Source of the DNA: Liolophura sinensis
Lineage: Eukaryota; Mollusca; Polyplacophora; Chitonida; Chitonidae
Reading direction: 5' to 3'
Assembly (NCBI RefSeq): GCF_032854445.1
Contig: NC_088302.1
Location: 57,328,237 to 57,392,236, forward strand
Length of the DNA: 64,000 nucleotides
A program made the translations under genes and the position numbers. The notes beneath the pieces were generated by a model, which saw only the letters and a list, made by a program, of their open reading frames with translations, did not search any database and was not told the DNA's origin. Positions 1 through 64,000 of the stretch are shown here, piece after piece. Every line of letters begins with the position of its first letter. Positions within the stretch are counted from its first letter, which is position 1.

Positions 1-98
1 TGCGGACTTATGTACATCTATCATTCGCGGGAAAGTCACTAGTCACTAGTGGAACAGTGCGTACTTATGTGTCACTGTCATTAGTGGAACAATGCGTG
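1..98. repeat. 35-bp minisatellite, left part
   Basis: This is the left part of a minisatellite whose unit is about 35 bp (key words ACTTATGTATATCTGTCACT and AGTGGAACAGTG). The array begins outside the window and is interrupted by a SINE. Short open frames in it are repeat artefacts. Confidence 0.85.
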
Positions 99-361
99 TT
101 TATTTATTTATTTATTTGATTGGTGTTTTACGCCGTACTCAAGAATATTTCACTTATACGACGACGGCCAGCATTGTGGTGGAAGGAAACCGGACAGAGC
201 TCGGGGGGAAAACCGCAACCATCCGCAGATTGCCAGAAGACCTTCCCACGTACTACCGGAGAGCATGAGCTGGACTTGAACTCACAGCGACCGCACTGGT
301 GAGTAGCTCCTGTGTCATTACGCTGCGCTAGAGCGTTAATCAACTGAGCCACGGAGGCCCC
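99..361 (-). mobile_element. tRNA-derived SINE, near full length
   Basis: On the minus strand the element starts with a tRNA-like head: an A-box-like TGGCTCAGTTG segment near 340-352 and a B-box-like GAGTTCAAGTCC segment near 275. A conserved central part follows, and the element ends in a tail with GTAAAACACCAATCAAATAAATAAA-type sequence at 99-130. The same element recurs at about ten other places in this window. It resembles the SINE superfamily widespread in molluscs and brachiopods. It lies inside the 35-bp minisatellite, so the array is older than the insertion. Confidence 0.85.
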
Positions 362-1345
362 TGTCAGTGCGTGCTTATGTATCTCTATCACTAGTCAAAT
401 AGTTCGTGTTTATGTATCTTTGTCACTAGCAGTGCAGTGTGTGCTTATACGTATTTATCGCTAGTTGAACAGTGTGTACTTATATAACTCTGCGATTTGC
501 GGAACAGTGCGTGCTGATGTATATCTGTCACTACTGGCATAGTGTGTACATGTACTTATGTATATCAGTCACTAGTGGAACAGTGTGTACTTATGTAACT
601 CTGTAATTTGCGGAACAACGCGTGCTTATGTATCTCTGTTACTAGTGGAAGAGTTCGTGCTTAAGTATCTCTGTTACTAGTAGTACAGTATGTGCTTATA
701 TATATTTATAACTAGTGTAAAAATGCGTGCTTATGTATATCTGTCACTACTGGAACAGTGTGTGTTTATGTATATCTGTAACTAATGGAACAGTGTGTAC
801 TTATGTATATCTGTTACTAATGGAACAGTTTGTACTTATGTATGTTTGTCACTAGACGAATAGTGTGTACTTGTGTATATCTGCCATTAGTGGAACAGTG
901 CGTGCTTATGTATATCTGTCACCACTGGAACAGTGTGTACTTATGTATATCTGTAACTAATGGAACAGTGTGTACTTATGTATATCTGTCATTAACGGCA
1001 TATCTGTCACTAGCCGGACAGTGTGTACTCATGTATATCTGTCACTACTGGCACAGTGTGTACATGTACTTATGTATATCTGTCACTAGTGGAACAGTAT
1101 GTACGCATGTATATCTGTCACTAGTGGAACAGTGTGTACTTATGTATATCTGTCACTAGTGGAACAGTGTGTACTTATGTATATCTGTCACTAGTGGAAC
1201 AGTGTGTACTTATGTATATATGTCACAAGTAGAACAGTGTGTACTTATGTATATCTGTCACTAGTGGAACAGCATGTACTTATATATATCTGTCACTACT
1301 GGATCAGTGTGTACTTACGTATAGCTATCACTAGCGGAACAGTGA
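362..1345. repeat. 35-bp minisatellite, right part
   Basis: This continues the 35-bp array of 1-98 for about 28 units. The first units are diverged and those at about 900-1300 are nearly identical, which suggests recent amplification at the right side. Confidence 0.9.
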
Positions 1346-2555
1346 GTTAAGCATATGCTCACATCAGTTTTGATTAAGAGTAAACCGCTGGAAACTGATC
1401 CCGGAAATAGTGAAGGTAGGAGAATCTCGGGGAGTAACCTTTGTCCAAGGCTGGGTTTAAACCATCAAACCGTGCGCACATCCTGGCGATTAAAGAACCA
1501 GCTCCTTAACCACTCCTTCAGGCCCTGCCCTTGTGCCAGAGTACCAAATGTAATTAACACATGTACTTTCTATTAATTGATTTGTTCCTCCCCATAGAAG
1601 AATAAATAATATCAACATTATTCAGGAATTAACTCGAGAATCGGCAGAGTTGTTTGTTAGTTTGATTTCCCCCTGCAAGTAAAGGGTATCAGAATTGAGA
1701 TGAACTGTAAGGAGCATGTATCCTGTGTCAGAGTTACAAACAAATGGTTCACTGATTTCATGCATGATTCGATCATTAACTGATTGATGGATGATCAACT
1801 AGTGCTGACGATTTTTACTCAGTTTTATGGGTCCGGGAGTAGGCCTACTCTCCCCTGGCACATGTTCAGGCCCAGCTGAAAAAGACGTCCCAAAGCCAGA
1901 GCAAGACTCGAACACATGACCTCACGCATTGGATAAGGCCATACAAGTGGCGGAGACCCACAGCTTTATACACCCGAGACCTGCAGTGAATAGGCGTACA
2001 TTACAAAGATATGGACTTAAAGCTTACAATGGACATGTGTATATCAGGGGCCGAGGAACTGGGAAGAAAGAGTGGGTGGGATGGGGTGGGGGATGGCGGG
2101 GTGGAGGGTTTATTCGTTCATTTTATCCAGCTGAGCTGATATCAAGTAGAGTAAGGACCACTATTAATACCAGCCAGCAGAAGCTATGAAATGAACAGAA
2201 ACCCCCACGCTTCGCTTAGGCCTACTCCAAATCAGGGGAGATAACCATTGCAAAAGTTAACAGCTGCGCTTGTGTACTTTCACTTTCGCATCCTCACTGT
2301 GAGAGAAAACGTGATCGGCCTCGTCCAGCGCTGCCAAATCAGGTGAGGTTTTTACTTCGGAATACAAAGGTCTATAACACTGATACATTCATCGTCACAT
2401 GATAACGCATATGATAAAGCAAGATACGTTTTGTAGCCCTATATCGAGGTGCATTGTTTAACAGGTCGAGCAACTTTATCCCAAATAAAACAACAACAAC
2501 AAATTTGTGGGCCTTACATGATTCTTGTCCAGGATCACAGTATGAGGCGGTCTCC
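1346..2555. other. Unique spacer with two tRNA-like fragments
   Basis: No gene is recognised here. On the minus strand, 1436-1540 has an A-box-like GAGTGGTTAAGG stretch and a B-box-like GGTTTAAACCC. On the minus strand at 1855-1960 there is a B-box match, GTTCGAGTC. Both look like decayed tRNA-derived SINEs or tRNA pseudogenes rather than working tRNA genes, since no clean cloverleaf could be formed by eye. Confidence 0.35.
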
Positions 2556-2723
2556 TTTCAGGCTTTAGTGTAGGGGGTACTCTCACAGCCCTGTCTTGTT
2601 TTGGGGGTTGTATACATGTACTCTGACAGCCCTGTCTTGTTCTGTGGGGCTGTGATTGCGCATACATGTACCCTAACAGCTCTGTCATGTTCTGTAGGAC
2701 TGAGATTACGTATACATATACCC
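2556..2723. repeat. 50-bp minisatellite, left part
   Basis: About three units of a 50-bp repeat (key words CACAGCCCTGTCTTGTTCTG and GATTACGTATACAT). The same array resumes at 6668, so the intervening 3.9 kb is an insertion. The last six bases, ATACCC, are repeated directly after the insertion. Confidence 0.85.
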
Positions 2724-2736
2724 CAGACCTCTCAAC
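2724..2736 (+). repeat. hAT left terminal inverted repeat
   Basis: CAGACCTCTCAAC, an exact reverse complement of 6655-6667. The two ends diverge immediately after these 13 bases. Confidence 0.88.
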
Positions 2737-3493
2737 CTAAAATGTTCCCAAGGAGTGAGATTGGGTTACTATCCCAGCCATTTAGGCGAGGGGCCTAGGC
2801 CCCTGGAAGCTCTGGGGTTCTAGATTGCCGGAGATGCATTCTAGCTCATTTCCGGAGAATAAAACTGCAAATCATTAGACAATGTTAACTTACGGTTTTT
2901 ACAATATCTTCCATTTTTACATAAGAATAACCATCATATTTATCAGCAAATATGGACTGCTTTTGATATTATTCTCTCCTTAAGACAATAAACTGGAAGT
3001 CCAAGAGTGAACTTACTGTAGGCCCTATTACAATGTGGAAACTTTCCGTATTCTACTTCGTTTTGGATCTCGTTTTAGGCGCTTTGATGCAAATCTATAC
3101 AGATTTTGTGGGGAAAATCAATACTAATAACCAACACCATTTGTCATATTGGAAACTGTATTTCCCTGAAATTATTCAAATTGTGGAAACAATCCAAACA
3201 CACAACAAACCGAAGATAATGTACAATGCATGACATGATCTAAATACCGTGGAGTGGCTTCATAAAATATTTATGAAAATATAATCAGATTAGTCACTTT
3301 GTAATTAGCCAGTAGTCTGCAACAATTTACACTAGCTAGACGGCATTGTGACTGTTTATAACCTTATAAGGTGACGTGGCACACAGATTTATAATCAGGT
3401 GGCGACGCCCGATGAATCATCGATCGGAGGTAGGTCTAGTGGTAAAACAATTACACTGCCAGTGGTTACAAGAATGTGACTCGTGAGTGCTCC

Positions 3494-3499
3494 TTTATT
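3494..3499 (-). terminator. Likely poly(A) signal of hAT gene
   Basis: The minus strand reads AATAAA starting 12 nt after the transposase stop codon (stop at 3513-3511). This matches the canonical cleavage/polyadenylation signal. Confidence 0.55.
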
Positions 3500-3510
3500 A
3501 TTTGAAAAGA

Positions 3511-5314
3511 TTATTTTTTCTTGTGTAACAAGTTGTATTCACGAGTGGCCTTCTTGGCGCTGGTTAAGACTTCACTTGGTGGTTCAAATTGGTGACAGTT
3601 CGCTAGTTTGATGGTCATCAAAGAGGACAGCATGCCCTCTACTCCCAGCGATCCTCGAAAAGCAGTTTTGTTTTTTCTCACCATTGAAAATACCCTCTCC
3701 TCGCCAGCATTGGAATGTGGTAGGATAAGTATCAATTTAGCCACTTTACTCAACCTTCCAAACCTAGAGCTGCCGTCTACTAATTTAAGAGAGGAAAGAT
3801 GACCCCAAATGACATCCATCCGGAAATAAGACGAAGTCTCGTCCAGTTCCTGGTCATTATCATCTTCAGTAGGTTTGACGCGGGCGCTGTCCCAGATTTG
3901 TCCTGGAATGTGACTTTTTTCCAGCATTTGATATTCCACAAACTCTTCTTGGAGCTTCTCGATCTCATTCGTTGTTGAGGGGAGATGGTGTGGAATTTTT
4001 TTAACGAAGAATTCAATATCATCAAATCCACTCTCATCTTTCCTGAAGAAATCAACGAACTGGGCGTGCAGAAGCAGGTCGTCATTTAGTGGAAGTTTTG
4101 CAAGACATTCTTTTGTAGCTTTCATGTAGAATTGACGCACTGCCAAATAGAACTCAGTAACTTCCCTTGGTGATACGTCACCATCATTCAACAACTTCTG
4201 AACTTTCTGTTTTGTCACAAAACCAATCAAGAGCTGATCATCCTTCAGTTGATTCATTGTCTCAGAATAGTTGACACTCATCAGATCAATCCCGGCAGCT
4301 TTCATATGATGAATGGTGATGAACTTCCCCATCAACTTCATCAGAAATCTGCGGAGCTGGTGGTAGATTGCGTAAATACAAGGGTCTTCTCTTTGAAGGA
4401 ACCTATTCACGGCTGTGAACGTTGGCAGGACAACGTTGTAGAACAGTAAATAGATTTCTGTCATTGGATCATTGAACAGATCTTTCAATCGTTTGAAACG
4501 AGGTATACTCTCACTGTTTGAGAGGAAGTAGCTCTTCAGGGCGGGGTACATTTGAAGAATTCTCTTCACAGCTATTTCCAGACTTAGCCAACGTGTATTA
4601 ACATGTTTTATCACTTGACGATACTTGACATCACAGAAGTCTGCAAACTCAACAAACATTGACTTTCTTTTTGTACTTTTGTCAAAATAATAAAAGACAT
4701 CAATGCACATATCCTCAGCGTCAAAACCAGAAAAGTCAGAAAATGAACTAGATGCCCTACAAGCCACATTGTGCACAAGATGACATGGGCACCCCATGAA
4801 ATAACAATCAGCGTTTTGTTGTTTTACCCTTGTAAATATAGAGTTCCTAACCCCAAGATTAACACTGTTGTTGTCGACACCAAAGCTAACACAGTTGATC
4901 CACGGGATTCCATTTGAGTTTAGAACCTGGTCGATTTTATTGAATATCGCTTGAGCGGTCGCTGAATCCTTTAGTGGCACACATGTCCAAAAATCGGCTT
5001 TCCACTCTGCCGCAGCTCACATCAAAAATCCGCACTGTTACGGGATTCATTTTGTCTAAACCTACATCATTGGAGCCATCCGTAAGTAGCGAATAAGGGT
5101 TGTTCTTCATGACACCAACAAGTTCCCTCAGAAAATAAGGTGCGATGGAACCGTTTATCATACACGTTGATTTTGTTGCTGCCGATGCATACTTCTTCGC
5201 AATTTGAGAATCGGGGAACATATCTGAGAAAAGCGGACTTAAATGATTTGAGAATACCAAGGGAATGTTTTGATTGGCCAACAGCGTTGCCATCTTAACT
5301 TCTGCACGAATCAC
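3511..5314 (-). pseudogene. hAT transposase exon 2, frameshifted
   Basis: The exon begins after a TTTTTATATTACAG acceptor (ends 5315) and reads VIRAEVKMATLL, a conserved start of the core in this transposase-like family. It continues through MFPDSQIAKKYASAATKST, then, after the break, GCPCHLVHNVAC and FDKSTKRK, to a C-terminal hATC dimerisation region (NAGEERVFSMVRKNK, then LSSLMTIKLA). The frame breaks near 4980-4988 within ATGTGTGCC. The exon is 1804 nt, two short of a multiple of three, so loss of one TG dinucleotide from a TG run is the simplest explanation. Otherwise it is open (about 600 codons). The host copy probably cannot make full-length transposase. Alternatively this is a sequencing slip, since everything else is intact. 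Confidence 0.82.
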
Positions 5315-5398
5315 CTGTAATATAAAAATACATTGATATTTGAATAAGCACAGCACTTATATGAAAACAATAATAGCATGTCCATGGTTTTAATGATT

Positions 5399-5643
5399 GT
5401 TTGATTGATTGGAGTTCTCCAATCGTGCTCCAGATTATTTCACTCATATGATAGCGTTAATGTGGCAGGATACCGGGCGGTGCCCGGCAGGAACCCGCAA
5501 CCTCCTGCAGGTTGCTGGCAAACCTTAATTCGCACGTAAAGCTGGAGACAAAGTCAACGGGAACTGAATATGAACTCACAACCTCATTGGTGTGCGCCTT
5601 CAGCGATCATTGTGCGTTGCACGGTAACCGCTCGGGCACGGAA
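5399..5643 (-). mobile_element. Old SINE copy in hAT intron
   Basis: A diverged copy of the window's tRNA-derived SINE: TTGATTGATTGGAGTT tail at 5399, a GGGCGGTGCCCGG-like middle, and a head ending near 5643. It lies inside the intron between the two transposase exons. It is more decayed than the copies at 99 or 25978. Confidence 0.65.
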
Positions 5644-5996
5644 TGGTCTTAATGAAAAGCGTTGTTTTGTTTTCGAGGGTAGTAGGTGAGTGTGAGAATC
5701 ATTACATAATGGTTTTAATAAGGGAGATACATCGCAAAAACAAACAAATAATAGATAAACCTACTAATGTCCTTCTCAACACTCGGCAGTCAACGTAATT
5801 TATCGGTAGGCCCCTAACTGTACGTTCATACTGATATCTAACGATAATAATATACAGCACCGGTACTTCAAGGGTATATAATACCTTCGATGCAAATGCT
5901 CAAGTTTATATATAACATGATAATGGCCTATCGATAACAGAGGTATTGAAAAACAACGAAAAAATAAAGCTTCAAAAGATTAGAATTAAAAATCAC

Positions 5997-6329
5997 CTTG
6001 GTATTCAGGTCAGATGACTGGCCAGCAAACATACTGGAAATTGTAGGTTGTTTGCTCTTCGTCTTCACAAATTGCTGATGGGTATCACTGCTGATGTGAC
6101 GTTTTACACCAGTTTCCCCTTGATGGGAACAGGACAAATTTCGAGTACAAATATTGCAGTAAAACTTAGAACTGTCACCTTCCACAGCGCTGATGAATGG
6201 ATATTTCTTGATCCATTCTCTATTGAATTTGCTTTTGTAAGTGGCGGTTCCTGTATATTTGGTCCGTTTTACGGGTAGAATGTCGTCCAAGGTGGAATCG
6301 GAATCTGAACTGTGCCGCGTGTCTGACAT
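5997..6329 (-). CDS. hAT transposase exon 1 (zinc-finger N-terminus)
   Basis: This exon encodes 111 residues starting at the ATG 6329. An acidic/serine N-terminus (residues 1-20) is followed by a BED/TTF-like zinc finger: cysteines in YCNIC at about 58-61 and histidines in RHISSDTHQQF at about 78-84. Such fingers bind the element's ends. The exon stops in phase 0 at CAAG before a GTGATT donor (5996-5991). The reading frame runs on to 5928 only as intron read-through. The next coding exon begins at the acceptor before 5314. Confidence 0.8.
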
Positions 6330-6574
6330 TTTGACAGATCACGTGGTGCCAGATATTGCGTGTATCTGAAATGTCGTCGCAATCTCTATCCAGAGTTATC
6401 GTTCCTTTTCAATCAGTAGGTGAAGCAGGAACGACAACTCTAGGGAGGTTAAAAATAAACATGCGAAATTCCCTCGGATGACTGAAGACACGACCCCTAC
6501 TTTGGTCAGTTGAATATCATAAGCAAACCAACAATTACCAGTGTTTTTTTTTATTTTTTACCCTAAACCTTCAG

Positions 6575-6654
6575 AATGCGTGAGATTTTAAAGTAGCTGC
6601 GTGAGAGCGTGAGATTGAAGCCGAATGCGTGAGTCTCACGCCGAATGCGTGAGA
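6575..6654. promoter_or_regulatory. hAT subterminal repeats
   Basis: Five GCGTGAG words and one inverted CTCACGC copy lie in 80 bp just inside the right terminus, several preceded by GAA. In hAT elements such subterminal repeats bind the transposase. That role is inferred here from position and repetition only. Confidence 0.55.
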
Positions 6655-6667
6655 GTTGAGAGGTCTG
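6655..6667 (-). repeat. hAT right terminal inverted repeat
   Basis: GTTGAGAGGTCTG, the partner of 2724-2736. It is followed by the 6-bp target-site copy ATACCC. Confidence 0.88.
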
Positions 6668-8615
6668 ATACCCTCACAGGCCTGTCTTGTTCTGTGGGGC
6701 TGTGATTATGAATACATCTACTCTCACGGCCGTGTCTTGTTGTGTAGGGCTGTGATTACGTCTACATGTACCCTTACAGCCCTGTCTTGTTCCGTGGGGT
6801 TGTCATTCCGTCTACATGTACCCTTACAGCCCTGTCTTGTTCCGTGGGGTTGTGATTACGTATACATGTACTGTTATAGCCCTGTCTTGTTCTCTAGGAC
6901 TGTGATAACATATACATCTACCCTCACAGCCCTGTCTTACTCTATAGGACAGTGATTATGTATACAAGTACTGTCACAGCCTTGTTTTGTTCTGTGGGAC
7001 TGAGATTACGCATATATGTACTGTTACAACCCTGTCTTGTTCTGTGAGACTGAGATTACGTATACATGTACTCTTACAGCCCTGTCTTGCTCTATAGGAC
7101 TGTGATTACGTATACATCTACACTCACAGCCCTGTCTTGTTTTTTAGGGCCTTGATTACGTATACATATACCCTCACAGCCCTGTCATGTTATGTAGGAC
7201 TGTGATTACGAGTACATCTACACTCACAGCCTTGTCTTGTTGTGTGGGACTGTGATTATGAGTACATCTACAGTCACAGCCCTGTCGTGTTGTGTAGGAC
7301 TGTGATTACGTATACATCTACACTCAGAGCCCTGTCGTGTCGTGTAGGACTGTAATTACCTATAAATCTGCACTCACAGCCCTGTCATGTTGTGTAGGAC
7401 TGTGATTACGTATACATCTACACTCACAGCCTTGTCTTGTTGTGTAGGACTGTGATTACGAGTACATCTGCACTCACAGCCCTGTCGTGTTGTGTAGGAC
7501 TGTGATTACGAGTACATCTACACTCACAGCCTTCTTTTGTTGTGTAGGACTGTGATTACAAGTACATCTACACTCACAGCCCTGTCGTGTCGTGTAGGAC
7601 ATCTACACTCACAGCCCTGTCGTGTTGTGTAGGACTGTGATTACAAGTACATCTACACTCACAGCCTTGTTTTGTTGTGAAGGACTGTGATTACGAGTAC
7701 ATCTACACTCACAGCCCTGTCGTGTCGTGTAGGACTGTGATTACGAGTACATCTACACTCACAGCCTTGTTTTGTTGTGTAGGACTGTGATTACGAGTAC
7801 ATCTACACTCACAGCCCTGTCGTGTCGTGTAGGACATCTACACTCGCAGCCTTGTCTTGTTGTGTAGGACTGTGATTACGTACACATCTACTCCCACAGC
7901 CCTGTCTTGTTGTGTAGGACTGTAATTACCTATAAATCTGCACTCACAGCCCTGTCGTGTTGTGTAGGACTGTGATTACGAGTACATCTACACTCACAGC
8001 CCTGTTTTGTTGTGTAGGACTGTGATTACGAGTACATCTACTCCCACAGCCTTGTCTTGTTGTGTAGGACTGTAATTACGTATACATCTACTCCCACAGC
8101 CTTGTCTTGTTGTGTAGGACTGTGATTACGTACACATCTACTCCCACAGCCCTGTCTTGTTGTGTAGGACTGTAATTACCTATAAATCTGCACTCACAGC
8201 CCTGTCGTGTTGTGTAGGACTGTGATTACGAGTACATCTACACTCACAGCCCTGTTTTGTTGTGTAGGACTGTAATTACGTATACATCTACACTCACAGC
8301 CCTGCCTTGTTGTGTAGGACTGTGATTACGTACACATCTACTCCCACAGCCCTGTCTTGTTGTGTAGGACTGTAATTACCTATAAATCTGCACTCACAGC
8401 CCTGTTGTTATGTGTAGGACTGTGATTACGTATACATCTACACTCAGAGCCTTGTCTTGTAGTGTAGGACTGTGATTACCTATAAATCTGCACTCACAGC
8501 CCTGCCTTGTTCTGTAGGACTGTGATTACGTATACATTTACACTTACAGCCCTGTTTTGTTGTGTAGGACTGTGATTACGTATACATTTACACTTACAGC
8601 CCTCTCTTGTTTTAT
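6668..8615. repeat. 50-bp minisatellite, right part
   Basis: About 39 units of the same 50-bp repeat as 2556-2723. Units in 7200-8500 are nearly identical and include shortened units around 7600 and 7840 that lack about 20 bp. Blocks such as 7871-8010 recur around 8111-8250, showing duplication of several units at once. Confidence 0.92.
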
Positions 8616-10109
8616 GAGCTTACCACCTTGAACACCTATACATATACTCTCCGTGGCGTCCTTAATATAATATTACTATTTTCCCCGATGGACCCAGACT
8701 AGAGAGTGACACTTTTTTTAGGCGTACAGCGCTGTGGTATTTTGAGATGGGAGTACAAAGGTATTCACCCTAAGCTTTTGGAACAAGACAGTGCTGTGAT
8801 AGTATATGCAATCACATCCCTATGGAGATGAGCCTAACGAGTCATGGCAATAGGAATTGTGCGGCTAGGCTTAAACCCAGAAGATAGGTGAAAACAGATG
8901 CACCAGCTTGGGGGTGGAATACCACCATGAACTGAAGTGTAGGAAGCTGGGTTGGTGAGTCGGGAATGATGGTCCTTTAGAAAGGGGGGTACGGAGGTGG
9001 GTTGAAGAGTGAAAGGAGCAAGTGTTCCGACAATGTCAAACTTGAAAATATGGCTCAGCCATATTTTAGAAATTACACTACACAAAATATTCTGTTCTGT
9101 TATATGTTTTTTATTTGATGGATGCTTTATGCCATACCCAAGAATATTTCACTTATACGACTTCTGTTAACATTATGTTTGGAGGGAAACCCACGACCAT
9201 GCATCCGCAAGTTGACTTACTGTTGTGGAATTTATCAAGATCAATTACATGTGTACATTCGTTGAAATTGTTCAGATAAATCAAGGATCCAGGGCATAAA
9301 GATTAAATGATCAGATATTTTAGTGTCTGTAAAAGCAATGATGACGTTCGGTTTATTATAAAATTTTGTAAAATTTTTAATATCGTTTCATGTAATCCAG
9401 CATTTAACCGGAGTAAAAATCACGGAGATCCTAACGCCGCCAGATGATCTACACCTTTAATACATCAAAACTGATGCACCAACAAAACTCCATCAAAATG
9501 CTGTATTCCCCCAATATTCATCAAAGTGATAGAAGGTTGTATGGAGCCATATCTGCATGTTTTCTAGCACACAAAAATCCAGCTAGCGTGTCATAATGTT
9601 GGATATGAATTCACCTATACGCACATTCACTTTTGTATAGTATGACCTGTTTGTATAGGGCATATATGTACCAGTAGGAATACAAGAAAATCAGTCAGTA
9701 ATAAACCTTTTTGAGTGAGTTTTTGTCAGTGAACGCTGAATCTCGCATGAGTTTCCAACTGGCAACACATTTTTTTAAGAGTCAGTTGATTCTATGGACG
9801 CAGCTTACATAGATATGTAATAAACGTTGTTCAGTCTAAGGGCTCCCTCGTCACGTTTGAGTATACGCTTTGCAATTCACACAGTGGATATCTCTGCTGT
9901 ATTTCCATATACAGCATGTTAATTCTGGCGGTTGGAAATCTTTATATTTGTCCCTCCTAAAACGAACGGCTAGATGGTGTCCCTGGACGCTCGCCTGTCT
10001 CATATTAACCCCTCCCCTTCCACCCCACCCACCTCCATATTTCATTTGCTCGGTTAGAATCCTAGGTTATGCAAAATACAATATAATTAAAGACACACTC
10101 TTTTAAGGG
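8616..10109. other. Unique spacer upstream of IFI44-like gene
   Basis: No gene is seen. The stretch holds a truncated SINE at 9109-9216 and AT-rich unique DNA. Open frames here (for example the minus-strand one at 8834-9085) show no recognisable domain. The promoter and a 5' noncoding exon of the IFI44-like gene probably lie in or near this interval, because the first coding exon is preceded by a 3' splice site. Confidence 0.5.
9109..9216 (-). mobile_element. Truncated SINE (tail half)
   Basis: Tail sequence TTATTTGATGGATGCTTTAT, then CAAGAATATTTCACTTATACG, followed by the conserved GGGAAACCCACGACCAT part. The tRNA-like head is absent. Confidence 0.65.
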
Positions 10110-10345
10110 GTACAGGATGTTAGACACACTTTAAACAGTATGTGTAGGACGTTAGACACACTTTAAACGGTATGTGTAGGACGTTCAACATACTTTTAAC
10201 AGTATGTAGAGGACGTTCAGCACACTTTTAACGGTATGTAGAAGACGTTCAGCACACTTTTAACGGTATGTAGAAGACGTTCAGCACACTTTTAACGATA
10301 TGTAGAAGACGTTCAGCACACTTTTAACGGTGTGTACAAGAACCT
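10110..10345. repeat. 32-bp minisatellite, 5' flank
   Basis: About seven units of roughly 32 bp (key words GACGTTCAGCACACTTTTAAC and GGTATGTAG). It lies directly before the 3' splice site of the first coding exon of the IFI44-like gene. Each unit contains a GGTATGT, a moderate donor-like word. Confidence 0.85.
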
Positions 10346-10390
10346 AAACATTCAGTATCAAGTCACATTGTTACTTGTTACCTGTTTCAG

Positions 10391-10934
10391 TAAAACAACA
10401 GCCACGAGAACAACTTAAGCACCATGAACGGAAAACTAACAGCTGAACAGAGAACTCAGCTGAAACAGTGGATTGGAGAAGAAAGTAAAGGTTTCCGCTT
10501 ATTGTACAGGATATCCAGGGATGGCTGTGCTGCAGATGTCTTCCACCAGAAATGTAATAACCAAGGGCCGACGGTCACTGTGGCCTATAACACCTCCGGC
10601 TATATCTATGGTGGTTACACCAGTCAGTCGTGGACGTCTAGTGGAACATACGTCCAAGATGGCAAGGCTTTCTTGTTTTCTCTGACCAACCCACAGAAAT
10701 ACCCTGTGAACATCACCGCCAAATCTGTATACTGCAACACGTCTTACGGACCTACATTTGGAGGAGGACATGACCTACTCTTTTTCACTGGCACCATCCA
10801 GAATGTCAGAAATGTCTTCACGCTAAACACACAATCAAGTTTCGGCAATTCTTATACATCACACGGACATAGCATCAACAACCTTACAGGTGGTGTGTAC
10901 AAGGTCTCTGAGCTGGAGGTTTACGCTCTGACAG
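10391..10934 (+). CDS. IFI44L: IFI44-like coding exon 1: TLDc domain
   Basis: The exon starts after a TTACCTGTTTCAG acceptor at 10390, so 10391-10423 is 5' UTR and at least one noncoding exon lies upstream. The ATG at 10424 has an A at -3 (CACCATGA context). It encodes nearly the whole TLDc module (FRLLYRISRDG, DVFHQKCNNQGPTVTV, then ELEVYAL at its end). It ends in phase 1 at ACAG before GTAAGG. The frame continues to 11086 only as intron read-through. Confidence 0.9.
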
Positions 10935-13900
10935 GTAAGGCTCAAGTACTCCTTTTACTGGGGTATAGTGACTTACTAATACAGAAGCCTTCAAATCATA
11001 TGCCGCTCTATTCCATGGCCTCCCTGGAGGACAGACAAAAGCACTGCGGACAAATCCTCCGGCGGACAAAATTTTGGCGGACATAAGCCCCTCGAGCAGT
11101 ATTGTGTATATGGTAAAATGACATAGTTGTTTGAGAAACCTTGAAACACTTTCCCTGAGGTGATGTTTTAGATTTCAATATATGTTTGCAATCAACAGAA
11201 CCCACCTTACTCCTTCAATCGCCATTGACAACAATGTTTTTGACAACATCGGAGAGAGTTATATATCTCTCAGCGGCATACAAGATGCTCAACCTACATT
11301 CCAGGCTTATATGAAAACTACAGAAGCCTTGCTGTATTGCAGCTTGTGTTAGGTGTTTTTCCTATTCTGAAAAACACACGCACGCACGCACGCATTTACA
11401 TGGTTTCAACCTCAGAAAACAAAACGTGCCTGATTCAAAATCTTTCAGAGTGTAGATGTTCAAAATGATGCAACCAACATTCATTTTTCCAGATTTCGGA
11501 AAAATTCGTCCTACCCAGGGGTTAAACCACTAGTCTACTCTCGGGTTGGTGATACAGCGGTCGTCTCAATTTTACGTTGGTACGGCTCTCGGGTTGTGAT
11601 GATGAAGTGGTCTGTTTTTATCCTGACCCTTAAGTCAGATAATCCGTAAAATTAATGAATACAAACAGAAGAAACTGGTGTACTTTACAGTTGATTCATT
11701 TCTTATTTCAGATGCAGTTACCGACCAGTGGCGTAAAACCCCAACCTGGGATGATAAGGTATGTCCTCATTGTAACAGCGTAAAACCACAACCTGGGATT
11801 ATAAGGTATGTCCTCATTGTAACAGTGTAAAACCACAACCTGGGATTATAAGGTATGTCCTCATTGTAACAGCGTAAAACCCCAAGATGGGATGACAAGG
11901 TATGTCCTCATTGTAACAGAGTAAAACGTCGCCTTGGGATGACAATGTGTGTCCTTACTGTAACAGAGTAAAACGTTCACTTGGGATGATAAGGTATGTC
12001 CTCCTTCTAACAGCGTAAAACCCCACCCTCGGATGACATGGTATGTCCTCATTGTAACAGCGTAAAAGCCCAAGCTGGGATGACAAGTTATGTCCTCATT
12101 GCAACAGCGTACAACCCCAACCTGAGAAGACAAGGTATGTCCTCATTGTAATAGCGTAAAATCCCAACCTGGGATGACAAGGTATGTCCTCATTGTAACA
12201 GCGTAAAATACCAACCTGGGATGACAAGGTATGTCCTCATTGTAACAGCGTACAACCCCAACCTGAGAAGACCAGGTATGTCCTCATTGTAACAGCGTAA
12301 AATCCCAACCTGGGATGACAAGGTATGTTCTCATTGTAACAGCGTAAAATCCCAACCTGGGATGACAAGGTATGTCCTCATTGTAACAGCGTAAAATACC
12401 GACCTGAGATGACAAGGTATGTCCTCATTGTAACAGCGTAAAACCCCAGTCTGAGAAGACCAGGTATGTCCTCTGTGTAACAGCGTAAAACCCCACCCTC
12501 GAAAGACAAGGTATGTCCTCATTGTAACAGCGTAAAACCCCAACCTGAGAAGACAAGTTATGTCCTCATTGTAACAGCGTAAAACCCCAACCTCGGATGA
12601 CAGTGTATATCTTCATTTTAACAGAGTAAAACGTTGACTTCGAATGATAGGGTATGTCGTCATTGTAACAGCGTAAAACCTCAACTTGGAATGATAAGGT
12701 CTGTCTTCATTGTAATAGCGTATATCCCATCCTAGGATGACATGGTATGTCCTCATTGTAACAGAGTAAAACCCCAACCTGGGATGACAGTGTATGTCTT
12801 CATTGTAGCAGCATTAAATCCCAAGCTGGGATGCCAAGGTGTGTCTTCACTGTAACAGAATGAAATGTCGACTTGGGATGATAAGGTATGTCCTCATTGT
12901 AAAAGAGATAAACCCCACCCTTGGAAGAAAAGTTTTGTCCTTATTGTAACAGCGTAAACCATAAACCTAGGATGACATGGTATGTCCTCCGTTTAACAGT
13001 GTAAAACCCCAACCTCACATAATAAGGTATGTCCTCACTGTAACAGCGTAAATCCCCACCCTCGGAAGACAAGGTATATCCTCATTGTAAAAGCGTAAAA
13101 CCCCAATCTGAGAAGACCAGGTATGTCTTCATTGTAACAGAGTAAAACCCCACCCTCGGAAGACAAGGTATGCCCTTATTGTAACAGCGTAAAATCCCAA
13201 CCTGGGATGACAAGGTATGCCCTTATTGTAACAGCGAAAAAGCCCAACCTGGGATGACAAGGTATGCCCTCACTGTAACAGCGTGAAACTTCAAGGTGGA
13301 ATGACAAGGTATGCCCTCATTGTAACAGCATAAAATACCGACCTGGGATGACAAGGTATGTTCTCACTGTAACAGCGTAAAAACCCACCCTGGGATTACA
13401 AGGTATGCCCTCATTGTAACAGCGTAAAAGCCCAACCTGGGATGACAAGGTATGCCCTCATTGTGACAGCGTAAAAGCCCAACCTGAGAAGACATGGTAT
13501 GTCCTCATTGTAACAGCGTAAAACCCCAATCTGAGAAGACCAGGTATGTCCTCTTTCTAACAGCGTAAAACCCACCCTCGGAAGACAAGGTATGCCCTCA
13601 TTGTAACAGCGTAAAACACCAACCTGAGAAGACCAGGTATGTCCTCTTTGTAACAGCGTATAACCCTATCCTCGGAAGACAAGGTATGTCCTCATTGTAA
13701 CAGGGTAAACCATAAACCTAGGATGACAAGGTATGCCCTCATTGTAACAGCGTAAAACTTTAAGGTGGGATGACAAGGTATGTCCTCATTGTAACAGCGG
13801 AAAACTTCAAGGTGTAATGACAAGATATATCCTTATTGTAACAGCATTGAAGCCCAACCTGGAATGACAAGATTTGTCCATATTGTAACAGTGTAAAAGC

Positions 13901-16900
13901 CCAACCTAAGAACACAAGGTATGTCCTCTTTGTAACAACGTAAAACCCCACCCTTGGAAGACAAAGTATGTCCTCATTGTAAAAGTGTAAACCATAAACC
14001 TCGGATGACATTGTATGCCCTTATTGTATCAGCGTAAAACTTCAAGGTGGGATGACAAGGTATGTCCTGATTGTAACAGCGTAAAAACCCAACCTGGGAT
14101 GACAAGGTATGACGTCATTGTAACCGCGTAAAAGCCCAACCTGGGATGACAAGTTAGGGCCTCATTGTGACGTCGTAAAACTTCAAGGTGGGATGACAGT
14201 GTATGTCCTCGTTGTAACAGCTCAAAACTTTCAGGTGGGATGACAAGGTATGCCCTCATTGTAACAGCGTAAAACTTCAAGGTGGGACGACAGTGTATGT
14301 TGTCATTGTAACAGCGTAAAACTACAAGGTAGGATGACAAGCTATGCCCTGATTATAACAGTGTAAAACTTCAAGGTGGGATGACAAAATATCCCTTCAT
14401 TGTGACAGCGTAAAACTTCAGGTTGGCATGACAAGGTATGCCCTCACTGTAACAGTGTTAAACTTCAAGGTGGGATGACACGGATTCCCCTCATTGTAAC
14501 AGCGTAAAAGCCCAACCTGGCATGATAAGGTATGACCTCATTGTAACAGCATAAATCTTCAAAGTGGGATGACAAGTTATGCCCTCTTTGTCACAGCATA
14601 AAACTTCAAGGTGGGATGACAGTGTATGTCCTCATTGTAACAGCGTAAAACCCCAGCCTGGGATGACAAGGGATGTCCTCATTGTGTCAGCATAAAACTT
14701 CAAGGTGGGATGACAAGGTATGTCCTCTTTGTCACAGCGTAAAACTTCAAGGTGGGATGACAAGATATGTCCTCATTGTAACTGCGTAAAAGCCCAACCT
14801 GGGATGACAAGGTATGCCCTCATTGTAATAGCGTAAAAGCCTCACCTGGGATGACAAGGTATGCCTTCATTGTAACAGCGTAAAATACTGACCTTAGGTG
14901 ACAAGGTATGTCCTCATTGTATCAGGGTAAAACTTCAAGGTGGGATGACAAGGTATGTCCTCATTGTAACAGCATAAAATACCGACCTGGGATGACAAGG
15001 TATGTTCTCATTTTAACAGCGCAAAAGCCCACTCTGGGATAACAAGATATGCTTTCATTGTAACAGCGGAAAACTTCAAGGTGGGATGACAAGGTATGCC
15101 CTCATTGTAACAGCGTAAAAGCCCACCCTGGGATGACAAGGTATGACGTCATTGTAACAGCGGAAAACTTCAAGGTGGGATGACAAGGTATGCCCTCATT
15201 GTAACAGCGTAAAATACCGACCTGGGATGACAAGGCATGTCGTCATGGTAACAGCGTAAAACTTCAAGGTGGGATGACAAGGTATGCCCTCATTGTAACA
15301 GCGTAAAACTTTAAGGTGGGATGACAGTTTTTGTCCTCTTTGTAACAGCGTAAAACCCCAACCTTGGATGACATGGTATGTCCTCATTGTATCAGCGTAA
15401 AACTTCAAAGCCCAGTATGTCCTCTTTGTCACAGAGTAATACATCGACTTGGTTTGACAAGGTATGTCCTCACTGTAACAGCGTAAAACCCTGACCTGGG
15501 ATGACAGGATATGTGTTTTCGCAGCGTAAAACCCGAATATTTGAGGTAGGGGTGTTGAACAGGATTAGACCTGAAATTTTGATCCTCGGCTCCTAATGCC
15601 CAGGTGATGATGGTCGGGTGACGGTACTCGGATGGCAGTGTCCGGGTGATGATGCTCCGATGACGGTACTCGGGTGACAGTGTCCGAGTGATGATGCTCC
15701 GGTGACGGTACTCGGGTGACAGTGTCCGGGTGATGATGCTCCGGTGACGGTACTCGGGTGACAGTGTCCTGGTGACGTTGCCCGGGTGACGGTACTCGGG
15801 TGACTGTGCCCTGGTGACGATGGTCGAGTGACGGTACTCGGGTGACAGTGCCCTGGTGATGATGCTCCGGTGACGATACTCGGGTGACAGTGTCCGGGTG
15901 AAGATGCTCCGGTGATGGTACTCGGGTGACAGTGCCCTGGTGACGATGCCCGGGTGACGGTACTTGGGTGACAGTGTCCGGGTGAAGATGCTCCGGTGAC
16001 GGTACTTGGGTGACAGTGCCCTGGTGACGTTGCTCCGATGACGGTACTCGGGTGACAGTGTCCGGGTGATTATGCTCCGGTGATGGTACTCGGGTGACAG
16101 TGCCCTGGTGACGATGCCCGGGTGACGGTACTCAGGTGACAGTGTCCGGGTGATGATGCTCCGGTGACGGTACTTGGGTGACAGTGTCCTGGTGACGTTG
16201 CTCGGGTGACAGTGCCCGGGTGACGATGGTCGGGTGACGCTACTTGGGTGACAGTGCCCTGGTGACGGTACTCGGGTGACAGTGTCCGGGTGATGATGCT
16301 CTGGTGACGGTACTTGGGTGACAGTGTCCGAGTGATGATGCTCCGGTGACGGTACTTGGGTGACAGTGTCCGGGTGATGATGCTCCGGTGACGGTACTCG
16401 GGTGACAGTGTCCGAGTGATGATGCTCCGGTGATGGTACTTGGGTGACAGTGCCCTGGTGACGATGCCCGGGTGACGGTACTCGGGTGACAGTGCCCTGG
16501 TGACGTTGCCCGGGTGACGGTACTCGGGTGACAGTGCCCTGGTGACGTTGCCCGGGTGACGGTACTCGGGTGACAATGCCCTGGTGACGTTGCCCGGGTG
16601 ACGGTACTCGGGTGACAATGCCCTGGTGACGTTGCCCGGGCGACGGTACTCGGGTGACAGTGTCCGGGTGATGATGATCCGGTGACAACGGGTTCTTTGA
16701 AGACGATATGTCATCGATGTACACTTTGTACACTGTTCTCTTTACATGTAGCTGATGACGTCTCTGAAGGGCGCAGTTGAATGTTACAAACCTTACGAAG
16801 GTCTGAAGCTGAAAACTGTTAATCTTTTAATGATCGGTCCGGTTGGATCGGGCAAGTCAAGCTTTTACAACACCATCAGTTCCATCTTCCGAGGTCGGAT

Positions 16901-19900
16901 ATCGAGCCAGGCCCCGGCGGGCAGCGTGGAACACAGTCTGACCAGTCAGGTGAGTACTGAACCAGCTCCTGGAACTGGTAGTATATGTTGTTATTTGGGA
17001 AGACAGGAGCTCCATTTGCATTTTCTGTTATTCATTTGTTTATGTGTATAAGTGAAACTGTGTAAGCAAATTGATTATGTCAAGCGAAAATGTTTTATTT
17101 TTGATGCATTTCCAAAAAATATTGTTTTGTTGTATTTGTTGTATTGTTTGTTTGTACATAAGTAATTTATTAACTGGAAGTAATGAATGTGTGTGACTGT
17201 CACTCACACGACCGACCATGCCAAATCCAAAATCTACTATACATGTATGATGCCAGCCAGCGTCATTATTTACCTTATGCGATTATTTGTTTGAGTGTCA
17301 TCATTTTAACCTAACATCTGCTTCTAGATATTGCGTGGGCAGATCACATGGTTATGTGCGAGTTGGACAGTAACATCGTCTTGACGTTAAAAACTGTAAC
17401 ACCGTGAACCTGTCACTGTCACTGTGTCACTGTGACGGTGATGCTGTTAATGTGAAGGTGTCATTTTCACTGTGAAGATGTAACTGTCACTGTAAAACTA
17501 TCACTGTGACGGTGTGAAGGTGTCATTGTCATTGTGACGGTGTCACTGTCAGTATACAGGTATCAGTGTGAAAGTGTTGCTGTTACGGTGTCACTGTCAG
17601 TGTGGTGGTGCCACTTACATTGTGGAGGTGTCACTGTGATGGTGTTACTGTTAGTATGCATGTGTAACTGTCAATGTGAAGGTGTTATTCTCATTATGAA
17701 GGTGTTACTCTCAATGTGAAGGTGTTACTCTCATTATGAAGGTGTTAGTCTCAATGTGAAGGTGTCACTGTCAGTGTAAAGGTGTCATTGTTACTGTGAC
17801 GATGTCACTGGGAAATTGTTACTTCACTGGAAGGTGTCACTGTCAGTGTGAAGGCGTCACTGTCACTGTGAAGGGATCACTGTGACAGTGTTACTGTCAT
17901 TGTGAACATGTCACTGTGACGATGTTTTTGATAGTGAGAAGGTGTTACTGTCAATGTGAAGGTGTTACTGTTAGTGTTAAGGTGTCACTGTCATTGTAAA
18001 GGTGTCAAGGTCAATATGCAGGTCTCACTGTGATGGAGTTACTGTCATCTGTGAAGGTGTCGCTGTGACGGTGTTACTTTCAGTGAGGTTTAATGGTCAG
18101 TGTGAAGGTGAAACTATCACTACGAAGGTGTCATTTTTAGTGTGAAGGTGTCAGTGTGAAGGTGTTACTTTCATCGTGAAGGTGTCACTGGGATGTTGTC
18201 ATTGTAAGTGTAAAGGTGTCATTAGCAGTGTGAAAGTGTCATTAGCAGTGTGAAGGTGTCAGTGTGAAAGAGTCAGTGTGAAGGTGTTACTTTCAATGTA
18301 AAGGTGTCACTGTAACTGTGTCATTGTCATTGTGAAGGTGTCCTTACCATTGTGAAGGTGTCAGTGTGAAAGTGTTAGTGTGAAGATGTTACTTTCAATG
18401 TGAAGGTGTCCCTGTGATGGTGTTATTGTCAGTGTGAAAGCGTCATGGCTCTGCCCTGTTTCCTCCCACCTTAACGCTGGCCTCTGTTGTATAAGTGAAA
18501 TCTTCTTTAGGATGGCATAAAACACCAATCAAATAAATAAACAGTGAAAGTGTCATGGTCACTAATGCGTTATTGTACTAACTGATTGCGTGCTTCAGTG
18601 CTGCTTCCACTGTGTTGTGAAGTAATAAACTGTGGCATAATAAACTGTGGTGTAACAAACTGTGGAGTGATGAACTGAGGAATAAAGAACTTTGATTTAA
18701 TGAACTGTGAAGAAAAGAACTGTGGCTTTAGGAACTATGATATAATAACCTGCTGTGTAGTGAACTGTGGTGTAGTGAGCTGTGGTGTAATGAAATGTGG
18801 TGTAATGAACTGTGGTGTCATGAGCTGTGGTGTAATGAGCTGTGGTGTAATGAGCTGTGGTGTCATGAACTGTGGTGTCATGAGCTGTGGTGTAATGAGC
18901 TGTGGTGTGATGGACTCTGGTGTCATGAACTGTTGTGTAATGAACTGTGGTGTCATGAACTGAAGTGTCATGAACTGTGGTGTCATGAGCTGTGGTGTGA
19001 TGAACTCTGGTGTGATGAACTGTGGTATAATGAACTGTGGTGTGATTAACTGTGATGTAATGAACTGTGTTGTAATGAACTGTGGTGTAATGAAATGTGG
19101 TGTGATGATTTTAGGCGTCTTTTGCATCTCTTGGAAGCATACACTTTCAGGAATATAAGTTTTATGTAAATAAACACAACATGCACCATGATAGTGAAGA
19201 AGTTTGTCGATTGCAGTTCCGGAAGTACAGAGTCCTAGTGGGGGATGCTGGGAAGCCCACAAGCTTCCGGTTGTGTGACACTATGGGTCTGGAGGAGGGA
19301 CAAGGGATTGATTCAGTAGATGTCCCTTTTATCTTGGATGGAAATGTACCAGATATGTACCGGGTAAGACAGAAGGTTTTGTTTTGTTTTTCGTTTTTTT
19401 CTGTACATTTCAGATTTAAAATCATGAAGGTTACTAGTTTAGTAAATTGGTTCAACATGTCTTTGTCAAATCTGTTGAAGAAAGCCTAAACATGTAAATT
19501 CGATACTGGGGACATTTACTCGCATCAACACATTTTACTCGCATAGACAAAGCGGTGAAAACATTGTCCGAATGCTGGAGCGCTAATACAAAACTGTGCT
19601 TCACGGCCTTGTACATGTATGTCCATCACAAGGTTTTGTTGACGTTCACGATGTACCTACGCAGCGCAGACTGTACTTATGTCATATTGTGCTGTCCACT
19701 TATTATTAGCCATTATTTTCAGATTATCAGAAATTGCTGTCCATTTCCCCATAACCTCCCACGTTTTCGTTGGCCTCTTCGACTGCTTGACTGCTTCAGG
19801 CGAGTAAAGTGCCCCGATGTTCGCGGTCTCAAATAGTAATAATATTTTTGAAATATAGTCAACAAACAGGGTGCTGACATTTCCAGATTAATAACGATCT

Positions 19901-22900
19901 TGTGTGAATTTCCTTTTCTTATTCTTTTCTGTTTTAGTTCAACCCAGCATCTCACGTGACACCAGAGATCCCAGACTTCAATAAATGCCCACAGCTAAAA
20001 GACAAAATTCACTGTGTGGGATTTGTACTGAACAGCACCAAGGTAGAGGCGATGTCGGAGAAACTACTGTTGAAGATACAGTCTATCCGGCATCATATCA
20101 ACCAGAGAGGTGAGTCTATCAGGCATCATATCAACCAGAGAGGTTAGTCTATTCCACATTATATCAACCAGAAAGGTGAGTCTATCTGGCATCATATCAA
20201 TCAGAGCGGTAAGCCTATCTGGCATCATATCAACCAGAGAGGTAAGTCTGCCCAACACCATATCAACCTGAGAGGAGAGTTTGTCCAGCACCATATCAAC
20301 CAGAGAGGTGAGCCTATCCAGCATCATGTCAGCCAGGGAGGTGAGTCTATTTGGCACCATGTCAGCCAGAGAGGTGAGTATATCTGGCATCATATCAACC
20401 AGAGAGGTGAGTCTATCCAGCATCATATCAACCAGAGAGGTGAGTCTATCCGGCATCATATCAACCAGAGAGGTGAGTCTATCCAGCATCATATCAACCA
20501 GAGAGGTGAGTCTATCTGGCATCATATCAACCAGAGAGGTGAGTCTATCCGGCATCATATCAACCAGAGAGGTGAGTCTATCTGACATATCAACCAGAGA
20601 GGTGAGTCTATCCTGCATCATATCAACCAGAGAGGTGAGTCTGTCTGACATATCAACCAGAGAGGTGAGTCTATCCATCATCATATCAACCAGAGAGGTG
20701 AGTCTATCCTGCATCATATCAACCAGAGAGGTGAGCCTGTCCAACACCATATCAACCAGAGAGGTGAGTCTGTCCGGCACCATATCAACCAAAGAGATGA
20801 GTCTATCCAACATCATATCAACCAGAGAGGTGAGTCTATCCAGCATCATATCAACCAGAGAGGTGAGTCTATCCAGCACTATATCAACCATAGAGGTGAG
20901 CCTGTCCAACACCATATCAACCAGAGAGGTGAGTCTGTCCGGCATCATATCAACCAAAGAGATGAGTCTATCCAACATCATATCAACCAGAGAGGTGAGT
21001 CTATCCATCATCATATCAACCATACAGGTGAGTCTATCCTGCATCATATCAACCAGAGAGGTGAGTTTTTCCAGCTTCATATGAATCTTAGAGGTGAGTC
21101 TGTCCAGCACCATATCAGCCAGAGAGGTGAGTCTATCCGGCATCATATCAACCAGAGAGTTGAGTGTGACCAAGACCATATCAACCAGAGAGGTGAGTCT
21201 ATCCAGCATCATATCAACCAGAGAGGTGAGTGTAACCAGGACCATATCAACCAGAGAGGTGAATGTAACCAGGGCCATATCAACAAGAGAGGTGAGTCTG
21301 TCCAAAACCATATCAACCAGAGAAGCAGCACAGTATCAGCCAGAGAGGTGAGTCTATCCAATACCATATGAATCATAGAGGTAAGTCTATTGGGCATCAT
21401 ATCAACATGAGAGGTGAGTTTATCCCACATCATATCAAGCAGAGAGGTGAGTCTGTCCAACACCATATGAACCTGAGAGGTGAGTCTGTCCAACACCATA
21501 TGAACCTGAGAGGTGAGTCTGTCCAACACCATATCAACCAGAGAGGTGAGTCTATCAGGCATCATATCGACCAGAGAGGTGAGTGAGTCTATCCGGCATC
21601 ATATCAACCAGAGAGGTGAGTCTATTGGGTGTCACATCAACCAAAGAGGTGAGTCCATCTGGCATCATGTCAACCAGAAAGGTGAGTCTGTTCGTCATAA
21701 TATCAACTAGAGAGGTGAGTCTGTCCAACACCATATCAACCAGAGAGGTGAGTCTATCCGGCACCATATCAACCAAAGAGATAAGTCTATCCAACATCAT
21801 ATCAATCAGAGAGGTGAGTCTGTCCAACACCATATCAACCAGAGAAGTTAGTCTATTCTGCATCCTATCAACCAGAGAGATGAGTGTGACCAAGACCATA
21901 TTAACCAGAGCAGTGCATCTATTGGGCACCATATTAACCAGTGTAACTAGAGGTGAGTGTAACCAGGACCATATCAACCAGAGAATAGAATCTATCCAGC
22001 ATCATATCAACCAGAGAGATGAATGTGACCAAAACCATATTAACCAGAGAAGTGATTCTATTCCGCATCATATTAACCAGAGAAGTGAGTGTAACCAGGA
22101 CGATATCAACCAGAGAGGTGAGTCTGTCCAAAACCATATCAACCAGAGAAGTGAGTCTATTCTGCATTATATTAACCAGAGAGGTGAGTGTAACCAGGAC
22201 CATATTAACCAGAGAGGTGAGTCTATTTCGCATCATATCAACCAGAGATGTGAGTTTGTCCAACACTATATCAACCAGAGAGGTGAGTCTATTCCGTATC
22301 ATATCAACCAGAGAGGTGAGTCTATTCCACATCATATCATCCAGAGAGGTGAGTGTGTCCAACACCATATCAAACAGAGAGGTGAGTCTATTCCACATCA
22401 TATCAACCAGAGAGGTGACTGTAACCAGGACTATTTGAACCAGATAGGTGAGTCTGTCCAGCGCCATATCAACCAGAGAAGTCAATCTATCTGGCAGCAT
22501 ATGAACAAGAGAGGTGAGTTTATTCCACATCATATCAACCAGGGAGGTGAGTCTATCCAACATCATATCAACCAGAGAGGTGAGTTTGTCCAACACCGTA
22601 TCAAATAGAGAAGTGAGTGTAACCAGGACCATATCAACGCAAGGGGTGAGACTGTCCAACACCATATCAACCAGAGAGGTGAGTCTATCCAGCATCATAT
22701 CAACCAGAGAGGTGAGTCTATCCAAAACCATATTAACCAGAGAGGTGAATCTATCTGGCAGCATATTATTCAGAGCAGTGCGTCTATTGGGCATCATATC
22801 AACCAGATAGGTGAGTGTAACCAGGACTATATTTACCAGAGAAGTGAGTCTGTCCAATACCATATCAACCAGAGAGGTGACTCTATCCGGCATCATATCA

Positions 22901-23844
22901 ACCAAAAAGGCGAGTCCATTCCACATTATATCAACCAAAGAGGTGAGTCTGTCCAGAACCATATCAACCAGAGAGATGAGTTTGTCCAACACCATGTTAA
23001 CCACAGAGGTGAGTCTATCCGGCACAATATCAACCGGAGAGGTGAGTCTATGTATCATCATATTGCTGGAAGATCTTCCCACCTACGTTCGGAGAGGAAG
23101 CCAGAATGAGCTGAACTTGAACTCACAGCAAACGAATTGGTGAGAGGCTCCTGGGTCACTGTGTCGCTCTAGCACGCAAAAAGTCAACGAGACAGGAAAT
23201 CGCTGTCCTCCTCGTACAAATTCAAGTCCATGTAAGACGTACCATCTGGAGAGCCTGTACTTTCCTCTAAATCCTGTGATAGCGGATTCACAATATATGT
23301 CTGTCGCGGCCATTGCTCTATACGGATTGCTTAAAGTTATATTCTAACAAATCATCCATAGTGAATGAAAAAGTTTGAGTCTGAACTCTTTGTTGAAGAT
23401 CTGTTGAATATACTAGCGTTCGTACGAGAACTGCCATAGGTCTGCCAAAAGAATCATTCTGACTCTCACTTGTAAACCGTTACCTCTCATCTTATATTTG
23501 GCATGTATGTTCGAGTACATGATAAAAGTTTTATGATCTTCTTGTTTATAGCAATCCCTATTGTGGTGTTGTTGACCAAAGTAGACCAGCTGTGTCCCAT
23601 GGTATTTGAGGATGTAGACGCCACTTTTCGAAGTACTGCTGTCAAGAACATGGTGGACAAGACCGCGGAGCTGGTGGGAGTACCACGTTCCCATGTGCTT
23701 CCGATCAAGAATTACGAGAGTGAAATTGAGTTAGATGTTAACGTCAACATCCTGGCACTTCTGGGATTGCGCCAGATGCTGTGGTTTGCAGACGACTACC
23801 TGTGTAACCAGGCGGACCTCCTCCAAAAAGAGGAGGACTCTTAA
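10424..23844 (+). CDS. IFI44L: IFI44/IFI44L-like TLDc-GTPase, six coding exons
   Basis: The coding sequence is the join of 10424-10934, 11712-11758, 16752-16949, 19217-19363, 19938-20109 and 23552-23844. That is 1368 nt, or 455 residues plus TAA, with all junctions GT-AG and phases consistent. Residues 1 to about 170 form a TLDc domain (NQGPTVTVAYN). Residues about 207-455 form a GTPase with P-loop GPVGSGKSS (215-223), CDTMG switch motif (272-276), IHCVGFVLN strand and TKVD base-recognition motif (367-370). Human IFI44 has the same order and about the same length (444), and ends with a matching LRRMLWAADDFL block (here LRQMLWFADDYL). Vertebrate relatives are interferon-induced cytosolic antiviral or growth-modulating proteins; the mollusc role is inferred. 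Introns 2, 3 and 5 are filled with minisatellites, two of which copy the upstream exon's splice donor. Confidence 0.92.
11712..11758 (+). CDS. IFI44L: IFI44-like exon 2 (47 nt linker)
   Basis: A very short exon between TCTTATTTCAG and GTATGT. It encodes DAVTDQWRKTPTWDDK (residues 171-186), the linker between the TLDc and GTPase domains. It enters in phase 1 and leaves in phase 0. Its last 28 nt are the start of the 47-bp minisatellite that follows. Exon length and repeat period are both 47, which appears to be coincidence because the first 19 nt of the exon do not match the unit. Confidence 0.85.
11731..15535 (+). repeat. 47-bp minisatellite carrying exon-2 donor
   Basis: About 80 units. The first copy's left edge is inside exon 2 (11731). 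Each unit equals the last 28 nt of exon 2 (starting GCGTAAAACC, ending GATGACAAG) plus the first 19 nt of intron 2 (GTATGTCCTCATTGTAACA). Verified period: GTATG at 11759 and again at 11806. Most units keep AAG followed by GTATGT or GTATGC. Variants include AACTTCAAGGTGGGATG and ACCCCACCCTCGGAAG types, arranged in mixed order. Confidence 0.95.
15595..16690. repeat. 42-bp minisatellite in intron 2
   Basis: About 26 units of 42 bp, each made of three 14-bp subunits of the form GGGTGACNGTNCTC. It ends about 60 bp before the exon 3 acceptor. Both other-strand frames are open because 42 is a multiple of 3, giving long artefact ORFs rich in TRTLSPEYRH. Confidence 0.92.
16752..16949 (+). CDS. IFI44L: IFI44-like exon 3: P-loop
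   Basis: The exon starts after TTTACATGTAG in phase 0 (LMTSLKGAVECYKPYEG), runs through LLMIGPVGSGKSSFYNTI and ends HSLTSQ before GTGAGT in phase 0. It carries the nucleotide-binding P-loop (residues 215-222). The internal ATG at 16755 is only the second codon of the exon, not the gene's start. Confidence 0.92.
16950..17395. other. Unique 5' part of intron 3
   Basis: Intronic DNA after the exon 3 donor with no recognisable element. It is T-rich around 17090-17160. Confidence 0.6.
17396..18440. repeat. Irregular ~18-bp minisatellite in intron 3
   Basis: A degenerate array built on GTGTCACTGTCAGTGTGAAG-like words, with frequent one- to three-base length changes. It is older or less homogenised than the other arrays of this gene. 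Confidence 0.85.
18448..18541 (+). mobile_element. SINE tail fragment in intron 3
   Basis: It reads CTCTGCCCTGTTTCCTCCCA, then TTGTATAAGTGAAATCTTCT, and ends in AACACCAATCAAATAAATAA. This is the 3' half of the window's SINE in plus orientation. Confidence 0.75.
18610..19115. repeat. 15-bp minisatellite in intron 3
   Basis: About 33 units of TGTGGTGTAATGAAC and close variants (GTCATGAGC). The 15-bp period leaves several frames open, giving artefact peptides such as NCGVMSCGVM. It ends about 100 bp before the exon 4 acceptor. Confidence 0.92.
19217..19363 (+). CDS. IFI44L: IFI44-like exon 4: switch region
   Basis: The exon is bounded by TCGATTGCAG and GTAAGA, 49 codons, phase 0 at both ends. 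It contains RLCDTMGLEEGQG, equivalent to the CDSLGL switch motif of human IFI44, and FILDGNVPDMYR, equivalent to FYILNGNIRDRY. Confidence 0.92.
19364..19937. other. Intron 4, unique
   Basis: A 574-bp intron of ordinary sequence between GTAAGA and TTCTGTTTTAG. It has no array. Of the five introns between coding exons, only introns 1 and 4 lack repeats. Confidence 0.75.
19938..20109 (+). CDS. IFI44L: IFI44-like exon 5
   Basis: The exon starts after CTTTTCTGTTTTAG with FNPASHVTPEIPDF and includes LKDKIHCVGFVLNST, a core strand conserved in IFI44. It ends KIQSIRHHINQR in phase 1 at AGAG before GTGAGT. The exon's last bases plus the donor are the seed of the 33-bp array that fills intron 5. A second donor (GTTAGT after 20142) would add 11 in-frame residues. 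Any later donor would include an in-frame TAG at 20145-20147. Confidence 0.9.
20077..23062 (+). repeat. 33-bp minisatellite carrying exon-5 donor
   Basis: About 90 units. Each unit is GTGAGTCTATCC followed by a CATCATATCAACCAGAGAG core, so each ends with the exon 5 terminus and begins with its splice donor. The first copy is exon sequence (20077-20109). Variants at positions 7-14 give SIRHHINQR, SIQHHINQR, CNQDHINQR and so on when read in the exon frame. A few units are 30 or 36 bp. Both strands have 250-415 codon open frames simply because 33 is a multiple of 3. Confidence 0.95.
23063..23191 (-). mobile_element. SINE head fragment in intron 5
   Basis: It contains GGAGAGGAAGCCAGAATGAG, a B-box region read as GAGTTCAAGTTC on the minus strand, and GTGAGAGGCTCCTGGGTCAC. 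It abuts the end of the 33-bp array directly. The tail half is missing. Confidence 0.7.
23552..23844 (+). CDS. IFI44L: IFI44-like exon 6: C-terminus
   Basis: The exon follows a TTCTTGTTTATAG acceptor and joins exon 5 as a split alanine codon (G plus CA). It reads AIPIVVLLTKVDQL, with the TKVD base-recognition motif. It continues through SHVLPIKNYESEIELDVNVN to LRQMLWFADDYL and stops at TAA 23842-23844. No AATAAA was found close downstream. Confidence 0.92.
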
Positions 23845-24089
23845 CTGTGGTTATAGGCAGTGTGCCCCCCACCCAGCTCTTGAAATATTGAAGCTGCCTT
23901 AGACTTAATAATATAACAGCTTGGCTACAAAGTGTTATAGGTGGTAGTCTAAAGCTGGCATTGTACGTTGAGAATACCACCATTCAGTATAAAATCAGTG
24001 CAATGATAAAAGTTAAATGACAATCTTAGCACCGAAGATGAAAATTCGAGAATTTCGAGGATTTGACAGATTATTCTGTGATTTGAGTG

Positions 24090-24605
24090 AAGAGCAGTGG
24101 TTTTATTTGCTTGCGGATTTGTATTTGATACAGATGTCACATTTGAGTGGAGAGCATTGGTTTTATTTGCTTGCAGATTTGTATTTGACATAGATGTCAT
24201 ATTTTAGTGAAGAGCAGTGTTTTTATTTGCTTGCGGATTTGTATTTGATATAGATGTCACATTTGAGTGGAGAGCAGTGATTTTATTTGCTTGCGGATTT
24301 TATTTGATACAGATGTCACATAGGAGTGAAGAGCAGTGATTTTATTTTCTTGCGGATTTGTATTTGACATAGTTGTCACATTTGAGTGGAGAGCAGTGAT
24401 TTTATTTGCTTGCGGATTTGTATTTGATATAGATGTCACATTTGAGTGAAGAGCATTGATTTTATTTGCTTGCGGATTTGTATTTGATATAGATGTCACA
24501 TTTGAGTGGACAGTAGTGTTTTTATTTGCTTGCGGATTTGTATTTGATATAGATGTCACATTTGAGTGGACAGCAGTGTTTTTATTTGCTTGCGGACTTG
24601 TTGTA
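24090..24605. repeat. 60-bp minisatellite
   Basis: About nine units of 60 bp (key words TTTTATTTGCTTGCGGATTT and TAGATGTCACATTTGAGTG). It lies about 250 bp after the IFI44-like stop codon, possibly within its 3' UTR. Confidence 0.9.
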
Positions 24606-25664
24606 GATGTTACATTTAGTGTCATTACATAGACTGTTTTAACAATAAGTCTAGAACTTACACATATCGTTCTCACTACTAAGGAAGACAGGGCAACGTT
24701 CCCATATATACATGGCTCAAGGCCTCTGCTGTTTTCAGCCCAAATGAAACTATGTACACCATATTTGGTATTCAGATGGAGAGGCTCAGTTTTAAGTAAG
24801 TAATACTAGGCCTATGTGTACGCTTTTATTAGTTTTTCTATTATTGCTTTAGCTGGGGGATGGGATTACCATTGCGGCTTTTATTTACTTCATAATGGTG
24901 ATTTTTATCGCCTATGATTCATTATCTAAGTAACAAATGCTAGAGAATGTTATTCTCAAACATTCGTACATTTCCCTCTGTGTGTACTTCACTGGATTCC
25001 TTGTTAATGCAATATTCTCATCTTTTAAGTTATAATTTCGGTTTTTGCAGTGCCTAGTAGTTTGTTTTGGCGAGTGCTATATAGAGTATATTTCTTTAAT
25101 TATTGCTAATGTATAAGTTTCAGTATTAATTAGCAGATAAATTTATGTGACTTTGAGTATGCTTTTTGTGTAATTTCATTATTAGAATATATTTTCACGA
25201 TTATAGGTAAAACGCAGCATTTCGTTTGAATCAACAGTGTTGTTTTCTTTTCTTCTATATTAGTGAAGACCTCATGCTATACAAAGACAGTCAGTCGTTA
25301 TTTATATATAGCCACAATCCTCTAGCACTAACTGTTAACATCTCTCAAATGCGACGTAAGGATAAGCTGACATTGTGATGAAATCGATGAACGAAGTCTA
25401 CTTTTTTCAACTCGTTAAACAAAATTACAACCTCGCCGGATGGTTCACCTCGTCTAATCACTTACGTAATGGAAAAGAAGTGTAAATTGGCAGTTGTGAT
25501 AACCGCTTTCGTTTTGCACTCAGGCCGAATTTCACCGACAGAACGGCCAATTTATAGAGCGTCTAAGACGTCATTACACCTGTCGATGTAATTTGAAGAG
25601 TTAAAAGTGGCAGTTGAATTGTATCACAAATAATTCAAAATTCACGGTAGTCTCTAAATGGAGG

Positions 25665-25910
25665 ATAAATCCCGATATGAAATGTTATCCTCTTCATTAC
25701 GCTGTATGTCTGTATGACATAGTAGTGTGTCAAAGGGAGATAACCCCTATGGTGAAAAGTTATCCTCTTCATGACGCTGTATGACACAGCAGTGTGTTAA
25801 AGGGAGATAACCCCCATTGTGAAACGTTATACTCTTTATTATGTACAGTATTAAGTCAAAAGGAGATAACACTATTGTGATAAGTTAACCTCTTCATTAC
25901 ACTGTAACCG
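25665..25910. repeat. Degenerate ~65-bp repeat
   Basis: Three to four diverged copies with key words GTTATCCTCTTCATTACGCT and AAAGGGAGATAACCCC. A related piece recurs at about 26960-27003, before the next array. Confidence 0.65.
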
Positions 25911-25977
25911 ACCTCGTTGGCTACGTTGGTACAGTGTACGCTTGTGAGGAGGTCGACCTCCTTTTTTTTTTTTTTTT

Positions 25978-26229
25978 GGATTGGTGTTTTACGCTGTACT
26001 CAAGAATATTTCGCTTATACGACGGCGGCCAGCATTATGGTGGGTGGAAACCGGGCAGAGCCCGGGGGAAACCCACGACCATCCGCAGGTGGGTGACAGA
26101 CCTTCCCAGATACGGCCGGAGAGGAAGCCAGCATGAGCTGGACTTGAACTCACAGCGACCGCATTGGTGAGAGACTCCTGGGTCATTACGCTGCGCTAGC
26201 GCGCTAACCAACTGAGCCACGGAGGCCCC
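25978..26229 (-). mobile_element. tRNA-derived SINE, near full length
   Basis: The best preserved copy in the window. Its minus-strand head starts near 26229 with GGGGCCTCCGTGGCTCAGTT (A box), followed by GAGTTCAAGTCCAGCTCATG (B box). The middle carries TTTCCCCCGGGCTCTGCCCG. The tail ends at 25978 in a run of A on the minus strand (T run on plus). Confidence 0.88.
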
Positions 26230-26454
26230 GTAAGGGGATAGTAGGACACAGACCCCCATTACAACTTCCGTTTTTCGGTAGGGACGATTGTAGTTCTGTG
26301 AATTTTAGGGTATAAAGTCTTTTTTTGCTCCCAGGCGTCCATTTTTGGTGCACAGGTGCATGCTTGGTATTAAAATGCAGGAAACTGTCTAAACTTTGAG
26401 GAGGTATGAGCTTTATTGATGAAAGTTTGAAATTCTGGGTGAGAGGACACAAGG

Positions 26455-26920
26455 TGTGAGGTAGCCTAGTGATGAGGCTGCGAGTGACGTCCCCTTGGCG
26501 TTGCTAGGCACGCCTCCCAGCTGCCGGCATGGAAAGGTCCAGATTTTGACGGTCAACCTATGTCGAGATTTTTATGGCTTCTTTCTCACAGGCTGGGCCA
26601 GGTATGCACCAAAGCTTATTGGCCACGGAATGTTTGGGACTGAGCTACAGCACTAGACGTTAACATTGTCGCTTATGGAAAATTAATGGGGGTCCGAGGC
26701 CAGTACAGAGACTGGTTGATCCGTATCAGTATAATGGCTCAGGTGGGGCTGTTTACTTCGGTAAGTCGTCTCAGTAAAGCAGCGCTAGATGAAAGAGCGA
26801 TGGAAATCAGTCATGCAACAGTGAGGCACGCTACACGTACTAGCTCTCTACGGACTAATTCGGCGCCCTATGACTGAAAAATTATCAACTATGACGTTAA
26901 AACCTAAGCACTCACTAACT
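26455..26920 (+). mobile_element. Second SINE type, tail ATGACTGAAAAATT
   Basis: The 3' end reads TATGACTGAAAAATTATCAA, then GACGTTAAAACC and CACTCACTAAC. The same tail (in a cleaner copy) occurs at 53584-53645. The body includes ATAATGGCTCAGGTGGGGCT and CGGTAAGTCGTCTCAGTAAA. The left boundary is uncertain. I recognise this as a common molluscan repeat tail; the family name is not certain. Confidence 0.5.
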
Positions 26921-26999
26921 TATTACGCTGTACGGTCACAAAATAACCCTCATTTTTGAAAAGTTATCCTGTTCATTGCACTGTATGTCTGTATGACAC

Positions 27000-27330
27000 A
27001 GCAATCAGCGTGACTATACCACAGCTATCAGCGTGACTGGATACCACAGCAATCAGCGTGACTATACCACAGCTATCAGCGTGACTATACCACAGCTATC
27101 AGCGTGACTGGATACCACAGCAATCAGCGTAACTGTATACCACAGCAATCAGTGTGACTGTATACCACAGCAATCAGCGTAACTGTATACCACAGCTATC
27201 AGCGTGACTGGATACCACAGCAATCAGCGTGACTGTATACCACAGTATTCAGCGTCATTGTATACCACAGCAATCAGCGTGACTGTATACCACAGCAATC
27301 AGCGTCATTGTATACCACAGTAAGCACTGT
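27000..27330. repeat. ~25-bp minisatellite
   Basis: About 13 units with key word CCACAGCAATCAGCGTGACT followed by ATA or GTATA, lengths alternating from 23 to 25 bp. Confidence 0.88.
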
Positions 27331-27504
27331 GATTGTCTGACGCCGCAACCAAGGCTTCTGTGTGAACACAACAATACAAGTGGGACACAGCACTGGAGAC
27401 GACGTCTAGCCGTATCGGAGGACTGTGTGTAAACTTCACAGTTGATATGGCCTCACACGCAGTGGACTCCAGGGTCCCGTAGACGATCTAGCCGTATCGG
27501 ACAC

Positions 27505-27554
27505 ATGTTCTGGGCCTATGGGCTGCTCTTCCTGTTGCTGTATCTGCTCCTAAG
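27505..27554 (+). CDS. Possible first exon with signal/anchor peptide
   Basis: ATG at 27505 opens MFWAYGLLFLLLYLLL plus two bases, then a consensus-like donor CTAAG|GTAAAT at 27555. The peptide is an almost pure hydrophobic helix, typical of a signal peptide or N-terminal membrane anchor (as in cytochrome P450s and many secreted proteins). The exon is 16 codons plus 2 nt. No downstream exon with a matching phase and recognisable domain was found, so the protein's identity is unknown. The 76-bp array begins about 25 nt after the donor. It could also be a chance hydrophobic frame. Confidence 0.35.
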
Positions 27555-27579
27555 GTAAATAAGTTCCATCTGTGACTTT

Positions 27580-29140
27580 AGGTTAGATATGAAGGGATGA
27601 ATGCCGCTTGTGCCGCAGGCGATAGCCCTCTGACCAATGAGAAGTATCTCCAGATGTGACTGGAATGAAAATATGAATACTGCTCATGTCGCAGACGATA
27701 GACCTCTGACCAATGAGAAGTATCTCCAGATGTGACTGGAATGAAAATATGAATACTGCTCATGTCGCAGACGATAGGCCTCTGACCAATGAGAAGTATC
27801 TCCAGATGTGACTGGAATGAAAATATGAATGCTGCTCATGTCGCAGACGATAGGCCTCTGACCAATGATAAGTACCTCCAGATTTGACTGGAATGAAAAT
27901 ATGAATACTGCGCATGTCACAGACGATAGCCCTCTGACCAATGATAAGTATCTCCAGGTGTAAATGGAATGGATAGATGAATCCCTCTCGTGTCACAGAC
28001 GATAGGCCTCTGGCCAATTATGTGCATCTGCAGGGGTGAATACAATAGAGAGATGAGTGCATCTCATGCCACGGAGGATAAATCTTTCACCAATGAAATG
28101 TATCTACAGGTGTGTATGAAATAAAGAGAAGAATACGGCTCATGTCACTGAGGATAGGACTGTGCCCAGTAAAGTCTGACAGGTTTGTATGAAATGGAGA
28201 GATAAATACTTTTCGTGCCACAGAGGATAAGCTTCTCACAAATAATGTGTATCTGCAGGTGAGTAGGAAATGGAGGGAAGAACACCGCTTATTACACAGA
28301 GGATAGGACTCTGACCTATGATGTGTATTTACAGGTGTGTATGAAATGGAGAGAAGAATACCGCTCATGTCACAGAGGATAGGGCTTTGACCAATGATGT
28401 GTATCTACAGGTGTGTATGAAATGGAGAGAAAAATACCGCTCATGTCACAGAGGGTAGCGCTGTGATCAATGATGTGTATTTACAGGTGTGTATGAAATG
28501 GAGAGAATACCGCTCATGTCACAGAGAATAGGACTCTGAGCAATGATGTGTATTTACAGGTGTGTATGAAATGGAGAGAAGAATACCGCTCATGTCACAG
28601 AGGATAGGACTCTGAGCAATGATGTGTATTTACAGGTGTGTATGAAATGGAGAGAAGAATACCGCTCATGTCACAGAGGATAGGGCTTTGATCAATCATG
28701 TGTATCTACAGGTGTGTATGAAATGGAGAGAAGAATACCGCTCATGTCACAGAGGATAGGGCTTTGACCAATGATGTGTATCTACAGGTGTGTATGAAAT
28801 GGAGAGAAGAATACCGCTCATGTCACAGAGGATAGGGCTGTGATCAATCATGTGTATCTACAGGTGTGTATGAAATGGAGAGAATACCGCTCATATCACA
28901 GAGGATAGGGCTTTGATCAATCATGTGTATCTACAGGTGTGTATGAAATGGAGAGAAGAATACCGCTCATGTCACAGAGGATAGGGCTTTGATCAATCAT
29001 GTGTATCTACAGGTGTGTATGAAATGGAGAGAAGAATACCGCTCATGTCACAGAGGATAGGGCTGTGATCAATCATGTGTATTTACAGGTGTGTATGAAA
29101 TGGAGAGAAGAATACAGCTCATATCACAGCCGGTAGGCCT
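27580..29140. repeat. 76-bp minisatellite, two subfamilies
   Basis: About 20 units. The left subfamily (27580-28020) carries CTGACCAATGAGAAGTATCT. The right one (28020-29140) carries GATGTGTATCTACAGGTGTG. The two align over the whole 76 bp, for example GCTCATGTCACAGAGGATAG versus GCTCATGTCGCAGACGATAG. Right-hand units repeat a TATCTACAG|GTGTGT word, which looks like a 3' splice site joined to a weak donor. Confidence 0.9.
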
Positions 29141-29957
29141 TTGAGCAATGTTGTCTCTTGCCCACACGATTCCTGATTTCGGTAGAAAAGCTTCAAATGC
29201 ATGATTTGAATGCTATTTTCACCCAGTCACATAGAACATACCTTGCGTTCTGCCAGCATCATTGAAAACTGTTAACTGCTTCCTTTGAATGATTCTGTCC
29301 TATTTTCATACTTTGTATACTTTCTTAGTTCTTTGTGGTTTGAGGGAAACGTCGATTTGGGGAAATAACATGCGATTTGTGACCCTGGAACGTCCATCTT
29401 GATTGACGTCTGGTATATACAATATCTGTTTTGACTCAAAGATTCAAGTAAATTTGTCAGAGGTGGCTTTAGTGAAATAGTCCGCAGTACAAGTGGTAAA
29501 CACCAATTTAAAAAGTATTTGATGAACAAATGAGAAACACTCGAGGTCCAGTGCTTGAAATGAGTCCGCGGCTTGAATAATGTTACAGCAGACATAGATG
29601 TATCAACGTTTTGTAACGGCCAATGTCCAAAGCAGTCTCCAGTGTTTCTACTGAGTATAGTTGTTCATACGTACGCTACATGTAAGGAGACAAAAACCCA
29701 GAGAAACAACAGCAAAAATTTGCTTGACTAATACATCAGTTCTATTACAGTTCCAAATTCTTGTTACATGTACTTTGACGCGATCGCTATAACGCGGATA
29801 TAACACTCGTTTGGCTGACATGTGCCTTATTTACATTTTGTCATGCGCAGCACACGTATTATGGAAGGATATTGTGTACGGCAAATAAATGGTATGTTTG
29901 GAAAAGTGTATATCCACGTGTGATATGCACTACAGTTTGTGTATGACTATAAACAGA
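29141..29957. other. Unique spacer
   Basis: Ordinary AT-rich sequence. The open frames in it show no domain, signal or repeat that would support a gene. Confidence 0.5.
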
Positions 29958-30088
29958 TTTATTTATTTGATTGGTGTTTTACGTCGTTCTCAAGAATATT
30001 TCATTTATACGACGATGGCCAGCATTATGTTGGAGGAAATCGGACAGAGCGGGTGGGGGGGGACCCACGACCTTCGGTAATTTGCTGG
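29958..30088 (-). mobile_element. Truncated SINE (tail half)
   Basis: It reads TTTATTTATTTGATTGGTGT, then CGACGATGGCCAGCATTATG, and breaks off after GACCTTCGGTAATTTGCTGG. The tRNA-like head is missing. Confidence 0.7.
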
Positions 30089-30268
30089 TTATAAACGCAG
30101 AGCCAGACGTGTATGATCATGACCGCTTTCCACTGACGTTGTCTAATAAATCAACCCCCTCTAACCGCGGCAGAAATAAAGTTTCAGAGCATTTCTCGCC
30201 TAAATCGGTTCACTAAGTCGGTTCCAAGCTCTGTGAAAACAAGCAATTCTGTGCTGTTGTGCCTTCAG

Positions 30269-30471
30269 TGCTTGTCCCAGAGCTTGTGCCACTACACACC
30301 AGTTTTACAAACACAACTGTTCAGATACAGCGGCGGATTACAATTAAGTACACAGCTTGGACCCATGTCAAAATTGGGACCATGGTACAAGACTCGATCA
30401 ACAACAACGATCCGTCCGTCCAACTTACAGGCAAAACCGTTTACCAAAAACACTTTACCTGGTTCATTTAA
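30269..30471 (+). CDS. Possible terminal exon, unknown protein
   Basis: A strong pyrimidine-rich acceptor (CTGTGCTGTTGTGCCTTCAG, ends 30268) is followed by an open frame of about 67 codons to TAA 30469-30471. It reads LVPELVPLHTSFTNTT and later KIGTMVQDSINNNDPSVQL. The frame needs one base from the previous exon, so it cannot join directly to the 27505 exon, which ends with two. The composition (N-glycosylation-like NTT, alternating hydrophobics) would fit an extracellular beta-rich segment. No family is recognised and it may be spurious. Confidence 0.25.
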
Positions 30472-30905
30472 ATTTACACTTTTTTTACAAAGAAAAACAA
30501 TCTATATTTGAAACGAAAATGAGGATTTTGAGGAGAACTTGACAACTTTTTAGTTTCACACAGTAATTTTCTCCCATCCTCTGAATAACTTGATTAATGA
30601 TTTTAATGTACATACACGTGCTGAGATTTGAAGCCTGTATAATGTCTTGACATGTGCAATCCGGGCAATTTGGTCTAAGATTTGCCTCCGAACTGAAGCG
30701 TGAAGGATCACTGATTGGGTTATACTGCCACACAGACAATTACTTCCAGCAACCACAGCTCAAAATAATGGTGGTCAATCTAGGTCATTTTTTGATATGT
30801 TATCGAGAAAAGTTCAAGCTACATGTGGTGGTATGGCATGGCAGGTGATATATATGTTTGAGGTTGAAGTTGAAAACTTTACTTCATAAACAATAAGGAA
30901 AAATG
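30472..30905. other. Unique spacer
   Basis: No feature recognised. Minus-strand open frames at 30485-30756 show no domain. Confidence 0.4.
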
Positions 30906-31024
30906 AAAGCGCTCGTGTAACCTATAACCCTTGGCAATGCGCTCATGTAACCTATAACCCTTGGCAATGCGCTCGTGTAACCTATAACCCTCGGCAATGC
31001 GCTCGTGTAACCTATGACCCTTGG
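30906..31024. repeat. 30-bp repeat, four copies
   Basis: Four near-identical units containing GCTCGTGTAACCTATAACCC and TTGGCAATG. They lie just downstream of the stop codon of the minus-strand GT31 gene, so possibly in its 3' UTR. Confidence 0.9.
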
Positions 31025-31069
31025 GCCACTATGATCCTCACTGACTACATTGAAGCCTCGTATGTCTGT

Positions 31070-32299
31070 CTATGTGCCTCTTTCCAGGGATTGTCTTTGC
31101 TTGAGGACATGTACACTCGCATGCTGGAGTGCCCAGTCTGTCAGACGATTCAAGGTGGCGTTCCACAGAGACCGGTACCCGGCTGAGTCTTTCACTTTGC
31201 ACGCCGTATGTGTAATAGGTGCTCCACTGGTATATTCCCCCAGCTGGACATCCTGTTGAAGGCTAAGGTGACGTGAGATGTCTACATACTTCAGAGGTTT
31301 GACAGTGGGCGCGCTCAATCCAAACAAGAAAGCATCGTCCACTGCTATCAGTGGAGCCTTGAAACTACCCTGGTACAAAATCGGCATGACATCAGTGGTC
31401 ATTAGAATGGCATAACCAGAACAAAATTCCGGATAATACGTCTTGTTGGCTAGCAGATGAACAGGGACGTACCATCTGTTATGAGGGTCTCGCTGGATTT
31501 TTCGAGATTCACCTTTCTGAAAATGACACATCAATGTTGTGGGGCTATGCCAGATTTGTGGTATAAACAATTCGGTAACACGGAAAATGTCCAAAAATAT
31601 GTTGTCATCAACCTTAATAACATATCGTGCATGTGCACAATGTCGGCTTATCCACTGGCTGACCATAACGGCTTTGATTCCTAAATTGGTAAACACATCT
31701 ACAAAATCCCCCTGGACTATATCGTTGTATGTGGACTGTTCAAGGCCCACCCCGGGGCCGTCTTCAGGGTGAGCTGCATCACCCAGGAAAAACACTGTTT
31801 TTACACGAATATCTTTAAAATTGTTTAGACCGGCCCAAGTTTCTCTCAAAATCGTTCTGGAAGAAAAGTGACTTACTTCGCTGTGCATATAAATCAAAAT
31901 ATCAACTCTTTGGTTTTTACAGATGTCCTTGTTTTCTATGATGTAGCCTTCGAAATACGGATGTTGAACACCTGGGGCGATGGATGGACTGGGAACGGGC
32001 TTGAACCACGGAAGAACACCACTAGAGGCAACCTCGCTTTCGATTTTATCATGTATCACGTGACGAGGACGAGGGTCGTCTGCTTCAAGGGATACCTGAT
32101 GTATTCCGCCTTGAAAAGAATTAATTGGGACAGCTGTTTTGAACTGAAGCTTCCTCGTTGCTACGTAAACCACGTTCGGGCGAGACAAATGAGCAATAAG
32201 AAGCGAACACAAGCAGGCTGAGACAACCAAAGAGGCGAAGATGGTTTCCAGGTTAATGCCCCGGTTACCTCCCTTTGACGTCCGTTGTGGGGAAGGCAT
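31070..32299 (-). CDS. GT31 beta-1,3-glycosyltransferase-like, gene A
   Basis: 409 residues, one coding exon. Cytoplasmic tail 1-19, a single transmembrane anchor at about 20-38 (IFASLVVSACLCSLLIAHL), a stem, then the catalytic domain from about 130. GT31 landmarks: RTILRETW (148-155), VKTVFFLG (166-173), YNDIVQGDFVDVFTNL (191-206), YVIKVDDNIF (226-235), YYPEFCSGYAILM (288-300) and VDDAFLFG (320-327). The family transfers galactose or GlcNAc from UDP-sugars to glycans in the Golgi. Oddity: the usual metal-binding DDD is DDN here (231-233), so activity may be weakened or lost. It is closest to gene C in this window (shared CAHARYVIK, and WAL-H-S near the end). The start is supported by the charged tail plus anchor; an acceptor upstream (32448) shows a 5' UTR intron. 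Confidence 0.9.
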   Translation of the reverse strand: MPSPQRTSKGGNRGINLETIFASLVVSACLCSLLIAHLSRPNVVYVATRKLQFKTAVPINSFQGGIHQVSLEADDPRPRHVIHDKIESEVASSGVLPWFKPVPSPSIAPGVQHPYFEGYIIENKDICKNQRVDILIYMHSEVSHFSSRTILRETWAGLNNFKDIRVKTVFFLGDAAHPEDGPGVGLEQSTYNDIVQGDFVDVFTNLGIKAVMVSQWISRHCAHARYVIKVDDNIFLDIFRVTELFIPQIWHSPTTLMCHFQKGESRKIQRDPHNRWYVPVHLLANKTYYPEFCSGYAILMTTDVMPILYQGSFKAPLIAVDDAFLFGLSAPTVKPLKYVDISRHLSLQQDVQLGEYTSGAPITHTACKVKDSAGYRSLWNATLNRLTDWALQHASVHVLKQRQSLERGT

Positions 32300-32447
32300 G
32301 CCTATTGTAACATAAGAGCCACATAAGAAGAGAGCTGATGCGAAATTCTCGTCTGGATCATTCTGTCGCCAACATGATGGTATCCACCGCTTAAACGTCT
32401 TATCAGCTTTTTAACTCCTGTCCATTTTATCCTCAGTTCCTCGGCAT
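32300..32447 (-). other. 5' UTR part of gene A exon with upstream acceptor
   Basis: On the minus strand CCCTCAATATTTTTCAG ends at 32448 and is a good 3' splice site, 148 nt before the gene A start codon. An upstream ATG at 32447 is closed at once by a stop (ATG CCG AGG AAC TGA). Gene A therefore probably has at least one noncoding exon further upstream, in the direction of the 34-46 kb arrays. Confidence 0.5.
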
Positions 32448-32779
32448 CTGAAAAATATTGAGGGTTTAATTAGCTGTAATGTTCATTAGTAAAACGACTG
32501 AATGGTATTTATGTGCTTTTACGCTGCCCGAGGGTAGGCCGGCTACCACAAGGCTGGTACATATATTAGCGAGGGAAGGGACTCTAGTTCTCTATTGTCT
32601 GTACTCGATGGAGAGATGCTGCGATAAAAAAGACACTTCAGACGTTATAAAAGAAAACTTAAACAACCTAGAATTTGAAAAGATTTCACTTTGCCAAAAA
32701 GTGTACGTCAAATGGGAGAACACCTGACAAGCAGAATTGTTCAGGTTTGTTACCATAGTTTAAAACAATGTACATTAAA

Positions 32780-34325
32780 AACATTAAGCGCCAGATCATA
32801 GTTGTGCCAAGACATGATAGTTATCACTGTGCAAAACTGTTCCACCACTGAACTCCAGAGCATAGTAGTTCCAAGGCATGATATTTATTACTGTACAAAA
32901 CTATTTCACCATGAAACGCCAGATCATAATAGTGCCAAGACACGCTAGCTATTACTGTACAAAACTATTCCATCATTGAACGCCAGATCATAGTAGTACC
33001 AAGACGCGATAGTTATTACTGTACAAAACTATTCCACCATGAAACGCCAGATCATAGCAGTGCCGAGACACGATAGCTACTACTGTACAAACTATTCCAT
33101 CATTGAACGCCAGGTCATAGTAGTGCCAAGACACACTAGCTATTACTGTACAAAACTGCACCATCATTGAACGCCAGGTCATAGTAGTGCCGAGACAGAA
33201 TAGCTATTACTGTACAAAACTATTCCATCATTGAACGCCAGGTCATAGTAGTGCCAAGACATTATAGTTATTACTGTACAAAACTGTTCCATCATTGAGC
33301 GCCAGGTCATAGTAGTGCCGAGACACGCTAGTTATCACTGTACAAAAGTATTCCATCATGAAACGCCAGATCATAGTAGTGCCGAGACACGCTAGCTATT
33401 ACTATACAAAACTGTTCCATCATTGAACGCCAGATCATAGCAGTGCCGAGACACGCTAGTTATTACTGTAGAAAAGTATTCCACCATGAAACGCCAGATC
33501 ATAGTAGTGCCGAGACACGCTAGCTATTACTGTACAAACTATTCTATCATTGAACGCCAGGTCATAGTAGTGCCAAGACACACGAGCTATTACTGTACAA
33601 AACTATTCCATCATTGAACGCCACATCATAGCAGTGCCGAGACACGATAGCTATTACTGTACAAAACTGTTCCATCATTGAACGCCAGGTCATAGTAGTG
33701 CCAAGACACGCTAGCTATTACTGTACAAAAATATTCCACCATGAAACGCCAGATCATAGTAGTGCCAAGACATTATAGTTATTACTGTACAAAACTGCAC
33801 CATCATTGAACGCCAGATCATAGTAGTGCCGAGACACGCTAGCTATTACTGTACAAAACTATTCCACCATGAAACGCCAGATCATAGTAGTGCCGACACA
33901 CGATAGCTATTACTGTACAAATCTGTTCCATCATTGAACGCCAGGTCATAGTAGTGCCAAGACACGCTAGCTATTACTGTACAAAACTATTCCACCATGA
34001 AACGCCAGATCATAGTAGTGCCGAGACACGCTAGCTATTACTGTACAAAACTGTTCCATCATTGAACGCCAGATCGTAGTAGTGCCGAGACACGATAGCT
34101 ATTACTGTACAAAAGTATTCCACCATGAAACGCCAGATCATAGTAGTGCCGAGACACGCTAGCTATTACTGTACAAAACTGTTCCATCATTGAACGCCAG
34201 ATCATACTAGTGCCGAGACAGGCTAGCTATTACTGAACAAAAGTATTCCACCATGAAACGCCAGATCATAGTAGTGCCGACACACGATAGCTATTACTGT
34301 ACAAAACTATTCCATCACTAAACGT
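32780..34325. repeat. 64-bp minisatellite
   Basis: About 24 units of 64 bp (key words CGCCAGATCATAGTAGTGCC and CTATTACTGTACAAAACT). Alternating CCATCATTGAACG and CCACCATGAAACG variants indicate a dimeric higher-order unit in places. Confidence 0.92.
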
Positions 34326-34655
34326 CTTCATTCTACGTTTCTTTTGCCGTACAATGAGTATAATTCTCCTGTAAGTCAATATGGACAGAGTGTTCAGAAT
34401 CTCTGGCACTTTGTTAAACAATTGTATCTAATTCCGCTTGAACCGGGGCTAGGGACAGAATACTCATTGTGTTGAAGTAGACCGACGGGCTTAGGGCTGT
34501 ATATTAATCCCATGGAATTAGATCGCCAGATTAAATATATGAACAATTGCCGTCAAAGCTCAATTTAGATACATAGATTGATCATCGACAACTTACCTAT
34601 TTCATATACTTTCTTAGGTCATAGGTGGTTTGTGCAGTAAACGTTGACTTGGGAA
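34326..34655. other. Short unique spacer
   Basis: 330 bp between two arrays with nothing recognisable. Confidence 0.5.
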
Positions 34656-36528
34656 CTGGCCTTGCCATTATTGACATGCAAATGACCTTGTTATTATTGG
34701 CATGCAATTGACCTTGTCATTATTGACATGCAATTGGCCTTGTCATTACTGACATGCAATTGACCTTGTCATTATCGACATGCAATTGGCTTCGTCATTA
34801 TTGACATGCAATTGACCTTGTAATTATTAACATGCAATTAGCCATGTCATTATTAACATGCAATTGGCCTTATCATTACTGACATGCAACTGGCCTTGTC
34901 ATTATCAACATCTAATTGGGCTTGTCATTATTGACATGCAATTGACCTAGTTATTATTGACATAAAATTGTGCTTGTCATTATCGACATGCAATTGGTCC
35001 TGTCACTATCGACATGCAATTGACACTGTCATTATCTTCATGCAATTGACCTTGTCATTATTGACAGGCAACTGGCCTTGTGGTTATCGACAGGAAATTG
35101 GTTTTGCCATTATTGACATGCAGTTGGCCTTCTGATTATTGACATACAATTAACCTTGTCATTATTGACATGCAATTAACCTGGCCATTATCAACATGCA
35201 ATTGGGCTTGTCATTATTGATATGCAATTGGCCTTGTCATTATTGTCATGCAACTGGCCTTGTCATTATTGACATGCAATTAACCTGGCCATTATCAACA
35301 TGCAATTGGGCTTGTCATTCTTGATATACAATCAGCCATGTCATTATTGACATGCAATTGAATTTGTCAATATTGACATGCAATTGGCCTTGTCATTGTT
35401 GATATGCAATTGGTCTTGTCATTATCGACATGCGATTGGCTTTGTCATCATTGAGGTGCAATTGACCTGGTCATTATTGATATGTAATTGGCTTTGTCAT
35501 TATTGACATGCAATTAGCGTTGTCATTATCGACATGCAACTGGGCTTGTCATTACTGACATGCAATTGGCCTGGTGATTATCGATGTGCAATTGGGCTTG
35601 TCATTATCGACATGCAATTACTGTTGTCATTATTGACATACAACTGGCATTGTCATTATTGACGTGCAATTGACCTAGCCATTATCAACATGCAAATTGG
35701 CCTTGTCATTATTGATGTGTAATTAGCCTTGTCATTATTTACATGCAATTGGCTTTGTCATTATCGACATGTAGTTGGCTTTTGTCATTATTGACATGCA
35801 ATTGACCTTTGTCATTATTGACGTGCAACTGACCTGGTTATTATCGATGTGCAATTGGCCTTGTCATTATCGACATGCAATTGCCCTTGTCATTTTTGAG
35901 GTGCAATTGACCTAGTCATTAGTGATATGCAATTGGCCTCGTCGTTCTTGACTTGCAATTGACATGATCATTCCTAACGTGTAATTGGCCTTGTTGACAT
36001 GCAATTGACCTTGTCATTGTTGACATGCAACTGACCTTGTCAGTATTGACATGCAATTGACCTTGTCATTTTTCACATGTAATTGGCCGTGTTATTATTG
36101 ACATGCAATAGTCCTTGTCATTATTGATATGACATTGGCCTTGTCATTATTGAAGTGCAGTTGGTCTGGTCATTATCGATATGCAATTGGCTTTGTCATT
36201 TTTGACATGCATATGACCTTGTCATCATTGACAGGCAGTTGGCCTTGTCATTACTGATACGTAATTGGACTTGTCATTATGGACGTGCAACTTGCCTTGT
36301 CGTTATTGACATGCAATTGACCTGATCATTATCGATATGCAATTGGCCTTGTCATACTTGACATACAATTGGCCTGATCATTATTGACATGCAATAGTCC
36401 TTGTCATTATTGACATGCAATTGGCCCTGTCATTATTTACATGCAACTGGCCTGATCATTATTGACATGCAGTTGGCCTGGTCATTGTTGACATGCAACT
36501 GACCTTGTCATTATTGACAGGCAAACTT
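34656..36528. repeat. 26-bp minisatellite
   Basis: About 70 units of 26 bp with key words CTTGTCATTATTGACATGCA and ATTGGCC. It is highly degenerate point by point but the period is well kept, so it is probably older than the 100-bp and 55-bp arrays. Confidence 0.92.
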
Positions 36529-37885
36529 TTCTTTTGACACCTTGATATTATAGAACATTTTATTTTATTTTGAAGCAACGAAACGTATGAGAAATTATTT
36601 CAATATTTATACAAAAAAGATTAGAAATTTTCTGGCAGTGGAATAAAAAGTCGATGGCAATATTTTGCTGCAGTTTGATGAACGTGAATAAATAATAATC
36701 ACCCGAGTCACTCTCTATGCCGTGTATCCTGCTGAGGTGACCAGGGAATCAGGTGGTAGACCTATATACCTTTCTGTGTCTATTTTCTGGAAACCGGCAT
36801 TGCCATAATATCTCAGTTTCTCACTTTCAAAGTTGCTGCGGAATTTCAGCCTGAGATTCGGGTTTACTCTGGGCGTCATCGGTATATCCTCAAGTAAATC
36901 AGCTGGATCTATATAAGTACGACATACCCATCTGGCAAAAGTCGCCGGATGTTTTCGGTTGCCAGTGTCGTGTCATGCGACTTGCATTTTGTTTATCGAT
37001 TGTACATGTCTAGCAGCCCTCTACACTGCAGGACAGCGATATCTGAATTATGCTGAATATATGCTTTACATTATGAACACCTCATATATTACTTTTGTAA
37101 AAAAAACAAAAACAAGGACTCTTCTAATGCAATGTTAAGTTTGTCACGCCTTACGGCTTACAAAACGATCTGTACACAAGGTTTTTCACGTCTACTTAAG
37201 ACTAATCTGTGCAATACGTTCTTCACGACAGACAATGAAGTGCTCGTATGAGCAAAGTACTATCACCTTGGCTAACGAGTACGAATTGCCAACTCGAAGT
37301 GGAGGTGCCGACTACCAACTCTTGTATTTCCAACGAAGTCTTGTATTTCCAACTTCAGCAATATCAGACATCATGATTGCTCAAAATAACCTATAAATTG
37401 TCTCCATAGTAACAGGACTAATATAGTACAGCGTCGTCGGTATTAAGACAGACAGCCGTCTAACTGCTACCTGCAGCTGACTTTGATCTAACGGCCTACT
37501 CCGTACAAGTACACAGTTACTATATACAGGTGGGATTTCGGTGGAGAATATATTTAAACACAGTCAGAACCATTTTAATATAGAAGAATTCAGGTTGGGG
37601 TCAGTGACATTAGTGCGCTTAGGTTACTTTGGTGAGCTGGGCACAATTTCATCAGTAAAAAGCGCTAAATGTAACAATTTTGAAACATATTTTACGACAA
37701 AACTATCACTCGTAGCGATATAGTTCCATGAAACAGAAAAGAAGCACAATAGTTGGTCTATCTACTTACCAATAAATGGTTTCCTGTAATGAAACCTTGG
37801 ATAATCAATAGCAACGCACATCTGCAATCTTTAATTGCAATGTGCAGGAAAACTATTGGTTGTAGAAAAAAATAGAACTAGATTC
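36529..37885. other. Unique spacer
   Basis: No convincing gene. The 60-codon plus-strand frame at 37541-37723 has no domain. The interval is AT-rich at its left end. Confidence 0.5.
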
Positions 37886-40800
37886 GTCTCCAGAACTCAC
37901 CCTCAACGCCGTCATATACCGTTACCTGCACACACACTCACAGGGTACATTGTGATGAAAACATCAGCAGGGTGGAGCATGGATGTAGGCGCACACTCAC
38001 CCTCAACGCCATCATATACCGCTACCTGCACACACACTCACAGGGTACATGGTGATGAAGACATTGGCAGAGTGGAGCATGGATGTAGGCGCACACTCAC
38101 CCTCAACGCCATCATATACCGTTACCTGCACACACACTCACAGGGTACATTGTGATGAAGACATCGGCAGAGTGGAGCATGGATGTAGGCACACACTCAC
38201 CCTCAACGCCATCATATACCACTACCTGTACACACACTCACAGGGTACAATGTGATGAAGACATCGGCAGAGTGCAGCATGGAGGTAGGCGCACACTCTC
38301 CCTCAACGCCATCATATACCGCTATATGCACATACACTCAAAGGGTACATGGTGATGAAGACATCGGCAGAGTGGAGCATGGATGTAGGCGCACACTCAC
38401 CCTCAACGCCATCATATACCGCTACCTGCACACATACTCACAGGGTACATGGTGATGAAGACATCGGCAGAGTGGAGCATGGATGTATGCGCACACTCAC
38501 CCTCAACGCCATCATATACCACTACCTGCACACACACTCACAGGGTACATGGTGATGAAGACATCAGCAGAGTGGAGCATGGATGTAGGCGCACACTCAC
38601 CCTCAACGCCATCATATACCGCTATCTGCACATACACTCACAGGATACATGGTGATGAAGACATCGGCAGAGTGGAGCATGGATGTAGGCGCACACTCAC
38701 CCTCAACGCCATCATATACCGCTACCTGCACACATACTCAAATGGTACATCGTGATGAAGACATCGGCGGGATAGAGTATGGATGTAGGCGCACACTCAC
38801 CCTTAACGCCATCATATACCGCTACCTGCACACACACTCACAGGGTACATGGTGATGAAGACATCGGCAGAGTGGAGCATGGATGTAGGCGCACACTCAC
38901 CCTCAACGCCATCATATACCGCTAGCTGCACACATACTTACAGGGTACAATGTGATGAAGACATCGGCAGAGTGAGCATGGATGTAGGCGCACACTCACC
39001 CTCAACGCCATCATATACCGCTACCTGCACACACACTCACGGGGTACATGGTGATGAAGACATCGGCAGAGTGGAGCATGGATGTAGGCGCACACTCACC
39101 CTCAACGCCATCATATACCGTTACCTGTACACACACTCAAAGGGTACAATGTGATGAAGACATCAGCAGAGTGGAGCATGGATGTAGGCGCACACTCACC
39201 CTCAACGCCATCATATACCGCTATCTGCACACACACTCACAGGGTACATGGTGATGAAGACATTAGCAGAGTGGAGCATGGATGTAGGCGCACACTCATC
39301 CTCAACGCCATCATATACCGCTATCTGCACACACACTCACAGGGTACATGGTGATGAAGAAATTAGCAGAGTGGAGCATGGATGTAGGCGCACACTCACC
39401 CTCAACGCCATCATATACCGCTACCTGCACACATACTTACAGGGTACATCGTGATGAAGACATCGGCGGAATAGAGTATGGATGTAGGCGCACACTCACT
39501 TTTAATGCCATCATATACCACTACCTGCACACACACTCACAGGGTACATGGTGATGAAGACATCAGCAGAGTGGAGCATGGATGTAGGCGCACACTCACC
39601 CTCAACGGCATCATATACCACTACCTGCACAGACACTCACAGGGTACATGGTGATGAAGACATTAGCAGAGTGGAGCATGGATGTATGCCCAGACTCACC
39701 CTCAACGCCATCATATACCGCTATCTGCACACATACTCAAAGGGTACATGGTGATGAAGACATTAGCAGAGTGGAGCATGGATGTAAGCGCACACTCACC
39801 CTCAACGCCATCATATACCGCTATCTGCACACACACTCACAGGGTACATTGTGATGAAGACAGCGGCAGAGTGGAGCATGGAGGTAGGCGCACACTCACC
39901 CTCAACGCCATCATATACCGCTACCTGCACACATCCTCAAAGGGTACATGGTGATGAAGACATCGGCGGAATAGAGTATGGATGTAGGCGCACACTCACT
40001 TTTAACGCCATCATATACCACTACCTGCACACACACTCACAGGGTACATTGTGATGAAAACATCAGCAGAGTGGAGCATGGATGTAGCCGCACACTCACC
40101 CTCAACGGCATCATATACCGCTACCTGCACACACACTTACAGGGTACATTGTGATGAAGACATTAGCAGAGTGGAGCATGGATGTAGGCGCACACTCACC
40201 CTCAACGCCATCATATACCGCTATCTGCACACATACTCACAGGGTACATGGTGATGAAGACATTAGCAGAGTGGAGCATGGATGTAGGCGCACACTCACC
40301 CTCAACGCCATCATATACCGCTATCTGCACACACACTCAAAGGGTACATCGTGATGAAGACATCGGCGGAATAGAGTATGGATGTAGGCGCACACTTACT
40401 TTTAACGCCATCATATACCACTACCTGTACACACACTCACAGGGTACAATGTGATGAAGACATCAGCAGAGTGGAGCATGGATGTAGGCGCACACTCACC
40501 CTCAACGGCATCATATACCGCTATCTGCACACACACTTACAGGGTACATGGTGATGAAGACATTAGCAGAGTGGAGCATGGATGTAGGCGCACACTCACC
40601 CTCAACGCCATCATATACCGCTAACTGCACACACACTCACAGGGTACAATGTGATGAAGACATCGGCAGAGTGGAGCATGGATGTAGGCGCACACTCACC
40701 CTCAACGCCATCATATACCGCTAGCTGCACACATACTCACAGGGTACATGGTGATGAAGACATTGGCAGAGTGGAGCATGGATGTAGGCGCACACTCACC

Positions 40801-41985
40801 CTCAACGCCATCATATACCACTACCTGCACACACACTCACAGGGTACAATGTGATGAAGACATCGGCAGAGTGGAGCATGGATGTAGGCGCACACTCACC
40901 CTCGACGCCATCATATACCGCTACCTGCACACACACTCACAGGGTACAATGTGATGAAGACATTGGCAGAGTGGAGCATGGATGTAGGCGCACACTCACC
41001 CTCAACGCCATCATATACCACTACCTGCACACACACTCACAGGGTACAATGTGATGAAGACATCAGCAGAGTGGAGCATGGATGTAGGCGCACACTCACC
41101 CTCAACGCCATCATATACCACTACCTGCACACACACTCACAGTGTACATTGTGATGAAGACATCGGCAGAGTGGAGCATGGATGTAGGCGACACTCACCC
41201 TCAACGCCATCATATACCGTTACTTGCACACACACTTACAGGGTACATTGTGATGAAGACATCGGCAGAGTGGAGCATGGATGTAGGCGCACACTCACCC
41301 TCAACGCCATCATATACCGCTAGCTGCACACATACTCACAGGGTACAATGTGATGAAGACATCGGCAGAGTGGAGCATGGATGTAGGCGACACTCACCCT
41401 CAACGCCATCATATACCGCTACCTGCACACACACTCACAGGGTACATTGTGATGAAGACATCGGCAGAGTGGAGCATGGATGTAGGCGCACACTCACCCT
41501 CAACGCCATCATATACCACTACCTGTACACACACTCACAGGGTACAATGTGATGAAGACATCAGCAGAGTGGAGCATGGATATAGGCGCACACTCACCCT
41601 CAACGCCATCATATACCACTACCTGCACACACACTCACAGGGTACATTGTGATGAAGACATCGGCAGAGTGGAGCATGGATGTAGGCGACACTCACCCTC
41701 AACGCCATCATATACCGTTACCTGCACACACACTTACAGGGTACATTGTGATGAAGACATCGGCAGAGTGGAGCATGGATATAGGCGCACACTCACCCTT
41801 AACGCCATCATATACCGCTACCTGCACACATACTCACAGGGTACATGGTGATGAAGACATCGGCAGAGTGGAGAATGGATGTAGGCGCACACTCACCCTC
41901 AACGCCATCATATACCGCTACCTGCACACACACTTACAGCGTAGGCCTATATGGTGATGAAGACATCGGCAGAATGGAGATTTTA
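37886..41985. repeat. 100-bp minisatellite
   Basis: About 41 units of exactly 100 bp, a few of 99 (missing one C near 41189, 41389 and 41689). Key words: GATGAAGACATCGGCAGAGT, GGAGCATGGATGTAGGCGCA and CATCATATACCGCTACCTGC. A subvariant with GGCGGAATAGAGTATGG and CACTTTTAACGCC recurs at about 38760, 39460, 39960 and 40360. On the minus strand each unit has TTGAGG|GTGAGT and a preceding GTGTGTGTGCAG. Overlapping 67-68-codon frames are artefacts of the 100-bp period. Confidence 0.95.
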
Positions 41986-44804
41986 ACTGAAGAATTCACT
42001 GTCTGTACACAGCATGCATCACCAACTCTGTATATTACATTTGCTTTTTACGACCCAAAGGCTTTAACCTCCGATTTGACGTGTCTTGTCTTGCTTGGGT
42101 GGGTTGTATTCACCTTCCCGTATAAATGTAAAACGCCTAAGTACCAAGTGTTTTTTAATATAGCTCCGACACTGTTTAATATAACTTACACCTCCCAAAC
42201 ATTCAGCCTTTTACAGGCTTGCTCTAATTGGCGTATCGCAGTTCCTGAAATTCTCTATAATTCTGTCGATTTATTCTAGACCTCATACTCGCTCCTTTCT
42301 TTAAAATTGCTAAAATAGCTGCGTTAGGGTATTGTCATATTTGCGGCACGTGGCGTCGTAGTAAGATGCGGTTCTTACCACGAAGGAACTCTTCAAGTTC
42401 AATATGTGTTTATACTCACTGCGCAGGACGGTCCGACATCTTGTTGCACAGCGCCCCATTATTCTTCTGTGGTATTTTCGGTATAGAATTGCAGGTCATG
42501 GTTGGACAAACACATAGATATAGTCATGTATAGTTTGACCTGAACTATAGTGTTCCATCATACGAAAAGTGCGGTGTTGTACGAGTAAAAAAAACTTGTT
42601 TGGGCGTTATCATTGAGCCACTACTCAGAAAATGAAAGTTACCTATATATGGGTGTAATATCTCTGTGAGCTAAAACAAAGTCAACAACATTGTGCTGTA
42701 AACAGGTGCAGAAAGGATGTCCTATTCTGCAAAGTTATCCCACATATGACCTAGACCTAAATTTTATTTCTTTATTTATTTGACACTTGTTTAATGCCAT
42801 ACTCAGAAAGTCTTCACTTGTAATAAGGCTGTCATTTTAGGTTGAGCCAGGAATCCCGAGTGGCCGCTTTAAACCACAGACCTTTGGAAAGTTACTAACG
42901 AAATGTCTGTCTCGTGGCTTACAGATATGCATACCGTACAAAGGCCAAACTATAGTCAACAAATGCCAGTGAGAGTTAGGAAATGCGGACATTCTCTCTG
43001 TTCAAGACAGGTTTGAACCCGTGCTTCAGTTAATGACCTCGCTCGCTCGAGCCGCGAACAGTACATCGGAAGAGATACCTCGCACCGTGCCACGATTTAG
43101 CGCGAGTCATACACGCCACTCTGTATACTGTTCCTTTCACACAGCAGACAATTTTTTCATTTAAGTCTTGAACAATGCCAGTGTCACTGTGGTTAGAATG
43201 ATAAAGCAGAGACCTGAGAATTGAGAATAAACAAAATGTCTTTATCGAAGTTTGTTTCTATTAAGGCTGAATACAAACATTTATTTTACCTAAAGTCTGC
43301 ACAACATTAATTGTTCCAACGGATACTCAAAAAGTTGATTTATAACTGCTGACTATAAGTCTGTGGGAGGACAGTATTAATGAGACAAACGGGAAAGACA
43401 CAGGTGCATCCTACAGGATCCAACAGATCGAGACTGTCTAGTGATGACAGTGCTGTAAAGCGAGCGTAGAAGGCAACGCATGCCCTGTAAGGAGCACCAG
43501 CGCAAGTGCGAACTTATCCCAATATACGTAGCAAACGTACTTTAAGATGTTGGCAGTTTGGGACGATCGTCCATTGGCCACGGTTTATTAATGAAAATTC
43601 CGCTAGACAACATTCAGAGGTTTACTGGACTCATTCCAAAGTATCGGTATTGACAGCTAAAGGTGATTTCTTCGCAAACTGCCGACACATGATCGCCGTA
43701 GCGTCAAAGGTGTTAGACCCATGTAGTCGATTAAAAAAATGCATTGCCTTTTAGTTCATGTTCAAGCGTGTTCAAAGCATATCTATGGCGACAGTAATCG
43801 AAGTGACGCTTGATTCCACTTTGCTTCAGTGTCCCTGACATCGACGCATGCTTATTTAGCTTCGGTTAGCACCATGTCGTATCGGAAACACCACAGTATT
43901 ATTCAAATTGGCTGTGGAGAAATACTGATCACGCCAGACAGTACAAAAGTCACCGATGTGTGAAGTTAGGCCAGGCAATAGATCGGGGGCTATTCTGATA
44001 TGTCTGAGCCGCTAGACTTGCTGGCGTTGTCATTTCCTCCCATGCCCTTCCAAGGTCATATCTAACAAACATAAGTGGATACGGAATTCCCTTTTGTTAG
44101 GTAGGTCACAATGGTTCGTTTAATGTAGTGATACGAACTTAAGATATATTCATAAAACCTGGTCTTAATAGCCAGTCATAGCGATATATGTTAAGACTTT
44201 TATGTAAGACATAAGATGAGTGGAGCCCGTGTGCTTTGATTAGGGAAGTATAAAAACTATGTTTTTGACAGAAGGATTCGCCAATGGAATCCTTGCTCTC
44301 TTGTGTAGTGATCTCTCAAGCTCTTGTGTAGTGATCTCTCTCTGAACGTGCTGAACTTAACTGGTAAAAATGCTTTTACTGGTATATAAGGCATTGTCAT
44401 ACATGAAAGGACCAGTTTGATTAGTTAACAGTAAAGTGCGCATTTGAACATGGGCCCTTGTATTTTTATCGGAGTGTAAACTGTTTATGCAAATATTCTC
44501 TCCGCCTTATGTTTAGTGCTTCACACGTGGTGGAAACTCTTCTAATCCACTATGTACGCCAACCTTCTGTACACCCAGTGACCAATCTCGGTGTATTTGG
44601 CCTCTGTTGTTCGTGTCCTTGCCCTGTATATACCGTGGGCCTGGTGCCATATTATCCAGCATACTGTGTACAGGAGGAGGAGGTGTCGAGAAATTTTCGA
44701 GAAAGATACGTAGGAGAGAAGGGTATTTGGAGCGTACTTACTTAACGAAAGGCTCCTAACTTGTCATCAAACAGGTAGACCCATAATACGAAGTACTGAA
44801 TATA
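41986..44804. other. Unique spacer
   Basis: No gene recognised in 2.8 kb. An old SINE lies at 42763-42892. Short frames at 43506-43754 and 44458-44745 lack domains or splice context. Confidence 0.45.
42763..42892 (-). mobile_element. Old SINE fragment
   Basis: TTTATTTCTTTATTTATTTG tail, then AATGCCATACTCAG and TTCACTTGTAATAAGGCTGT, matching the SINE tail with many substitutions. Confidence 0.5.
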
Positions 44805-46450
44805 TAGACAGGTCAGCGGCCGGGTGGCATTCTGTGGCGTACTTAACATTGGCTTACATAAGCTGTATGTAGTAAAAAGTAATAAACATGGACATGGTAT
44901 TCTGTGACGTACTTAACGTTGACCGACATAAGCTGTATGTAATAACAAGCGCTGGACATGGACATGTCAGCGGGCGGGTGCCTGGTATTAGATGACGTAC
45001 CTGACATTGGCTGCCATAAGCTGTATGTAATAACAAGCACTGGACATGGACAGGTCAGCGGGCGGGTATATGGTATTCTATGACGTACTTAACGTTGACC
45101 GACATAAGCTGTATGTAATAACAAGCGCTGGACATGGACAGGTCAGCGGGAGGGTATATCGTATTCTGTGACGTACTTAACGTTGACCGACATAAGCTGT
45201 ATGTAATAACAAGCACTGAACATGGGCAGGTCAGCGGGCGGGTGGCTGGTATTGGATGACGTACCTGACATTGGCTGACATAAGCTGTGTGTAATAACAA
45301 GCGCTGGACATGGACAGGTCAGCGGGCGGGTATCTGGTATTCTGTGACTCACTTAACCTTGACCGACATAAGCTGTATGTAATAACAAGCGCTGGACATG
45401 GACAGGTCAGCGGGAGGGTATATCGTATTCTGTGACGTACTTAACGTTGACCGACATAAGCTGTATGTAATAACAAGCGCTGGACATGGACAGGTCAGCG
45501 GGAGGGTATATCGTATTCTGTGACGTACTTAACGTTTACCGACATAAGCTGTATGTAATAACAAGCACTGAACATGGACAGGGTCAGCGGGCGGGTGCCT
45601 GGTGTTGTGTGACTCACTTAACCTTGACCGACATAAGCTGTATGAAATAACAAGCACTGAACATGGACAAGTCAGTGGGCGGGTGCCTGGTATTAGATGA
45701 CGTACCTGATATTGGATTACATAAGCTGTATGTAATAACAAGCGCTGGACATGGACAGGTCAGCGGGCGGGTGCCTGGTATTGGATGACGTACTTAACAT
45801 TGGCTTACATAAGCTGTATGTAATAACAAGCACTGAACATGGACAGGTGAGCGGGCGGGTGCCTGGTATTAGATGACGTACCTGACATTGGCTTACATAA
45901 GATGTGTGTAATAACAAGCACTGAACATGGACAGGTGAGCGGGCGGGTGCCTGGTATTAGATGATGTACCTGATATTGGTTTACATAAGCTGTATGTAAT
46001 AACAAGCGCTGGGCATGGACAGGTCAGCGGGCGGATGCCTGGTATTGGATGACGTACCTGACATTGGCTGACATAAGCTGTATGTAATAAAAAGCACTGG
46101 ACATGGACAGGTCAGCGGGCGGGTATATGGTATTCTGTGACGTACTTAATGTTGACCGACATAAGCTGTGTGTAATAACAAGCACTGGACATGGACAGGT
46201 CAGCGGGCGGGTGCCTGGTATTAGATGACGTACCTGATATTGGTTTACATAAGCTGTATGTAATAACAAGCTCTGGACATGGACAGGTCAGCGGGCGGGT
46301 GCCTGGTATTGGATGACGTACCTGACATTGGCTTACATAAGTTGTGTGTAATAACAAACACTGAACATGGACAGGTCAGCGGGCGGGTATATGGTACTCT
46401 ATGACGTACTTAACATTAGCCGACATAAGCTTATGTAATAACAGGTCAGT
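44805..46450. repeat. 88-bp minisatellite
   Basis: About 18 units of 88 bp (key words GGACATGGACAGGTCAGCGG and CATAAGCTGTATGTAATAAC). Two alternating forms carry either GATGACGTACCTGACATTGG or GTGACGTACTTAACGTTGAC. On the minus strand the first form has TGTCAG|GTACGT 20 nt after an ATTACATACAG. Confidence 0.93.
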
Positions 46451-46479
46451 GGGCGGATTCCTGCTATTCGATGACGTAC

Positions 46480-46735
46480 TGAGGTCAGGGGGTCGTGTGC
46501 CTGAGGTCAGAGGCCGTGTGCCGGAGGTCAGGTGTCGTGTGTCTGAGGTCAGGGGTCGTGTGCCTGATGTCAGAGGGGGTGTGCCTGAGATCACAGGCCG
46601 TGTGTCTGAGGTAAGTGGTCGTGTGCATGACGTCAGGGGCCGTGTGCCTGAGGTCAGGGGTCGTGTTCCTGAGGTCAAGAGTCGTGTGGTTGAGGTCAAG
46701 GGTCGTGTGCCTGAGGTCAAGAGTCGTGTGTCTAA
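46480..46735. repeat. 21-bp minisatellite
   Basis: About 12 units of CGTGTGCCTGAGGTCAGGGG-type sequence. It reads as a seven-residue repeat (GRVPEVR) on plus and PLTSGTR on minus because 21 is a multiple of 3. No start, signal or flanking exon supports a gene. Confidence 0.88.
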
Positions 46736-47412
46736 CCAGTTGAACACCGTATATGAATCAAAAGGGCGCTATAAACGTCAATGAAAGCACCTACAAAAAT
46801 AGTCTAATCCAGCGTTTCTTCTCATTCCAAAAAAAATCAGTCTTGTATCTTGAGTGTCACGGGCATGTATAAAATGGACGACTTTCTCACCTACAGCGGT
46901 TATCAAATTAATCCATTAATACAGGCATAATTAGGACAGTGCAGTTTATGAAACATATTAAAACAATGAGTTTTTATTCAAGCAAATTTTCCATGTTCAT
47001 AAATTTATAAAGTTTTCAATATATATATATATCTATATATATATATATAACCGATATAACCGATAACATCTCCCTATAAAATATCGCATGTCCACAGTCA
47101 GGTCTCTCAAAGTACCTGAAAATATCGCAATGGCGTCACGTGAACATTCTGGTAAAGCCATAAATACAGCGTAAAAATAAAAAAAAGACAATTCAACTGT
47201 TTGCTTTAGGAAGTTCCATAAATTACGACGAGGTACAATCCGCTGATCCCCTCGGGTACGGACAGGAATTTTCACACTAAGCAACAAACAATCGAAACTA
47301 CCCAACATTGCCTCAGATGTTGTTGTGACCTTTTATCAGAGGCTGTTCAAATACCGATATGACTAAAATAGGTGAACGCGCTTATATTTCAATTATATCT
47401 TCTTTGCAATCA

Positions 47413-47520
47413 CAATGCTCGTTTACGCCTGTTTTCCTGTACTACCCGCAATGCTCGTTTACGCCTGTTTTCCTGTACTACCCGCAATGCTCGTTTACGC
47501 CTGTTTTCCTGTACTACCCG
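47413..47520. repeat. 36-bp repeat, three perfect copies
   Basis: Three identical units starting CAATGCTCGTTTACGCCTGT and ending GTACTACCCG. Confidence 0.92.
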
Positions 47521-47546
47521 GGAATATCTAAAAGTGTCGGTCTGCA

Positions 47547-47652
47547 GCAACCTACGGATGGTGGTTGGTTTTCCCCGGGAAAATGCTGGCTCCCATGGTA
47601 GAAGTGAAATAGTTCTCAGCACGGCGTAAACACCTAACAAATAAATATATAA
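47547..47652 (+). mobile_element. SINE tail fragment
   Basis: GCAACCTACGGATGGTGGTT, then TTTTCCCCGGGAAAATGCTG, ending in GGCGTAAACACCTAACAAAT. This is the 3' half of the SINE in plus orientation, directly after the 36-bp triplet. Confidence 0.7.
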
Positions 47653-48397
47653 AAGAAAGTAACGTCAAGTGGAAGTGGTTTGCATACCCAGAAGCATTGG
47701 CTTCGTTCCCCACCCACCGGGCCTCACTCTTCCTTCCACAGTCGTTGTTCCACAATGGTCACAACCTGGTCAGACTTAGTAAAAGTTTTGACATTTGACT
47801 ACAGAGGGCCATATAATAACATACAGTAATATAACATACAGACTCCTGTTCAAGACCGGTTTTAAATCCGCACTACGTGTGTGATTTGTGTACGATGCAC
47901 GCTTCCTAAATTTGGACAGCTTGGTACAAACCAATCTATCCAAATGAGACGTCGGATGTCTCGCGTAAAATTGTAACTCTCTCCTAGAACTAGTTGTGGC
48001 ATCATTGTTCAAACTGGCCGTAATCAATCTACTTAAGTATGCGACAATATGCAATGTCATTTAAGTCAGATCTTGATCGTGATAAGTCCTTGTGGTTAAT
48101 GATAGGGCCGTTAATAATGAAATGGGAATTACCCCACAGCAATCACACTAACATTCAAAATTCTTTTTCTCCCATATATAAAAAAATTCAACTGAGAGTT
48201 TATCGCGCCCTGATAATCAAGATACATACATTAGCCAACCACGGCCGTAATGAGTGACGGTGAAATCACAAAGCAACTGGCCATACATTGAGAACGTCAA
48301 ACTTTTTGTCACACTTCACATTCGCACAAACACCTTTCAGATGGTGGATGAACTGAATATTGGCACTATCTCCCGTGACGGTGTCTGCTTTTGCGTC

Positions 48398-49861
48398 CTA
48401 TGATTTGTCGACCCTAGCAACAACAGCTCCTTTATTGTTTGCGCCTTCCAGATTTGGTTTTTTAGCCAGGGCAGGTTGAGGTGGCGCCTGTTTTACCGCT
48501 GCCACAGGCTCGCCTTTCCGCTTAGAGGCATCAACTTTTTTGTCTACAGAGGCAACTGCGGCGGCAGCGAGCTTTTCCGAAGCTTCCTTAGCAGATTTTT
48601 GTCTCACCATTTCGTCCACTGCCATTATCAGGTCATCGTTAATTAATTTCCGGTTTGAATCGGTCATTCGCGATAAAGCTGCAAACCACAGTCTCTCCAT
48701 GACACCGTCTGCCCAGGCTGAGCAAACTACAAATCTAGTGGGCCCTTTGGACTCGTAACTTTCCAGTCCTATTTTCTGATTCAAAGTGAAATTGCTCACA
48801 ACACTTTCCCAAGTCACTCCGCCTATTTTCTTCGGCAACAGCCCGAAAAGATACACGTCGTCCACCCAGAAGAACGGTGTGAGGTAGGCCGCTCGATACA
48901 TCCCCGTTATCAGATCAGGTGTCATAAACACAGCGTACCCATTGCAATATGTGGGATAAAACTTGTGTCCCCGGAAATCGTCTTCGCCAACTGCCCATTT
49001 TAACTTGGTGTTTCCATGTAGGATAGGACTTGTACCTTCTTTGCGAACATGACAGAGTATCTGCTTGGGTTTCTTACCGTACTTCGGCAAATAGTAGTCA
49101 ATGACGTTGAATATATTGACAAAAACATCGTCATCCACTTTTATAATCAGTTTAGAACTATTGCAATTCTCAGAAATCCATCTGTAGCCCAGGACACCTT
49201 TATGTGTGAGATTTCTGTACGTGTCTTTGAAGTTTCCCTGAACAATGTCCTTATATACAGTGCTCTCGTTCTCGATGAACACCTGAGTTTTCCTGTCTGA
49301 AGCCAGTCCGAACAAAAACACTATTCTCATTTTTATGTCTTTAAAGATGTTTTTATTCGCCCAAGTTTCTCGCAGGGACCTTCTCCGTCCGAAATGGTTG
49401 GGGGCACTGTGTACCATTATCAAAAAGGTCAAATCAGCAGCCCCTGTGCAAATGTCAGGGTTGTTGATCACGTAAGGGGATGTTAGAGTGAGCGGATAAT
49501 GCGTTTTAGTGATGATCGGCCTCATAGACCTCGACTGAGTGGATGGTAAAGTGGCTAAGGTACGCCGATGTTCAGCACTACTTCGTTCCATTGACATATT
49601 TTCTCGCAGCGCACGCACATCAACATTCGTTTCATCCAAGTGAAGGACAACATCCACGGAACCGTCGGCGTGCTCAACAACGTCTTTGATATGGGCCGCC
49701 ACTCGTGTGTCGTGTAACTTAAGGAAGGTCTTTATCGGCGTCCTGGGGCTCCAGAAAACTAAAAGAAACCAACAGGCGAGAACAATACAACAAGACGCCA
49801 AGTAAACGAGGGAAGACTTTTCTGGTGCCTTCCTCCGCCGAAAGGTCGATTCCCCATCCAT
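48398..49861 (-). CDS. GT31 beta-1,3-glycosyltransferase-like, gene B
   Basis: 487 residues from the ATG at 49861. I chose this start because it gives a short basic tail (MDGESTFRRRKAPEK) before the anchor at about 18-36 (LVYLASCCIVLACWFLLVF). The frame stays open to 50047, which would add 62 residues without a known function. The catalytic domain carries RRSLRETW (160-167), IVFLFG (180-185), VYKDIVQGNFKDTYRNLT (202-219), IKVDDDVFVNIF (240-251), YPTYCNGYAVFM (302-313) and VDDVYLFG (333-340). The full DDD motif suggests an active Golgi transferase. Unusual: a C-terminal extension of about 75 residues (from about 413) rich in Ala, Lys and Pro (EKLAAAAVASVDKKVDASKR), not typical of the family and predicted to be luminal. 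Confidence 0.9.
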   Translation of the reverse strand: MDGESTFRRRKAPEKSSLVYLASCCIVLACWFLLVFWSPRTPIKTFLKLHDTRVAAHIKDVVEHADGSVDVVLHLDETNVDVRALRENMSMERSSAEHRRTLATLPSTQSRSMRPIITKTHYPLTLTSPYVINNPDICTGAADLTFLIMVHSAPNHFGRRRSLRETWANKNIFKDIKMRIVFLFGLASDRKTQVFIENESTVYKDIVQGNFKDTYRNLTHKGVLGYRWISENCNSSKLIIKVDDDVFVNIFNVIDYYLPKYGKKPKQILCHVRKEGTSPILHGNTKLKWAVGEDDFRGHKFYPTYCNGYAVFMTPDLITGMYRAAYLTPFFWVDDVYLFGLLPKKIGGVTWESVVSNFTLNQKIGLESYESKGPTRFVVCSAWADGVMERLWFAALSRMTDSNRKLINDDLIMAVDEMVRQKSAKEASEKLAAAAVASVDKKVDASKRKGEPVAAVKQAPPQPALAKKPNLEGANNKGAVVARVDKS

Positions 49862-50734
49862 CACGAACGCAAGTGGTTCTTGTTTACAACGTGATGGAAA
49901 GTTTGGGTGGGAGATGTAGTTTAAGATGTGCCAATGTAGGAGGGTGACGGCAAAATGGGACCAAGTTCCGGTGCGGGAAGTGCTGGTGTTTCTGACAGCT
50001 TTTGCCTTTGTGATAACTACGTGGTGTTCTTCATTAAGTTGCCACAATGTAAGAACAGATTCCCCGTTCCTGAGAATGTTACTGCTCTTATTCCGCCCAA
50101 AAGATAAGAAGCCGGGGAAGGATATGAATACATCCCATAGCCCAAGTTTTGTCCGCGGTTCCCATGTGGACTTGTTGACTGGTCACTCCTGTACCCGCTG
50201 TGAAAAGATCAAACACTTTGGATGTAGCCAAGGTTTACACATCAGATTACAGTTATGCACTACAATTAAACCATCCCCCAACCCAACCCCCACCCACCCC
50301 CATACACACACGCATTTTTTAACATCTGTCTACACAAAATACCCTAAACGTCTAAGCTAAACGTATAAGCTAATCATCACATCAATTTGTGAACATGTCA
50401 TCTTCCTCAATAGGGCGTGTACACCAAATGATCAAAGGGCATATGCAATTCCTACATGATGTGCCAACAACAATTTTGACGTGCTATACCAACAGGTATT
50501 CCCATGTGATATACCAACACCTATTCCCTCATGATATATCAACACCTGTGGACACTGAGCAATACATTCAATCCCTAGACACATACTACCCTAGATACAT
50601 TTAATGTCTAATCCCAGATTAATGGACAACGACACCGAACGATATATCCTATACTTCACAGATGACTGGACATGACACCGGGCGATACATTCAAGCCCTT
50701 GTCAGATATTACTGAGCAACGATATTAAACCATA
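49862..50734. other. Region upstream of gene B
   Basis: The presumed promoter/5' UTR of gene B. It has a CCCAACCCCCACCCACCCCC tract near 50279-50300, and from about 50590 diverged early copies of the 47-bp repeat. Plus-strand frames here are antisense shadows. Confidence 0.4.
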
Positions 50735-52130
50735 AATTCAATGCCTCGTCACAGATTACTGGACAACGACGCTGGGTGATACATTCAATGCCTAGTCACA
50801 GATTAATGGACAACGACGCTGGGCGATACATTCAATGCCTAGTCACAGATTAATGGACAACGACGCTGGGCGATACGTTCATTGCCAAGTCACAGATTAC
50901 TGGACAACGACGCTGGGCGATACGTTCAATGCCAAGTCACAGATTACTGGACAACGACGCTGGGCGATACATTCAATGCCTAGTCACAGATTACTGGACA
51001 ACGACGCTGGGCGATACATTCAATGCCTAGTCACAGATTACTGGACAACGACGCTGGGTGATACATTAATTGCCTAGTCACAGATTACTGGACAACGACG
51101 CTGGGCGATACGTTCATTGCCTAGTCACAGATTACTGGACAACGACGCTGGGCGATACGTTCAATGCCAAGTCACAGATTACTGGACAACGACGCTGGGC
51201 GATACATTCAATGCCTAGTCACAGATTACTGGACAACGACGCTGGGCGATAGATTCATTGCTTAGTCACAGATTAATGGACAACGACGCTGGGTGATACA
51301 TTAATTGCCAAGTCACAGATTACTGGACAACGACGCTGGGCGACACATTCAATGCCTAGTCACAGATTACTGGACAACGACGCTGGGCGATACGTTCAAT
51401 GCCAAGTCACAGATTACTGGACAACGACGCTGGGCGATACATTCAATGCCTAGTCACAGATTAATGGACAACGACGCTGGGCGATACATTCAATGCCTAG
51501 TCACAGATTACTGGAGAACAACGCTGGGTGATACATTAATTGCCTAGTCACAGATTACTGGACAACGACGCTGGGCGATACGTTCATTGCCTAGTCACAG
51601 ATTACTGGACAACGACGCTGGGCGATACGTTCAATGCCAAGTCACAGATTACTGGACAACGACGCTGGGCGATACATTCAATGCCTAGTCACAGATTACT
51701 GGACAACGACGCTGGGCGATAGATTCATTGCTTAGTCACAGATTAATGGACAACGACGCTGGGTGATACATTAATTGCCAAGTCACAGATTACTGGACAA
51801 CGACGCTGGGCGACACATTCAATGCCTAGTCAAAGATTACTGGACAACGACGCTGGGCGAAACGTTCATTGCCTAGTCACAGATTACTGGACAACGACGC
51901 TGGGTGATACATTTATTGCCTAGTCACAGATTACTGGACAACGACGCTGGGCGATACATTCAATGCCAAGTCACAGATTACTGGACAACGACGCTGGGCG
52001 ATACATTCAATGCCTAGTCACAGATTACTGGACAACGACGCTGGGCGATACATTAATTGCCTAGTCACAGATTACTGGACAACGACGCTGGGTGATACAT
52101 TCAATGCCAAGTCACAGATTACTCGGCAAC
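50735..52130. repeat. 47-bp minisatellite with higher-order repeat
   Basis: About 30 units of 47 bp (key words AGTCACAGATTACTGGACAA and CGACGCTGGGCGATACATTC). Marker variants recur every 235 bp (TTAATTGCC at about 51066, 51301, 51536 and 51771). A 470-bp block is duplicated almost exactly: GATAGATTCATTGCTTAGTC occurs at 51248 and 51718. The sequence is unrelated to the 47-bp array in the IFI44-like gene. Confidence 0.94.
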
Positions 52131-53402
52131 AACACTAAGGGATACATTACATGCCTAATCAAAGGTTACTGGACAACGACAGTGATACATTCCATGCCTA
52201 CATTTTCTCGCAATCTTAAGAATGTGTGTAGCTCTTACACACCATAAATACAACTTTATATGCAAATACCTGAGCGCCCAGACACTATAATGAGGCAGGC
52301 ACAAGAATTTCTTCATTGTCCCTCGCCGGACAAGAAAGTGGTAACGTTGTTAGACATAGTTTTTATTCTCTTAAATGTTAGAATCGTAGTTTCCGATTCA
52401 GTTTATAGCCTTAACTAAACAATGCATCATATGTAAGTTTCCGCCCAAACTGTTTGACATTTACCAAAATATTTGCCCCATGGCATTTTGCACACATTAT
52501 TTCCGTAATCAAATCAACACATGGTAGCAATGATTACTCTGTCGATACAGATGTGCTCCAATGAGGGTGCCCAAATGATATTTTACAGATTCAAGATGGC
52601 AATGGATTTCTTTGTATAGACGACAATGCACGCCCACATTCCCAGGATATCCCACTGAACATTTATGGGACCCGTTGAAACACGCGACGTGTCGCCGTGA
52701 CCAAGAAGGTTAAGTTTATTGCAGATAAACACATCGTTCAGCTATTTCAGTTGAGCGGATTATATGGCCCTTGCCGTTATCAACTGAAGTATATTTCCTA
52801 TCTACACCGGACTAACCAGTAAGGCAGGCTACAGGAGCGTGACCAGGCTGTCTATCACGTGTTTGAATCCATTCAAACAACGCCAAACATGATCACATTT
52901 TTAGAAATCCATGTATATAAGAGATAAGTTGTCTCCTTCTTTCACCCCGCTCATAACCTCAAATAAAGTCCGCGTCAATTAACAGTTCATGGCGTATTTT
53001 AAATTATTTAATAATTTATTCTTGCATTGAGAAGGTAAATGTTTTATAAGATTTTGTTTATGGCAAAGCTTCTTATTAAATCAATACAGATTAACTATCA
53101 GATCTATCAAATTTTGTCCATGTTTTTCATTAAACCTACAGTTTTAGACGTTGAAACACATAGGCTATACTCTGATAGTTTCATCACCCTGAATCGTTGG
53201 TAACCAAGGAAAACCCAAGTGTGTGCTTGAAATTCACTGACAGTCTCTAGTAGAGATAAGTGAGCACATTCAGCGACAATGGCTCATCCGTTTAGCATGG
53301 TCGACTTTATGAAACCTAGCAACAACGTCTAGATGTCGTCGAGACAGACAATGTCGAGGTGAGTGGTAGTCTCAGTATAAGGCCTCTAACAGACAGAATA
53401 CA
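52131..53402. other. Spacer with a Tc1 transposase relic
   Basis: The only recognisable feature is the Tc1-type fragment at 52600-52712. The rest is unique AT-rich DNA. Confidence 0.45.
52600..52712 (+). pseudogene. Tc1/mariner transposase relic
   Basis: 52611-52636 reads FLCIDDNARPH in one frame, and 52657-52707, one frame away, reads EHLWDPLKHATCRRDQE. In Tc1-like transposases DDNARPH and EHLWD are separated by about 25 residues of the DDE catalytic core. Here they lie 20 nt apart, so the region between them is deleted and the frame is broken. No terminal repeats were identified. It is a dead fragment. Confidence 0.7.
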
Positions 53403-53690
53403 TCACTTATAAGACGGCGTCCAGCACTATGGTGGGAGGAAACGGGGCAGAGCCCAGGGGAAACCCACGGCCATCCGCAGCTTGATGGTAGACCTTCCCA
53501 CAGCCGGAGAGGAAGCCAGCAAGAGCTGGACTTCAACTCACAGCGACCGCGTTGGTGAGAGGCTCCTAGGTCAATACGCTGCGTCGTCGTCATATGACTG
53601 AAAAATTGTTGAGTACGACGTTAAACCACAAGCACTCACTCACTTAATACGCTGCGCTGGCGCGCTAACCAACTGAGCCACAGAGGCCCT
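53403..53690 (-). mobile_element. tRNA-derived SINE with nested insertion
   Basis: Minus-strand SINE: the head (GCCTCTGTGGCTCAGTTGGT) ends at 53690, and the central part lies at 53430-53570. The sequence is split by a 62-bp insertion at 53584-53645, flanked by the 11-bp direct repeat AATACGCTGCG (53573-53583 and 53646-53656). Confidence 0.85.
53584..53645 (+). mobile_element. Retroposed SINE tail inserted in SINE
   Basis: A 62-bp insert reading CATATGACTGAAAAATTGTT, then GAGTACGACGTTAAACC and CACTCACTCAC. It is the tail of the second SINE type (see 26455-26920). The 11-bp target duplication marks a retroposition event with strong 5' truncation. Confidence 0.8.
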
Positions 53691-53739
53691 CCGTGAAACA
53701 ATACCAACTAACAATACACATGGGATCTTCATGTATGTT

Positions 53740-56700
53740 TACACCGTAAAGAGTAGACCTTTCTAGAAATACCCATTAAAGCTTCATGTATGTTTACACC
53801 GTGAAGAGTAGACCTTTCTAGCAATACCCATGGAATCTTCATGTATGTTTACACCGTGAAGAGTAGACCTTTCTAGCAATACCCATGGAATCTTCATGCA
53901 TATTTACACCGTGAAGAGTAGACCTTTCTAGAAATACCCATTGAATCTTCATGTATGTTTCCACCGTGAAGAGTAGACCTTTCTAACAATACCCATGGAA
54001 TCTTCATGTATGTTTACACCGTGAAAAGACGACCTTTCTAAAAATACTCATGGAATCTTCATGTATGTTTACACCGTGAAGAGTAGACCTTTCTAGCAAT
54101 ACCCATGGAATCTTCATGTATGTTTACACCGTGAAAAGACGACCTTTCTAGATATACCCACGGAATCTTCATGTATGTTTACACCGTGAAGAGTAGACCT
54201 GTCTAGCAATACCCATTGAATCTTCATGGAAGTTTACACCGTGAAGAGTAGACCTTTCTAACAATACCCATGGAATCTTCATCCATGTTTACACCGTGAA
54301 GAGTAGACCTGTCTAGCAATACCCATGGAACCTTCATGCATGTTTACACCGTGAAGAGTAGACCTTTCTAACAATACCCATTGAATCTTTATGTATGTTT
54401 ACACCGTGAAGAGTAGACCTTTCTAACAATACCCATTGAATCTTTATGTATGTTTACACCGTGAAGAGTAGACCTGTCCTGCAATACCCATTGAATCTTC
54501 ATGTATGTTTTCACCGTGAAGAGTAGACCTTTCTAACAATACCCATTGAATCTTTATGTATGTTTACACCGTGAAGAGTAGACCTGTCCTGCAATACCCA
54601 TTGAATCTTCATGTATGTTTACACCGTGAAGAGTAGACCTTTCTAACAATACCCATGCAATCTTTATGTATGTTTACACCGTGAAGAGTAGACCTGTCCT
54701 GCAATACCCATGGAATCTTCATGTATGTTTACACCGTGAAGAGTAGACCTTTCTAACAATTCCCATTGAATCTTTATGTATGTTTACACCGTGAAGAGTA
54801 GACCTGTCCTGCAATACCCATGGAATCTTCATGTATGTTTACACCGTGAAGAGTAGACCTTTCTAACAATTCCCATTGAATCTTTATGTATGTTTACACC
54901 GTGAAGAGTAGACCTTTCTAACAATACCCATGCAATCTTCATCCATGTTTACACCGTGAAGAGTAGACCTGTCTAGCAATACCCATGGAACCTTCATGCA
55001 TGTTTACACCGTGAAGAGTAGACCTTTCTAACAATACCCATGCAATCTTCATCCATGTTTACACCGTGAAGAGTAGACCTGTCTAGCAATACCCATGGAA
55101 TCTTCATGTATGTTTACACGGTGAAGAGTAGACTTTTCTAGCAATACCCATGGAATCTTCATGTATGTTTACACCGTGAAGGGTAGACCTTTCTGGAAAT
55201 ACCCATGGAATCTTTATGTATGTTTACACCGTGAAGAGTAGACCTTTCTAACAATACCAATACCCATTGAATCTTCATGCATGTTTACACCGTGAAGAGT
55301 AGACCTGTCCTGCAATACCCATGGAATCTTTATGTATGTTTACACCGTGAAGAGTAGACCTTTCTAACAATTCCCATTGAATCTTTATGTATGTTTACAC
55401 CGTGAAGAGTAGACCTTTCTAACAATACCCATTGAATCTTCATGCATGTTTACACCGTGAAGAGTAGACCTGTCCTGCAATACCCATGGAATCTTTATGT
55501 ATGTTTACACCGTGAAGAGTAGACCTTTCTAACAATTCCCATTGAATCTTTATGTATGTTTACACCGTGAAGAGTAGACCTGTCCCTGCAATACCCATGG
55601 AATCTTCATGTATGTTTACACCGTGAAGAGTAGACCTGTCCTGCAATACCCATGGAATCTTCATGTATGTTTACACCTTGAAGAGTAGACCTTTCTAACA
55701 ATTCCCATTGAATCTTTATGTATGTTTACACCGTGAAGAGTAGACCTTTCTAACAATACCCATGCAATCTTCATCCATGTTTACACCGTGAAGAGTAGAC
55801 CTGTCTAGCAATACCCATGGAATCTTCATGCATATTTACACCGTGAAGAGTAGACATTTCTAACAATACCCATGCAATCTTCACGTATGTTTACACCGTG
55901 ACGCATGTTTACACCCATGGAATCTTCATGTATGTTTACACCGTGAAGAGTAGACCTTTCTAACAATACCCATGGAATCTTCATGTATATTTACACCGTG
56001 AAGAGTAGACCTTTCTAACAATACCCATGGAATGTTCATGCATGTTTACACCGTGAGGAGTAGACCTTTCTAACAATACCCATGGAATTCTTCATGCATG
56101 TTTACAACGTGAAGAGTAGACCTGTCTAGCAATACCCATGGAATTTTCATGCATGTTTACACCGTGAAGAGTAGACCTTTCTAAAAATACTCATGAAATC
56201 TTCATGTATGTTTACACCGTGAAGAGTAGACCTTTCTAGCAATACCCATGGAATTTTCATGCATGTTTACACCGTGAGGAGTAGACCTTTCTAAAAATAC
56301 ACATGGAATCTTCATGTATATTTACACCGTGAAGAGTAGACCTTTCTAGCAATACCCATGGAATCTTCATGGATGTTTACAACGTGAGGAGTAGACCTTT
56401 CTAACAATACCCATGCAATCTTCATCCATGTTTACACCGTGAAGAGTAGACCTTTCTAACAATACCCATTGAATCTTTATGTATGTTTACACCGTGAAGA
56501 GTAGACCTTTCTAACAATACCCATGCAATCTTCATCCATGTTTACACCGTGAAGAGTAGACCTGTCTAGCAATACACATGGAATCTTCATGTATGTTTAC
56601 ACGGTGAAGAGTAGACTTTTCTAGCAATACCCATTGAATCTTCATGTATGTTTACACCGTGAAGGGTAGACCTTTCTGGAAATACCCATGGAATCTTCAT

Positions 56701-57905
56701 GTATATTTACACCGTGAAGAGTAGACCTTTCTAACAATACCCATGGAATTGTCATGTATATTTACACCGTGAAGAGTAGACCTTTCTAGCAATACCCATG
56801 GAATCTTCATGCATGTTTACACCGTGAGGAGTAGACCTTTCTAACAATACCCATGGAAATCTTCATGCATGTTTACACCGTGAAGAGTAGACCTTTCTAG
56901 CAATACCCATGGAACCTTCATCCATGTTTACACCGTGAAGAGTAGACCTTTCTAACAATACCCATGCAATCTCCATGTATGTTTACACCGTGAAGAGTAG
57001 ACCTTTCTAACAATACCCATGGAATCTTTACGTATGTTTACACCGTGAAGAGTAGACCTTTCTAGCAATACCCTTTGAATCTTCATGCATGTTTACACCG
57101 TGAAGAGTAGACCTGTCTAGCAATACCCATGGAATCTTCACGTATGTTTTCACCGTGAAGAGCAGACCTTTCTAACAATACCCATTGAATCCTCATGTAT
57201 GTTTACACCGTGAAGTGTAGACCTTTCTAACAATACCCATGCAATCTTCATCCATGTTTACACCGTGAAGAGTACACCTTTCTAGAAATACCCATGGAAT
57301 CTTCATGTATGTTTACACCGTGAAGAGTAGACCTTTCTAACAATACCCTTTGAATCTTCATGCATGTTTACACCGTGAAGAGTAGACCTGTCTAGCAATA
57401 CCCATGGAATCTTCACGTATGTTTTCACCGTGAAGAGTAGACCTTTCTAACAATACCCATTGAATCTTCATGTATGTTTACACCGTGAAGAGTAGACCTT
57501 TCTAGAAATACCCATGGAATCTTCATCCATGTTTACACCGTGAAGAGTACACCTTTCTAGAAATACCCATGGAATCTTCATGTATGTTTACACCGTGAAG
57601 AGTAGACCTTTCTAACAATACCCAATGGTATCTTCATCCATGTTTACACCGTGAAGAGTAGATCTGTCTAACAATACCCATTGAATCTTCATGTATGTTT
57701 TCACCGTGAAGGGTAGACCTTTCTAGCAATACCCATTGAATCTTCATGTATGTTTACACCGTGAAGAGTAGACCTTTCTAACAATACCCATGGAATTTTC
57801 ATGTATATTTACACCGTGAAGAGTAGACCTTTCTAACAATACCCATGGAATAATCATGTATGTTTACACCGTGAAGAGTAGACTGTTCTAACTGTACCCA
57901 TGGAA
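53740..57905. repeat. 55-bp minisatellite, about 76 units
   Basis: Verified 55-bp spacing (54076 to 54131). Key words GTGAAGAGTAGACCTTTCTA and CATGTATGTTTACACC. Two-unit variants (TTTCTAACAA versus GTCCTGCAATA) alternate in 54360-54900 and 55200-55640, giving 110-bp dimers. It is the longest array in the window. Confidence 0.95.
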
Positions 57906-58574
57906 TTGTCATGAAGAAAGCATAATTTAAAAGTTCACAACACAGCCAGTCGAAAAGAATTTCATAATTACATCTCGGAGAGTCACATGACATTTAACAA
58001 ACCTCATTTATTGGTTGACACAGGAGAAAGGAGATCTCAAGTAAAACCTGATATAAAATGCTTGAGTAGTCGCAATCTCTGCGTTGTGTCTATTCTCCAC
58101 GTGTCTGTTTCGCAAAGGTAATTAGGGCTAAGTTCCAATATTGTAATCTTTTCTACTAAATATATTTTTTTACTTTCAAAGTATAAAATCGGTGATCAAA
58201 ATTCTATCATTTGATTAGGAAAAAGCCCAAAATCGCCTTGTAAATGGCTTAAGCCCACGTCCTGTAGCCGATCAATAAGTATTCTGATGCCCTGCTCTAT
58301 TAACAGAAGTGTCAGTATAAAGTTCCACCAACATCCCAGGTTCCACGGTTGCGTGACCCAAGCTCATGGTTATTGGCTCGAGTTACTCCCCACACTGGTA
58401 TTTGACTATCAAGACCAAATGCCAAGAACTTACAGCACAATGTATTTACATAAAAGTGAATTGTTTATATATGATACTGTGTCAAAATCAAGTTTCTTTT
58501 CTGAAGTCAAAATGCAACAGTATGTATAAAAAGGAAAAAAGCAAACTCAACCAAACTATATGAACAGGAACTAT

Positions 58575-58670
58575 ATGCCATGCAGCCCACGACATGCATC
58601 CCACGAGCCACGCAGCCCACGCCATGTAGCCCATGCCATGCAGCCCAAGCCATGCAGCCCACGACATGTC
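58575..58670. repeat. Degenerate ~13-bp repeat
   Basis: Seven or eight copies of CCATGCAGCCCACG-like words with small length changes. Confidence 0.75.
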
Positions 58671-59691
58671 CGTCTAATCCATTGTCATGACAATTAACTA
58701 ACTAATGATCTAATCATTGTTTGTACACAAATAATGTCCATGTAAATCAAAGACTAGCAAAGTGATGTTTTACCAAAAGTTAGAAGCATACTCCATTATG
58801 TGACACCGGTTTAAAATATCAGTGAAGTGGAAATGCAGTAGATATATCTACTTGCTATGTCAGGTTCAACAAAGATTGTAACTTCAAACAAACTGAGATG
58901 GTAAAGTGGGGGTTTGGCCCATTTTTCTTTTTCTTTTTACGATTTTAAAACATATGATATATGGGTGTATATATGATTGCAGTATAGTGTCAATCTCGGT
59001 GTCGTTTTAGATGCTACAGTCGACTGAAAATGCCCCAATCTTCATTTTGGTCAGCATGATGCAGTTTAGGATACTTTCAAGTTTTAACTTCAGGATGAAG
59101 GAAGTTGTGCCATAGAACACCATTATGTGTGTTTTTTGAACATTTTAGGGCACGACTTCAGCCATACTTAAACCAACAACTTTGTCTTTTATTTTACACA
59201 ACTCTTTGACACGCTGGTGGTGAAGAAATTCTAAGCTGACGTGTTTTATGGCTGTAGTGTGGTAGTTAGCTAGTATGTCTGTACAGTCTTAATTTTGTTT
59301 TTTGTTTTGTTTTGTTTTGTCCGTGGGTTCGAGTACGACCATGTTTTGCTGTTTTTTTTATTTTATGTATATTAATAAATGGGTAATTTAGGACATAAGA
59401 TAAATTTATTTTTTTGCATTGATTCCAAAAATGTGTATGTTTGTAATCCACATTCCTTTGTCTGATGACCAATGTTTCAGTTTGCGGTCAGCCGATGATG
59501 GACAGTAGATTGCGTTGAATCTGCTCTCCTTCAATCTGACGCTTCGTTCAGTCTGACTCCCCGTTCAGTCTGACACACCGTTTCAGGGATGGGTTAAACC
59601 TCCAACCTACCATCTCACTTCCTTCAGTCCATAAACTGACAATGCTTTATTTTCTCCAATAATGCCAAATTCCAAAACACGTTTTCATTAC

Positions 59692-59838
59692 TTTATTTAT
59701 CTGATTGGTGACTTACGGCGTATTCAAGAATATTTCACTTACATGTATATATGACGGCGGCCAGCATTATGGTGGGAGAAAACCGTACAGAGCCCGGGAG
59801 AAACCAACGACCATCTGCAGGTTGCTGAGTGACCTACT
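59692..59838 (-). mobile_element. Truncated SINE (tail half)
   Basis: TTTATTTATCTGATTGGTGA, then GACGGCGGCCAGCATTATGG and CAACGACCATCTGCAGGTTG. The tRNA-like head is missing. Confidence 0.72.
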
Positions 59839-60354
59839 CATATACAGTACTTTCATTAAAGCTGATACAGTGTATACAAGCAGCCAAATAAGCTGACTTT
59901 TAACATACAATTTTTTAAATTGTGAAAAGAACCTGTGTTTCATATCAAGACATGCAAAATACTTAACAATTGTTTATGTAAGTAATAAATGATGAAACAA
60001 TATACTATATATAGAACTGACGGACATATACAGATGAAAATATGTAACATGTGAATAAATGATTTGATCATATGTGATATACAAATACTTGACAAATAAT
60101 ATGGGACAAATACTTGACTTATCAACTCCGGCCAAACATCCAGCTTAGTTATTCTAAAACCCTAAAGTATGTTTAGTGCGTAAAACACCTCTATTGCCCC
60201 GCTGATAGTTAATGTTAACGCTGTCCCATTTTGCTAAAATAATTATACATACTGGCACATCAACATGTAAGCCTTAAACGAAGGTTAGAATAATGTAAAG
60301 CTTGTGACAACCTTATCAGAAAATCACGAGTTAAAACATGCCCTCTCTACAAGG

Positions 60355-61644
60355 TTATACAATAGAAGCATTCAATAAATGTATGCGCTTCTCAAGTGTT
60401 GCATAACTGGAGTGTTTCAAAGCCCACGGGCTTAATCTTTCTAAGGCAGAAAACCAGAACTTCTCCATGGCACCGGATTCCCAAGCGTTTGAAGCGACAT
60501 GAGTTATCGGCTTGTTGCCGGTGTATTCATCCAGAGCTAGTTTCTGGTTCAGAGTGAAGTTAGATTGCACGTTAATGAAGGTGATATCCTTCTCTTTTTC
60601 CAGCAGAAGTCCGAACATGTAGACATCGTCAATGGGAATGTATGTGCTGGTGAAAGACGCTGTGTACATGATGGGAGCCAAATCGCCCGTGAACATTAAA
60701 GCGTAGCCCGGACAAAACTGAGGGTAGGTCCTCTTTCCTGGTAATAACTCCTTGGAAACGTACCACTGACTTCTTTGGTCTCTAACTATAGGGGTACTTC
60801 CGTTCTTCTTCAAATGACATGCAATAGTTTTCGGGCGACTCGACATAGTTGATGTTATTTTTTCAACAAATAAGAAAATGTTCACAAATATGTCGTCGTC
60901 CGCTTTAATGACATACCGCGCATGTGCACAGTACTCCGCGATCCATCGGGTCACCATGATGGCTTTGACGGTCAAATTCTGGTGAGTGTCAAGAAAATCT
61001 CCTTGCACAATATCACCATAGACCAAATTTTCGTTTTTGATTTTCATTTGCTCCATAAAATCATGTGTGCGGCCCAACATGAAGACTGTTCTCATTGTTA
61101 TGTTCTTAAAAATGAATTTATTCGCCCATGTTTCTCTCAAGATACGACGGCGTTGAAAGTTTCTGGTCGCACTATGGACGTAAACTAATATGTCCACTCT
61201 TTGGTCCTTGCAGACAGATTTACTGGAGATAATGAAGTCTCTAAAGTGAGGGTGAACCTCGTGCTTCCAGCTCAGCTCTCTTGATTTGGCGGAAAGCGGT
61301 CTGAACCACTGATCCGTGTCGTCCGTTGCTATAGTCGTCAAGCTGGCTTCGCTTGATCTGCTGAACAATCTCTCCTGCAATTCAGAGCCTTTATAAGACA
61401 TGCGATTATTTTCTTGAAATATATTGCGATGACGGTGGGACCCGAATATTTGTCCGAAGACGCCATTCCTGGTCTCGCCTTTGCTTGCGCGGACAATGTA
61501 TCCTGTACCCATGACGGTCAGCCGTGTGGAGGCAGGGCTGGAAATTGTAGAGAGATATAGCGACACCAAACAACCCAGCAGGATTATCATAGTGAACGTC
61601 CTCTCTAGACCCTTCAGTCGGTCGTAACGACACCGTTCCGCCAT
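60355..61644 (-). CDS. GT31 beta-1,3-glycosyltransferase-like, gene C
   Basis: 429 residues. Short basic tail, anchor at about 17-33 (FTMIILLGCLVSLYLST), stem to about 140, then the catalytic domain with RRRILRETW (165-173), MRTVFMLG (184-191), VYGDIVQGDFLDTHQNLT (208-225), YVIKADDDIFVNIF (244-257), YPQFCPGYALMF (307-318) and IDDVYMFG (338-345). The intact DDD triad (249-251) and the IDD motif suggest an active UDP-sugar transferase in the Golgi. It shares CAHARYVIK and the C-terminal WAL-H-S pattern with gene A, so A and C are the closer pair. The start is supported by the tail-anchor layout; no closer in-frame Met precedes the anchor. Confidence 0.92.
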   Translation of the reverse strand: MAERCRYDRLKGLERTFTMIILLGCLVSLYLSTISSPASTRLTVMGTGYIVRASKGETRNGVFGQIFGSHRHRNIFQENNRMSYKGSELQERLFSRSSEASLTTIATDDTDQWFRPLSAKSRELSWKHEVHPHFRDFIISSKSVCKDQRVDILVYVHSATRNFQRRRILRETWANKFIFKNITMRTVFMLGRTHDFMEQMKIKNENLVYGDIVQGDFLDTHQNLTVKAIMVTRWIAEYCAHARYVIKADDDIFVNIFLFVEKITSTMSSRPKTIACHLKKNGSTPIVRDQRSQWYVSKELLPGKRTYPQFCPGYALMFTGDLAPIMYTASFTSTYIPIDDVYMFGLLLEKEKDITFINVQSNFTLNQKLALDEYTGNKPITHVASNAWESGAMEKFWFSALERLSPWALKHSSYATLEKRIHLLNASIV

Positions 61645-62764
61645 ACTGACACCGAAACCGACACCCAGGCCGACTTCCCGGTGTCACTTTCTAACTTTAA
61701 TCCCCAAACATCAGTCAGGGCACTGTCACATGACGTGGCGTCACTCCGGAACAAGACTCACCAGCCTCTGCTTGATATACCGTCTGCACAACTCACCATC
61801 AGCTTCCGGTTTGGCCAGTTTTTTTGTCGACAGAAGGAGTCGAAGGAAATCTGCAACGCAAAAGTTGATGGTGAGTGTGCAGACTACATGACCATTTCCA
61901 GGATTAACGCTCTACTACTTTATCATGGAGAGAAATATTACCTAATGATAACAGGAAGATGCTGTGCCCGTGTGACAGCTGTTAAAAAGGAAAGAGTACA
62001 AGGAAGTTAAACAGCAGTGAATTGTATCAGTCAATCAAAGTGAAACATAAATTATTTTGTCAACATTCAGGCCCATTTGCATTTACACTTCAGCATTTGA
62101 AAATTCGATATTTGCGATAAATTGCGCATGCGCATCACATATCTAATCCCTCTTACCCCAGCTTGGGATCGGACTTACTGGGGCAAAACGCTTAGTTCGT
62201 GTGCAAAGGATGGGGTCAACTGCCATAGCCGTGTGCCTGCACAGAAATAAATAGCCCCGGGGCACTTAGCCGCTTATCTTTCGCTCAGTGGTAACGATTA
62301 ACCCCAGACTGCCATAATTAGGTTGTAAATAGGATATAGAAGATCGGGTGTAAACCATATGCCATAACAGAAATCCATAGCAGCGTTCATAGGATAATGA
62401 ACTTGGTGTCGCATAATACATTGTCTGGGTGCTTTTCTAAGCAGACAACCGATACTATTTCAGATGTATCAGATTATGAGATAAATAACATTGTAGAGCA
62501 CATGTAACACTCATTCGTAAAAAACAAAAGTTAAAGAAAGGTAAACAAGAACATTAGATTTGACAGTGACAAAGTGAACATTGGATAAACTAAAAGTGAG
62601 GGAAAGAAACCTCAGACGATAAAAGCGCAACATCAGTGGAAAGTAAGAGGCTTTACAAGATATGACACCGATAAGGTGTGGCTTACTTAGTAAGTATTCC
62701 ACACCCACCAAACACTACAAGGTCAACTATAGGTCAACTACAAGGGAACACAAACATACTCAAG
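61645..62764. other. Region upstream of gene C
   Basis: The presumed promoter and 5' UTR of gene C (minus strand). The plus-strand frame at 61681-62010 begins at GTG and overlaps this region without a domain. The rest is unique DNA. Confidence 0.4.
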
Positions 62765-63675
62765 TCTGGATGTAAAGCTACAGATCTGTCGCTCAGCCAA
62801 GCACACATAGAAGCCTGGTTGTAAAGCTAGAAGACTGTCGCTCAGCCAAGCACACATAGAAGCCTGGTTGTAAAGCTAGAAGACTGTCGCTCAGCCAAGC
62901 ACACATAGAAGCCTGGTTATAAAGCTAGAAGACTGTCGCTTAGCCAGGCACACACAGAAGCCTGGTTGTAAAGCTAGAAGCCTGTCGCTTAGCCAAGCAC
63001 ACACAGAAGCTTTCATGTAAAGCTAGAAGTCTGTCGCTCAGCTAAACACACACAGAAGCCTGGTTGTAAAGCTAGAAGCCTGTCGATTAGCCAAGCACAC
63101 ACAGAAGCTTTCATGTAAAGCTAGAAGTCTGTCGCTCAGCCAAGCACACACAGAAGCCTGGTTGTAAAGCTAGAAGCCTGTCGATTAGCCAAGCACACAC
63201 AGAAGCTTTCATGTAGAGCTAGAAGTCTGTCGCTTAGCCAAGCACACACAGAAGCTTTCATGTAAAGCCAGAAGCCTGTCGCTCAGCCAAGCACAAAGAG
63301 AATCCTGGATGTAAAGCTAGAAGCCTGTCGCTCAGCCAAGCACACACAGAAGCTTTCATGTAAAGCCAGAAGCCTGTCGCTCAGCCAAGCACAAAGAGAA
63401 TCCTGGATGTAAAGCTAGAAGCCTGTCGCTCAGCCAAGCACACACAGAAGCTTTTGTGTAAAGTTAGAAGTCTGTCACTCAGCCAAGCACACACAGAATC
63501 CTAGGTTTAAAGCTAGAAGCCTGCCACTTAACCAAGCACACCCAGAAGCTTTCATGTAAAGCTAAAAGTCTGTCACTTAGCCAAGCCAAGCACACACAGA
63601 AGCCTGGATGTAAAGCTAGAAGGCTGTCGCTGTGCCAAGCACACACAGAAGCTTTCATGTAAAGCTAGAAGCTCT
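62765..63675. repeat. 49-bp minisatellite
   Basis: About 18 units of 49 bp (key words GTAAAGCTAGAAGCCTGTCG and CTCAGCCAAGCACACACAGA). GCCTGGTTG and GCTTTCATG variants alternate from about 62950 on. Confidence 0.93.
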
Positions 63676-63726
63676 AAACTACCCTTGAGTACAATAAAAC
63701 ACCAATCAAATCAAATAAATAAATAA
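63676..63726 (+). mobile_element. SINE tail remnant
   Basis: CCCTTGAGTACAATAAAACA, then CCAATCAAATCAAATAAATA. This is only the 3' end of the SINE, sitting exactly between two minisatellites. Confidence 0.65.
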
Positions 63727-64000
63727 CTACATTTGGTTTTAGTGCCGCACAACCCATGGGTATTCTACATTTGGCTTTAGTGTCGCACAACCCATGGGTA
63801 TCCTACATTTGGCTTTAGTGTCACACAACCCATGGGTATCCTACATTTGGCTTTAATGTCGCACAACCCATGGGTATCCTACATTTGGCTTTAGTGTCGC
63901 ACAACCCATGGGTATCCTACATTTGGCTTTAGTGTCACACAACCAATGGGTATCCTACTTTTGGCTTTAGTGTCACACAACCCATGGGTATCCTACATAT
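63727..64000. repeat. 38-bp minisatellite, runs off the window
   Basis: About seven units of 38 bp (key words TACATTTGGCTTTAGTGTCG and CACAACCCATGGGTATCC). The array continues beyond 64000. Confidence 0.93.

Follow-up and report, generated by a model that had tools for sequence, protein, structure and literature searches.

The 5' splice site of exon 2 in an IFI44-like (TLDc-GTPase), immune-type gene of the chiton Liolophura sinensis is amplified inside its own intron by a 47-bp minisatellite whose unit spans the exon-intron border, and a second array of the same anatomy straddles the donor of exon 5. In both cases, the corresponding NCBI protein is joined at the outermost donor. These arrays are best explained as minisatellites that grew in the ordinary way over a splice site and were tolerated since splicing uses the site nearest the exon, a reading to which we assign a probability of about 0.85. 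What is new here is the phylum, a mollusc, and the frequency at which such arrays occur. The features are listed in the Table, with positions in the window, i.e., the whole 64-kb stretch of DNA that was analysed.

Table. Position of the exons, introns and tandem arrays of the IFI44-like gene in the window.
Feature	Position	Strand	Remarks
Exon 1, coding part, with the TLDc domain	10424..10934	+	Pfam PF07534, E 3e-24; donor CAG/GTAAGG; identical to NCBI protein P0001
Exon 2, 47 nt, DAVTDQWRKTPTWDDK	11712..11758	+	donor AAG/GTATGT
Array of 81 units of 47 bp, each joining 28 nt from the end of exon 2 to the opening 19 nt of intron 2	11731..15514	+	
Intron 2, 4993 nt, mostly made up of two arrays	11759..16751	+	
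Further intron 2 array, 42/126 bp, stopping short of the acceptor at 16751	15597..16686	+	
Exon 3, P-loop-like MIGPVGSGKSSF	16752..16949	+	
Exon 4	19217..19363	+	start from NCBI protein P0001
Exon 5	19938..20109	+	donor GAG/GTGAGT
Array across the exon 5 donor, with 91 units of 33 bp (the final one incomplete), the unit being the terminal 30 nt of exon 5 plus GTG	20080..23063	+	AGGTGAGT x57
Exon 6, from IPIVVLLTKVDQ to the stop	23552..23844	+	

The host protein has an N-terminal TLDc domain (PF07534, E 3e-24) followed, in exon 3, by GPVGSGKSSF, which we take to be a P-loop motif; a Pfam search matched no GTPase family to it. The NCBI IFI44-like protein P0001, a gene-model protein, was identical over its 455 aa and has the junctions 11758/16752 and 20109/23552, while the other 119 listed protein matches showed 36-50% identity, and IFI44-like is the name of most of the named ones. 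Exon 2 ends in phase 0, and the phase-0 junction of exons 2 and 3 proposed by the first-pass annotation matches the NCBI protein. The splice evidence consists of protein gene models, which may overlook minor isoforms. An alternative start of exon 4 at 19115 was ruled out by P0001, which gives 19217, and thus a 15-bp array at 18622-19108 has no contact with any acceptor.

Tandem Repeats Finder (TRF) reported a period of 47, 80.7 copies and 80% matches at 11731-15514, and wrap-around alignment resolved 81 units from 11731, the first of which is formed by 11731-11758 of exon 2 and 11759-11777 of the intron; the next copy matches the exon for 28 nt up to the donor. These analyses support, in unit, place and anatomy, the initial description of a minisatellite amplifying the end of exon 2 together with its 5' splice site. 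The same description had the donor repeated about 80 times, which is right for the units (81) and too high for the donor itself, since GT is kept at the donor column in 65 of 81 units with gaps allowed (62 without) and the exact AAGGTATGT occurs only 24 times. The array further contains 29 copies of AGGTATGT, 41 of GTATGT and 39 of AAGGTATG[T/C]. Outside both donor arrays, AGGTATGT was found in the window not once on the + strand and once on the - strand, and this near absence indicates that the donor-like repetition in the array is not due to chance. The units differ from their consensus by approximately 13%. Derivation of the unit from the whole of exon 2 was rejected, the equal length (47 nt) being a coincidence.

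The 33-bp unit of the exon 5 array is unrelated to the 47-bp unit (local alignment no better than with shuffled sequence) and has an exonic share of 30 nt, compared with 28 nt at exon 2; in both arrays the exon itself supplies unit 1, which lies at one edge of the cluster. Use of the second donor of the 33-bp array, at 20142, would insert GESIRHHINQR in frame into the GTPase domain. The open frame of this array (window positions 20148-20582) gave no hit at E <= 0.001 among 2316 candidate proteins, a weak search since the candidates were only 0.55-1.75 times its length. The view that a single gene is very unlikely to hold two such arrays was rejected, because it rested on the expanded gene length; when the unexpanded length is used, arrays are born at a density that makes the pair unremarkable. 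In the C13 paralogs, compared at exons 4 and 5 (exon 2 was not located), the exon 5 donor is free of arrays, and one paralog copy carries an array at its exon 4 donor.

Straddling arrays were also present elsewhere in the L. sinensis genome, at 14 of 160 sampled exons from three conserved families (9 at donors, 5 at acceptors): 5/60 for myosin, 5/60 for kinase and 4/40 for TCP1. The samples comprised, respectively, 60 of the 81 listed matches to PF00063 (48 first chosen by open frame, the remaining 12 then added), 60 of 138 to PF00069 (only matches of at most 363 nt) and 40 of 50 to PF00118 (leaving out two long rows, seven at the tail and one that seemed to lack introns). Stretches with an array or a copy of at least 18/24 bases were mostly read by eye, plus a few just below this level, and the others by script. 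Two of the 14 cases (L110 and L160) share only a few uninterrupted nucleotides with the exon. Arrays near the splice site and not across it (L032, L043, L052, L054, and L122) were left uncounted, as were degenerate repeats starting right at the L049 and L052 donors, whose exonic share is not clear. The straddling units are 32-124 bp long, with a mean of 67.9 bp that agrees with the size-biased prediction of 67.1 (resampling P 0.44) and exceeds the plain mean of all arrays, 45.1 (P 0.014), and the unit lengths therefore fit random placement of duplications. The number of arrays was higher than expected at random: 14 in 320 match ends against 4.3 to 7.4 (Poisson P 0.0002 to 0.019), where the observed rate is a lower bound, as some match ends are not true splice sites, and the Poisson test is weakened by clustering, as three of the 14 lie in apparently one C8 gene. 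This 2-3 fold excess is modest and unexplained, and placement may not be wholly random.

We propose that a tandem duplication fell by chance across the exon 2/intron 2 border, that ordinary minisatellite turnover then enlarged it to 81 units, and that an independent event of the same kind, with a 33-bp unit, took place at exon 5. The copy fused to the remaining exon would stay under purifying selection as a still working splice site; the other copies, being intronic, would drift and be removed by splicing. Such arrays would be born at any donor or acceptor over which a duplication extends, in proportion to unit length and with no visible purging. Two observations count against growth at random: the surplus of straddling arrays and a slight synonymous lean in the raw codon counts of the unit.

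That surplus would be accounted for if splice borders were favoured places for the birth or survival of minisatellites, either through more breakage and duplication or through a selected exon copy acting as a seed that cannot be lost and regrows the array. This possibility is a tentative one, somewhat on the unlikely side. It agrees with a gradient in both arrays, where units are less similar to the exon copy the farther they lie from it (rho -0.38 in each) and the exon-nearest units resemble it most, but edge effects alone can explain such a gradient, the unit lengths are those of random placement, and the edges of non-straddling arrays are scattered over the first 340 nt. In addition, the excess was computed without overdispersion among genes, and the first 60 exons by themselves gave 5 straddling arrays against 2.6-3.2 expected (P 0.12-0.22). 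A broader version, in which chiton exon borders are minisatellite refuges, reseeded by the selected exon copy, with rows of spare splice sites at nearly a tenth of exons, some of them giving in-frame variants, appears more doubtful still.

The first-pass annotation had suggested that units may serve as cryptic exons, i.e., that 27-nt segments with AG in front and GT behind are at times included in the mRNA, lengthening the TLDc-GTPase linker by in-frame nonapeptides. Such segments do exist: 58 of the 80 downstream units retain an AG 27 nt before a GT, in phase 0 at both ends, and 45 of these are stop-free. The reading RKTPTWDDK of the first-pass annotation was found in none of the 80 downstream units; two of its proposed variants and the stop-bearing forms are real, RKIPTWDDK (5) and RKTSRWDDK (4) being the commonest readings and 13 of the 58 bounded units carrying stops, as had been noted for some; stop-bearing unit types were amplified as well. 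Raw codon changes lean towards synonymous ones (155/407, or 38%, compared to 20% among those possible). However, a single inherited change accounts for 70 of the 155; without its column the values are 25% and 19%, and by kinds of change in the 9 codons the bias was not significant (14/16 synonymous and 47/65 other changes seen, Fisher p 0.33). Neighbouring units would leave introns of 20 nt, too short, so that only distant units could serve. No isoform with added units was present among the 120 listed database proteins, the only L. sinensis protein named there uses the outermost donors, and the donor GT is not especially conserved. Splicing of units into the linker is thus highly improbable.

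Equally improbable is an array of decoys in which the donor-like sites titrate U1 snRNP and thereby tune splicing or premature polyadenylation of an immune-type gene. Pairing with the U1 5' end is at least as good as that of the real donor in 29 of 81 units of the 47-bp array and 49 of 91 of the 33-bp array, real donor included, a level reached by 4.3% and 0.23%, respectively, of 3975 other GT sites on the + strand. Against this, the GT columns are no better kept than the other columns (percentiles 0.54 and 0.62 for the 47- and 33-bp arrays), and arrays of this kind are also found at acceptor sites and in the three sampled families (myosin, kinase and TCP1). An assembly artefact is the least credible explanation, for although arrays are difficult to assemble and one assembly was examined, unit divergence of ~13% is not expected from stuttering, and PMC11068029 describes a HiFi assembly whose reads average 8,347 bp, which exceeds the length of each array.

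The chiton arrays extend a curiosity of a handful of amphioxus genes to another phylum, with a frequency attached to it. In each array nature has set up a test of splice-site choice, the real site being accompanied by dozens of near-identical competitors. The dependence on unit length makes the origin of the arrays a question that can be approached by counting. Splice-site arrays are also a hazard for gene prediction.

Related cases have been described in other systems. In the excerpted text of a study of Conus introns (PMC3862624), microsatellites are discussed and boundary arrays are not mentioned. The Rogers model, as cited in the relevant section of PMC3087553, derives intron gain from tandem duplication of AG/GT proto-splice sites; the duplicated segments carry splice signals there as in the chiton, but the model yields a new intron, whereas the chiton gene model uses the outermost site only and no new intron was seen. 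Human segmental duplications contain internal tandem repeats with units of ~30 bp, some at exon-intron boundaries, which according to the excerpted text of PMC2812944 have about four repetitions on average and are credited with producing new introns and alternative transcripts; no such use was seen in the chiton gene-model protein. The closest likeness is with the 'mirages' of amphioxus, where repeats of this kind were first described (Adh3, the globins BflGb6/BflGb9, troponin C and PGBD5). Passages of PMC3087553 and PMC3902484 portray them as tandem duplications resembling minisatellites, which cross the border of intron and exon at the 5' or 3' end of exons and repeat the AG/GT signals, with splicing seemingly normal by RT-PCR (PMC3087553). 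Both they and the chiton arrays have units of exon plus intron sequence with the exon copy at the edge, and the chiton units of 47 and 33 bp lie within the 10-160 bp published for mirages, a class in which the number of copies also differs among haplotypes. The mirages, however, are from a cephalochordate and have 2 to 7 copies where these passages give numbers, whereas the chiton arrays reach 81 and 91 copies and straddling arrays occur at 14 of the 160 exons sampled in this mollusc.

The 47-bp repeat over the exon 2 donor of the IFI44-like gene is real and well described. TRF gave a period of 47, 80.7 copies and 80% matches, and alignment to the unit resolved 81 units, of which the first coincides with the exon 2 end. 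The exonic match between copy and exon was 28 nt, confirming the first-pass annotation that the unit amplifies the exon 2 end together with its donor. Its figure of about 80 repeated donors held for the units, but the donor GT was present in only 65 of the 81, GTATGT occurred 41 times and the exact AAGGTATGT 24 times. In 29 of the 81 units (real donor counted in), predicted pairing with the U1 5' end equalled or exceeded that of the exon 2 donor, compared with 4.3% of the 3975 other plus-strand GT sites in the window that were as good as the exon 2 donor. A genome search with a dimer of the unit, which passes over common words, listed 41 places, every one within this array.

The gene has six coding exons in the window. 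Its protein had a TLDc domain as sole Pfam match (PF07534, E 3e-24), and exon 3 encodes a P-loop-like motif. The top database relative, P0001 (interferon-induced protein 44-like [Liolophura sinensis]), was completely identical across all its 455 residues. The window lies at G000:C8:57328237-57392236 of the assembly of this chiton (Polyplacophora), whose 609,464,459 bases in 632 contigs are consistent with the published genome (PMC11068029); PMC12441733 corrects the species name.

Features of the window and sampled stretches with straddling arrays
Feature	Position or stretch	Strand	Remark
IFI44-like gene, coding exon 1	10424-10934		
IFI44-like gene, exon 2	11712-11758		
IFI44-like gene, exon 3	16752-16949		
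IFI44-like gene, exon 4	19217-19363		
IFI44-like gene, exon 5	19938-20109		
IFI44-like gene, exon 6	23552-23844		
47-bp array	11731-15514		exon 2 donor
33-bp array	20080-23063		exon 5 donor
50-bp tracts	6669-8611, 2612-2723		related unit
32-bp array	10110-10336		directly upstream of first coding exon
76-bp array	27616-29154		
Galactosyltransferase genes (PF01762), three	31070-32410, 48398-50182, 60355-61683	minus	long open frames
hAT transposase pieces	3511-6338	minus	PF05699 in 3514-5016; more open frames to 6338 by eye
Straddling arrays at donors	L037, L060, L044, L101, L110, L125, L151, L159, L162		sampled exons
Straddling arrays at acceptors	L049, L085, L090, L092, L160		sampled exons

The array over the exon 5 donor of the same gene comprised 90.6 copies by TRF, or 91 units with the last one partial. 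Its unit joins the final 30 nt of exon 5 to GTG and is in frame with that exon; GT was retained in 79 of the 90 full units, and AGGTGAGT occurred 57 times through the array and four times on the plus strand of the remaining window. Judged by local alignment, the two units are unrelated (score 10, shuffled mean 12). Contig C13 bears an inverted pair of IFI44-like genes (L021-L026, G000:C13:10034001-10094000), with no array at either exon 5 donor and exon 2 not found by protein search. Its minus copy carries a 46/57-bp array that starts at the donor of exon 4 and includes about 2 exonic nt; at that place the plus copy is degenerate.

Tandem arrays made up about half of the window (25 merged, TRF score at least 100, coverage 0.50), compared with 0.13-0.27 in three other stretches. 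The two 50-bp tracts, 4 kb apart, contain acceptor-like TTGTTGTGTAG/GACTG, or TTCTGTAG/GACTG in the short tract (slash, splice border), and could belong to an unannotated exon upstream, as arrays on its acceptor side. The 32-bp array, with AACG/GTATGT, possibly lies at the donor of a 5'-UTR exon, and the 76-bp unit contains CTACAG/GTGTGTATG.

The first-pass annotation had also proposed that units might act as cryptic exons encoding the nonapeptide RKTPTWDDK or variants of it. The required spacing, an AG and a GT bounding 27 nt, was kept by 58 of the 80 downstream 47-bp units (45 stop-free, 13 with stops), but RKTPTWDDK itself was read in none of the 80. Single changes seen in the nine codons covered 14/16 of the possible synonymous, 44/61 of the missense and 3/4 of the stop changes (Fisher p 0.33). 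Counted by occurrence, which is not independent within an amplified array, synonymous changes reached 155/407 (38%) versus 20% of possible changes; one inherited change supplied 70 of the 155, and dropping that column left 25% versus 19%. These counts lean slightly towards cryptic exons. Reading through donor 1 met a stop at 11828 for exon 2 and at 20145 for exon 5, and conservation of the GT pair ranked, among neighbouring pairs, at percentile 0.54 in the 47-bp array and 0.62 in the 33-bp array. The joins of P0001 are at the outermost donor of each array, and the 120 listed of 310 matches named no further protein from Liolophura. Given the stops, the missing exact nonapeptide, the ordinary GT conservation and the donors of P0001, exon use gained no positive support, and the sequence lends the idea little support. 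For exon 5, the sole stop-free in-frame extension is through donor 2 (20142), whose site GAG/GTTAGT looks weaker than the exon donor.

Exons were sampled by protein-family match, blind to repeats, with 60 taken of the 81 matches listed for myosin head, 60 of 138 for kinases and 40 of 50 for TCP1. Arrays straddling a splice border were found at 14 of 160 exons, or 14 of 320 match ends, nine at donors and five at acceptors (p 0.42). The repeated exonic part reached about 115 nt in L060 and 93 nt in L162 (TRF start 399, donor at 491); the weakest cases were L110 (5 uninterrupted nt) and L160 (a few). Among the first 120 exons, a copy of at least 18 of 24 bases accompanied 2/240 draws of exon-interior positions and 27/240 of random flank positions. 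Near 53.41 Mb of contig C8, L151, L159 and L160 lie within 8 kb on one strand (two donors, one acceptor) and look like one TCP1-family gene. Beside its counted acceptor-side array, L049 shows degenerate GTGGGTGTGGTCAAAGTG-like repeats from the donor onward.

Such arrays most probably arise when a minisatellite spanning a splice site grows in the ordinary way, which splicing would tolerate. Duplications would land randomly and survive when intronic or crossing one splice site, so that the chance of crossing would be proportional to unit length. Unit length fits random landing: the 14 straddling arrays averaged 67.9 bp, against a size-biased mean of 67.1 (P 0.44) and a plain mean of 45.1 (P 0.014) from 53 arrays in 142 kb; arrays in exon flanks were shorter (plain 36-43, size-biased 48-52). 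The count agrees less well, 14 versus an expectation of 4.3-4.9 based on exon flanks or 7.4 based on the 142 kb (P 0.0002-0.019), with 5 versus 2.6-3.2 in the first 60 exons (P 0.12-0.22) and 10 versus 4.5-5.0 in the first 120 (P 0.017-0.032). Since genes are not independent (12 of 87 approximate gene clusters had a straddling array, and three of the 14 fell in one apparent C8 gene), the excess is read as modest; perhaps it arises because an exon-anchored array can never vanish entirely. Identity to the exon copy drops along both the 47-bp and 33-bp arrays (rho -0.38 in both), a pattern compatible with seeding at the exon end and also with plain edge effects.

No mollusc report of boundary-straddling arrays was found in the mostly non-subscription literature, judged by titles, abstract openings and, for PMC3862624, passages; the phylum, copy numbers and frequency are new. 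Human boundary repeats come with new introns (PMC2812944). The chiton arrays resemble the amphioxus 'mirages', which, according to PMC3087553 and PMC3902484, are likewise tandem repeats over intron-exon borders (Adh3, globins, troponin C, PGBD5), with six versus three units in two haplotypes of the globin BflGb6 and normal splicing suggested by RT-PCR.
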